Shown here piece after piece: positions 1-64,000 of a stretch of DNA of 64,000 nt. Source of the DNA: Quillaja saponaria (lineage: Eukaryota > Streptophyta > Magnoliopsida > Fabales > Quillajaceae); contig CM055607.1 in assembly GCA_029379385.1 (NCBI GenBank), positions 4,402,001 to 4,466,000 of the forward strand, read 5' to 3'. The notes under the pieces were generated by a model. It was given only the letters and a program-made list of their open reading frames with translations. It searched no databases and was not told the origin of the DNA. Each line of letters opens with the position of its first letter. The stretch's first letter is position 1. Both the position numbers and the translations under genes were made by a program.

Positions 1-557
1 CAGATTGTCAGCACAATGCCCATTTGTCACATTGCATCGTCCACCTCCAGAAATTTTTACCTGCCGGGGGGACCATCCTCAGTAAAAGAGAAAGAGAGAG
101 TGACTATCGGAAAAGATACCAACTGAGAATAAGCATACACATATAAATTCTTTGAACATAAAACAAACCTTGGATAGAGGCCTTCCTTTCTCAATAATAA
201 CCACATTAAGATTAGGTGCAATAGTCTTAGCTTGAATTGCTCCATACACTCCAGCTGCTCCACCCCCAACTACCACCAATAGCTGTTCCTTTGACTATCC
301 AAAAAATAATAAACCACTAATCGGTCCTATTCACTCTGTTCGATTGCTGAGAAAATCAAGGAAAAGAAAAGGCTCACTAAAAATCTCCTACATAACGAAG
401 AATAAACATTTACCTTTTGAGCTGTAGCGATGGCAGCTGTAGTATACTTCCTCTTCTTTGGGTTTAACACAAAGCGACTGATATTGCACTGGCTGGTATT
501 TGGAACCACAAAGGAAAGCCCAAGGTAGAAGACGAAGCGCGCTAAACTGGAGCTCAT
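1..557 (-). CDS. HI0933-like NAD(P)/FAD-dependent oxidoreductase, 5' part (runs off left edge)
   Basis: Three exons are readable on the minus strand: 414-557 (48 residues), 169-288 (40 residues) and 1-60 (20 residues, cut by the window edge). All junctions are GT-AG and phase 0. The ATG at 557 opens an N-terminus rich in Ser, Arg and Lys that looks like a plastid or mitochondrial transit peptide. Exon 2 carries a dinucleotide-binding motif, LLVVVGGGAAGVYGAIQA, followed by the strand VVIIEKGRPLSK. Exon 3 has the HI0933/BaiN-family signature VKISGGGRCNVTN. The family comprises flavoproteins of mostly unknown substrate; plants have a plastid-predicted member (At5g39940-like). What is seen is a Rossmann FAD fold plus the family signature; plastid location is inferred. 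The start choice relies on the transit-like sequence, because an in-frame upstream extension has no ATG. Confidence 0.88.
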
Positions 558-950
558 CAGTGCCGTTTGTTTATCTGGGATTTGGCCCCGAGTCAAGTTC
601 GAGTACGTTAGTTTCCTTGGCTAGTTGTTAAAATATGAATAAAAAAAAAACACTTTTACCCTCTGAATTTTCCTTTTTATCAACTGGGTCACTGTGCAAT
701 TTTAATTGGGTCTTACGCATGCGTTTCTTTCATATATATAGGTTAAGAAATTACGGCTCGATTATGGACTGGACCAATTATGAAGGGTTTTAATACCAGC
801 CCAGCCCTAAAGTAAGACACTTACAAGGGAGTCTTCCTAATTAACAAAAGTAACCGTTTGCTTCATAACATGTAACGTCATAAACCCCTCCCTCCAATTA
901 TGCATTTCAGTGAGCCAAACCTACCAATATAGACTAGCAGCAGCCGCAGC
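558..950. promoter_or_regulatory. Intergenic stretch upstream of the minus-strand oxidoreductase and the plus-strand PPR pseudogene
   Basis: About 390 bp between two divergent gene starts, so it is presumably the oxidoreductase promoter and the old promoter of the PPR gene. A short TA run (around 733-741) is the only TATA-like sequence I see, and it lies far from either ATG. No coding signal. Confidence 0.35.
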
Positions 951-2010
951 ATGGAGTCATGGAGCCATGGAGGAGGCGTTTCAATGTCCCTGAAACAACA
1001 CTGCACCAACATGAGCCAGCTCAAGACTACCCAAGCCACCTTCTTGGCTTCCTTACCCGTGGGGCGTGGCCTCCTCAAAAACAAACAATGCTGTCTGAAA
1101 ACTATGTTGCATTTTGGGCACTCTCGTACTCAAGTATTGAGGAACCTAATTCGTTCATTTACGAAATCCTTAATAGAGCCTATTATCGCAGTCCACGACC
1201 TCAATTGGCTTACATTACTTCTATCACATGTTAAATATATGGTAACATAGGTCCTGATCAACATATGTTTCATTTTTATTTTTTTTGGCTTGTGCAAACT
1301 CCAATCAGATGCTTGCGGGCAGATAAATGCCCAACTGGGTAGTTAAAAATGGTTAGTTTTATGGGATGGTCATGTCCCAACTGGGATTATTAGATTGTTT
1401 TGGATGATGTCCGTACATTGTTTGACGAAATTCCTTATCCGGATCTAATTCAGTGGAATGTTCTTATTAACGGTTATGCTAAGCATGATTTGGGTTCTGG
1501 GGATTTAAATGTGTTCCGGAAGTTTTTGGTGACTGGGTTGAGCCTGACTTGTTTACCTACTGGGCTTACAGGCAGCTGTGATAGGAGGATACACAGAACA
1601 TGGATACCTGAGAAAAGCAATTGATTACTTGAGATGATGCAGGTGGCTGATGGGCTAAGGCCTGACGGAGTTGTCCTTCTCAAGGTTCTGATGGCATCTA
1701 CCCTGCAGGGCTGATGGAGCTGAGGAAAATGGGGCTTATGTTCAGTTATCAAACATATGTCTTGTGTGCTCAGAGAAATGAAGATGCATGTCAGGTATGA
1801 AGGATGATTGGTGATAGGAAGATCAGGAAAAACCATGGTACTGTGGTATAGAGGTGGGTGGGGAGGTGAGTGAATTTGTTTCAGGAGACATATCACATTC
1901 TCAGCAGGCTCCAATGCATGCTGGACTGGAATTAATGTTGGTTTGAGTTTAATCAAGTTCCTTCCTACGTTGAAGAGTCTGCATCTGGGCAGCTAGGAGG
2001 TTGTGGATAC
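951..2010 (+). pseudogene. Decayed PPR gene (E/E+ class, At3g28640-like)
   Basis: A pentatricopeptide repeat protein can be followed across this interval only by switching frame repeatedly. Recognisable pieces in order: MSQLKTTQATFLA (1011-1049); a segment ending PNSFIYEILNRAY...RPQL (about 1100-1230); GPDQHMFHF-like sequence near 1253; LFDEIPYPDLIQWNVLINGY (from about 1418); MQVADGLRPDGVVLL (1637-1681); and an E+-like FVSGDISHSQ tail near 1875-1905. Frameshifts separate most of these and in-frame stops interrupt the later part. Intact relatives are organelle RNA-editing PPR proteins of about 500 residues. The order and spacing of the pieces match one collapsed gene rather than scattered fragments. 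No intact ORF exceeds about 100 residues. The locus is broken; I infer loss of function, although some transcript could remain. Confidence 0.78.
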
Positions 2011-5000
2011 TTGAATAAACCTAATAAAAAATAATTCCTGGCCCTCCCTTTGTCAGGACAGGTAAGTAAACAGTTGCACAGAATTTACTCATTTAAGCAA
2101 TATCATCTTACTGTACAAGTTTTCTAATGGTCTGGTTCCTGGATTGCAGTTCTTGACTGAAGATGCCTGGGGGATTTCAAATCTTAGAAACTTCAGAAGC
2201 TCTGGCCTTTGGTACAGACATGGTGTCAGTCATTGTTGAGCCTTTGGTACATACATGGCGTCAGTCATTGTTGAGCCTGGCTGACTGGTGTCAGCATGCC
2301 AGGTGATGTTGTGAACACATTAGTAGATGGGTCTCCAGGTCTGTCTGCTCATATCAGCCTAGAACCGTTTGAATCCGCTTGTTAACTAAAACATTTCGAA
2401 TAACATTTCTTGGTGAGATGACTTGCGTTTGAGTTGCATTATACTACTGATTAACTAGTTTACTCTGACAACGCCAACTATCAATACTATGTCAGAAGAC
2501 AATATCATCAAACTGGGATGGTGTTTCTGTCAAGCCTGGACTGTATTCAGATTGAATAACCTTGACTTCTGGTTTTAGAACTTATATGAATTTTATAGTA
2601 CCAACCTGTTGCCATTTGCCAATTAGGTCTCACTTAGGTATTTGAAGTTTGAACGGATTGAATGAGATACTGAGATTAATCTTGGGCTTTGTAGCGTATT
2701 TTAATTTGCATCATTAACTTTCAACTTTTCTACTTTTTAAAGGCAGTCTGCTTAAGTTAAACGCATACACGGGCCTCTAGTCTAGATAATAACAACGTGC
2801 AGTGACTTACTATTTTTCAGGGCTAAACTTCTGTGATGTTCTTGTCACATCCTCTTTTCTTTTTCTTTTAGGTTAAGTTCTTTCTTGCATCGTTTATAAG
2901 TTTAGAAATAATATCATAATCTGTAAGCCATTTCATTTGCAATATCAACTTCATGTTTCTAAAACTTTATTGCCTATTGCAATGCCATGTTTTATGGTGT
3001 GTGTACGTGTTTTCTACGTGTTGAGTTATAACATTTTTCCCAGTTTTTTCCTTTATTATGCAGATATACGCCTAAGCATTTTCATGTTTGAAGAGCTGTA
3101 TGTTTGCTCAAATTGACCTCTTCTTCAAGTCAGCTTTTAAGCAAAGTTATGTTTGAATCCGTTCTGTTGAATTTTCAATTGAGGAAGAGTATTATTGATA
3201 CTAGAAATCTGCAAGATAAAATTTTGATTGATTGTCTTGCTGGAATGAGTGTAAAGTAGGTGTTGAAAACACTCAAAGTATGCAGTATGCATGACTACAT
3301 TTTAAGAAGCACTGGATCTGTATTCTGAAGTTGTGCGGTATTTGAGATATTTCCTTCTTTTCCTGCAGTTGTTCGTTTATTCTATTTGAAAGAAAATTGT
3401 TAAGGCTTCTTTCCACTATGGTGCTGTTTTCTCTGGCATAGCTACAAATTACAGTCTGAATTATTGTGCTGGCTCCTCATCAGGAAGAATATAACTATCA
3501 GATTCTCACAATTCATTCCCGGATGAAGTTTCAAGAACACATTTGAGTAGGAGATTGTTTCGTCTTTTTTCTTCCCATTTCAAATTGTAATGGTCATGTT
3601 GGTTCTAATAGTACGTATATGGAAAAGGAATGGGATCTAGTTTGTTCCATGTGTCTAATACAATAGATCTTTTGAAGAGAATGAACAGCTTGTGGGGAAT
3701 ACGAGCCAGATGAAACTGGTCTTTTTGAAAGAAAAATGGGATTTTTATAGAGAAGCACACCAATAATAAGTTCTTTTGTGGGGAGAACCAGATTGTAGAT
3801 TTAAAATGGTAAAAATGCATTGGAGTCCAAAAAAAATTGACATGTCAATTGATAATTCCTGCATCAATTTGCAAGTATGTTTTATTGCTTTAATGTCAGT
3901 TCGGTTACTCCTATTACCTTGTGATTCAAATAATATGTTCAACCCTCCATCTGACGTTCACTGAAAAATTTGTACTCCTAAGAACTGATTAGAGCAAATG
4001 CAAGAAGAATATGCTGCTGACGTATGCTACAAACCTGGTTTAAAGTGCAGTTGGACTCCCAGGCTTCAAGGATCTTCTGCTACTCCTGGAATACGCAAGA
4101 AAAATACTGTTAGCATATCATAAACCATAACAAGGAAAGAAAATGATACATCTACTTCCAGCATGACAAAGAAAGCAAAGCCAAAGAGAAAAATAAGGTG
4201 GGAAATCTAGAACTGGACCAACAAGCATGACTCTGTTAAAATGTAAGTAATTCCTGCATGATACATAAACATCTTTTGCTTTCATCGGATAATTATCTTC
4301 CTGTATTTTTTATATATCTGGTTGGTTTGCATCAGTATAAGTTGTGATTAATGAGTACAAGTGATCTTATGATTTTATTGTGTCTGGAATTGGAATTCTG
4401 TACCCTGCAATTGATTAATGAGTAGAATAAAATTTCAGCTTATAACTTATAAGTTATAAGTGGCAAGGTCTAACAGTCATAACCAAAACTTAGCTAGGCA
4501 TTTGAATGTCAAATGAAATTTTCAAGACTCGAGAGTAATAACAGTGGTGCTTACCCTGTAAGCAATGACAATGGAAAGAAGACATTTAGTCTTAAACATA
4601 GAATTTTTGCCATGGTACTTTATTTAAAGAAGTATATATTCTGATCAGAAAGACATTCACTTTGCAGAAAAACTGACCTGACCTGGCCGGGTATGTCAGC
4701 ATATAATAGAACCACGTCAGTAGTTGATAAGAAAAAGAAAACATCCAAATTGTTTGACAGGTTACAACTTAAAAATGATCCAATCCAGAAGAACTGAGCA
4801 TATGTTGGAATCGAGAACATATAGGTAATATGAACATCATAGTAAACCAGGAAAGGACTGCAGATTAGAAAATTGCAAGATATGAAGTGTACAACTACTA
4901 ATACATCCCATGTAGTTTTTGAGATTACAAACCATGTTGAAGATCAAAGAATCATCAGAAATTCGTGTAACATAAGATAGCTGATCAAACTTGCTAAATA

Positions 5001-5028
5001 GTTAAGCATCAATGTAGTCAAATCGAGT
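2011..5028. other. Intergenic, no supportable gene
   Basis: About 3 kb of moderately AT-rich sequence with only short, uncharacteristic ORFs. A patch at about 4014-4250 has Lys/Ser-rich coding-like composition on the plus strand (KKAKPKRKIRWEI) broken by stops; it could be the tail of another decayed gene, but I cannot name it. The right end is the 3' flank of the minus-strand DUF569 gene. Confidence 0.5.
2206..2275. repeat. 35-bp tandem duplication
   Basis: Two adjacent 35-bp units (2206-2240 and 2241-2275), each beginning CCTTTGGTACA/T and ending CATTGTTGAG, with two mismatches between them. It lies just 3' of the PPR pseudogene and has no coding role that I can see. Confidence 0.8.
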
Positions 5029-6112
5029 CTAACCTTTGCATGATGAAGGAACCACGACGACATGCATATTAGTATTATTTGGAGGAAGATGTAAACGCAA
5101 GGGATAAAGTTTCCCGTTCAATGGATTTCGTGAACAAACAATGATATCATCAAGTCCTGTCTCTTCCTCCAATTTCTCCTTCAACTCTTCTACACCATTT
5201 CCCTTGAATGTAAATGATTTATCATCATTCACAACATCTACATCCCCTTTTTCATTAGCAACATTGAAAAATATAATCCTGCCTTCGGATCTCACTGGTG
5301 GTTCCTCCAAAGAATCACCAACCTGCATAACAAAGATGATCACTTTTATATGCCATTGTTCACCAAACATAAATGGAACAATCAATAACTTGTGAAATGT
5401 ACTTCTATGCAAAAGTTTGATCTTCTAGAGCCCAATCATCAATTATCCATTAAATGATACTATAATAAGGTGATACATAGCATTGTCCTAATATAATTGA
5501 AAGTAGTTTAAGGAGAAAACAAGAAAAAAAAACCTCATTTTCTGATCTGGGTGACCTGATGTCGATTATAGCAGGGGAGGAGCTGAAACCGAGTTCTGAA
5601 GGACAAGGTGAAGAATCTGGTGGAGGAATAGCCTGAGGCCGGCTTGGAGGTCTAGAAGTTCTTGACTGAATCTCTAAAACATCCACATCCCACAAAACCC
5701 AATCCTGAGTTGCTGTTCTATGAGGAATATCATGTGTGACGGAATTCCTCCAAGGTGGTACGCCTCCATTGGCACGAAGATATTGGCCATACCGGGTCTT
5801 AAGCCGAAACTGGACACCTTCTCTGATGGGTTCCCATTCTACAGATGAATCCAATCGTTTAGGCAGAGTTTGTAGAACTTTCTTGCCTCTCATTCCAAGA
5901 ATGAATGGCAAATTGGAGGCTGTTAAGTATTTCCCGTAACAGCTTTGGAGACGTAAAACGTTGGTCCCTTCTACAATTTCTACTGTCCATCTGGCATTCT
6001 TAATGGATCCATTACGATCTTGACAAACAATTTCTTTATCATCATCTGCCAATAAGTATTTTTCATGGTGGCTAAGGAGACGTATCACTTTGGCTTTTTG
6101 AAAGAGTTCCAT
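5029..6112 (-). CDS. DUF569 (fascin-like beta-trefoil) protein
   Basis: Two exons, 5534-6112 and 5029-5322, join in phase 0 (GAG|gtttttt ... ttatgcag|GTTGGT) to give 290 residues. Residues 1-145 form the DUF569 domain, with its usual start MELFQKAKVIRLLSHHEKYL, the paired YGKYLTASN and YGQYLRANGG beta-trefoil-like repeats, and PPWRNSVTHDIPHRTATQDW. A Pro/Ser-rich linker (about 155-195) spans the intron. Residues 196-290 are the conserved C-terminal module ending in PLNGKLYPLRLHLPPNN and a VVVVP strand. The family is plant-wide, related in fold to actin-crosslinking fascin; its biochemical role is not established. Upstream in-frame codons before 6112 read MIIEGGIYCK and are not typical, so I chose the second Met. 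Close in type to At1g27100. Confidence 0.92.
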
Positions 6113-6175
6113 TTTGCAATATATACCACCCTCAATAATCAATCAATCAATCAATATTATCAAGAAATTGAAACC

Positions 6176-6186
6176 AAATATATAGG
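6176..6186 (-). promoter_or_regulatory. Candidate TATA box for the DUF569 gene
   Basis: On the minus strand a CTATATATTT element lies about 65-70 bp upstream of the ATG, a plausible TATA position with a short 5' leader. Nothing else nearby competes. The AATC direct repeats at 6135-6153 lie in the leader. Confidence 0.4.
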
Positions 6187-8836
6187 ATTTTCAAATGGGT
6201 TTAACGTAAAGAAATTGAGGATGACAAATGTATATATGATTTATTGCATTTGGATTGTGTCAGAGTTTTGTAATTTGAGGCAATGTGTGTTATGGAATGT
6301 TTACTTGGGCAGAGGAATACAGACAGTGCAGGAAATGTTTTGTTTTGTTCCATTCAAATAGCGTTTGAATAACATTGAACACGCGTATGGTTCTCCCTAA
6401 TTGGAGTGTCAATACAATGTGTGGTACTACAAAATTGGAAAGACTATTTTTTGTTTATTTATCGAAGAACCAGAGACAGTTCTTTCATTGGGTGGTTGGA
6501 GTAATCACTCTCAGGATTATAATTTTGATGGACAATAAATTAACAATATATGTTTATAAATTTATGAATTAACAATTGATTGACTTAGTAAATTTATGAA
6601 CTAATAATTGATTCATGAATCATGCGCAGGCTTGCTGTCATTTTGCTATTGTATTTATGCTTCAATTCCAAAGATGCTTTGTTTTGAGATTTTTTGTTTT
6701 TTCTGAATTCAGTTTGTTAACTCTTCTTGGTCGTATCGTGCGTGACAAAAAAAATAAAAATAAATCTGAGAGTCAAATTTAAGAAAAATATTTATTAATT
6801 GAAGAAATTATTGAAATGTGTTTAGTATGATGATTTTTTTAATAAGTATTTTAAGGACATTGGTTATGATTTTATAAATAAAAAGTATATATCATTTATT
6901 ATGATAATTATTTATCACCTGAGTGTTATTTGATATTAAATGTTTTTAAAAAATTAATTGTTAAAATTATATTTATTATAGTTTAATGAGTGTGTACTTT
7001 TTAGAAATTTTTTTAGTACATATAGGATTAGTTTATCAATGTGACCACTTGTGTTCCTGCCTGATGTTTTAAAATAATTAATTGATTTTAAGTTAATTAA
7101 TTTCTCAATTACATAATTAATAAACCTATATTTTTTATTAAAAAAATCATATTTAGTGCGAATGCTTTGTGTTAGTTGACTATTATAGACTTGTTTGTCT
7201 TTATTGATATTGACAAACATGTGTAACGTACGTTTCTCAATCTCGCAATTGTACTCCATGCATGAGCAGAGTAAGCTCAGCCACTTTAATGCAATAACTA
7301 GACATGACCTTTTTTTTCCTTCTTTTTCATTTCCTTCTTTCCCATTTATGTGTTTGAAATGGTGAAGGAATTCTGCTGCTTTGTGGAAAACAGAAGCACT
7401 CAGTGCATGTAAATAAGACTATAAGAGCATAGACCTGCAGTTTTCTCTCCTTTCTTCCTTTCGGTTCTGTTTTTGAGGTAATGCAAAGGTTGGTGCTTTG
7501 AATAATAATAATAAATAAAAACAGGGAACTGATTGCAGTTACTTGCCGCTGGAAATTTGGGAAGCTACTTTCGTGTGCTGTAGCCTGTAGGCTGCCTGTA
7601 AACCTGTTTGGGTAAGGAATTTTCTATGGCTGATTGTTGCTTTCTTGCTCTTGATTCTTTAGCTTGCATCCCCTTGCCTCTGTTAGTACTCAGTTGATGC
7701 TGATAATCATGAATAAATCTGAACATTTTGTTTATAAGTTGTCTCAACTGGCTTAAACCCATCAAAGTTTCGACCAGTAAGGGATTTAATACTGGTGGTC
7801 TGCAGGGCCTTTATCCCCTATTCCCCTTTTATCAATGTCATACAGAAACAATGAACCTGGTCTATTTGTTCAAATTAAAATAATGCATGTATACTAAATG
7901 GCTGCTTAAATATATGCTGGTTACATAATACATTCATCATTACACCATTAATAAGCATTAATAATTGCACATGAACTCGGCAGCCTATAGATTTTGCCTC
8001 CTATTTTCAATTTTCTGGAAGTTGAAAAAAATTGAAGACAAGTTAAAAAGTCAATGAGGCTTTTTGTATCTAGTGTACGTATGTAATGAATACAGGTCAG
8101 CTTTGATTAGAAAAATAAAGCATTGCTTTCAGTATGATTATTACTCTATAATCCCACTTTGTAGTACCTCAAACCTTTAAAACTTGAGCATGCTTATGTT
8201 GGCCTCAATTATGGATGTACTCAGACTTTTACTGTTACAATCTGAAATACTTAGGCTTATAAATCATCTTTTACATTATCTTTCCATATTATGGAACTAG
8301 GAAACTTGCTGTATAATTAAGCACTTCCCTCTACTTTGTTTTTGTTTGTTATTTTTTCCTTTTCGTGAAACTTCATCTAAATGTAACAGAAAACCAAATC
8401 CCTTGTGTCGAATCATAATTAAAATTTCATTCCTCTTGAAGTTGTGATGGAGTTGAAACATGGCTTCTTGAATGAAGTTACTTATATCCCTGAAAAAGAT
8501 ACAAGAGCAACCTTTTGAAGCCAGAGGCTTGTGAAAGTGAAACCAAACAACTTGCTCTACATCCTTGAGAAATCCATCAACTGTCATAGTAGAAACAAAA
8601 ATATACCTTCCCATTATTAGGAAAACAGTACAGCAGTCAGTAAGTACGATCTGCATGTCAGATAAACTGTAATATAAGTCAGTCCTTGCTGCTTCCTTTT
8701 AAATTCTTGTATACACTCCATATTAATCCAGCTCCTAATTGCTGCAAACACGAGTTTCATTCATTTGTCTGTTGGTGAGCTAGTGAAAAAAGTATAATAG
8801 ACTCTTTTGTTTAACTAAACAACATTTTTTCAGCCT
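6187..8836. other. Intergenic region between divergent DUF569 and ABCG genes
   Basis: About 2.6 kb, strongly AT-rich from 6540 to 7260, less so afterwards. No ORF resembles a known family. The pyrimidine-rich stretch at 7440-7480, ending in a GAG|GTAATG donor-like site, could be an untranslated first exon of the ABCG gene, but this is a guess. No repeats with clear ends were found. Confidence 0.4.
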
Positions 8837-8846
8837 TATATATTAA
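8837..8846 (+). promoter_or_regulatory. Candidate TATA box for the ABCG transporter
   Basis: TTATATATTA lies about 110 bp before the ATG at 8958 and would put transcription start near 8870. A second TA run follows at 8856-8864. Either could be used. Confidence 0.35.
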
Positions 8847-8957
8847 CTGTTGAAATATATATATGCGCATGTGGAGTATTGCAGATGTGCTAGTGTAAGT
8901 GTGTGTTTCATTCATACAACACTTTTCTTCTCAAGCTTTGGAGCCCTTGATACTTAT

Positions 8958-10335
8958 ATGGCTCAGTTAGTAGAGAGGAAGGAAATTGAGTCCCTCAGAA
9001 TGGAGTTAGCTGAGATTGGAAGAAGCCTCAGGTCTTCTTTCCATCAGACTGTATCAAGCTTCAGAAGTAATTACTCAGATGCGAGGTCCTATGAAAATGA
9101 TGATGAAATTGAGTTACAATGGGCTGCAATCGAAAGATTACCTACGTTCAGACAGCTGAGAACATCATTGTTCGATCAGAAGTATTTCAGTGACAGCAAA
9201 GAAGAGGGTAAGAGGATGATTGATGTTTCCAAACTTGGAGCTCCAGAGCGGCATGTGTTCATTGAAAATCTAATCAAGGAAACAGAGAAAGACAACCGCC
9301 GGTTGTTACAAAATCTGAAGAAAAGAATAGTCAGGTATGTTAACTTTTCTGTTTGACAAGTTCATGTTTCCACTTTATTTGCTTTCCCTATTGAAATCAG
9401 GTAACTTCATGAACTTCGTCACAGAAAAGTAGAAAAAAGAAATTCAAAAAACCATTTCACGTTCAAAATTTATAACTAAGCGACAGTTCTTGTCAATAAC
9501 AACTGCCTCTATGAGAACCTCTTCATGTGGCTAGAAAACATAAAACACAGATGTAGAGGAAGGTGTCTAAATGTAATATCTAGATGATACTGACTTAACA
9601 ATAGATAGCAGAAAATTCATAACTCAGTCAGATTGCAATCTAGCAAGCATCAAGTCCCAATCTCTGTCTATCTATCCATGTTGGCTCTGAAGTTATAAGG
9701 TGGTACTATCTTCCCTGGTTTTAAGTATTAACGTGTGAGAAATAATTTTGGAGCTGCGGTGATTAGGATCATATAGGAGAGTAGTGATCAAAATACCTTA
9801 GATATCTAGCCATTTCAGCACCAGTTGCACAAATAACAGCTTTCAAGAGGGTACTTACTAAAATCACTGGGCATGAAAGAAATTCTCACTGGCCCATAAT
9901 TGGAATTTAGTTCAACTTCTCTCTGGAGCTCTGTCTCAACTTGTCTTCAGAGTTACCTGCATGTACTTTCAGACATTCTTGCCTTAATGATAGAAGAGAA
10001 GCTTCATTATGCTTTTCATGTGTGCAATTTCTAAAATAAGCTGTTTTCTATTCGAACAGCATGAAGAGTTGCTTCAAGTACAAAGCAAAGTACTTTGCCA
10101 TTAACTGGGTCTCCTAGCGACTCTTCCACAATGAGTATCATTTGATATTTTAACTGCTTCCCTTTGGATTGTTTAATCATATTCCGCATCTGGTTAATAC
10201 TATGAACAGAAACATCATCGTCGTTTAACTTTAAGTAGCATAACAGATATTTTCCTTAAAACTACTTTAATCAATCATCAAACTAGATGGTTCATTCTCA
10301 ATGATATATTTTTCACTGCAAGTCAATATGCAAAG

Positions 10336-10367
<32 letters not shown>

Positions 10368-13300
10368 ATCAACCCACCCATGCATAGGGCGAATCTTGCC
10401 ATTTAGTATGATTCATCATTAAAGTAAGCCTGTGTCTATCTCCTTCCCTAGTCTCAACAAAAAGAATCAGAAATTTATGCAAATTATTAAAATTAATTGG
10501 TGAATCATCCAGATAGGTAGGTATGGTGAATGATTTACCACTCTTACATTTCTGAGAGCCCTTATTTATTCATACATCATGTCCACATGCAAAGCATCCA
10601 TGCTATAGGTACTCAAAAGTGCACCATAAATTATACTTTTACTCATGGGATGAATATATTTGTATGTACTAAATTTACGATTTACTCTTTAGAGTGGGTC
10701 TGGAACTATCACCTGTGGAAGTTAGATACCAGAATCTGTGTGTAGAAGCAAAGTGTGAGGTGGTTCAAGGAAAACCCGTTCCTACACTATGGAATACTCT
10801 GAAGAACATCTTTTCTGTAAGTTTTATACCCTCATGTTTTCTTTTGGTGTTATTAGTTTTGCAATATCTTAATCTGGCATTGCTCCCGAGAAATTTCCAA
10901 TATTATTCTATTCTCATCACCGTGAACTCTGATTTTATCTTCAGCCATTCATTATTTGAAAGTGAAGCAGTCTTATTTTGGTGAGGAGTATTGCAACTAA
11001 GCTGAAATTGTGCAACCAAGATACTACTTTTATTTCTTTGTGAAGGCTGGTGCCTATAATTTTTACCGATGTGATGCAAAGCTAACTCATTTTAACACTT
11101 TCCCCACTTCCTCTAGAACAGATTTTTATTTTTTCCTAAATTTCTGAATTGGGAGGGTGAAGAAGATTCCATATGTTTAACAGGTTATACCACAAATCAA
11201 TTGCTGCACATCTGAAGAACATAATTTAACAATTCTCAAAGGTGTCAGTGGAATTATCAAGCCTTCAAGGTTGGATTCACAAAATACTTTCTGAATTTCT
11301 ACTTATGATAGTGGTAACAAATTAAATTTACTCATATTCTCAAATCAACTAACTTTCATGCAGGATTACTTTATTGCTGGGCCCTCCAGGCTGTGGGAAG
11401 ACCACTTTGTTACGAGCACTTGCAGGGAGACTTGATAGCTCTGTCAAGGTTCTCTACTATTCATCAAAACCAACCATCAAATAAACCTTTAAGTAACAAA
11501 AACATCAAGAGTTGAAATATAGAGCATCCACAAAATCCAAGAAAGAACCCAAAAAGTGAAAAGAAGGCTGAAAGGACAGTCAGATAATAAACTCTTCGAT
11601 CAGCTCCTCCTTTGCTCCCTCTATGCCCTGAAAGACACAACTATTTCGTTCAGTCCAAAAAGTCCAAACAACAGGAACAACCTTCCAAGCTACCTAACTT
11701 CTTCTGTTACGCATCTTTCAATTCCAGCACTTGAGTAAGCCTGCAATTGAGTTAGGCACAACCCAAGATCCGCCAAATAGGCAGAAAACCAACCCTCTAA
11801 TACTTCTAGCCATAGGACAGTGGAGAAGATGATCAACCGTCTCTCCTTTACAATTGCAAAGACTACACCAACTGACAAGCTAGCACTATACTTCTCTTTC
11901 TTAGATTATCAGCTGTCAATATACGATTCAAAGAAGCTTTCCAGAATAAAAGAGAAACCTAGGAAAGTTTCCCAGCTCCAAGTGGTCTTCCAAGGATATG
12001 AAAAAGACCACATACTACTAAGCAATGATAGAACCTTTTGACTCTAAACTGTAAACTTCCCATTTTTGTAAAATTTCCAAGACACAACATCATCTCTATC
12101 CAGCTTAAAATTCACCTGGTAGAGAGAATGAAAGGAAGGCATTCACAGAAACTAATTCCCAACTCTGCAATGACCGAATGGGATTAACATTCCAGTGGGA
12201 ACACCTCCCATCCATCCCAAAGAAGTAGCAACATTAACCTTTTTGTTTGCTGCAATGGAGTAGATATCTAGAACTTCAATATCAAAGAATCCTCCATGCA
12301 CCATACAACAACATCCCAAAAGAAACCTTTCTTCCATTACCAACCTTAAAAGGCAATAAACTTTACAAATGTAGTCCATCCACCCTTAATGCCTTCCAAA
12401 CTCCAACTCCATGAGCACTAAGGACTGCCATTGTAGTCTACCCACCTCTCTCTTCCCTATATTTTACTGCCACCACTTTCCTCAAAAAACTAACTCTTGT
12501 TGCAACTTGCAATCTCCACAACCATTTTACCCATGAGGGCATTATCAAAATTTCTCGCTCCTAAACCCCCACAATGCATAAATCAGAAACGCACTAATAG
12601 GCTTGATCATGTTAAGAAAACTGCAAAAAAGGTATTTAGCAGTTAATTAAACAATCAATGATATCTGATCACTTTGTTCCTAACAGGCCACGGGGGACAT
12701 TTCCTATAATGGATACAAGTTCAGTGAATTTGTTCCTCAGAAGACATCGGCTTATATTAGCCAATATGACCTGCATATTTCTGAAATGACTGTGAGGGAA
12801 ACACTTGACTTCTCTGCACGTTGTCAGGGTATTGGAGACAGAGCAGGTAGGCATTGTTTCGCTTCTTTTATCCAAAAATCGTGTTCTCCTTATGCTAGTT
12901 TGATCTTAGAAGTCCTCTTCGTTGAAGATATTTTGAAAGAAGTCATTAGAAGGGAGAGGCAAGCGGGAATCATTCCAGAATCAGATATAGACACTTACAT
13001 GAAGGTAGACAATTTGCTAGAAAAGCTCAATTCTTAGAGGGTTTCTGGCTTATTCTCTTGTTGATAATTTCCAATGAAAATTTGAACAATAGGCTATTTC
13101 AATTGAAGGAGTAAATAGAACTCTCCAGACTGACTACATATTAAAGGTATTAATCTACCAAATAGAAGAATAAATGACAATGCTTCCATACTCACTGTAA
13201 TTGACATCTGTGATACAACTAATTTGGCTTCAGATTCTTGGACTAGACATTTGCGATGCTACAATCGTAGGGGATGCAATGAATAGAGGAATTTCAGGTG

Positions 13301-16300
13301 GACAAAAGAAGAGGCTGACAACAGGTTGGGTACTCTTGGCATTCTTTTCATTTCTACTAAGAATAAATATCCTTTACGAATCAGGAATTTCCTTGAGTGG
13401 CTAATACTCTAAATTTAGGTTTGAGTTGAAGTTCAATGACATGTCATTTTTCTTTCAATAGGTTAATTTTTCTTCATGTTCTCCTCCACAGGGGAAATGA
13501 TAATTGGTCCAACAAATGTTCTCTTTATGGATGAGATATCAACAGGATTAGACAGCTCCACTACCTTTCAAATAGTTACCTATCTGCAGCAACTGTGTCA
13601 CATAACAGATTCCACCATTTTAGTATCCCTACTTCAGCCTGCACCTGAAACATTTGATCTCTTTGATGATGTCATCTTGATGGCACAGGGAACAATTGTA
13701 TATCACGGGCCTCGCAATTGTGTCCTGGAGTTCTTCGACTATTGTGGCTTTCACTGCCCACCAAGAAAAGGCATTGCTGATTTTCTCCAAGAAGTAAGAA
13801 TCCCTGCTTGAATTTCAGCATAGTAGATTTATGAAGATATTGAACCATGGTGTCCTTGTATAGGTGGTTTCGGAAAAGGATCAAGCAAAGTACTGGAACC
13901 ATAAAGACCAACCCCATACTTATATTTTTGTTGACCAGTTAGCAGATATGTTCAAGGCTTTTCATTTGGGGAAGAAGCTAGATGAAGAATTGTCCAGGCC
14001 TTTCCCTAAATCTGAGAGCCACAAAAATGCTTTGTCGTTCAACATATATTCAATGAGAAAATGGGAATTATTGAAAGCATGCATGGCCAGAGAATGGCTT
14101 CTAATGAAGCGTAATTCATTTGTTCATGTATTTAAATCAGCACAGGTAATAAATATTATGTTATTCCTGAATTTGTTATCATCTGATAGCTAAAAGACTA
14201 ATAAATCTTCACTCCCAAATGGTATCTTTGCAGCTTGTGGTTATTGCAGTAATAACAATGACAGTGTTCCTTCGAACAAGAATGAAAATTGACATTGTCA
14301 ATGCAAATTACTTCATGGGTTCTTTGTTTTATGCTCTTTCTAGACTTCTGACAAATGGGATTGCAGAGTTATCAATGACTGTGTCTAGACTAGCAGTCTT
14401 TTACAAGCAAAGAGATTTTTTCTTTTATCCGGCATGGGCTTATGCCATTCCAGCTGTCATTTTGAAAATTCCATTTTCATTACTGGATGCGTTTCTTTGG
14501 ACAGCTCTTACCTATTATGTCATTGGTTACAGTCCAGAACCTCAAAGGTGTGTATCAAGACAAAAGCTTCTGACTAGTTTTAAAAAAAAATGCTAATGTA
14601 TTATACACCTGGCTAATTTAATTTGATACGAGTGTCAGGTTTCTATGTCAACTACTCGTTCTATTCCTCGTACATCAGGTGTCAATTTCACTGTTCCGTT
14701 TGATTGCATCTGTGGTTCGAGATCCATCTATTGCATCAACCTGGAGTATTTTCTATCTGTCAGTAATATTTCTATTTAGTGGCTTCATAATCCCTAAACG
14801 TCAGTAAGGCTACTCATGACTACAAATTTAAATTATAAAAAATAATGATGTCAATGTAACAAAAGTTACTTCCTGCAGCTTCGATACCTGCTTGGTTGAA
14901 GTGGGGCTTTTGGCTTTCCCCGTTGACATATGCTGAAATAGGTGTTTCAGTAAATGAATTCCTTGCTCCAAGGTGGCAAAAGGTGAACACAACTTACTAC
15001 GTTGGTAAAATGGATTACAGAGTAAGCTAGATGCATATCTACAGTTGGAAATAACTGGTAATTGTCCCTTACAGGTTTCATCTTCAAACGTCACCACGGG
15101 GCAACAAGTTCTAGAAAAATATGGACTTGACTTCAGTGAATATTATTACTGGATATCAATAGGAGCATTAGTTGGATTTTGGATGATTTTCAACATTGGC
15201 TTCACTTGTGCCCTGAATTATTTAGACTGTAATTTTATCTGTCTAATGCACATAGTAACCTGTATCTGTTAGTATGAAATTATTAAGTATGAAAGCCTTG
15301 TTCACATACTAACCTATCTGTTACAAAAAACTGTGCAGCTCCTAGTAGATCCCGGACGATGATTTCTCATCTCAAGGTAGAGGATGATTTGAGCAATGCC
15401 ACTGAAAAAGACAAATTACCTCACATTACTGAGAGCACAAATAGTGCAGAGGAGAGAAAAATGGGTAGGGTGCCTTTTTAGTAGTCTTATATTTGGTGTA
15501 ACGTCTAACATTGCCATTCAGAAATCCACTTGATGCCATGATCATTAAACTAACATATGAGTATCTTGTTCTGATTTTTGCAACTTCTATATCAATAGTG
15601 ACATTTTAGACTACAGGTACAGTGTTACCCTTTGAACCAATGTCCATATCCTTTGAAGATGTACAATATTTTGTTGATACTCCGAAGGTAACTACTTCAT
15701 CTATCAACTTCTTATACTCTTCTTGTGGTCAATATAATCTAGATAATATAATTTTATCCTTCCAGAAACTGAGAGAACAAGGTTTTCCCCATAAAGACCT
15801 ACAGCTACTTCAAGATATTACTGGTGCATTTAGGCCTGGAATTCTTACAGCTCTGATGGGCGTCAGTGGAGCTGGAAAAACAACACTAATGGACGTCCTT
15901 TCAGGAAGAAAAACTGGAGGCATCATTCAAGGAGATATCAGAATTGGCGGGCATCCCAAAGTTCAAAATGCATATGCCAGAATATCTGGTTACTGTGAGC
16001 AAACCGACATACACTCCCCCCAGATTACGGTTGGGGAATCAGTGACATATTCAGCTTGGCTACGGTTGCCTGCTCAGATTGATAAACATACAAAGTTGGT
16101 GAGATGACTTTTAAACTTTAATTCACTTACTTGTTTGCTAAATAGTCATACTTCATAATTCATTTTACAAAACTGGACTTGGAGACAACAACCTGGAATA
16201 TTATAAAGAGAATGTACATGATGGGACAAAGGATATCTGATAAAAAGAGACAGCTTAGGTAGCTTTCAGCGGCACATCCCACACCACACGCATATATGGA

Positions 16301-19300
16301 AGTTAGATAAACAAAAATATGGTTGGAAGTATGAAAAATTTGCTAGAAATGCCTTTAGACGTTACATGTATACAAAAAAGAGTTAATAAATGAATAAATT
16401 AATATCTATGGTTATTAGGACAGATTGCTATTTTTCAGAATGTGACAATTAGTCTGTGTCTATCAGGAGTTTTCAGCGGAAGTTTTGCGAATGATTGAGC
16501 TTGATGAAATCAAAGATGCCTTAGTTGGAAGCCCTGGTGTTAGTGGCATTTCAGTTGAACAGCGTAAACGTCTAACTATAGCAGTAGAGCTTGTTTCTAA
16601 TCCATCCATACTATTCATGGATGAACCTACTTCCGGTTTAGATGCCAGAGCAGCTGCAATTGTCATGCGAGTTGTGAAGAATATTGTAAATACAAGGAGG
16701 ACAGTAGTTTGCACCATTCACCAGCCTAGCATTGACATATTTGAGGCATTTGATGAGGTAATCAGTTAATTTATTTATATTAAAGAAAAGGTATATGACC
16801 CAAAGCTTCTAAAGGGGTATATAACAAAACCCATATATATCCTTGTTGAAATTTTATAACATGTGTTCTGTAAATACTGAGTAAGGCTAAGTTTGAGATA
16901 GATTTCTCCAGTTTTGATCTGCCTGTTGATTCAAAAGTTATGCTCGTAACCTTTTTTCTGGCAACTTAAATACGGGAATTTCTTTTCATTTCCTCTGTTC
17001 TATTATTCTATGGAGCGTACTGATGATTATGTCCCCCTTATTCTTTTTACAGCTGATTTTGCTGAAGAGAGGAGGTCAACAAATATATTCTGGAGAGCTG
17101 GGTCAAAACTCAAGTAAGCTTATTGAATACTTTGAGGTAAGCCCTAAATTAGCACTCAAAATAGTATCATATGTATTGTTCTCTTTCAATTACAAGCTTT
17201 CCTTCTATTCTGCATACTTTATAAGCTGTCATTACAAGTCAATTCTCGCACTTATTAGACATGCTTTATAAACATGAGTGAAGTAGTAAATTATTATTTG
17301 ACAACCTGAACTTTGGGTCAGTTTCTAAATAAGCGACCCACTTTTTTTTTTTGTTGTTGTTCTCTTCGAGGGACTATACAAAAAACTAGTAAGCTTTCTT
17401 CCCTCAAAATAATGAGATGACATAAGTTTAACATGTCAGCAGCCTTGTAATTTTTTTTTACACTGGAATTGAAATGGGTAGGTGCGTGGGGAAGAAGGGT
17501 AGAATGAGCTTTGGATTTACTGGAGAGACAGTGAGGCTGTGAGCTTATTGGGAACATCATGTAAGTGAGAGAGAGAAAAAATAGATTACAAGGCTGTTGT
17601 TAAAACTTATGCCATCTCATTATTTTCAGGCAAGAAAAAGCTTACCAATTTTTTGTAGAGTACCTCAAATAGAATAAAAATGGTAAGTCTCTCGTTTAGA
17701 AACTAACCTAATGTCCAGGTCCTCAAATAATAGTTTACTCTAGAAACATCAGCTAACTCTACTCTCTTATCATCATCAATTTTCATCTGTAAATTAACTT
17801 CCAGCCACTGACTAGAGCTTCCCTTTATCGCTCCCTGCTTCTGACAGGCTATTCCCGGGGTTCCTAAAATTAAAGAAAATTACAATCCGGCAACATGGAT
17901 GTTAGAAGTTACCAGTCCTTCAGCAGAAGCTCAACTTGGCTTAGATTTTTCCCATCTCTATAGAGAGTCCTACCTTAGCCGGTAAGAACAACCATCAAAT
18001 TGAACTTTTAAGATGCCAAAGTTCTGCATTAAGTAATTGCTGAACACCTATTCTAAAAACATATTAAATCCAAATATGAATAAACAGATTGATAAGAATA
18101 TATTTCTGAAGCTGCAAAATGCTACTGATGCATCAACTTTATCATTTCCAACCATGTGACAAACTTTTTTGTTGAATGTAGGAAAACTAAAGAACTAGTT
18201 CAGGAACTGAAGTCTCCAATACAATGTTCAAAAGAACTACAGTTTTCTACTTGCTATCCACAAAATGGATGGGAGCAATTAAAAGCCTGCCTCTGGAAAC
18301 ACCACCTGTCTTATTGGCGAAGTCCCAAATATAACTTGGCGCGGTTGATATACACAACAGCATCCTCTTTGTTATTTGGAGCACTTATATGGCAGAAGGG
18401 TCAGAAAATGTAAGTAACTTGATTTATTTAAGTAGGTTTTGCCACAAAATCAGTGTTCTTGCCATGCATTACTGCTTCTTCTTTGTTACTTGGAGCACTT
18501 ACATGGAAGAAAAAAGAAGAGAAAATGTTAGTCCCTTATACAGATTCCAATATGTTATTTCCTTCCTAATAATAAACATCCCTAAAAGACCATAATTACA
18601 GAGCCACCTGGGTAGCAGTGGCATTAAAACCGAACTATTCCGGATTCAATTCGAATCATGAAATTGAATTCGAATAGTAGATAATTTGATTCAATATACG
18701 ACGAACAATTTGAATTAATATTCAAACTAAAATTCAAATGAATATTTCACATAATACATGCTTTTATTTTAAAAAATATTAAAAAATTACATAAAAAATA
18801 ATTTTTATAATTTTCGATTTTTTTTTTTATCAAAATACCCCTAAATATTCAAACATTCAAATTTAAATTCGAGTACTGGAGTTCAAATATCGGCCTATTC
18901 GAATTCCATCCCTACACCCAGGTAAGCAGTTGTTTTATCTAATTTGAAATTCTTGTATCTGACCAGCAGCTTATCTAAAGCACGATTTTGTGTAGGGCAC
19001 AAGACAATCAACACAAACTCAAACTGCAATTCTTTAAGCCTTCTATTTTTTTTCCCAGATGGTTAGATTGGTGAAATAGCCTTACCCGTTCCCATCTTGC
19101 CCGGATCCTGCCCAACCACAATCCAGAATAACTGTAGTGCTTTTGATACAGTATGAGAAAGTTTTTGAACTTGCTGCCATAATACACCAAAGCATCACTT
19201 AAGAACCCTCTGAGCTCCTTTGTATATGTTCTGCCTACTACAAACTCGTCTAGTGTTATTCATCAGAAGTACAGCAACCAAGTCAATATTTCCCATGGTT

Positions 19301-20886
19301 ACCAATAGCTTCTACTCTATTGCAAGAAAACTCCATGCTCCATGGTCTTAGTGATAAAAAGATGGGCAATCAAAAACCATTTTAACTTCTGCAAGGAACC
19401 TGATGGAAGAGATGATGAGAATAAATTAATATCTTATGCAATTTCTGGTAGTGTTTTGCATTTCCACCAAGTAATTAAAAAGCAAGGCTAATTCCTTTTC
19501 CTTGGATGTTGAACTTATATGTTTTACATTGATATTATCAGAACCATCATATTCTTGTAACAATATCTCTAGTTTTTTCATGAAGTTCCTTCAAACTTAC
19601 CCAAAAAACCATGTCTATGACTATGACAGACTGACACTGCACATTTTACTGAGAGATTTAGAATTAATTTGTTATAAACTGACACTACACATTTTACCGA
19701 GAGAGATTTAGAATTTAATTTGTTATAAACTGAAACTACAATCTCTGGTTTTGAAGTGATGGTGAACAGGATCTCTTCAACATTCTTGGGTCATTATTCA
19801 TATTCGTGATATTAACTGGAGCCAGCAACTGCTCATCTGTCATACCAGTTATTAATACCGAACGAACCATTATGTACCGGGAGAGGTTTGCTAGAATGTA
19901 TTCCTCATGGGCATATTCGTTTTCTCAGGTCCACAGACAGTCTTAGATCATTTTTTTGCTATTTCGATTCGTTGGGGATTTCAATATTCAGTTTTTAACA
20001 TAAAGTGCCATTTTATATATTGCAGGCGACTATTGAGATTCCATACATGTTAATTCAAGCTCTTCTGTTTTCAATAATTACATATCCAGCAGTTAACTTC
20101 TATTGGTCTTTCTACAAAGCATTTTGGTATTTCTACACCATGTTTTGTACACTGCTCTACTTCAAGTACTTTGGCATGCTGCTTGCAGCATTGACACCAA
20201 CTTTTCAAATGGCTTCAATAATGGCAACATTCAGCTACACCATGTTTAATTTGTTCTCAGGGTTCCTCATCCCTGGCCCAGTAAGCTATTTAAACCTTTT
20301 ACTTGCTTCCCAATTACAATTTTTATACTTCCTAGTATTGCATTTCTATCTGGGTTGCATATCCATGACAAAAGAACATATAGCCATCACAGGTACCTCA
20401 AAAGCTTCTACAAATATTTAATATGTTCATAAAAAGACATACATAAAGAACTCACATAAATCATCTGGAGTTATTCATTTGTTTACATTTCCTTCATCAC
20501 CAAGCAAGTTCAAAGTTTTGAACCAAAGAAGATTTTACTCTTTCTGTAATATAGTTTCTAGCTTGTCATGTGGAGAAGATTCAATCCAACTGACAAATTG
20601 TTCTCCGCTGAAATTGCAGAAAATACCTAAATGGTGGGTTTGGGCTTACTGGATTAGCCCTACATCCTGGTCCTTGAAAGGTCTCTTGACATCACAGTAT
20701 GGAGACATAGAGCAAGAAATAACAGTATATGGGGAGCGGAAAGCAATTAATGCATTCTTACACAGTTATTATGGGTATAACCATGATGATTTGGGTTTCG
20801 TAGCCGTTGTCCTTCTAGCATATCCTCTAATTTTTGCATCTGCTTTTGCATATGCTATGGAAAAACTGAACTTCCAGAGGAGGTAA
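8958..20886 (+). CDS. ABCG37: PDR-type full-size ABCG transporter, ABCG37/PDR9-like
   Basis: Exons: 8958-9334, 10693-10816, 11184-11269, 11364-11448, 12687-12846, 12928-13004, 13093-13146, 13234-13324, 13492-13793, 13864-14145, 14234-14547, 14639-14799, 14879-14982, 15075-15228, 15339-15464, 15617-15687, 15766-16098, 16467-16757, 17053-17136, 17848-17981, 18182-18409, 19757-19928, 20026-20280, 20620-20886. All phases agree and give 1443 residues, normal for a PDR protein. NBD1: Walker [10 protein letters not shown] (about 202-210), ISGGQ (341-345), Walker B VLFMDE (361-366). TMD1 spans about 550-740. NBD2: GVSGAGKTT (888-896), [11 protein letters not shown] (992-1002), [11 protein letters not shown] (1016-1026), IHQPS H-loop. 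TMD2 spans about 1180-1430. The N-terminus [18 protein letters not shown] resembles ABCG37/ABCG33, plasma-membrane exporters of auxin precursors and phenolics; substrate here is inferred only. No frame break seen. Two junctions needed choosing: the exon 12 donor (14800) and the exon 22 acceptor (19756). Confidence 0.95.
10336..10368. repeat. (TA)n(TG)n microsatellite in ABCG intron 1
   Basis: A TA run followed directly by a TG run, about 33 bp, within the 1.36-kb first intron. No other structure in that intron. Confidence 0.85.
11500..12600 (-). mobile_element. Antisense LINE (non-LTR retrotransposon) fragment in ABCG intron 4
   Basis: Read on the minus strand with a few frame changes, this stretch gives the C-terminal part of a plant L1-type LINE ORF2. 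From its 5' side it shows GGLG-like sequence (about 12570), [33 protein letters not shown] (about 12340), then the zinc-binding zf-RVT region with the pattern C-x-C-x6-H-x4-C ([12 protein letters not shown], near 11840), [11 protein letters not shown], and a final [12 protein letters not shown] segment near 11660. Stops and frameshifts make it non-coding. It explains why intron 4 is 1.24 kb when its neighbours are about 100 bp. Exact ends and target-site duplication are not visible. Confidence 0.82.
17292..17733. mobile_element. Foldback element / long-hairpin MITE in ABCG intron 19
   Basis: The two ends are inverted copies: the left arm (17292 to about 17455) starts TATTATTTGA, and the right arm (about 17576 to 17733) ends with its reverse complement. 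Similarity continues through both arms, including the AGTTTCTAAA, TACAAAAAA, GTAAGCTTT, AATAATGAGATG and CAGCCTTGTAAT blocks. The unpaired middle is about 120 bp. The transcript of this intron would form a hairpin of roughly 160 bp with scattered mismatches. No coding capacity; probably non-autonomous. Clear target-site duplications were not found. Confidence 0.8.
18604..18924. mobile_element. MITE-like insertion in ABCG intron 21
   Basis: The left edge ACCTGGGTAG and right edge CTACACCCAGGT are near-perfect inverted repeats. Just inside lie GAATTCGAATAG and CTATTCGAATTCC, again inverted. The interior is AT-rich and non-coding. Together this suggests a short DNA-transposon derivative of about 320 bp inside the 1.35-kb intron; the family is not assigned. 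Confidence 0.45.
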
Positions 20887-23317
20887 AGAACCAAAGATGT
20901 TTTTCTATTCTTCTCAGTATAGAATTTTTCACTACTCTGAGTCCCTTCTGGACAGACAGTTGTTTTAAGTTAATATATTCAAATAATTAGACCCCATGTC
21001 TATATCAAAACATTCTTCCCAGTTATTTATAATTCTATGAAGAAATTGAAAACTCCAACATAAACCTTGTAATTAATCTTGTGCTCAAACATTTGACAAA
21101 CATCTAATGGGCATGCAGAAATCTTAACAAGCATCAATAACAATAGCTGTACGATATTTTATTGAACTTGTAGCTAAAATGCATTGGTTGGTATTATTCA
21201 CTAAAGAATGAACCAAAAGTCAGAAATATTTACAAGAAAGCAACCAAAGCTCAAATATTTATACATACAGTTTCTCCAAAAGAATTCTGGAATTAGGCTT
21301 CGGCCATGAAACGGCGGACAATCGTATGCGCGTAGAGGGGAATATGAGTCTTTGTTGAAAAGATTTTCAGTTTTCTGTTGACGCTTGAGAGAGTGTTTGC
21401 ACTTTGCAGCAACGCCATCAACAAACTCCCAACCTATCAACAGGGACGTTCCCGCGGAAATTGGGACGTATTTTCTCTTTTTAAGCCGATGGGTAGGGGT
21501 GGTGAGCACGTAACACTTAACCGGGTGTTTGGCTTAAGTTTTGGTATTTAAGGTATTTGATATGTAAAATACAAACAAAAAAAATCCATAAATAATATTA
21601 GAAATTTATAAAATTCATGTATTAATTTTCTTTTCACAGTACTTTTATTCTCTAGTTATATAATAAATATTTATTTTCTTTCTTTTTATATATTATTATA
21701 TTTTTTTTCAAAGAAAATAAATTATGACTTTCAAAAAAAAAAAAAAAAAAACCAAAAGGAAGAGCAAAAAATAAATAAATCATATAAGTTTAATATTCAA
21801 ATGAATAGTAGCTAGTGAGAAAACTTCATGTTCTTTAAGGTAGCCACTCACTAGAAGAATCTTGTGTATCTAAAAAGCCAATAAATTTTATCTTATTTTA
21901 TTTTTGGTAAAAGGAGAAGTAAGAAACAACAAAAAATCTTAATATAATAACATGTTGAATATTAAATAAGAAAACTCAATTGTTATAACTCTAAGGGATT
22001 GGTCGGTAATTAAGAATATGTACATATCCTAGTTTATTTTTTGAGTTCAAATCTTATTAGGAGAGCCGTGAGGAATAAAATTGTAATAAATTTTGTAATT
22101 TTTGCATAAATGACTTATTTTGATTAAATTTAAGAGATAATTAGTCAAGTTGGTACAGACACATCTGAATATTAAAAAAAAAAAAAAAACTAAATAGTTG
22201 GATAACTATGAAAAATATGAAACATGTGGGGGAATAATTATATTTTTCTTAAAATTACTGTGAAATATTTAATTCTATCATGTACTATAAATATAATTTT
22301 AAAAACTTAGCGGGTCTGCCCAAAACTCTTAGTAGATCCTCTTGTTTGAAGCCAAGTTATTACCTGAATATTAGTTAGCAGTCAAATTATTAAAATTTAT
22401 TTTCCATTACCAGATTTAAAATATAAATTTTGTTTGTATAAAAAAAGAAGAAGAAGTGTTTCCGAGAAAAAAAAAAAAAGAAGTATTTTTTAATTCAACT
22501 AATTGGAAAATAATAGATTAATAGTTTTAATAAATATTTAGTAGTTCGGCTAAAAATATACACTTTTTGGCTTTTCTAAGGGCGGACTTATTGGTTCTTT
22601 CTTTCTCATCCAGAAAGACTGCTGTGTGCTGTAGGTAGTATTTCATCTTTCCCGCTGGTTTCATTTCGTCGCAGCTTGCTTGGTAGATTGGCAATTGAGC
22701 AAACCTGTGAGGATATTAGGCTCTTAGCTCCACCATAAACTAACCAGCAAAAAGGCTTAGGTGGGTCTTTGATTTTGAAATTTCACTTAATTTTCAGCCT
22801 ATTTCAGTCCGTTTGGTTATTTTATTTTCATTTGCTGAATAACTAACTCAGATTGTCTTATTACATGTTATTTTACACAATTTTGAAGTCAAATTTATGA
22901 AATTTTGTCATCCCATCAATATGTTTGTACATTTGAAAGTCAAACACACAGCCAAGTTGATGATGCATCGCTGTTATACAAATAATGTGGAGAATAAATA
23001 ATCTTATCTTTTGCCTATCAATGGCTACATTATCTAATTTCTTCTGTCCATTGAATATTGAAGAAAGAAAATGTCAACTCCTTTCCTGTAACAGTCAAAC
23101 TCGGGTTAAAAAAAAAAAAGAAAAAAAGAAAAAAGAAGAAGGACTAGGAGCATAATCTTGAAGAACGTTCAACACCCATAAGTTTAATGTTGTCTTTTTT
23201 TGGGTTCAATGGATGATAGTACAGTGATTGGGGTTATTTTGACATTAATTGGACTATAGAAAGATAGGAAGGTGATCTTTGTTCATTGCTGTTTGTGATA
23301 GTTTATCCTTTTGAAAG
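20887..23317. other. Intergenic between ABCG and HIPL genes
   Basis: Apart from the small GC-richer island at 21270-21530 (see the short ORF there), this is AT-rich DNA with several poly-A runs (21735-21753, 22173-22188, 22467-22479, 23108-23119). Sequence composition changes around 22590-22760 to a more balanced, pyrimidine-rich stretch that may be the promoter or leader of the HIPL gene, with an intron before the ATG possible. Confidence 0.45.
21293..21418 (-). CDS. Possible short ORF with transit-peptide-like character (41 residues)
   Basis: The minus-strand ATG at 21418 opens a 41-residue frame starting MALLQSANTLSSVNRKLKIF and ending RRFMAEA then TAA. Its base composition is richer in GC than the flanks, and the residues (Ser, Thr, Arg, few acids) resemble an organelle targeting sequence. 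A second frame is open for about 100 residues on the same strand. It could be the orphaned first exon of a nuclear-encoded organelle protein, or chance. No partner exon was found downstream on the minus strand. Confidence 0.22.
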   Translation of the reverse strand: MALLQSANTLSSVNRKLKIFSTKTHIPLYAHTIVRRFMAEA

Positions 23318-26300
23318 ATGAATGCTTTGGTATTCATTACCTTCCTGATTTTTCAGCTGGCGTTGCTTACTGAGTATACTGTGTCTCATCCTCTGTGTAT
23401 TGATATGAGTAGGTTCCTGTCTTTGTAGTATCCCATGTGATTTCTTTATCAGTTTTCTCTTTGTGGTTCCTTCCTAATTGCAGGTCATTTATCAGTTTTT
23501 TTGCCCTATATTGGACCAGGATCACCCTTTTTGACAAAGAGCCCTCTTGCTTTCTGTCAATACAATGGCAGTGTTTGCTGCAACTCCACTGAAGATTTGC
23601 AACTACAAACTCAGTTTGAAACAATGAATGCCTCTCTCGTTGGTTGTGGCTCTTTTATGAAATCTATACTTTGCTCGGTGAGGCCATCTACCTGGTTGTA
23701 TTAGTATTGTTTCAAATCACAGTTTGTTAAATGAAAGAAAGATTACGTGGTTCATATGTCATTGTATGCATGTATAATGTTCTTCTTTTGACATCGTCCA
23801 CTTACATTATTCAGCTACCTGAGGAACTTCCAAATTTCCTCAAGTGTTACTGTAACAGCAGATATGGTATTGAATTTTGCCTGCTATGCTTGGATCCTTC
23901 TGCACATGTGCATGTATTTGTTGCCGCTATACCGCCCATGTGTCAAGATTAACTATAACTTATCTGATATTAGCACTTATTTGTCTACTCAAATTTATAG
24001 TCATTAAAATTCTTTGAAAATCCATGTATGAAACTATGCAATATGTAAAACATGGTTTGATTATTTGTAAATAAAAAAGTGGCAATAGCTTTTCAGTTGC
24101 TGTAATGTTGAGTGAATTATTAACTTCATTTAATGAATCATAGATAAGTTTATCTTTGAAACTATTAGATATTGATATATGACTGTGCATGATGATATAG
24201 TATCCCTTTGTAAATATTAAATATATATATATATATACACACACGTTTACTAACGATAATGATTCATTATTTATTTTGCTAAACCTGAAACTCATATCAA
24301 GGCATTCTTTTAAACGGGAGATTGAGTATGTCATCCTTGTGCCTTAACTCTAAACAGGTGGAAAAGATATATGTCTTAGGCTCCTACCTTACAAATTGAA
24401 AATAGAAAAATATAAACAAAATAGTGGAAGTGAAAAATGTAAATTATAAGTTTCTAACTCTTCCTTAACCCCTATCTAAAAATAGTGCTATAAAGAAAAA
24501 CTACTTTTCACTTTTCAGAGATGTGATCCGTTCTCAGGAGAGCTATATCAGATTGAATCAACGCCTAGAGTAGTTCCTGTTCTTTGCAACTCCATTGTTT
24601 CAGCGAACTCAACCCATTCTCAACTGACCGAGAGTAACTTTTGTTCAAAGGTTTGGGATGAATGCCAAAATATGTCCATATTAAATTCTCCTTTTGCATT
24701 GCAAGCTAGAGATGAAGTATGGCTAGATTCTTCAACGAAGTTGACTGATATATGGCATTCAGATGTTGCTTTCTGTAATGACTTTGGTGGAGCTTCTTAT
24801 GATGGATCTATATGTTTTGATGGTGGACCAGTTGTGCTCAATAGCACTGAAGATTTAAGCCCCCCAAGTGGTATTTGCCTTGAGAAAATTGGGAATGGAT
24901 CCTACCTTAATATGGTGGCCCATCCTGATGGGTCAAATCGCGTCTTCTTATCTAATCAGCCAGGCAAGATATGGTCAGCTACTATTCCTGAGGGGGATTC
25001 AGGGGAAGCATTGGCAATTGATGAATTAAGTCCGTTTCTTGATCTAACAGACAGAGTATATTTTGACGCTGAATTCAGGATGGTGGGATTAGCATTCCAT
25101 CCACATTATCAGGATAATGGCCGCTTTTTTGTGTCATTTAACTGTGACAAGGTTAAGTGGCCAGAATGTTCAGGAAGATGTTCTTGTAATTCAGAAGTAG
25201 GATGCAAACCTGCAAACCTTGCTCCTGAGAATGGGGCCCAGCCATGTCAATATCACAGTGTGATAGCAGAGTACAGTGCTAATGGTACCACATCACAACC
25301 TTCCTTGGTAACATTCTAGGTGGTTTTCAGTGTTATTCTCTCAATTACGAATCACATAAAGTAATTCAAAGTATTTCTCTTTCAGGTAAAAAGTGCCAAA
25401 CCACAGGAAATCAGAAGGATATTCACCATGGGCCTTCCATTTACTTCCCATCATGGTGGTCAAATCCTTTTTGGTCCTGAAGATAGTTACTTGTATTTCA
25501 TGATGGGAGATGGTGGGAGTAGCGGTGATCCTTATAATTTCTCACAAAACAAGAAATCCTTGCTTGGAAAGATTATGAGGCTTGATGTGGATAACATACC
25601 AAGTAACTATTGGAAAATCTTATGTTGGGATGATATAATATTTCTTTGCATTGACTTCTGCTACAGAACATTTTCTCTTTAAATATCTGATTACTTTCTT
25701 TTCCTTTTGTGTTTACCAATCATGTTTTCTATAACTCCTGTACATATAAAATAAAAATAAAATAAAATAAAAAGGAACAAAGAAAGAAAAAGGATATCTA
25801 CTCAGATTTTCTTGAAGCCCTGGCTAAAGAAGTACAAAATAATGATGTATTTGAATGGGAAGATCAGCATACCACGATTTGATATATATAATATTTAGAA
25901 CCTCTATACTATAGCCCGCTTACTAGTAAATGCACTTATTTACGATAATTAATTGAAAAGATTCATTCAGAGTGTGAATTCCTTATTATGTCCAATGTAG
26001 TACTCTTGTTCTCATTTCAGATAAGTGAATTTCTTTACACTAACTGAAATCAAATGCTTTAAAGGAATGTTCTTAGTTCTGGTTGCTACTTGCTTGGTAG
26101 GTATTTCTTAATAAAGAAATTTAAAATAGGACATATTGTTAATTTTTTTTCCTTCAGGAACAGGCAAATTTAGGGCAGCTGGCAACTGTTATGTGCTTAT
26201 CTTAAATTTCTCTACCAAAATTAGACGAATTGTATTTTACATTTCATGATGCCATGATTTCTTTTAAATCAAACTTTTTCATGTAAATTACTAATCTCTA

Positions 26301-28135
26301 TGGATGTTTGCACATTTAGTAAATTGTATATAGTTCCTTAATACAATTCAATATTTCTTTATTACCATACTTATCTTAAAAACGTGGACTTCTAGTGTAC
26401 TTTTCTTATTCTTGCCATACATTACAGGTGCACAATTGCTGAACTCGGTCTATGGGGAAATTATTCTATCCCTGGTGATAATCCTTTTTCAGATGATAAA
26501 GAATTACAACCTGAAATTTGGGCCCAAGGTTTCCGGAGTCCTTGGAGATGTAGTTTTGATTCAGAAAGAACTTCCTACTTCCTCTGTGCAGATGTTGGCC
26601 AGGTTCGCAGGTCCCTTCATATTCCTGAAATCTGCTTATATTCAAAGCTTTTCCACCAAATAAATGCACTCTTAACCTTCTGACTGTCTTTATCATCTAT
26701 AGTGAACTCTGCCTTTGATGATTCTTTTTAAAACAAAAATTGTTTTTCACATGCGTAAGTGTATTACACAATGATTTCATAATATTGTAAGAGATTAAAA
26801 CCATCACCCAAAAGCTTAAGTTTTTGGGTGAATGGTCCTTTGAGATGATATTAGAGTTTTTATCACCAAGCAGTCAGGAGTTCGATCCTTGCCACTGCCT
26901 ATTTAAAAATTAAATCTCAACACTAGGTAAGAGAGGGCACGTGCATTCTCCACGCTGACAAGCCAAATAAGCTTGCGTGGAGGATAGGGTGTAAGGAGTA
27001 AAACCTATTCTTGGCCTCTCGGGCCTCACCTATAAAAATAAGGTTTTGAGTTCAGTGCTCCTTGTGACAAATACTTTAAACTTGTAGGACCACCATGAAG
27101 AGGTGGATATAATTACGAAGGGTGGAAATTATGGATGGCATGTTTATGAGGGGCCTTTTCTTTACAGTCCCCCAAATTCTTCAGTTGGAAATAGGTCTTC
27201 CAGCACAATTAACATGATATTCCCCGTAATGGGATACAATCACTCTGACGTAAACGAGGTTGAAGGGTCTGCATCAATCACAGGTGGCTTCTCCTATCGG
27301 TCATCAACCGATCCGTGTATGTATGGAAGGTGAGTTCACTTAACATTTCCATGGCCAGCAAAGCCTTCCTAATTTTACAGTCTCGCTACCTGAAGTAGAA
27401 ATATCTTAGTATCTTTTTCCCTTTTGGCTAATTCAATGTAATGTTGAGTAATGTTAAATGAAGTCATTTCATTTTGGTCATATTTCAATTATACTTGCAT
27501 TAGTAATGACTTTACTATCACTTTTTAGTCTTTTTTTTCTTCTGGTGAAATTTTTTTCACAAGCAGTCTAGTTACGTTGGAAGATTTTGCTTAATGCCAT
27601 CACACTGAAATTTGCCAAGAAATAATTCTGTCACAGCTATGCCTTTGTATCTGTAGCCATCAGGGAGTATATTGTTGGAAGTTTGATAAGGATACTCAAA
27701 TGTATCTGATCCTATAAGCTATGTTTTTTCAGGTATCTTTATGCAGATTTGTTAGCTGGTGATATGTGGGCAGGTACTGAAAACCCCAGAGGTAGTGGAA
27801 ACTTCTCCGATACTAAGCTTCGTCTTAGATGTGCTCGTGATTCTCCAATCCAGTGCAGTGATGCCGTAGGAGACTCTCTCCCTGCACTGGGTTTTATATA
27901 CTCATTTGGGGAGGATAACAGTAAAGATATCTTTATCTTGTCCAGCACTGGTTTGTATAGAGTTGTTCGTCCTAGTCGCTGTAACTTCTCTTGCTCTAAG
28001 GACAATGAAACAGCATATACCCATCCTGGATCAGCTCCTTCTCCTTCTCCTTCAAATGGTTGGCAGCTGAGCATTTTATTTAATGAGCTGCTGGTCTTCC
28101 TTTCCTTCAGTACTTTTATTTTGTTCTTACTGTAA
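23318..28135 (+). CDS. HIPL protein (HHIP-like, sorbosone/glucose dehydrogenase-like), with a frame break at exon 5
   Basis: Exons: 23318-23408, 23484-23677, 24519-25307, 25386-25602, 26428-26602, 27088-27329, 27733-28135; about 703 residues. The N-terminus MNALVFITFLIFQLALL is a signal peptide. A Cys-rich domain follows (FCQYNGSVCCNSTEDLQLQ, CDPFSGELYQ). The beta-propeller-like dehydrogenase region includes CLEKIGNGSYLNMVAHPDG, FNCDKVKWPECSGRCSC, TMGLPFTSHHGGQILFG, MMGDGG, KSLLGKIMRLDVDNIP, YNHSDVN and YLYADLLAGDMWAG. The C-terminus ends in RVVRPSRCNFSCSKDN, a Ser/Pro spacer and a hydrophobic tail, as in GPI-anchored proteins. Many NxS/T sites fit a secreted protein. The donor at 25602 leaves one base, while exon 5 needs two to read IAELGLWGNYSIP, so the mRNA as drawn is out of frame by one. 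Everything else is intact. The cause could be a sequence error, a small deletion, or an unseen microexon. Substrate unknown in plants. Confidence 0.88.
26800..27045 (+). mobile_element. SINE-like repeat in HIPL intron 5
   Basis: Most of intron 5 (26603-27087) is filled by a segment with Pol III-like boxes: GATGATATTAGAG near 26844 (A-box-like) and GAGTTCGATCC near 26878 (B-box-like), 30-40 bp apart as in tRNA-derived elements. The body continues through GGCACGTGC and GGCCTCTCGGGCCTCACC. I recognise the style of a dispersed plant repeat but cannot define its ends. Confidence 0.42.
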
Positions 28136-28397
28136 AAAATTATTTTCTGTTTGGAAGCAAGAGCAGAACCTTATGAAAAATGAAATGCATTGTTTTTTGC
28201 CTTGACCTCCTCCTGTTTAATCCTTTCCGAACTGTCTGTAAATATTTATACCTGTGCTTCCGAATCTGAACTTCATCGTTCATTCGTTTGTAGGAATGGG
28301 TGTGATTGAGCCTTGAACATGTTTGAAGTTCAAAGGCATTTTGTGATTCATCAAAAAGAAAAGAAAAACTTGCCAACAGAAAAGAAATATACTTGTT

Positions 28398-28615
28398 TGG
28401 GCCGACTTAATTGCTTGTGAGAATGAGGCCTCTTGGTGGCCCATTTACTTTCTATATGGGCTTGAAGTCTCCAAATCAATCCAAATTTTAACTCTTTAGG
28501 ATCTTTAGCCCAATTATTTCATGGGCCATCAGTTAAACTAACTAAATATAAAGTAAAAAAAAAAATCTTGTGTGGGCCTTGCTGACATGGTTTATAGCCA
28601 AGCTGTGTCTGGGCC
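28398..28615 (+). promoter_or_regulatory. Cluster of site II (TGGGCY) elements before the PPR gene
   Basis: Seven TGGGCC/TGGGCT boxes in either orientation occur within 218 bp: 28398, 28438, 28457, 28507, 28522, 28573 and 28610. The ATG of the PPR gene follows at 28709. Site II elements are bound by TCP factors and are typical of plant genes for organelle gene-expression proteins. There is no TATA box here, which also fits that promoter class. The first boxes fall within the likely 3' flank of the HIPL gene, only 570 bp upstream. Confidence 0.7.
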
Positions 28616-28708
28616 TTGGAGATTCTTCGAACCTCCATAGCTGATGCAGAGCTCAAAGCCTGAAACTGGAGATGGACATAACTGGTCCTTAAACTTCTTT
28701 TGTAAACT

Positions 28709-30754
28709 ATGAGCTTGCTCTCAATTTCTGCTACTTCAATGATATTGGATTCAATTCCATGTTCTATCTTCTCTCTTCCATTTTTGTCCCTTGCCAAAAC
28801 CACTAATTGCAGTACCATACTCTTGAAGAAGAGCAAGGAAAGACCCAGAACAAGATTTATACTTCTCGCTGTCTCAGATTCTTCGACAACCAAAGATGTC
28901 TGGAGGAGAACATCGCCACACAAAACGAAGACGTCGACACCTTTATCCCATAGACATTCCAGAAACCAAGGAGCAGCTTACTTGGACCACAGCGTAGACA
29001 TGGACGAGCTGTTAGCTTCAATTGGTAAGGCCCAGAACGAGCAAGAGCTTTATGCTCTAATGTCTCCGTACAAAGGAAGGCAGCTGTCAATTCGGTTCAT
29101 GGTTTCTCTTCTCTCACGTGAGCCTGACTGGCAACGGTCGCTTGCTCTTCTCGATTGGATTAACGACCAGGCTTTGTATACTCCTTCCGTTTTCGCTTAC
29201 AACGTTCTTATACGTAATGTACTTCGAGCGAAGCAGTGGGAGCTTGCACACGGTCTGTTTGAAGAAATGCGCCAGAAAGCACTTGCGCCTGATAGGTATA
29301 CTTATTCGACGCTTATAACTTATTTTGGGAAAGAAGGTATGTTTGATTCTGCCTTGTCTTGGCTGCAGAAGATGGAGCAAGACAAGGTCTCAGGTGATCT
29401 TGTGTTGTATAGTAATTTGATTGAACTCTCGCGCAAGTTATGTGATTATTCCAAAGCTATCTCGATCTTCACCAGATTGAAGAAGTCGGGAATTATCCCG
29501 GACCTTGTTGCCTATAATTCAATGGTTAATGTGTTTGGGAAAGCTAAGCTCTTTCGCGAGGCCCGTCTTCTTCTTAAAGAGATGAGAGCAGTGGGTGTTC
29601 AGCCAGACATAGTCAGCTACTCAACTATGCTTACTATGTATGTTGAGAATCAAAAATTTGTCGAGGCACTATCTATGTTCTCTGAGATGAATGAGGTCAA
29701 GTGTCCACTTGATCTCACAACATGCAACATTATGATTGATGTATATGGGCAGCTGGATATGGCCAAGGAAGCTGACCGACTGTTTTGGAGCATGAGGAAG
29801 ATGGGAATTGAACCCAGTGTTGTTAGTTACAATACCCTTTTAAGGGTTTATGGTGAGGCTGAGTTGTTTGGGGAAGCCATCCATATTTTCCGGTTAATGC
29901 AGAGGAAGGGTATTGTGCAGAATGTTGTCACGTACAACACCATGATTAAGATTTATGGGAAGTCTCTTGAACATGAGAAAGCTACAAATCTTGTGCAAGA
30001 AATGCAGAACAGAGGTATTGAACCAAATGCCATCACTTATTCAACGATAATATCTATTTGGGGTAAGGCAGGGAAACTGGACCGAGCTGCAATGCTGTTT
30101 CAAAAACTGCGGAGTTCAGGAGTTGAGATTGATCAGGTTCTTTACCAGACAATGATCGTAGCTTATGAAAGAGCAGGTTTAGTTGCACATGCTAAGCGGT
30201 TGCTCCATGAGCTCAGGCGTCCAGACAATATTCGCAGGGAAACTGCAATTACAATTCTTGCTGGAGCTGGTCGGATAGAAGAGGCTACATGGGTTTTCCG
30301 CCAGGCTTTTGATGCTGGGGAGGTGAAGGATATATCAGTGTTTGGTTGCATGATTGATCTTTTCTCAAGGAACAAGAAGCATGCAAATGTCATTGAGGTG
30401 TATGAGAAGATGAGAGGGGCAGGATATTTTCCTGATTCTAATGTTATTGCTCTGGTGCTGAATGCTTATGGAAAGTTGCGTGAATTTGATAATGCAGATG
30501 CCTTATATAGTGAGATGCAGGAAGAAGGGTGCGTTTTTCCAGATGAAGTTCACTTTCAGATGCTCAGTCTATATGGTGCCAGAAAGGATTTCAAGAGGGT
30601 TGCATCACTGTTTGAGAAGCTGGTTTCCCATCCCAACATCAACAGGAAGGAGTTGCATCTTGTTGTTGCTAGCATTTATGAAAGAGCAAATAAACTTAAT
30701 GATGCATCTCAAATCATGAGCCGGATGCATGAAAAAGGAAGTCTGAGAACATGA
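28709..30754 (+). CDS. PDM3: Chloroplast P-class PPR protein, PDM3/EMB3140-like
   Basis: A single intact exon encodes 681 residues. Residues 1-60 are rich in Ser/Leu with few acids, as in a chloroplast transit peptide. From about residue 160 to 675 there are about 15 PPR motifs of 35 residues in unbroken tandem, such as SVFAYNVLIRNVLRAKQWEL, NVVTYNTMIKIYGKSLEHEK and NAITYSTIISIWGKAGKLDR. No E, DYW or SMR domain follows, so it is a pure P-class protein that would bind organelle RNA for splicing, stability or translation rather than edit it. The sequence is of the At5g39980 type, whose loss gives pigment-deficient, embryo-lethal plants; the specific RNA target here is not shown. The ATG at 28709 is the first in frame. 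Intronless structure is normal for PPR genes. Confidence 0.93.
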   Translation: MSLLSISATSMILDSIPCSIFSLPFLSLAKTTNCSTILLKKSKERPRTRFILLAVSDSSTTKDVWRRTSPHKTKTSTPLSHRHSRNQGAAYLDHSVDMDELLASIGKAQNEQELYALMSPYKGRQLSIRFMVSLLSREPDWQRSLALLDWINDQALYTPSVFAYNVLIRNVLRAKQWELAHGLFEEMRQKALAPDRYTYSTLITYFGKEGMFDSALSWLQKMEQDKVSGDLVLYSNLIELSRKLCDYSKAISIFTRLKKSGIIPDLVAYNSMVNVFGKAKLFREARLLLKEMRAVGVQPDIVSYSTMLTMYVENQKFVEALSMFSEMNEVKCPLDLTTCNIMIDVYGQLDMAKEADRLFWSMRKMGIEPSVVSYNTLLRVYGEAELFGEAIHIFRLMQRKGIVQNVVTYNTMIKIYGKSLEHEKATNLVQEMQNRGIEPNAITYSTIISIWGKAGKLDRAAMLFQKLRSSGVEIDQVLYQTMIVAYERAGLVAHAKRLLHELRRPDNIRRETAITILAGAGRIEEATWVFRQAFDAGEVKDISVFGCMIDLFSRNKKHANVIEVYEKMRGAGYFPDSNVIALVLNAYGKLREFDNADALYSEMQEEGCVFPDEVHFQMLSLYGARKDFKRVASLFEKLVSHPNINRKELHLVVASIYERANKLNDASQIMSRMHEKGSLRT

Positions 30755-33060
30755 CCATCTTTAGAAGTCTGCATCAGCCCTTCCACTCAGTAATTAGCCT
30801 ACTGTTGATATTGCATTCTTTTGTCTTCAGATTATTCTGTAAATATCTCATCAGAAAATCTCTCATTTCTCCCACCTATCCCATCTTTGTACACATCAAT
30901 TGGTAATGACACTGAGTTATAGGGCCAACAATCTTTGCGGAGGGCTCGATAAGGCTTGTTACACTCTCTTCCTTCTCTGTAGCTTAGTTTTCATCCATAA
31001 CAGAAGCATGAAAAGAGTAAAGACTGTTTCCTTGTACAATTGGATGGAAACATGACAGGGTAAATTTTTCTGTTTTAACCTGATTTGGAAGTTTTTACCT
31101 GCTGGTGATTACCAAAAAGATGGCCAAATTCTGACCCGGCAAATTTAGCAATTGATATTCTACACAGCACGTGATTCAGTCTAAGAAGGAAATAACAAAG
31201 TATTATGAGATGCACCACTGATTTGCTTGACTGCCTGCAGATATTTAGAGAAACAAATGATGTTAATTCTCTTCTTTGAACTGCTTTACTATTTCCTTTC
31301 ATTGACGATCAATTTATCTCTAACTTAAAGATTATCTTTTACTCCAACTCATTATTATATATTTCTGGTAGTTAAATTTGCTTTGATAATTTTCTACCAC
31401 AACAGGATTAAACATGTGTGTGAGTGAAAGAGAAACTTTTTTTCTTCTAAGTGAAAACTGGATCCAATCCCCTGGAGAATATGATGCATGATAAAGAAAG
31501 ATAAGTCAATCTTCATTGATTATTACTTTCGGGAAAATGCCAGCAGTCAGAAGCAGTTCATAATTGATTTAGCTTAAAAAAGCAGCTTTTTAATTATATG
31601 TAGCTGGCTAGTTTCTGGATGCCAGTTTTCTGATTAGATTAGTTTAACAAAATTTACAAATAATAGCGGTTGGGTGAAGATAGGAAGTGGTTTGTCAATG
31701 AATTAGACACTCTTTAATTCAATCGGTGATGGCATTTAGATGCATTAGGATCTAAAGCACATCGTGTGCTAATTAGTTCTCCCATTTATAGTTGAAAGGT
31801 GTTATTTGATGCATAATGTTAAGACTCCATGCGGTTTTGATTGCACAACATCTCCCTTTCAGCAGCATAATCTGGTGAGATTGAGCAAATTGAGGATCAA
31901 GCAGCCAAGTGTGGGATTATCTGTATCCACATGCAGGAAAACATCCAATTGTAGAACCTTTTTCATCAATTTAGTTTGAAAATTTTGATTGCAGGGATCT
32001 TAGTGCTGGACTTTGGCTGGGATGGATTAGAAAATACTGAACCCTACGAGGAGCCTGGGATCTGTTACTTTGCACTCATCTTCTTCTTGGAATAAAGATA
32101 TGGTATACATTTTAGCATTTCTTCCGGGGCATGATAAATTTGATTTAGAAGTGGCATTTCTATTTTCACTTTTGGTCTAATACAGTTATTGCATTGCCAT
32201 AAGTTTTGTATGTATCCACTTGTTGACTACCAGGGAGTAATCTTAAGGAATGTTTCTTAATCACTTGTCCTGTTGTGCCTGTATGAATAATTGGTGGACG
32301 TCTTAAGAGATCTTTAACTCTACGGCTCTACCATGATAAATTTGTAACTAAATGCTGAATTGCCTATAGTATCAGCTTGCCTAGCTCTATCATGTTGTGA
32401 CAGTTATTTGATCATCCTTTTCATCATATTCTACTGCTACTAATGATTTTTTTATTTTTTTTTCAGCTGTAGATCTAATACGTCATTAACCTTGATGTTT
32501 AACTACTTCAACAAGATGATGACTTATGAGAATAGGAGTAATGCTACTTGCTCAAACTTCTAAAATTCATTGGTACATGAAAAACTCACTAGTAATATTT
32601 CAAGATAGTTAGTAATGATGTATGAGCTTTCCATTAGGGTGTCGTATAACTTGGAGGACATCTCCCTGAGAAACCCTTGATTATCTGCTGTTTGGGGTAT
32701 TTGGTTTTAAAGCATTCTGCTAAACAAATGATGTCCACCTGCATAAAGATGACAGAATTTTACTTTTAAACAACAAATATCAGTACTTATTGAAATCCTT
32801 CTCTTGCATGTCCACAGGGTTTCCCTTTTTTCCTCTTTACCAGAATTTTCTCTTGTACATGAACAGGTTTTCTCTTAATTTTTTCCTCTCAGAAGCTATC
32901 AAGTGCCTTGTTCAGCTATTTACAGGTTGGACAAGTGATAAATGAAGTTCCGTCCTTAATCATGTTACAATGCAAAAAAAATGAGCAAAGGCTTGCATAA
33001 TATTAGCACATGAAGCGCACACCTAATTAGTCTATTGCTTTTCTTTCTTTCTCTTTCCTT
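30755..33060. other. Intergenic / 3' flank of the PPR gene
   Basis: Composition stays moderate (not strongly AT-rich) to about 33 kb, suggesting older unique sequence and the PPR 3' UTR. Only short ORFs without family resemblance. No repeat with clear ends was seen. Confidence 0.45.
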
Positions 33061-33064
33061 GTAG

Positions 33065-33850
33065 AGGGAATAAAGCAAGGTTTAAAAATTCATGTCGAAA
33101 CGGTCAAAATATATGAAACGTTTCCGTTTCCATATTACTCGAAACGAAACTCACTTATAGAAACGCAACATCGTTTTCACGCTAAACCGGAACGTTTTCA
33201 CACAAAATAAGGTCATTTTTATTATTTTTACACAAAATTGGTCGACATAAATAAAGCATTTTTAGAATTTAAAAATCTAAAGTTTTGGTTTTAGTTTTTT
33301 TCATATTTTAGGATTTCAAATTTTTTTTTAATCTTATTTGATATATATTCATGGTATAATTTGGCAAGGATAATTCTTTTTAGGATTTCACCTATGTTAC
33401 GTATCTTGGTCTTTTATTTATTTATTATTATTTATTTATACAAATATTTTGTATTAATTTAGTTTAACATAATGATGGATAATATTAAATTTTCAGAATA
33501 TATATATGTTGGTTCAAATTAAAAAATTCATTAAATATGGGTTGAGCACTTGCTAGCCACTCCACAATTAGATGGATGTAATTGTAATTTGATATTTTTC
33601 TCTAATTTGTATGTATATATTTAGAATTTTACTTTGTTATATATTTAATAGTATTTTATGTATTAAATTAATAATGTTAGATACCTATAATTATTATAAT
33701 ATGTGTTTTATTATATATTTCTATGCATTTTCATAAAATTTTGCGTTTCTATGTCATTTCCATACTTTTTCTTAAATCGTTTTTATTTATAGACTTGTTG
33801 AAACAGTACCTCAAAACGAATTTTAATTCGTTGGAATAGAGTGGAGTGAA
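33065..33850. repeat. Probable degenerate transposon-derived repeat
   Basis: The left part is full of GAAACG / CGTTTC words in both orientations (33097-33180), and the right part has GCGTTTCTATG, AAATCGTTTTTAT and CAAAACGAATTTTAATTCG. The middle is AT-rich and non-coding. The edges are blurred; I infer a non-autonomous element from the paired word content and the abrupt composition change. Confidence 0.35.
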
Positions 33851-36800
33851 GGTAATTACTTCTTTCATTAAATATACAGAAAGTCTAAAAGGGATGCTTT
33901 TCTTTGGATATTGGTTTCCAATATTCAAAAATTCAGTCTCATTCTCTTGGAGTATGATATACCTAATATCAATATTTTTGTTTCGTTCTGTATTTAATAA
34001 ATGTTGAGATAACTTGTGTATCTATACTGCTTGTTAACTGTATATGGCCCTCTCTCTCTCTCTGTTCAGTGTTGGAGCTTTGGTTTTACTCATATTGTAT
34101 GTGTCATGTATGATATACTCATGTACATGATTGAAGTTTACAGTATATCTAATATACTGTGCAAAATGGAGTACAATTGGACGTGTACTTTTTTAACACA
34201 ATTTTATTCCTCTAAGCAATGAATCAAACTTTAATAACTCATAATTTCGTTTGAATCACTTCTGGTTTCCGCTTGACCCGATAATTATTTTGTGCGTGTA
34301 GACCAAATAAATGCACAGTACACGTACGGATTCTTTTGAGGAAAACAAAAATGATAAGAAAGTCAGCACACTATAATCGATGTTTAAAATTGGATTGAAG
34401 ATTGATTTCAAAAAAATGACAAATCTTGGGTTATTGTTCAATTAGAGTTATATTAATAATTGGATTGAATGATGTTATAAATATAATTAATTATATATTT
34501 TAAATATAATATATATATTTTTTATAAATTATAATTATTGAATACCCAAGAAACTAAAATATAACAATTTAATATTTATTAAATAAAAAAAAATACATTA
34601 CAAATAGTAAAATATAATTATTAATAATTGATCTATTTATTATATATCACACATTCAAATTTTAACTTATCTATCAAAATAATAAAGTCAATATTAGTAA
34701 AATCTATTCAATTCAATTAACATGATATTAGTTTTATTATTTTTTATCGGTTCAATCATCAAAAAAAAATTTAATTAAATTTATTCTAATTTGTTAACCA
34801 GACGACTATCTAATTTTTAAAACATTAATTATAATATTTTGTAACCATCTTCCATTTAGGTACTTTTTTTGTTGTTGTTATAAACATATAAAACATCTAA
34901 TAATCTTATTTGTAGGTTTCACAACCTCGTATATTTTCCAGTTAAATTAATAAAATTGTGAGATTATAATCTTAATATTTACATTAAGAAAAATAAATAA
35001 TGAAGTGTGTACATTTAAGTATTGAAAGGATAGGATCGTATTAATACTTGTAGGTTGGTTGGTTGGTCTGAGAATGATGTGTTAGGCAAGCTTGGATGGC
35101 AACTGGGAAGATTTTTTATGATTTATTTATTAAATTTAAATATAAGTATTTTACTGGTCAATTCGTTCCTGACTTGTATGTCACATAAAGTAATTGTCTA
35201 CCGCTAATCACTGCATTCTAAACGTTCTATTAATTGGTTTGATTAATGTTGTTTACATTCAAAGGGTCACTTTATCGTTCTGCTTAAACAAGTCATTAGT
35301 ATCATTACTCATTAGACTACACATCAATATATATTCAAAGATAATATGATTACTAATTAATAATCATATGTTTGCTCTGCTCTTTTAAATAGTAAGTTTA
35401 ATGGATGAAATTGAATTAAGAAAAAATAAAAAATAAAAACAAAATGGGTGGAAGATTCACAAGCAGGAAAAAAAAAAATATATATATTTTTTTAACACAA
35501 GAATGAGATAAAAAAAAGATTGAGATAAATATAGGGTGTGAGAGGAAGTTTAAATTTAGTTTTTAATTGGTTGCTGAAAGTGTGACAAGTTAAAATAAAA
35601 TTTCACTAGTAATTTCTTTATTATAAATTTTGAATTAAAAATTAATTCAAAATAAACTTTAAAAAATTTGAAAGAAAAAAGAAAGAAAGTAAAATAACTT
35701 CAAAAAAAATTATTTTATAATTTTACCTTTTAGGCTAACTATTGAAACTCAATAGTAATAACTTGAAGTGTCATATTACAACAATCTAATTACAAATAAA
35801 ATATATGTTGGTATTTCTCATAAACAAAATTATAAATATTTTAAAATAAAAAAAATAATAAATTAGTCTATTTCTCTCATAGATACCGGGTGCATATTAG
35901 TAATTTAAATATTGTTTCCTATATGACACATGGAAACCAAAACTAGAGAAAATAAATTTAAACAAAATTTATATTTCCTAAAAATTTAGAACAGTACCAA
36001 TTATATATAAAGTTGGCTAATTCCAATGATATACGTAGGTTTTTTTTTTTTTTTTAAGAAGTACCTATTATTAATAAAACGATTGCAGATCTTAAAAAAT
36101 TACTTTTTTTTTGTTTTTTTTAAAAGAAAAGATGAAATCTCAAGTTGTTTACATATGTAACAAAGAAATCAAGTTTTTTTTTTTAGGGTAGAAATTAAGA
36201 ATAATTAAAAAAGAAAAAAGTGAATCATCATTTTAAATTAATTTTATAACCCAATGGTTTAAGTTTTTCAGGTCAGTAATTAGAAATTTAATTTACTGAC
36301 TTAAAAAAACTATTCAAGGTTTTTTATTAGTGAAGACGAAACATGAAATTAACATGCACATATAAATTTGTATCTATATACTACCTATTAGAAACCTATT
36401 TCACTTCTATTTTTTAGATATAAATAAATTGTGAATGTCACATAAATAATGTTGTTTTAGCTACCATCAATTAGCTAATAGTTTAACTAATAAAGATATA
36501 TTGTTATTGTGAATTTATTATTTATTAAAATTAATTTAATTACTTTAATAAATACTAAATAAATTTATATATCTATACTATATATAAAAATATAATTTTT
36601 TTTGATTTTTTTTAAATGTATATATACTAACTTAACAAGCAATATAAGATTACATAATAGTACACATTGTAATTTATTCTTTGGAGTAATGATATTTCTA
36701 GCTGAGGAAAAACTATCATAAAATTACTCATTAGATTCTTTTTAATTAATTGCATATAATAAATCATCGTCATCAACGAATTATAAATATATATATACAC

Positions 36801-37410
36801 GTTATCTTAACGAGTATCATAAAAATACTAATTAAATTTATTTTTTATTAACCAATAACATTAGAATTATTGTCAACAAATTCAAGAAATACTAAGTAGA
36901 TTCTATATATATCATAGTACTATAAGATTGCTCATTAAAGAGTTAGTTTCTATAAATATCTTAAAAATTATCTCAAATCCCTAAATTCAAATTTTTCTAT
37001 GTTACTAACAAAATTTAGGTAAAAATTGATAAAAATGTAAATTATTTGGAATGTTGCAAGAAGCTTGTTTCAATTTAAGCAAGAAAAATAGAAAATCTTT
37101 ATAAGTAGTTGTTTAAACAAAATCTTTGAAAAGATACAAACAGAGGCTAAAACATTTTACGTAGTATCTGGATTATCCTCAAACCTTAAAACACAAAGAA
37201 AGTAAAGACTAACATGTACAGTCAATAAGTTATCCTTCAGTCGTAGGAGACTGGAACATAAATGGTGTTTGTGGCCGTCACGTATATACTTACAAAACAC
37301 CCGATCACATACCTAAATCCTACAAAATCCTCCATTTTCTTCCTTTCACCAAACTCTACCACTCAATTTTTTTTTCTGGGTCAAGCTCAAATTCAAGGCT
37401 TCTCTGTAAC
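33851..37410. other. AT-rich intergenic DNA upstream of GLCAT14A
   Basis: About 3.5 kb, very AT-rich from 34440 to 37150, with poly-A and poly-T runs (36040-36055, 36178-36185) and no coding signal. Composition becomes balanced near 37250 where the GLCAT14A promoter begins. Confidence 0.5.
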
Positions 37411-37414
37411 TTCA

Positions 37415-37424
37415 CTATATAAAC
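37415..37424 (+). promoter_or_regulatory. TATA box of GLCAT14A-like gene
   Basis: CTATATAAAC lies about 200 bp before the ATG at 37625, placing transcription start near 37450 with a pyrimidine-rich leader ending in a GA run (37591-37606). This is a good plant TATA match in a GC-balanced context. Confidence 0.6.
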
Positions 37425-37624
37425 CCATCAGATTCCACCATTTTTCCGCTATATTTCTCACATTTTCTGTTTAATTTTCCTTCACTTTGTTCCAATATCA
37501 GTTGCAGGTACCGCTGGTTTTCTCACTTCTTCTTGATAAAGAGCTCTTTGTCCCTCTGTTCTCTCTCCTCATTCAGGGAGCAGCTTTTAGAGAGAGAGAG
37601 AGAGAGTGATTGGCACCTAAAAAA

Positions 37625-39748
37625 ATGAAGAAATTAAAAAATTATTATATGCATCTGAGAAACCTACAAACTATGGAGCGCAGATGGATTTTCCCACTTG
37701 CAATTGGGTCCGTAGTTTCTCTTTTCCTTCTATTTCTAACAACTCTAACCTCAACAGATGGTACACCTCTCCTTCCATTCTACCGCGCTATAGTTTCCAA
37801 CCCGGTCTTCGCTGAATCCAAGCTACCCCCAATACCCATTTCGTCTCTCCCTCCACCACCTCGATTCGCATACCTCATATCTGGCTCCATTAATGACGGT
37901 AGCATGCTCAAGAGGACCCTTCAAGCCCTGTACCATCCCCATAATCGCTATATCGTTCATTTAGACCTTGAATCCCCGCCTGCCGAGCGATTGGATCTGC
38001 AGAATTATGTGAAAGATCATTCGGTCTTCAAGAAATTCGGTAATGTGAGGATGATCACCAAGGCGAATCTGGTAACGTATAGGGGGCCAACAATGGTGGC
38101 AAATACCCTTCACGCCGCAGCGATCCTTTTAAGGGAAGGCGGAGATTGGGATTGGTTTATTAATCTTAGTGCCTCGGATTATCCACTTATTACTCAGGAC
38201 GGTTAGTGGTTTTAGTACTATGTCTTCCAAGTATAGAATTTTTGTTCTGTTGCGATTTTTGTTGTTTTTTATGTTGTTTGATTGGTCATTGGTTTTTGGT
38301 TAATTAGATCTGCTGCACACGTTTTCATACTTGCCTCGCGATCTTAATTTCATTGATCATACTAGTAACATTGGGTGGAAAGAGTGAGTAAGCTTCATCC
38401 TTTGTTGTCATTTTGGTTCTATATGTTTTTTGTGACTAAATTGTTTTGACTGGTAATATGCGATTGATCTTGTAGACATCAACGGGCAAAACCAATAATT
38501 GTAGATCCAGGGTTGTATATGACAAAAAAAACGGATGTTTTCTGGGTTACACAGAAGAGAAGTAAACCCACGGCCTTCAAACTTTTTACAGGTACAACTT
38601 TGAATAACGTATCTCTTTATTAGATTTTGGGTTCTTGACATTCCTTAGTTCATTACACATATTTGGCTGTGTATGATTAAATTGCCTGCCTTTTGGTATT
38701 TTATGATTCATTATCAAATCAAATGGATCTAGTTTGCTCAGGGCTCTGACTGGGAAAGGTTGGAATTAAAAACTGATAGTAAAAGAAATTGATTAGTATG
38801 TAGTTCATGGCATCATCAGTTTATTGATTTTTTACTCTTAAAGCTTTGTATTTGTCTCCTTATTTAGTTGTGGATTTTATATGGTATCAGTGGCAGTGCT
38901 TCAAAGATGTTATTGGTTTCAATACCCTGTTAATGTAAATGTTGTTGGCCTGTGTTATTGATAGAGCAATGCTTCTTTATTGCAAAGGAAGAATCTTTGC
39001 TAGTTGTGTTTTATGCTAGATATATCACTCATGCAACAATTCCAATCATGCACCTCTTGTTCATATCCAAATCTTAAGTTGTAAACTTACAACTCTCCTT
39101 TCTTTACTCATGCCTTAAGTCACCTATCCTCTTCTGTTGGATACATTCCTTCCTACCTTAAGAGTTAACCCTTCAGTCCCGATTTATTAGTCACTTTTGG
39201 CTATGTATGTATGAAGTTTAAGCTGTGTAACGTACTTTGGTGTTTTTCTAATCTTATCCACATATTAAAAAAACCCCTTTTCCGAAAATAGGGCACAATC
39301 AATTATTAAAAATGAATCTGGATTTTAATTAAAAGGAATTAGTAAAGTAAGTAATGAACTATCATCTTAGGACAAAAAAGAAGGGAAAAAAGGATATCAA
39401 TTCAGGGCGGGGGATGAAATGAGGTTGTACAGTGCATTACTGAAAGCTTATCAAGTAGACAAATCTTGAAAACTTACACTGGATAAATAGGCTTGTAGGT
39501 TACGGTTGAAAGTTACACAACTAATGGTCCATTGCTGATTTTTGAGTTCTCATATACCATTCAATGACATTGGATGGTTGAATTTTTTCTTTGGAACCGA
39601 TTGTCTAGTCCCCTTATGTTGTAATAAGGTGATCTGAGAATAAAGCCCTTTTTCTTCATATTCTAAGGCTTATGAATTGTTGTAATAAAGTCCAATACTC
39701 ACATGTCTCTGACTTCTTCCAGACAAAAAAATCTCTCTCCATCCCTCC

Positions 39749-39785
<37 letters not shown>

Positions 39786-42062
39786 TCTCTCTCTTTGTGT
39801 GTGTCAGCGGGTGGGTGGGTGTGGATGTGTGCGTTTTTGTAGATGTATGCTTGTATATTCAATATTCAAAATTCAAAACCATAATGGGGAGGCAGACTTG
39901 AGATACTTGTTTGTAAACGAATTGATTTGATTAGAGAATAATGTTTTGAAGAATTTTGTATCTTTAACAAGGGTTTGTTCCTAGATGAACTCATAAAATG
40001 GATTCTCTTGTTGGTTAAAGTCCCAGTGTTACCTGAAATATGGTTCTTGTCTTGTGATTGTATCCACTTTACCAAATTTCTCCTATTAAGGAAATTGGGC
40101 TCCTCATTGTCAAAAGAGAAAAAGAGAATTAAAAAGAAATTTTTGTACTTCAGTTAATGACTTATTGTATTTTAAGAACCCAAATGACATAATTCACAGC
40201 TTCTGCAGTGGAATTAAATCAATTACATTTTGGTCTTAAATGTGATGTAAGTTTTGAGTGATATATTGATATGATTGTAATAGATTCCTGTTTCTATAGT
40301 TGCTTCTGCTCATAGAATGTAGTTGCTTCTGCTCATCACATTCTGGCTGCTTGATGATTCTCGTAGTGGGCTCTTTGCATGATAATAGTTGTTATTCTCT
40401 ATGATAGTAACAGATTCCTGCTTCTTGATTTGTAAGTTCTGTTCTATTGTTTTCTGTCCTTATATGTTTGACATGTATGACAAGTTGTTCCACAATGGAG
40501 TAGCACATTAAGTTATCAGGTTTTATATGGCTAGGATATTTTTCATACCATCAACCATATAAAGTGTGAATCCTGTGCAACTCCTTTCAGAAACTAGTAA
40601 ACAAAAAGAAATACAAAATGTTGTGAGAAATCAGGAAGATTTTTTCTCATCTTGGGCTCCTGACTTTGTAAAGGTTCTCTTGGCAGCTCCTGATTTTGCA
40701 TATTATGTTTCCTTTACGAAAATGGACTGCCATTATCTAAGTATATAGGAATCCAATTTTCTTTGAACATCTAGGAATCCAGCTTGCCTTATCAATTAAT
40801 CATCCAGTAATCAAATTCTCAAGGTAGGGTCAATATACCCCACCAGACACTGCAATAATATCAAGAATGTTGATCTTGTTACTCAGTGTTATTTTGAGCT
40901 TTCACTGTATTTGGGGATGGACAATAATTAATGATACATCTGCATTTTCTTGTCTGCAACACCTTTACAATATGGGTAGGCTATATTTCATGACAGGAAG
41001 GGAAGAAACTAACTCTTCACAAAGTAACAACAAATATTCTTTCCAGAAGAATTATTTTCTCTTTTGAGTTTATCATTCCGTTGCCACCAAATTTAGATGA
41101 TGAGGACGAACCATGGGATTGTATCGTATAAGGTTATAATCCTTTTGGCTGGTAGCAGTTATAGTACCATGGGTTTAATTCTAGCTGTTTGTAGATTGAA
41201 TATTTATCTGCCATAGGACCAGAATCTCCCATGCCCCTAATTGGAACTCTAGTTCCAAAATCATGGCCATAACAAATTAACTGATGTATGAGTGTACATA
41301 GATTAAACTTTGATTAGAACTATATGTTTCATTGTTTATTCATTATGTATGCATCATAACTCATCTTCTTCCTTTTAATGTATTTCATTAGGTAAGTCTT
41401 GTATTTTGATCTCGTTTTAAAATAAATGATGACTACACTTTGGGACTTGAATATTTGGAATGAGAAATTAGAATTCATAGAATATGTCCTTATGGCTTCA
41501 GTGACTTTGTTTAATGGAATACTGGATGCGTTGCTTTCTTTTTTTAGGCTCTGCCTGGATAGCACTCTCTAAGCCTTTCATTGAGTATTGCATATGGGGA
41601 TGGGACAACCTACCTCGAAATGTTCTCATGTACTATTCAAACTTCCTATCTTCCCCTGAAGGATATTTCCATACGGTCATTTGTAATGCTCAAGAATTCC
41701 GTAACACAACTGTGAATAGCGATCTCCATTTCATTTCGTGGGACAATCCTCCAAAGCAACATCCCCACTACCTTACCCTTGCTGACATGAAAAAGATGAT
41801 TGATAGTAATGCACCCTTCGCAAGGAAGTTTTGCCATAATGAACCAGTTTTGGACAAAATTGATTCTGAACTACTATCCAAAGGTCCAGGCATGCTTGTT
41901 CCTGGAGGTTGGTGCACAGGAAGCAGGGAAAATGGAAGTGATCCATGCTCTGTTATTGGTAATACTACTGTACTTAGGCCAGGACCTGGATCAAAACGAC
42001 TGGAAACTTTAATCGGCTCATTGTTATCAAGTGAAAATTTTCGACCAAGACAGTGTGTATGA
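37625..42062 (+). CDS. GLCAT14A: GT14 beta-glucuronosyltransferase, GLCAT14A-like
   Basis: Four exons, 37625-38201, 38308-38383, 38476-38591 and 41548-42062, give 427 residues with consistent phases. The protein is a type II Golgi membrane enzyme: a short basic cytosolic tail (MKKLKNYYMHLRN), one membrane helix at about 22-41, a Pro-rich stem, and the core-2/I-branching (GT14) domain from about residue 75. Family blocks seen: RFAYLISGS, ALYHPHNRYIVHLDLE, NLVTYRGPTMVANTLHAAA, GDWDWFINLSASDYPL, NFIDHTSNIGWK, GLYMTKKTDVFWV, YCIWGWDNLPR, NFLSSPEGYFHTVICN, and NSDLHFISWDNPPKQHPH. Arabidopsis GLCAT14A adds glucuronic acid to arabinogalactan-protein sugars, which affects calcium binding at the wall; the same role is inferred. 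Intron 3 is 2.96 kb. I chose the ATG at 37625 because it begins the conserved MKKLK start; codons upstream lack an ATG. Confidence 0.94.
39731..39830. repeat. Compound microsatellite in GLCAT14A intron 3
   Basis: Consecutive CT, CA, CT, TG and GGGT runs over about 100 bp inside the large third intron. Likely polymorphic; no other function apparent. Confidence 0.85.
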
Positions 42063-44091
42063 CAATGACAAGCACCAGAATGGTGTTTAAAATCATTTTC
42101 TCCTGTCATCAGCTTTAGTTTGTAGTTTATACGCACATATAAAACACTATCAAGTATAGGGAAAGAAAATGACTGCTGAAATATTGTTGATGGGAGCTAG
42201 ATTGCTTCATTTACTTCCCACTATAATGAGTATTGACGTGTTACACCAGCAAATTTGTAGTCCTGGATTCCTCTCCATCTTCTTCCTTCAACTTTTTATT
42301 TTTGTTCATAGATTTGTACAGCCTGCATTGAAGCTCTTTTAGGACCAACAATGTCTGGAAAAAGTACTCTGATGAATTTTATGAAACTAGTGGTATTCTG
42401 CTTCTCCTTGTGATGACATGAATGCCACTACAGGTTCAAAAAGTTAAGTTGGAAATATGAACTATATTAATATAGATACCTCGTGCACGGAGGACTAAAA
42501 TGATTAGACCAAATTAATTAGTGCTTGTTTATATGCAACACTACATATCAATGTTATGATTGAATTTAGCATGAGAAATTTTGTTAACAACTATATGCAT
42601 GTAAGCGACTACAACTAATAATTAGTATCTTCTTAACAAAACTCATATTTTAATATTCTGATATTGATCAACAAAATCATTAGATCACTTTGAAGATTTA
42701 ATAAATAACCATATCATTATATTTTCCAAGTAATTAATTGACACATGAATCATTTGTTTTAGGAAAAAGCACATTAATGTTCCAAACATTTCTTCAAGTT
42801 TTAAGTTGCTGCCTCCATTTTTAACTTCGTCTACTAATTAGTTCTTTAATTTTATGAGTAGGGTCTCATTTGCACTGAACAACTTGACGATTTTTTATGT
42901 TTTTTTTACTGAGCAACTTTACAAAAGTTGTTGAGACTACATAGATATATTTAATAAATTAAAAAAAAAATTAGACACAATTAGAAATAAAAGAATATTT
43001 AATTTAAAGGGCATTAATAATTGTTCAAATGTTCCTTTCTCAGCTTATAATAATAATAATAATAAATCATTATATATGTGTGAGTGGAAGTGTACCTCTC
43101 TCGATATATAATTCTAAATCTAATGACTTCTCGAACTAAAGATAAAGGAGATTAAAAATTTTTTGTCCAATTGTTTTGTTTTGTTAACTAATTAAGAACA
43201 AATTGTTTACTAAATCATGATGATTAATCAATTTGCTCCATTTATATATATATATATATATATAGAATGTTAATAATGCACATCAAAGTTGTGGTCCTAT
43301 ATACTCCCTCCTAATTATCAGTTATTTAAGTAGAAGTTATTATATTACTCAATTATACTAAAATTACAGATTAATATAAAATTTAGCATAAAAATATTAT
43401 ATTATTAGAGACGAATTTTGTCCCTTTTTGATAACTGGATTTCTTGTAACTATGCACTTGCCCTTGAATCTAACACCGTATCTCCTCCAACTCGATCCCA
43501 CGTACAGCCACCAATTTAGGGTAGGTTAATTTGGCCAAACTAGTTTACTCACCCCAGGCTGGTGAAAAATTTCTACACTCTCATCCGACTATGTACTGTT
43601 ACTTAGGATCAAATAAAATTAGATAAAACACTATAATTTTTAGTTTATTTATATAATAACAATACAAAAAATATTATCTAATCAAATTAGTTTCACATAC
43701 AAATGAAATGAAAAGTATAATTTAATCAAGCCTATTATCTGTTTTATTTTTATAAATATATAATTTAAGTATAATAAGAGTGCAGAGCAGGGAACCCTGC
43801 AAATTTGACTAAAATCCTTACCTGTCCTCTATCCAAGACTGATATAAAAATTTTATATCCTTACCAGGACCTTATTTACCTTGGGTGCATATTTTCTCTA
43901 CTCAACGGGATACGACAGGTAAGATACCTACGAAGCGGATTGAAAATGTTGTCCTACACCAATTGTATATCCAAATGTAAAAACAATAATCAAAGTAAAA
44001 AATACAAATGTGTGTGTGTGTGTGAACGGGGAATGGAAAATGTATTAGCAAAAACTATGAATAAGAATTGAGTAGAAATTAACATGCGCAG

Positions 44092-44137
<46 letters not shown>

Positions 44138-44263
44138 ATGAGTTTTACCCAAAGTATAGAAGAACTTACAGATAATAAAAGCAGTATCAGATTCGAACCA
44201 AGTAGCTGGCTTGCTAATGCCTTGAACAAGGTTGATTCAGAAATTAGATGGGTTTGAAGAAAC
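42063..44263. other. 3' flank of GLCAT14A and intergenic DNA with repeat fragments
   Basis: The first few hundred bases are probably GLCAT14A 3' UTR. From 42430 it is AT-rich, non-coding. A Stowaway-like word TACTCCCTCCTAATTA occurs at 43302, without a matching right end. The 43780-43960 stretch has balanced composition and repeat-like words (ACGGGATACGACAGG), probably transposon-derived. TA runs lie at 43246-43263 and 44094-44140. Confidence 0.4.
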
Positions 44264-44374
44264 TGGAGGGGCTTCAGCCGAGGGGAGATGACAGCTGCTG
44301 CTTTATATATAAACAAAATTGGCTCTAAATATGAAGTAGCAAAAGGTGTCATCTCTCCTACGACAGAAGCTCCT
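44264..44374 (-). ncRNA. miRNA precursor hairpin A, miR4376/miR3627 superfamily-like
   Basis: On the minus strand the 5' arm holds a 22-nt candidate mature miRNA at 44345-44366 with the core GTCGTAGGAGAGATGACAC. It pairs with the 3' arm at 44271-44296 over about 25 bp with roughly five mismatches or wobbles; outer helix GCTTC/GAAGC and inner helix TTGCTACTT/AAGCAGCAG extend the stem. The loop region is about 45 nt. Compared with hairpin B the mature sequence differs at 3 of 22 positions and with hairpin C at 5. Members of this superfamily in tomato and other eudicots (miR4376, miR3627, miR391) target autoinhibited Ca2+-ATPase mRNA; that is family knowledge, not shown here. Confidence 0.68.
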
Positions 44375-44440
44375 ATGAATCTCTCTCTCTCTCTCACTCT
44401 GCTATTGCAGCATCTATTACAAAACCTCGTTGCTAGCAAG

Positions 44441-44463
44441 TATATATATATATATATATAAAG
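44441..44463 (-). promoter_or_regulatory. TATA-like tract upstream of hairpin A
   Basis: A TTTATATATA run on the minus strand ends about 75 bp upstream of the candidate mature miRNA, similar to the spacing at hairpins B and C. Being a TA repeat, it is weaker evidence than a unique box. Confidence 0.4.
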
Positions 44464-45560
44464 ATTCTTGACTAGGTAACATGTTTTTTGATTTATTTTA
44501 TTTCATATGTCAACGGTTGGAAAACAGCTGTAAATTATTAACAATACTCCTAATCCGCATGACTTGTTTTAAAATCTTTTTCAGTCTTAATTATTTCATT
44601 CACCGATATCATTTAGATGACGTAGAAAATTTAACATACTTCAATCAATTAAGAATATCTTTCAAATGATATATAGATGATCACTATTAATTTCATTAAT
44701 TAATAATCATATATAAAAAATATTTTTGAGAAGAAAAAAAAAAGATTTATCTAATTAATTATATTATAGTCACTGAATATGTAACTCAAGTGATAACGGT
44801 AGAATTATCTATTTAATATTATTTTATTCCAAATTTGACTGATCTGAGTGTCTATATATATATCTGCTTCTTGGTTTATACCTTAATGGCATGTGAAAGC
44901 ATACTTTTGGACTGGTTTCTTAAAAAACAGAACAGATTTGTTATTGCTGGGGAAGGTATTATTTATTTATTTGGATAGGTTAAGGAATTTTTTGGAGAAT
45001 ATGTTTGCAACTGGGGGAGAACCAACACTTGCTTTGCTGGAGTCCAATTGTGGCGATGTGGCTGGCCTGTGGGTGTATTAAATTTGCCAACTTATTTTAT
45101 TAACTACATATATGGTACACATTTTTTAAAGACTCGCAATTACCCAAGTCTCTTCCTCTATTCTCTCTTTCAAATACGTTTAATTATTTGAATATATCAA
45201 CTGAATCATTTGATTATTATAACTAATGATTCTAACTAAAATCAATTTTTGGGATACAACAAGAATTTGTATTCTCAAATAATATCGTAAGACTTTGCCG
45301 TCATTGTGAAAATTTATTTTTCCAACGATTAATCTATGACTATTCTTCTGCATTTTCTTCCCACATAATATCTAATTAATACTTTAAAATAAAACATATA
45401 GTCATAAGAAAGGAGGTAGATTTATTATGAATTTTTCTAACTAGTATCCTAAGTGTACTTGATAAATAATAATAAATATGAATTTTAAAATTCAAAATAT
45501 TCTAAAAATAATAAATTATTTATTATATACACTAAATCATGACCAATTAAAGCACCTATA
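44464..45560. other. Intergenic, AT-rich
   Basis: No supportable gene. A short GC-richer island at 44900-45080 can be read as a 62-residue ORF (GEPTLALLESNCGDVAGLWV) without family resemblance; probably a repeat fragment. Confidence 0.4.
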
Positions 45561-45728
45561 AAAAAAAAAAATCCATTTATTATACCCTGATTATGTATAA
45601 CCAGGCCGGTCTCATATATTTATGAAATGAATAAAAAATATTTATGAAATGAATAAAATGCACGAGTGAGGGTTGAACCCACCACCCAAAAGTGCCTAGA
45701 CAACATCTCTATCAATGAGCCAAGCTAT
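45561..45728 (-). mobile_element. tRNA-derived SINE (minus strand)
   Basis: On the minus strand an A-box-like TGGCTCATTGATAGAG (45707-45722) is followed about 28 bp later by the B box GGTTCAACCC (45670-45679), the layout of a Pol III promoter. The body runs on for about 100 bp and ends in a T run (45561-45571). Two copies of a TTTATGAAATGAATAAAA word lie in the body. This fits a tRNA-related plant SINE with a poly-T tail. Target-site duplications were not identified. Confidence 0.6.
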
Positions 45729-48700
45729 TATTGTTTGCTGTAATTTACAAATTATATAGTAGTTATTATTATTCTAGAATTTAAATGAAAAAAAAAAAAT
45801 TAAAACATTATACTCCTTTGTTATTACTGGTTATACTAAGTTTAAAATTTAAAATCTAATTTATTCATCCAATTAGATGAGTATAAATAAAACTATTTAA
45901 AGATATTGTGAACTTTGATATTATTTTATCACATGATACTTTAAATGTAAATATAATATGTTAATTTACTATTTATTTTATAAAATAAAATATTTTATTG
46001 TATTAGTTGAGGTAACATTAGTTAGTAATAAATTGAATATATAAAAATACATCACTAATTAACTTATATAATATGATTTGTATTTTTAAAATTAAAAATT
46101 AATTAAAATTAATATCTAATTTAATTATGACATCACCGGTTGGATTAGTGGTTGACCTGCGATTCAACTAGGAACCCGAGACTCCAATGTTTTTTTAAGT
46201 CAACGATAAATTTGGTTTTAAAAACATTGCCCATAAATAATATGTAATTTAGATTTTTGAGAAGGATAAGCCCACAATATAACAAAAATATAGTTATGCA
46301 GCCTAATATATTATATAAAAGCTTATACTATATATAATTCTATACGACAAGCCGAAAGATATCTTCTGTAAAATACATGGTTTCTTGTTATGATCTTGAG
46401 GATGTTCAGTATTCTATTTTAATAGAACCTGTAATTTAAATTACAAATAATTATTAGAAAAGGATTAATATATATTTATAAAAATTCATAAATATGAAAA
46501 AATAAAAATAAAAATGTGCACCCAATTAATAGGGATTTGGAGAGAGATGGAGAGATTTGGGTAATTGTGAGTCTAGGAGAGAGAAAACTTAAAAAATCAA
46601 ACTATTGTATTAGTTTGACTTTCTTTTCATTTAATAGATGGTAAATTAATTTACTTAAATACTAAACAAGTTATGAAAAAAGAAATATTGGTACTTTAAT
46701 TTTTCTTAAAAAAAAAAAAAAAAACTAACTTCATAGCAGTAAACAATATGTATTATTCTAGAAAGCATTTAGATTCTTAATATAACTCTAGCTCTTTTCT
46801 TCAAATTGATGTGCTATTTTTGAAAACATTTAGAAAGAACAAAGTAAACGTGAAACCCAATTAAAAAAAAAAAAAACTTCCTGTGCTTGAAGAGAGTGAA
46901 AGTGAAAATTACGAGTGGAGATTAAAACAAATTAAATACACTACTTTGACTTTTCTTAATTTAATTAAAAAAAAATTGAATGAAGGGAAAATTAGTCTTT
47001 TTAAATATTTATTAGGTTGTGGATATAAATAAGATTTTGGCTGTAGATTTAACAAGTCTACAAAATAAATAATAAGATATGGATCATATCTTATTATAGG
47101 CTGAAAAAATTGTTTGCAGCGCTGAAAGAATTGCAAATGAATTAGAGGGAGTATCGAGTATCATAAATGAACGAACGAAACAAATCAATTAGTCATTTTC
47201 ATCCACAAAACCATCTTAATCATGTTTATGGTGACGAAACATACTTTTTTCTTTTGAAATTTCCTAGGTGTGACTTTCACCTGTTATGTTTCGAATTTCC
47301 CATTAGTTTCCTTTTGGGTTGCCAAGAAATTCTTCTGAAAAAAATACGTTATATCTAAATTAAAATTCTATTTAGATTTGATTCTAAATTCATGATTGTG
47401 TTTTCTTTATTATGCATTACAACAGTACCAACTCATGGCTACTGCAGATTAATCACTCAATTTCCTTTGTTAATTTTATGGAGAGACTAATCAACTCTAC
47501 TACTTAGACAATTTTTTTCGTTAAGTTAATTTGGAAAGGTAGAGAGAGTAAAATATTTATAAATTTTATAATTTTAACATAAATTAGTTTAGATATCATA
47601 CTAATATTATTAAAAAAAAAATATCCTAATTACCCATTCACATCTCCAATGTCCTGATTTTCTCAAATTAGTTTATCCATCGACATTGAATTTTTAGATT
47701 TAATTGGGCTCTCTTAGCTAGATTAATTTATCCAATGCAATTATTCTTTCTCCTCAAAATGAAGAACACTTCTTCAATTTTCTGATCTCTTTTATGGATT
47801 TAATCTTCTAATCCTCCTTCTCATTTTATTATGTCAAAACTTGTCTACTCATCATTTGAAAATTTCCTTGTTTTCTCCGGTGAAGGTTGCCCTAGAATCA
47901 GTTATGGGTATTTATTGGTGACTCTCTTTGGGTTTTTTGAATTGAATTTTCTTTCTAATTTCTTGTTTCCTTTCATTCTGTGACGATGTCATCATTTTCC
48001 CTCTAGACCTTCTAAAGTGTCCTTTAACAACTATGTTGGTATTACAGTCTTAAAAAGGTCTAGATCTTTTAATTCTAGGATGCCATTTGGAAGTTTGAAT
48101 CAAAGCAAGCAGAATATCATTTCTTTGTTTCAAAGGAGTTTGAGGAGGAACTTAGTGGAAAAAGGAAAATATGAAAACAGTAAGAGATTAGAAAATTAGA
48201 GAATGAGTGATCCCATTTTGAAGAGAGAGAAATATTAATTACATTGAAATTCAAAATTTGAGATTTATAATATATATATATATATTTTATTACATTATCA
48301 TATGACCTTTGGAACCCATAGTGGTGGAATATTTTGATATCTTCTTGTACTTGTCTATATATTTTACTTGAGACATGTGTGAGTGTAACTAAAAAATTAT
48401 ACAAGGAAGGAAAGATGTAACAAAAACTAGTAATATTACCTTCGTTTCCTTTCCTCACACTTTGACCATCCAAATATAGCCTGCACTATATGCAAAGGTC
48501 AGTTTATACATTGAGAACCAACTAATTCCTAAAAATATATATATAAAATAAAATTCAGCATATCAATATATGTTGGTTGGTTGCAATCTGTATAGTGCAA
48601 CTCAAAAAATCTTGAAAATATGATTTTCTTTAATACACTTATTTCAAATTAAGAAATCTTAGCTATTTGGGGAGAAATTAAAAGAACTTGATGTGTAATT

Positions 48701-48999
48701 CTCAACTTGCTTGAAGAACTCGAGACTTTGATTTCGGTATAAAAGGCAAACTGCAAGTATCATAATAGAACGGAAAGAATAAATACACATGATCAATTCA
48801 ACAATTAAGTTGTTAGAGAATTCCAATATGAGCAGAATAATTTTCTCTGTAACACATATATAATAAAGAAAAATGAACATATAATATATGCAAGTAATAT
48901 CATATTCTCTCAAAACTGAAACCAATTATACATGATTCACCGATGAAAATTTAAAAAATTTATACATATAATTTATAAGTGGAATTGAAGGTTGCTGAA
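45729..48999. other. Intergenic, AT-rich, repeat-bearing
   Basis: About 3.3 kb without a convincing gene. It contains a MITE relic (46260-46353), poly-A runs at 46709-46724 and 46862-46875, and a less AT-rich patch at 47640-48180 with a 60-residue ORF of no recognisable family. TA run at 48270-48285. Confidence 0.4.
46260..46353 (+). mobile_element. Relic of the 194-bp TTAA MITE
   Basis: This stretch matches the right half of the MITE at 60998-61191: shared words are AGGATAAG, GCCTAATA(T/C)ATTATATAA, TATACTATATATA and TATACGA...CAAGCC. The left half and part of the right terminal repeat are missing. It shows the family has at least two copies in this window. Confidence 0.6.
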
Positions 49000-49098
49000 G
49001 GGGAGTTCTGTCGAGAAGAGATGGTGCCTGTTGCTGCTGCAAATGGATGTAAATGCAAGCACAGCACAAGGAGCCATCTCTCCTTCGACAGAAGCCCA
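49000..49098 (-). ncRNA. miRNA precursor hairpin B, miR3627/miR4376 superfamily-like
   Basis: Minus-strand stem-loop. The candidate 22-nt mature miRNA on the 5' arm is at 49070-49091, core GTCGAAGGAGAGATGGCTC. The 3' arm (49005-49029) carries CACCATCTCTTCTCGACAGA and pairs with it along the full length with one bulge; TTCTGTCGA is perfectly matched at the base. The loop is about 40 nt with the inner helix near GCAGCAGCAACAG. A minus-strand ORF of 68 codons (ATG at 49132) runs straight through the hairpin. It sits about 4.6 kb from hairpin A and 3.3 kb from hairpin C, all in the same orientation. Confidence 0.68.
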
Positions 49099-49150
49099 CT
49101 TTAACCTTAATTTCTTCCTCCTTGCAATTCATCCTTCATGAAATCCACTA

Positions 49151-49158
49151 TATTTATA
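49151..49158 (-). promoter_or_regulatory. TATA box upstream of hairpin B
   Basis: The minus strand reads CCTATAAATATAG, a canonical plant TATA box, 60 bp upstream of the candidate mature sequence. Transcription would start near 49120-49125, just before the hairpin. Confidence 0.6.
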
Positions 49159-49383
49159 GGCAAGAAAGTGGAATGAAGGCTGGTCTCTAGGGCATATTTT
49201 CAAACATGGAGGAATCTTCCAAACCCAACAATGTTATTTGGGTCCCTTTGAATAATTGTTTTATATATTCTATGAATTACTAAGATTTTGTATAGAAATT
49301 GCATGGTGGGAATAGAGTGTGTGAAATCAAAGTTTGATTCCCATTATTACAGTCAAAATGTAAAAAAAGAAAAGAAAAAAAAA

Positions 49384-49410
49384 GGTGGGGGGCGGGGGGG
49401 GGGGGGAGGG
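49384..49410 (+). repeat. Poly-G tract
   Basis: Twenty-seven bases almost entirely G, with single T, C and A interruptions, preceded by a 25-bp A/G stretch. Very unusual in this AT-rich context and capable of forming a G-quadruplex. It may also be a sequencing-sensitive homopolymer. Confidence 0.8.
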
Positions 49411-50533
49411 ACTAATTTCAGATCAATTAATGGTTGTTAATTACGTAAATAAAAATTAATTAATGCAGGAACTTACACAAATTTTCTCTCTTACCTAAAT
49501 GGTATAGAACTAGAAGATGGTTGGTCAAATAAATTAGAGTCATGAAATGTAGGGTCCAATACAATTTCATGGAAAAATAATTAGGGTTTGATTCGCATGA
49601 AAGAAAACAATGTAAAACAACTTGGAGAGAACATAAAATCTCAGAAGACTCGTAATCAACTTGCCTTTGACCCTTTATGACAGCGCATAAGCTTCTTAGA
49701 AGTTTTTGTCTGCTTCAACATGTTATTTGTGTCTAACTAGCCAGTCTATTTCTGGAGTTGTTTTTTTTAATGTTCAATTTAATTATTTAGTATTCAAAAT
49801 TTCTCAATCAACAAGATCCATTCTCATTTTCAATTGTTATATATAAACGAAATAATTATGTTTTACATGAAGATAGTGACATATATAATTGTTATGATTT
49901 AGAAAAATTTTTTTGGTCATTTATTGATAAAATATGTAGGGTTATTTCATTTATAAATAATAGGGGATCATGAGAATACAATTTGATTAACAAACTTTGA
50001 ATCTTAGAAGAAGAATTTAATTGAATTTCTTGAAGGATTGAATTGAAAATTGAGACATTTCAAAGAACTAAAAGCTTGGAAGTTATTAAGCAATTGGAAA
50101 GAAAGGGGAATGATATATATTGTCTTATATTTGAGAATAAAGAAGATCATGAGAGGAATGATATCCGGAGAGAAAGTTTTGATATTAGCCAGGACCACAA
50201 ATATCAGTTGTTCCTTATGTGGGGGAGAAAATTCAGTTATTGCATTTTAGATTACCACTGTATCCTTAAAGTAATATATATTCTTGACAAGAATATATAT
50301 AATGGAAGTCCAAAGTAATTTTATTCATTATAAATTTCTTTCATTTTATGCTTTTTCACTCAATTCAATTTTTTCCATTTTTCAAAAAAAAGAAAGAAAA
50401 GAAAAGAAGTTATAAACCGCTTCATTTGATCATCATATTCTTTCCCTTAACTTGTTTCAAATTCTAAATCAAATCAGTATACAACAGATTCAACCTATTT
50501 CAATCAACAACCAATAATTCACATAAAAAGTAA

Positions 50534-50535
<2 letters not shown>

Positions 50536-50606
<71 letters not shown>
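50536..50606. repeat. (AT)n microsatellite, about 70 bp
   Basis: About 35 uninterrupted AT dinucleotides; the longest simple repeat in the window. Length is likely polymorphic and assembly-sensitive. Confidence 0.9.
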
Positions 50607-50607
<1 letters not shown>

Positions 50608-52303
50608 CATATTTATTAATGATGCGATTTGATTTGATATCTCATATGATGTTAATATTTAATTAACCCTAAAGGCTTGAATTTGGTAATACTGTAACTT
50701 TTAAAAGATTATTTATTGTCATTTTAAGTTGTGTAAAAACAGTTATCAAAGGTTACATGCAGTTTTTAAAAGCATTCATGTAGTACTTTTAAAAACACCA
50801 GTGACTCAAAAATAATTAACCAAACTATATTTACATGTTGTGACTCTTAAAAAGTCACAAAATCTTATTGAAAATATTACCAAACTCAGCCTAACTACAT
50901 TAAACTAACGTCTCATTAACTTCCTATTTAGATCTTTGGATCGGAGACTTTCAATTTCTTCTTATTAGAGGAACTTTTTGCTATGGAATATATATTAAAG
51001 AAACATAATTAATTACATAAATATTCTCCTTTTCCAAAAGTATCCTCCACTAATTTGTTGCTCAATATAAATTGGAATTAAACCTTTGTTATCTTCCTTC
51101 TAAGGGAAAAGTAATTGTAATGTTACTTTCACATTTATATTATGTATAAAAGAAGAGAGATTAAAATTCTCTAAAAAAAAGAAGAAGGATAATATATGTT
51201 CTAGATGACTAAACATAATGTGGAGTCTTGTACAAAGAAATTGGAATCAAGAGAGTAATAACTGAGTCATGATAGTTTACCCAAAAAAAAAGACAAGATA
51301 GTGAGTCAATTAGCAAATCTAGCTAGATTTTTTAAATCTTGCACCTACTATTCGAACTACTATGCATATTGCAACTTTGACTTGTTCGTTGCATATTCCT
51401 TTTAAGTGTTTAATTAACTATCAATTAATTAGCACATAAAGATATTGCTAATGTTTTTCTTTACCCTAATTAATGTGGTAGGCTGAAATTCAGATTCTAG
51501 CTTAATTATTGTTTATATAAATAGCTGAGAAAAGAACTTAATTATATTATAGAATAATATCCACTCAGATTAATACATTTTTTTCTAACATAGACGTAAG
51601 TATTCACATGACCTAAAGGAAAAATTACTATTGTCTACATTCTATCCAACTTGTGAAAAATTGTGATCCTACAATACTCAATTCTCATATTTATTTCAGA
51701 GATGTTGATAAATTAAAAGCTGAAAATACAAGTGTTTGCTTTATATATGTGCAAGTGCAAGAGAGAAAATTATTTTCTCGTGTCAGATTTGATCAAGGAG
51801 TTGTTGAGTTCAAGGAAGATTGTACGTAATTCCTGAATCCCACCTGAAATACAAAAGAAAGAGGAAATCAAACGATGAGATGAGAATTTCTTAAAATTTT
51901 AATAAGTGGGACAGTGACTAAAAAATTCCCCCTACTTGTGAGGTTTCGCCACGTAAACCTTACTGTGTTATCTCGTCTCTCTAAGTCAGAAAAATCAGGC
52001 GGAAAAGCGAAAAGGACACTACCTTCATGAACCAATTACATGACATAAAGCTACAAACATAAGATCAGAAAAGTCAATAATAATAATTTAGAAAAGAGTA
52101 AGAAAAGAGGAAGATGTGTAATATGAAATTTTTTGATTTGGATCCCCTCTCTCATATCACAAGAGCTATACTTGTGAGTGAAATAAGAAAACCTTTCTCC
52201 TACAAATTTATTTAATCTTACTTTAAACAAATCTTTTTGAGCATAAAAAAAAAATAAAAATTAATCATTCACTCTGATTAATAAATTAATAAAAGAGATC
52301 ATC

Positions 52304-52408
52304 GGAAATCATATCGCAGGGCGATGGCCCTAGCTATAATCACTATGTATATATAAATATGCACAAGACATAGCTAGCTAGTGCCATCGCTCCTGCGACA
52401 AGAGTCCC
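52304..52408 (-). ncRNA. MIR3627: miR3627 precursor hairpin (C)
   Basis: Minus-strand stem-loop with the candidate 22-nt mature miRNA on the 5' arm at 52380-52401; positions 2-20 read TGTCGCAGGAGCGATGGCA, which I recognise as miR3627. The 3' arm (52311-52334) carries GGGCCATCGCCCTGCGATAT and pairs with one bulge and few mismatches. The helix continues through TAGCTA on both arms and CTATGT/ACATAG near the loop. The family's known target in other eudicots is the calcium pump ACA10-type mRNA. Base of stem and mature length fit plant DCL1 products; expression is not shown here. Confidence 0.82.
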
Positions 52409-52480
52409 ACAGCCCCTAGATTCTTCATTTTTCTTTGATGATGAGTTGTGAGCACCTCCAACTCTTGCTTCCATGTTGTG

Positions 52481-52490
52481 TTTATATATA
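52481..52490 (-). promoter_or_regulatory. TATA box upstream of MIR3627
   Basis: TATATATAAA on the minus strand lies 80 bp upstream of the mature sequence, with a GC-balanced leader in between. Same arrangement as at hairpin B. Confidence 0.55.
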
Positions 52491-52517
52491 ATATTTAGAA
52501 TGGTCGTTCTAATGTGA

Positions 52518-52548
<31 letters not shown>

Positions 52549-52589
52549 GATTTTATTAGTTTGGAGAATGGTACCTGTCCTAACAAAGA

Positions 52590-52960
52590 AATTACTTAGT
52601 AGGTAGTACGTAATTTCTTCACAAATAGAAAGGAAATTTACTAGAACTTGACATATATTTTTAGTTTACATAGAAAGTTAGGCACAATCCATTGAGTGTT
52701 TAACGTTACATAGAAAGTTCCATGTAACAATATATTAAAAGCAGCCTTGTGTGTTTCCTTAATTCCTTCCATTAATTACATAGACGGCCAGTCCACAGAG
52801 TCTTGGTCTTGGTCTTGGTCACGCCCTTCCTTTTCATCATTTTCATACGTAACCCAAAGAGGGAGACACTTTCGGCATCTTGATGCCTTGACACAGAGTA
52901 GCAGCCGAATGCCCAAAACCCATGCATCTTCCAAGAAAGTTAGAAATGGACTTTAGGGCT
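52590..52960. repeat. Duplicated segment 1, copy A (partner 59870-60180)
   Basis: Shares with 59870-60180, in the same order and orientation, ACGTAATTTCTTCA, GGAAATTTACTAG, ACATAGAAA(G/A)TTCCAT, CTTGTGTGTTTCCTTAATTC and CCATGCATCTTCCAAGAAAG. Copy A also has a CTTGGT hexamer run (52803-52818). No gene; the 69-residue ORF here is not conserved in the partner. Confidence 0.8.
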
Positions 52961-53699
52961 GTTCATGTGATATATTTCCTAGATATCCTATCATAGACAA
53001 TTATTTTTCAGATAAATACTTTGCCTATGTAACTAATACGTCATAAATTATTCAAAAAATAAAAATAATTTTCAATTCTTCGAATTGGTTTAAAAAATTT
53101 ATTCTCAACAAACATGAAATTTTTTCATAAATGCCCACTGTTTATACAAAACTGAAATATTTCAATAAAAACTTATATTTGTAATGCATAATTCACTGCA
53201 ATAAAGCATATAAACATAAATGAACTATATAAACAACCATACTAAATACAATTCTCATAATAAACACAACTATATGTGCATCACAAATTGTCCAACTATT
53301 ACATAACTTCATTGAAAACTTTAAAACATTGCATAAAATGAAGCAACCTACAATTTCCAAATAATACATGAATCAACAAATTTTTTATAACATATCTAAA
53401 ATTTATAAACTGCTTTGTCAGAAGCAAGACTCATTAATTTATTGCAAAATTTACAGCCCAAACCTGAATTCATCCCAAAATATACAAAATCACACAAAAT
53501 AGAAACACGAGTACCTAAACTGAAGCTACCTACTATTTTCTAACGTCTTCCTTACCTAATATCCTTTAAAACTTCAATAAACATAATTAGCTAGAGGACA
53601 CTTTCCTATTATAATAGGTCAGTAAGTGTGTTGCACACCAACTGTGTCACTTAATCTCCAACAAGGATTTCTAGTCATCTAGCACAGAGAGAAAAAAGA
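52961..53699. other. Intergenic, AT-rich
   Basis: No gene, no clear repeat ends. Lies between two segments that have partners near 60 and 62 kb, but has no visible partner itself. Confidence 0.4.
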
Positions 53700-55035
53700 A
53701 GAAAAATTTCTACAATTATTTTGTAACTTCGTTTTCATTCAAAAGAAGAAAAGTGTTGAATTATTTTTTAGTCTGAGTATTGTTTTAATAAATTTTAATG
53801 GAAGAAAGTGTAACTTACTATATATATATTTTTTTCAATTAAAATTTTGATAAGTTGTTTTGACGTAGCCTCTTAGAACGGTTGTCATCGGTTTAAGTCA
53901 AATAATTTTGGACCACCCACCACACCAAACCGATGCAGTTGGTTGTTATTTCAATTCAACCAAATGCATCCTAATTGGGTTGGTTATGTGAAAATTGAAG
54001 TCACCAAAAAAACTTAAATCTTGTATTCGGGTCGATTGGGTAAGAAACTAAAATTTAGACTGTTGTTTCAAGTGAGGAGGATCACTGCAAACAACGTACA
54101 TAAAAAAGTCAATATTATAGTCTTAACCGTCAGATGATATTTTGATAAAGTGCTCAAAATTACTCCTGATACTCAGATTTGAAAGGCACAATCGAAGGAA
54201 GGAAGGAACTGTCACAAAGATGCGATTTGCCTCATGAAGGTCCGATTGCCTCTCCACTACATCTTCAAAAGTCAGGGGGTCTCAGACTAAGTAAGACATG
54301 CAAAAAAAAATGAATTGCTTAAAGTAAGAGCATATTTATTTATTTATTTATTTTTATACACATGAGAGAAGAGAGATAGAGATCTAAAATCATTAATGAG
54401 GTTATGGCTACTAGGGGTGTCGATGAGCCTAGTCAGCTCATGAGCAACTCTTTCAAGATTTAATTCAAGCTTGACTCATTTTAACAATAAACTAATTTTA
54501 AGTTTTATGTTTAAATTTATTCTATAAACTAGTTGAGTTCAATCTATACAAAATTAGATTTATAAGCTTCTGAGTTCAATTTATGTAATATATATGTATA
54601 TATATATTTTTTATTTTTCCTAAATAATCTAATTTGATGGTAATCTACTTGGTTTCAACTTTGTATGTTTCATGAGCCCTTCACAAGTTGAGTAGGCGCG
54701 GGTAGCAAAAGATGTGAGGGAATTAGGGTACCAAAGTATAGTTTGTGTCTTAGAAAAGAGCATCGAAGCCCAAAGTTAAAAAGGCTTTCAATCCGAATAA
54801 ACTTTCTCTCACTAAGATCAGATGCCTGCTCTTTCATAATTTTCTTGCAGCCCACAATAAAAAAGAAAACCGAAAATATTCCAAATGTTGTGCTCTGCAG
54901 TAGTTTGTTTTCTTTCTCTCTCTTTCCCTCGGTTTTACCCAACGCTAATGGGTCAGATCCTTCAAGACTCTTTTAAGGTTTGGGAAACCAAGGTATCTCT
55001 GTCCCTTCTTTTACGTACTATAAACATCAAGTGCT
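53700..55035. repeat. Duplicated segment 2, copy A (partner 62125-63375)
   Basis: Long stretches match 62125-63375 at roughly 80-90% by eye: GACCACCCACCACACCAAAC, GATCACTGCAAACAACGTAC, GAGTAGGCGCGGGTAGCAAA, TCTTAGAAAAGAGCATCGAA and a CT-rich tract before CCTCGGTTT. In copy A an ATG at 54948 opens MGQILQDSFKVWETK followed by a GTATCT donor-like site, as if it were a first exon; copy B has a stop as codon 3 at the same place. Function unknown. Confidence 0.8.
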
Positions 55036-56267
55036 TTATTGTCAGGAAATTATTATTTATTATTTATTATTGAAATTTAAATATATTTATAATCACTTGT
55101 TAAAATCTGATTATATTCAATGACATAATTTGATATTTTTGATATTTTTAAAAACGTTATTCTAGTAATTGCAGCTTTATTTATTTTTTATATTTGTAAG
55201 ATTATCCTAGTGTTAATAAAAAAAAAAATGAAAAAAATGAAGAAATAAATATTTAGTGATATATAATTTTTATATCATTAAAAAAAATAAATTATTTTAA
55301 CTATTTTTCTTTTTAAATGTTGGTTTTTTTTTTTTTTTAAACCTGATCAATATCTTAAAAACACTTGATTTGAGTTGTCAAGATAGGTAGCTTATCTATG
55401 ATGATAAGCAATATCTCAAAAGTCACACTAAATTAAACCAAAATTATTGGTGGGCTAGCACACAATGAGACTACCATTGAAGCAAGACCATCAAGGTTGA
55501 ACCTTTATAAGAGGAGAGAAAGCTCAAACAATGGAGGGAGAGAGCTAAGAGGTTCACTTTCTAATGGCACAGTAGCTGTGGAAATACAGTGCATATGATT
55601 TTCCCCACTGTAAATTGATGATTACATTTGCCCGTTGATACTCAAAAACCTATTTTCCTTTGGCTTCTAGAAACTCCCGCTTAGTAAAAGGTTAACGGCC
55701 GAAGTAGACTCTCTTTTTATCATAAATATTTTGCAACTATAATTACTGTCTTTCTTCGTCAACCCCAGATTTTGTTTTGATTCTAAAAATTAATGCCTAT
55801 AGGTCTACTACATTAACCCATATTCTAAAAGGCCTTTCGACGACAAACAGCGTAGATGCTGAAATTGCAAAGCATTGTTAATATATGTCATTTTCAATTC
55901 TTACTTAAATTCATTACATATTATCACAAGCAGCTTAAACAACAACAAAACTTGGTTCTTGATTAACCAAAAGAAGACACAAAGCAGAGGGCCAATTGAT
56001 TATCATTCCACAATTTTCACAAAGCTCAGTTTCATCAAGAAGCTGGATTTCCCTTCAAATAAGCTTTTCCTCAAAGAAATTGTAAAGCATTTTAAGTTGC
56101 ATTTTTCATTCTTATCATACACAAGATTTTTACAAGTAACTTAAACTAAAAGAAGCATGATTCCTAATTAACCAAAAGACACAAAGCAGTGGGAGACTTC
56201 ATTATTGTTCCAGTAGTTTTACATAGCTGAATTTCCATCAGAAGGATTTCTCTTTAGATTTCTGTTT
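55036..56267. other. Intergenic with duplicated 3'-flank sequence of the AAA-ATPase
   Basis: AT-rich and non-coding to about 55860. Then 55910-56060, 56120-56260 and the true 3' flank (56680-56800) share ACAAG(C/A)A..TTAAAC, TTAACCAA(A)AGA, ACACAAAGCAG and CATAGCTGAA-like words, so the downstream flank of the ATPase exists in up to three tandem degenerate copies. Confidence 0.55.
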
Positions 56268-56385
56268 TCAGTGAGTGACACCATCATCTTTCACATCATC
56301 CTTCACACCATTCTCCTCGACAGCCATTCTCTTTGCCATCATCCTTCGCACCATTTTCTTTCACATTTCCTTGACCCAATAACAC
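56268..56385 (-). pseudogene. Decayed C-terminal tail of a second AAA-ATPase copy
   Basis: On the minus strand this encodes a repeat-like acidic/basic tail (NVKENGAKDDGKENG, then after a one-base frame change VEENGVKDDVKDDGVTH and a stop) that matches the end of the intact gene (VKENVVKDDVKENGVTH). No ATPase core accompanies it. It is a remnant of a tandem duplication, immediately downstream of the intact gene's 3' flank. Confidence 0.75.
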
Positions 56386-56680
56386 ATGATTAGCAATGAA
56401 ATTAAGTGTTATTTAATAAAAGAGAATAATTGATATTTGATGTGTATATGCATGTTACCCTTCTTTTAAAAGAAAAAAAAATTATTTTGTTAATACACAC
56501 TTAATGTGGAGGAAATTAACTTGGTATTGCAATAAGTTTTGTTGTTGACCACTTTAAAATGTCTAATTAATATGCATGCTTGGATCAAATGAGAAAATTT
56601 GCTTTTGAAACATGTATGTTACAAATAGTTGATTTTTATATCTACATACCAATATATACACTATTTACCTTCATACATAA
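56380..56680. repeat. Duplicated segment 3, copy A (empty-site partner of 60890-61340)
   Basis: Matches 60890-61340 over its length except that it lacks the 194-bp MITE. Shared words include GATTAGCAATG, TTCTTTTAAAAGAAAAAA, GGTATTGCAATAA, ATGCTTGGAT and AAATAGTTGATTTTTATAT. The single TTAA at 56501-56504 is the pre-insertion site. Confidence 0.85.
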
Positions 56681-56821
56681 GATTTTTGCAAGTATCTTAA
56701 ACAACAATAAAGCATGATTCCTAATTAACCAAGAGACACAAAGCAGAGGCTGACTACATTATTGTTACAGTTTTTTTACATAGCTGAACTTCCATCCAGA
56801 GGGATCTTTCTTTGTCTTTCT

Positions 56822-58390
56822 TCAGTGGGTAACACCATTCTCTTTCACATCATCCTTCACAACATTTTCCTTGACACCATCCTCTTTCACATCTTTCACT
56901 GATGTTCCATTACTTTTCAAATCTTGTTGAGCAGATTTTTCCTTCTCTTTCTCTTTCTTCAATTGCGCTTCTTCCTCAGCCTTTTTCCCAGCTTCCTCCT
57001 TAGCAACTTCAAGAGCTTTAATCAAATTCTCAAAGCAGGCATCCACGTCCTCATTAACTGACTTAAGCAAAAAATTCTCAGCAACTTCAGCAGGTGTCAT
57101 ATTGGTTTCTTTCAACAATTCATCAATTCTATCAAATAAATGGTGAAAGTCAATATCCAAGTAATTCTTGGCTAGCACCTTGAATGCTTCAAAGCTACAA
57201 TAGGACAATTCTATATGCTTATCCATCCTTCCTCTCCTAATCAATGCAGGATCCAATTTGTCCACAAAATTAGTAGTAAAAACAATGATCCGCTCTCCAC
57301 CACAAGCTGACCAAAGCCCATCAATGAAATTTAATAACCCAGAAAGAGTCACCTTACTCCCTTTGTTTTCTTCCTCTTCGACCTTTTTACGAACAGGATC
57401 TTTAGCTTCCTCATCCTCAATATCTTTCTCTTTTTTCTTTGTCCTCTGACCGGTAAGATCAAGCGAGCAATCAATATCTTCAATCACAATAATTGATTTA
57501 CCTGATGTTTCGATTAAGAGTTTTCTCAGCTCAGCGTTATCCTTCACTGCTGTAAGCTCTAAATCATAGATATCATAGTTCAAAAAATTAGCCATGGCAG
57601 CTATCATGGTGGACTTACCGGTACCGGGAGGACCATATAAGAGGTAGCCCCGTTTCCAAGCCTTCCCAATTTTGGCATAGTACTCTTTCCCTTTGCTGAA
57701 CTTAACAAGATCATTTAAAATCTCTTCCTTCTTCTTTCCCTCCATTGCCAAAGTTTCAAATGTTGCAGGGTGCTCAAAAACGACATGGCTCCACTTTGCA
57801 CCTTTATATCCATACCAATTTTTGCTAGAATTGTTAGTGTAAAGCTTCACTTGCTGATTTTCCACGGCAATCGCCTTTCCTTGATCCAATACATGATTGA
57901 GATAAGACCCAGTAACGAGCTCTCTGTAACGTTTGTGAAAGGTGAGCTTGTAAAACCTCCTATCATCAGCAGCAGGGAAAATTGAAAAGGACTGTGCTTT
58001 AGGGGCGATTTTGTTTGAGGACCACCAAAGTTTAACCCCTTTGAACTCATCTGTGATCTCTTCATTCTCGTCCATGGAAAGCACTAATGGGGTCTGACTG
58101 TCTTTGACATAGTCAGCTTTAAGGCGTTTGGCTGTACCAGAAGAATTTTTACTGAGGTAGGTTTTGATGTTCATGAAAGCTTCACTGCGTTTCATATAAC
58201 GTTCACCTGTGTATTCATGGAAGGTAATTTGGATATAAGGGTATATGAAATTCATCCACTTTTGAGTGTAGAATTGGAGACGGCGTCGAACTTGGTAAGG
58301 GAAATATTTATCATACATGGCATATACAAACATTATGCTGGCTATCAAGGAACCTAATTGTGTCCACATCTGTCCCCCTACCATCACCAT
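56822..58390 (-). CDS. AATP1: AATP1/BCS1-like AAA-ATPase (ASD family)
   Basis: An intronless gene of 522 residues. Residues about 6-28 form an N-terminal membrane anchor. The AAA-ATPase-associated domain follows (YPYIQITFHEYTGE, KRSEAFMNIKTYLS, LSMDENEEITDEF, KLWWSS). The AAA core shows KIGKAWKRGYLLYGPPGTGKS with Walker A at 253-261, Walker B IIVIEDIDCS at about 300-309, sensor-1 FTTN at about 371-374 and arginine fingers RRGRMD at 385-390. The C-terminal tail is highly charged and repeat-like (VKEDGVKENVVKDDVKENG). The family includes mitochondrial/ER AAA-ATPases induced in stress and development (At5g40010 type). The ATG at 58390 is the first real Met of the frame; a second lies two codons on. 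Downstream tail fragments show the locus has duplicated in tandem. Confidence 0.94.
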   Translation of the reverse strand: MVMVGGQMWTQLGSLIASIMFVYAMYDKYFPYQVRRRLQFYTQKWMNFIYPYIQITFHEYTGERYMKRSEAFMNIKTYLSKNSSGTAKRLKADYVKDSQTPLVLSMDENEEITDEFKGVKLWWSSNKIAPKAQSFSIFPAADDRRFYKLTFHKRYRELVTGSYLNHVLDQGKAIAVENQQVKLYTNNSSKNWYGYKGAKWSHVVFEHPATFETLAMEGKKKEEILNDLVKFSKGKEYYAKIGKAWKRGYLLYGPPGTGKSTMIAAMANFLNYDIYDLELTAVKDNAELRKLLIETSGKSIIVIEDIDCSLDLTGQRTKKKEKDIEDEEAKDPVRKKVEEEENKGSKVTLSGLLNFIDGLWSACGGERIIVFTTNFVDKLDPALIRRGRMDKHIELSYCSFEAFKVLAKNYLDIDFHHLFDRIDELLKETNMTPAEVAENFLLKSVNEDVDACFENLIKALEVAKEEAGKKAEEEAQLKKEKEKEKSAQQDLKSNGTSVKDVKEDGVKENVVKDDVKENGVTH

Positions 58391-58480
58391 TTTTGTTCTC
58401 AAAACTTCGATGATGTTTTATCAACAAAGAGATGAGAATTAATGGCAGTAGAAGAATAAAAAGTAATCTCCCAGAGTTGG

Positions 58481-58490
58481 TATATATAAA
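58481..58490 (-). promoter_or_regulatory. TATA box of the AAA-ATPase gene
   Basis: The minus strand reads CCTTTATATATACC about 91 bp upstream of the ATG, giving a leader of about 60 nt. Good match and position. Confidence 0.6.
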
Positions 58491-58499
58491 GGAAAAAAG

Positions 58500-59869
58500 A
58501 ACTTACTCAATGTAGGAGCTGAGCTGCCAAGTAATGCCTATAAATTTCCTGGTTCTTTCACCCAAAAAAAATAAAATAATTTCCTTGTACTCTCCGAGTC
58601 ATGCCTGGGCCCGCTTATTTAGGATTATGTGGAGGACTTCAGATGGTGGCTAGTCTTCTTTTATTTTTATTTTTTTTGTTGCCCACCTGTTTTGACTATC
58701 AGCTATTTAAGTATGGATTTCTCAAAGTGTATAATTAATATAATTTTTAATTTTAAAATATTTTAAAAATAATAAATTATTTATTACATGATACTGAAAT
58801 CATGGACAATCACAATAATAAATGATATAAAATTTTATATTTATCATCTTAACAAGTATCCTAAAGATGCATATTAAAAATATCTTTTAAGTATTGGGAA
58901 GGAACTAACCTCTAGCAATGTAGCATAAACTAAAATAAATTAATTCCAAAAAAATAAATAAAGCGCCACTATATATGTCATACCCAATTGAAAAGAGGTT
59001 TGAAGAAATAGATGGGTTCTCAAAGCGAGAGAAAAAGACAACTAACCTCTAGCAATGTATCATAAAGCACTCTTCCTACGCCAAACAATTTGAGTTTAGA
59101 ATTTCATGAAAATATGAAATTCGTGAAAGCTTAAAATCACAGTCTACTAGGATGCTTCAACAGTTTTTCAACAGTTTACCATAAGACAAGAAATTGCAGA
59201 GAGAGATAAGAAGTTTCAAAAAAGAGAAATTTGCAAGTAGTATAGAAATAGAAAGACATAGAGTGCAAGGTGTTGTCAGAAGATTGAGTGTTTTTAACAA
59301 TTTATAATTTATTTTCAGTAAAAAGATTAATAAGTTATAATTTTATAGTATGAGATTATGAGAGATCTCGTGCTTTTTAAATAATACACATATACTAGTC
59401 CCATTAGCAAGTGTTCAACGTTTTTTTATTATTTTTAAGCAATAATAATAAAAATATTATAATTGTTGTATAAAATAGAGGAAATGAGATAAGTTTTAGA
59501 AGAAGTTGATTTTTTTTAAAAAATAAATAATTAATTGAAGTTAACAATTCATGAGTTTTTTGTTTTGTGTTAATTTTTTTTTTCTTAATTATAAGAGAAA
59601 ATGAGTAATTTTTAATAAATGATTGAATTTTAGTTTAAAAAGAGGTTAAAATATAGGAGGACAGTATCATCTCTTTTAGTATAATATTTTGAATTAAAAA
59701 ATATATTCAAAAGTTTGAGGATACCGCAATGTTTTGACTTTTATAGTAGTAAGTACAAAAATATATTTGTTTATATGTTACGAGCATGACATGTAAGTCA
59801 TATTTATTTTATAAAATTTCAAGTGCATAATTATGAATGATGTCATGAATGATGATGCATCTAAGTTTA
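58500..59869. other. Intergenic upstream of the AAA-ATPase
   Basis: Promoter-proximal DNA, then AT-rich non-coding sequence. A CTAACCTCTAGCAATGTA word occurs twice (58907 and 59042) about 135 bp apart. A GAATGATG..CATCTAAGTTTAC word at 59835-59870 recurs inside the next segment at 59959-59982. Confidence 0.45.
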
Positions 59870-60180
59870 CTTAATAGGTAATACGTAATTTCTTCAGAAA
59901 TAGTAAGGAAATTTACTAGTACTTTAGACATATTTTCTTATTAGGTCATCGTTGTCATGAATGATGATTCATCTAAGTTTACGTAGAAAGTTAGGTACGG
60001 TAATGGAGTGGTTGAAGCTACATAGAAAATTCCATAATAACATATATATATATATATATGAGTAAGTAATTAATTAAAGCCGCCTTGTGTGTTTCCTTAA
60101 TTCCTTCCATAAATTACAAGAGTCATGACACACCAGAAGCCGAAACCCATGCATCTTCCAAGAAAGTCAGTTTTTTTTTT
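59870..60180. repeat. Duplicated segment 1, copy B (partner 52590-52960)
   Basis: See copy A for the shared words. It contains an extra internal copy of a CATCTAAGTTTAC word and a TA run (60044-60060). Confidence 0.8.
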
Positions 60181-60889
60181 CTTCTCCAATCTCCACTAAT
60201 ATTTAATTTTTACGTTTTGATTTACTAGTATGTTATTTTGATTTACTAGTATGTTATTCTACATGTTATAAACTTTAAAAGCCTTAATATTACTCAATTT
60301 AATAAATTATTAAATCTAAAATTATGAAATTTGTTTAAACATACTTAATCCAATTAGGTCCACAAAAAATCTATTACTTTAGAGAACTTAGCCTATATTT
60401 TAATTTTTGTAAACCTAGAATTGCTTCCTTTTTAGCAAATCAATTAGCACCTTGATTTTGCAACAAAATGAAATTAAGAGTATTGATTTTAATATGGTGG
60501 ACAATTGAAGAAAATTGAAAATGAAATTTAGAGTTTTGATTCTAGTGTAGTGGGTAATTGATTGTATAATGCTTATAAGGTGAATTGTCGTAGCTGTGTT
60601 TAGGTGTATGAATTACTTCATTTAAGACTAATTAATGTGATAACAAATGATCCTGTTATTCGTTCAATTTTAAGAATTAATTTCATTATATCTTATAAAT
60701 ATGATATATAATAAATATATATAAAACCAGATACAAGTTTTTTTATATTGAAAGTAGATCCGGAACTATTGTCTCTTAGATTTTGTTTGAGAAGGGGATA
60801 GGGGAAATAATTAACCCGCATGCAGTCGGGGATTAAAACCTTAATTGGATAGCAAACTCACCAGATATATGTGGCCGTTGAGTTAACAT
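60181..60889. other. Intergenic, AT-rich
   Basis: No gene. A 25-bp tandem repeat (TTTTGATTTACTAGTATGTTA) occurs at 60214-60256. Nothing else recognisable. Confidence 0.4.
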
Positions 60890-61340
60890 GATTAGCAATG
60901 GAAAGTGTTATTTAATGTCAGAGAATAATTGACATTTGATGTGTATATGTTAGCCTTCTTTTAAAAGAAAAAATAAAATTTGTTAATACCCACTTAAGTC
61001 TCGTTTAACACATCGTATAAGGATAACATGATAGTATAAGATTATCCAGTTAGCTCTTATATAATATTTGACATCAACAGTAGAGAGAGAAAGGATAAGA
61101 CAATAGTATAACAACCGTAAAATTATATAGCCTAATACATTATATAATCATATACTATATATACAATTATATACGATGTGTCAAACAAGCCTTAATGTAG
61201 AGAAAATTAACATGGTATTGCAATAATTTTTGTTTTTGACTACTTTAAAAATATAATTAATATACATGCTTGGATGAAATGATAAAATTTGCTTTTGAAA
61301 CATATATATTCCAAATAGTTGATTTTTATATATACACTAT
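60890..61340. repeat. Duplicated segment 3, copy B, carrying a MITE
   Basis: Paralogous to 56380-56680; interrupted by the MITE at 60998-61191. Unlike copy A it is not next to an ATPase coding region, so it moved or was copied without the gene. Confidence 0.82.
60998..61191. mobile_element. 194-bp MITE with TTAA target-site duplication
   Basis: Terminal inverted repeats start GTCTCGTTTAACACATCG at the left and, reverse-complemented, GGCTTGTTTGACACATCG at the right (15 of 18 identical). It is flanked by TTAA at 60994-60997 and 61192-61195. The paralogous sequence at 56501-56504 has a single TTAA and no insert, which fixes both ends. TTAA duplication suggests piggyBac-like or related mobilisation; a TTA/TAA Harbinger-type reading fits the termini less well. 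No coding capacity. Confidence 0.92.
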
Positions 61341-62124
61341 GATTTATTTGTTATTTTTGTTATTATAAATAATTTAATTAGAGTCAAGTATACTAATATC
61401 ACATGAGATTTATTGGTCTAAAATTTTGGAATTTTGATAGTCGACACCCTTGGATGGATCATGCCAAACTAACAAAAAATAATTTTTGAAAAAATAGTAA
61501 AAAGTGATGTACCAAGAAGTTATGTCATAAATATTTTACAAGACAAAAAGTTTTATTTTTAACAGTTTTTTTAAATAAGACTTCAACTATTGATTGAAAC
61601 ATATTTTACACTTCACTCTTGTATTTAATTTTATATATATTAATTAAGTATACAATTTTTAAAAATATATGACATAAATTTGTGGTATGTATAATTATTA
61701 ATGAAAGAATAAACACATAAGATGTTCTCATCCCTCATTTCATGTTCCTCTCTAAAACAAAAGAAAATATATAATTTTTACGAGTAACTTTATATATATC
61801 ATTGGTCTATAATTTTTCTATTATAAGTAATTGAATTTATCTTATTAGAATTCATATTACCAAAGAATCTACACATATACTTCATAAGGGCTTATTAGAA
61901 ATTGAAGTGTTAATATCCTTGATTTGGCTATCAAGTGGGGACAAATTATTTGGACAGCTGTGAATAGAAAGGAGAAATATTATTTCTGTGCAGAGGAAGT
62001 ATAGGGGATTCATGAAAAGAGAAGACTAAAAATAAAATTTATTGATCTTCTAAAAATATGATAATTTTTTAAAAAACTTTTAAGATAAAATCATGATTTT
62101 TTTACTACTTTTAAAAAAAAAATA
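61341..62124. other. Intergenic, AT-rich
   Basis: No gene or clear repeat seen. Confidence 0.4.
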
Positions 62125-63375
62125 AATTTATTTTGCAACTTAGTTTTAATTCAAAGGAGAAAAGTGTGAATTATCTTTTGATGTCAAGTATCATTTCAAT
62201 AAATTTAAATGGAGAAAAGTGTAATTTATTCTAAATTTTTTTTTTCGATTAAAATTTTGATAAGTTATTTTTTCAATCTCTTAGAAGGGTTGTCCTCAGT
62301 TTGAGTCAAATAGTTTTAGACTACCCACCACACCAAACTGATGCAGTTGGTTGTCGTTTCAATTCAACCAACTGCATCCCAATTGAGTTCGTTATATGAA
62401 AATTGAAGTCACCAACAAAACTTTAATATTGTACTTGGGTCGATTGGGTAAGAAACTAAAATTTAGACTGTTGTTTCAAGTGAGGAGGATCATTGCAAAC
62501 AACGTACATAAAGTCAATATTGTAGCCTCAACTCTCAATGATATTTTGATAAAGTCTTCAAAATTACTCATGATATTCGATTTAAAAGGCATAAATGAAC
62601 GAATGAAGGAAGTGTCACAAAGATGCAAAAAAATGAACTGCTTGAAATAAAAACATATTTATTTACTTGTTTTTTAGGACATGAGAGAAGAGAGATAGAG
62701 ATCTAAAATAATTGATGAGATTATGACTATTAGGGATGTCCATGAGCTTAGTCAGCTTAACACATTCAAAATTCAATTCAAGCTCGACTAGTTTTAAAAA
62801 TAAACAAATTTTAAGTTTTATTTTAAACTCATTCTATAAACTAATTGAGCTCAATTTTTATAAAATTAGATTTATAATCTAGTGAGTCTAATTTATTTGA
62901 TATTCTTTTTTTTTTTTTTTGGTAAATAATCTAATTTGATGGTAATCTACTTGGTTTCAACTTTGCATGTTTCATGAGCCCTACACAAGTCGAGTAGGCG
63001 CGGGTGGCAAAAGATGTGAGGGAATTAGGGTACCCACATCTGGATTGTGTCTTAGAAAAGAGCGTCGAAGCCCAAAGTTAAAAAGGCTTTTCAATCCAAA
63101 TAAATCTCTCACTATTGGGTCTGCTCGTCCAAATCTATCTAAGACCAGATGCCTGTTCTTTCGTAATTGTCTTGCAGCCTACAAAGAAAAAGAAAACAGG
63201 AAATTTTCCAATTGTCTTACTCCAATAGTTTGTTTTTTCTCTCTCTCTCTCTCTCTCCCCTCGGTTTACTCAACGCTAATGGCTTAGATCCTTCAAAACT
63301 CTCTCTCCGTGACTCTGTCCCTTCTTTATGTACGTATAAACGTCCAGTGCGTTATTGCTCTTTTTTATAGTTTCC
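62125..63375. repeat. Duplicated segment 2, copy B (partner 53700-55035)
   Basis: Same order of shared blocks as copy A, with small indels. The ATG corresponding to 54948 is at 63280 and is followed by TAG two codons later, so the putative first exon is not open here. Confidence 0.8.
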
Positions 63376-64000
63376 TTTTCCAGAGGAAATTTTGACTGCA
63401 AAAATTTTACCCTTTGCTGCAAAAATTATACCAGCTAGAACTCTGTTTTCTCATGGCTCAATGCTCTTCTAATTCAGTTTACATTTTGAAATTTGGTACT
63501 AGATACTTTGGAAATTGCTTCTTTTTTTCAGTATATGAAGATAAATGATTGTTGGGTGGACATAGTTGAGGAATTTCATACATCTGGAGCAATTTTTTTT
63601 TTTTTTCTATAATTATTTTTCCTCTATTTTCCCACACAAAATTGAGGGATAAGAGATTAATGCTGCAGATTGCAAAATTGTAAGAATATTTATACTGGGT
63701 TTTATACACAGTTTGTTGGGTGGACAAAGTGAAGGATTCTCTGGCAGTATCCTAGTAGGTGATTTAAATGATACAATTTTGCCTGGGGACGTTGTTTTTT
63801 TTGTACAAAGATTGTGAACTTTTTGCAACTTCAATGCGATGCTGTTTTACCTTGTTTACTTTTTCTCTTGTTCTTTTTAATCTCTGACTTTTCCCAGTAA
63901 CATGAGAATTTTGTTTTAGTATCCTTAAGCATTCAATAAAAGCTTACCAAGTAGCAGATTCTAATATGTAGACAGCTACATTTTTAACTTAGGTTGTGTG
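63376..64000. other. Right end, no supportable gene
   Basis: Composition is less AT-rich and slightly pyrimidine-rich, compatible with an intron or leader of a gene beyond the window, but no exon could be identified. A GGGTGGACA word recurs at 63555 and 63718, each followed by AGTGAGGA/AGTTGAGGA-like sequence. Confidence 0.35.

Follow-up and report, generated by a model that had tools for sequence, protein, structure and literature searches.

The closest described relatives of the locus analyzed here are the plant miRNA families miR5225, miR3627 and miR4376, whose superfamily is described as descending from miR390 (PMC5902766, citing Xia et al. 2013). In grape, a single stretch of the 5'UTR of Ca2+-ATPase10, itself a phasiRNA locus, has been reported as the site at which all three act (PMC6404619), and a second grape paper repeats this result, citing the first (PMC11586177). 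For tomato, miR4376 has been reported to cleave ACA10 and to initiate the production of phased siRNAs (PMC4211545). ACA8 is listed as a target of both miR3627 and miR5225 in Malus hupehensis, with an AT-hook gene as a further target of miR3627 (PMC4523022), and the target listed for willow miR3627a is an autoinhibited calcium ATPase (PMC8325687). Other reports list other targets. Degradome data from apple identified a single target of miR3627, which is an amino acid transporter (PMC3446319), and a 2017 study of apple listed an RNA-directed RNA polymerase for miR5225 (PMC5447065). Reported targets of miR5225 also include a histidine kinase in peanut, for which three miR4376 targets are listed with no Ca2+-ATPase among them (PMC5335773), a tyrosine kinase and a VQ gene in soybean (PMC6888636), and a nucleic acid binding protein in Prunus mume, where miR3627 and miR5225 were placed in one expression group (PMC9355595).

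The window analyzed here is a 64-kb stretch of the Quillaja saponaria genome (64,000 nucleotides, numbered from its first base). One intergenic part of it contains three related hairpins of the miRNA type, referred to below as A, B and C; they are real and of a known kind. All three are on one strand within 8.2 kb, with gaps of about 4.6 and 3.2 kb between them. When the window was searched for the pattern TGTCGnAGGAGnGATGnC with up to 3 mismatches allowed, it contained three occurrences and no more, each of them on the minus strand and with 0 mismatches. Shuffled windows yielded 0.40 matches on average, and three matches were reached in 0 of 100. When the 22-mers were taken in the frame of the original prediction, 16 of 22 positions were identical across all three (pairwise, 19/22 for A/B, 17/22 for A/C and 17/22 for B/C), close to the 16 to 17 of 22 that had been claimed.

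On folding, the three related minus-strand hairpins that had been predicted were all recovered (z-scores from -5.64 to -8.14). Folding of the minus-strand intervals, the check proposed at the outset, produced a stable single stem-loop in each case, with the 22-mer as its 5' arm. The folding energies were -47.4 kcal/mol for A (44.3 kb; 128 nt; z -5.64), -50.0 kcal/mol for B (49.0 kb; z -6.58) and -56.3 kcal/mol for C (52.3 kb; z -8.14), and for none of the three was a shuffle as stable as the hairpin (0/200 each). Each 22-mer had been described as pairing with its own 3' arm, and we found 18/22 mature bases paired in A and 19/22 in both B and C, that is, the few-mismatch stem-loop used as a criterion for plant MIRNA genes. 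In a scan of 12,778 overlapping 110-nt pieces from both strands of the window, the three loci accounted for the top five peaks and for 6 of the top 7. Of the minus-strand hairpins, C ranked first, B third and A, which is cut short by the 110-nt piece, seventh; the sixth rank was taken by an unrelated piece at 26921-27030.

We then aligned A, B and C and derived a consensus structure of 31 pairs from a covariance model built on them. Eighty-four of the 93 cells (90.3%) were paired. Changes on both sides were found at 8 of the 31 stem pairs, which 2 of 500 shuffles reached. None of the 500 shuffles attained the covariation score of the stem, and 36 of them attained its number of further pair types. 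When the partner was shifted by 1 to 3 columns, pairing fell to 42-54%. In the mature arm, for example, one pair is A-U in A and B and C-G in C. These results support the view that the stems keep their pairing through both-sided changes; they are not proof of it, since only three sequences were compared and the structure was derived from them.

By sequence, hairpin A (44261..44377, minus strand) is a MIR5225 precursor. It scored 79.7 bits against the Rfam model of this family (RF03517; gathering cut-off, 72) and was the only hairpin to pass any Rfam cut-off; its score against MIR3627 was 36.1 bits (minus strand). The predicted mature 5p strand of A, 22 nt at 44346..44367 (minus strand), is in that frame identical to peanut miR5225 at 20/22 positions (PMC5335773). 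Hairpin B (48993..49101, minus strand) is MIR5225-like only, an unlisted sister that is nearest to MIR5225: it scored 47.8 bits against MIR5225, below the cut-off of 72 (E 1.1e-07 in 18 kb), and 27.6 bits against MIR3627 (minus strand). Its predicted 22-nt mature 5p strand at 49071..49092 (minus strand) is identical at 19/22 positions to that of A and, likewise, to peanut miR5225 (PMC5335773). Hairpin C (52302..52410, minus strand) is of the MIR3627 type and is named on its mature arm rather than on its precursor. The precursor scored 33.3 bits against MIR3627 (RF03600), below the cut-off of 64 (E 0.00037), and 26.4 bits against MIR5225 (minus strand), whereas the predicted 22-nt mature 5p strand at 52380..52401 (minus strand) is identical at 22/22 positions to cotton-miR3627-5p, which was reported together with its 3p strand (PMC7943613, Table 2). 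Classified in this way, the cluster combines two known families with one unlisted member in a compact array.

These assignments bear on several parts of the original prediction. The third hairpin had been called a miR3627, as its mature strand confirms, and the placement of the group in a miR4376 superfamily derived from miR390 agrees with the literature (PMC5902766). The other two had been described as diverged sisters; this description suits B, which is unlisted, but not A, which is a recognizable MIR5225 (79.7 versus 72 bits). The predicted position of the C 22-mer, 52380-52401, was retained, but those of A and B sit better one base upstream, at the 5' end of peanut miR5225 (PMC5335773).

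The position of B and C under the Rfam cut-offs would be in keeping with a locus in which only one or two of the hairpins are functional and the remainder (B being the likeliest case) persist as remnants that have kept their fold. We regard this as unlikely. The minus strand of B is the third fold peak of the window, its lower stem is almost unbroken and a TATA-like box lies 66 nt upstream of it, while the mature strand of C is the same as that of cotton (PMC7943613).

Separate transcripts are likelier than a single one because about 4.6 and 3.2 kb lie between the hairpins. The upstream regions are consistent with separate transcription of each hairpin, with TATA-like boxes at B and C and none that is clear at A. 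The candidate promoter of B is the TATA-like TATAAATA at 49151..49158 (minus strand), 66 nt upstream of the predicted 5p start; a second TATA-like word, TATATAAA, is found 175 nt upstream of the same start. The candidate promoter of C is TATATAAA at 52481..52488 (minus strand), 87 nt upstream of the predicted 5p start. Both candidates are weak. The motifs were chosen after the sequence had been inspected, and the minus strand of the 64 kb contains 12 occurrences of TATAAATA and 15 of TATATAAA. Within 200 nt upstream of A we found neither of the two words, only a TA repeat. The looser motif TATAWAWA occurs upstream of A, B and C, and 160 times on the minus strand of the window.

When the 2-nt overhang rule was applied to the folds, a 22-nt miRNA and a 21-nt star were predicted in all three hairpins. 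The predicted stars are located at 44272..44292 in A, 49005..49025 in B and 52309..52329 in C, all on the minus strand. In each fold, the miRNA strand is longer by one base. MicroRNAs of 22 nt that derive from asymmetric duplexes act as triggers of secondary phased siRNAs, and the folds suggest that A, B and C would be processed to 22/21-nt duplexes of this phasiRNA-trigger form.

The strand of the hairpins was set by the family match and not by folding, because the plus strands fold about equally well (in the 110-nt scan, those of A and B better than the minus strands) and likewise give scores with the miRNA models (44264-44380, 48997-49105 and 52300-52415). As a result, antisense transcripts of the hairpins could be processed too, as has been described for MIR3627 of grape, a locus reported to be unstranded and phased (PMC6404619). 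This report, together with the scores of both strands of each hairpin, would also fit inverted-repeat (MITE-like) transposon pieces that make 24-nt siRNAs and resemble miRNAs only secondarily. We consider such an origin highly improbable, as the arms correspond to two miRNA families that are already catalogued, and no further copy within 64 kb was recovered by a covariance model built on the three hairpins. The model recovered the three loci on both strands. One additional hit, at 42518-42617 (E 0.013 for the window), was considered as a possible fourth hairpin and dismissed, since its arms show no likeness to those of the three and its folding is unremarkable (z -1.75 on the plus strand and 0.51 on the minus strand). 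The remaining 17 hits had E values of 1.1 or worse.

The hairpins had been described as lying in otherwise empty DNA, which holds for the 10 of 18 ORFs that were searched with Pfam. The 18 are stop-to-stop ORFs of at least 70 aa that overlap the region from 42.1 to 56.7 kb. None of the 10 had a match above a curated cut-off, and one of them had a weak match with an E value of 0.023 (14.3 bits versus a cut-off of 27). A 136-aa stop-to-stop frame overlapping hairpin A was considered as coding sequence and rejected; it had no Pfam match.

Two genes with a single open frame each were found elsewhere in the window. An AAA-ATPase (ASD/At3g28540-like) occupies 56822-58390 on the minus strand; two Quillaja saponaria AAA-ATPases among the best 120 of 7100 matches are 82-84% identical to it, and the window contains no second copy. 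It is flanked by duplicated pieces (52592-56646 and 59867-63357) that share 66-94% identity in a partly different order. The left-most piece starts about 180 bases upstream of C, and there is no hairpin copy beside its partner. The other gene encodes a PPR protein (28706-30754), for which the nearest among the matches listed are At5g39980-type chloroplast proteins. The related miR7122 has been reported to target PPR genes (PMC5902766); in this gene, no site for the three 22-mers scored 8 or better.

The original prediction had further proposed that the cluster was a case of local miRNA birth, possibly with new targets. In its strongest form, this would mean a young burst of recent tandem copies in the Quillaja lineage that are drifting to new targets. 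Such a burst would account for three hairpins inside 8.2 kb of one strand and for the small difference between A and B (3/22 positions). It would also suit the result of text searches with the 22-mers of A and B (minus their first two bases, and as 16-base cores), which gave no main-text match; these searches were narrow, and absence from them says little. The flanks, however, argue against recent copying: within 1.5 kb we found no in-register match except for 33 nt of the 5' arm shared by A and B. Five A/C matches and one B/C match were evaluated as duplicated flanks and rejected, being weak and out of register. The families of A and C have, moreover, been reported side by side in both grape and apple, so the split between A and C is probably older than Quillaja. 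Pairing kept by both-sided changes would likewise require time and constraint. Thus, a recent burst appears quite unlikely, and the proposal of local birth with new targets was not borne out.

The window contains no Ca2+-ATPase target, and a gap-free target scan of it identified no sites scoring 6.5 or less (range, 0 to 6.5) other than the hairpins' own complements. Two weak further sites were found for A (7.5 and 8.0) and none for B or C up to a score of 8. By analogy with grape and Malus, the likely shared target is ACA10/ACA8 mRNA, and the three hairpins would probably help to tune the calcium pump. The original prediction had named Ca2+-ATPases as targets of the superfamily, which is what has been reported for grape miR5225, miR3627 and miR4376 (PMC6404619). 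This step is a best guess and not a result, because the apple, peanut, soybean and Prunus mume reports list other targets.

Taken as a whole, the reading that we hold with reasonable confidence is that of an old tandem array of three miRNA hairpins whose 22-nt products would lead to Ca2+-ATPase cleavage and phasiRNAs. Hairpins A, B and C would each be transcribed separately and would yield a 22-nt miRNA and a 21-nt star. The miRNAs would guide cleavage of autoinhibited Ca2+-ATPase (ACA10/ACA8-type) mRNA, and the cleaved mRNA would give rise to phased siRNAs. The array would have originated by an old tandem duplication, with B as a further copy on the MIR5225 side.

Much more tentatively, miR5225 and miR3627 may both derive from a single ancestral tandem locus whose copies have since split up, with the array still intact in soapbark, and B, with its changes at positions 8, 19 and 21, may have targets of its own. 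We offer this as a possibility and a doubtful one. In the literature searched, we found no description of miR5225 and miR3627 as one genomic cluster, a weak negative in view of its open-access bias. The interest of the array lies mainly in the occurrence of miR5225 and miR3627 side by side, which makes it a useful test case for the relation between the two families. If they are linked sisters, two catalogue families would become one locus with a traceable history. The array would then also offer a natural setting in which to ask whether 22-nt triggers, once duplicated, stay redundant at a single site of the calcium pump or share out the task between them. In addition, it would add MIRNA genes from Quillaja, a member of Quillajaceae, a non-legume family in the legume order Fabales; the part of the literature naming both Quillaja saponaria and miRNA that we covered contained no title on the miRNAs of Quillaja itself.

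Compared with the known families, the array is closest to MIR5225 (RF03517; peanut, soybean, apple and grape) on one side and to MIR3627 (RF03600; cotton, grape, apple and willow) on the other. A passes the MIR5225 cut-off, and both A and B share the 5' end of the peanut miRNA; they differ from it near the 3' end and at position 8, which is T in A, A in B and C in peanut (PMC5335773). The 22-mer of C is the same as the cotton miR3627 5p strand, whereas the 3' arm of C is unlike cotton miR3627-3p (PMC7943613), and the match of C to the MIR3627 model spreads 109 bases over 89 model positions (33.3 bits versus a cut-off of 64). With miR4376 (tomato, peanut and grape), A, B and C have the superfamily core in common. 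Aligned to peanut miR4376 in a register shifted by 2-3 bases, they are identical to it at 14/19 (A), 15/19 (B) and 16/20 (C) overlapping positions (PMC5335773). Each of the three is closer to miR5225 or miR3627 than to miR4376.
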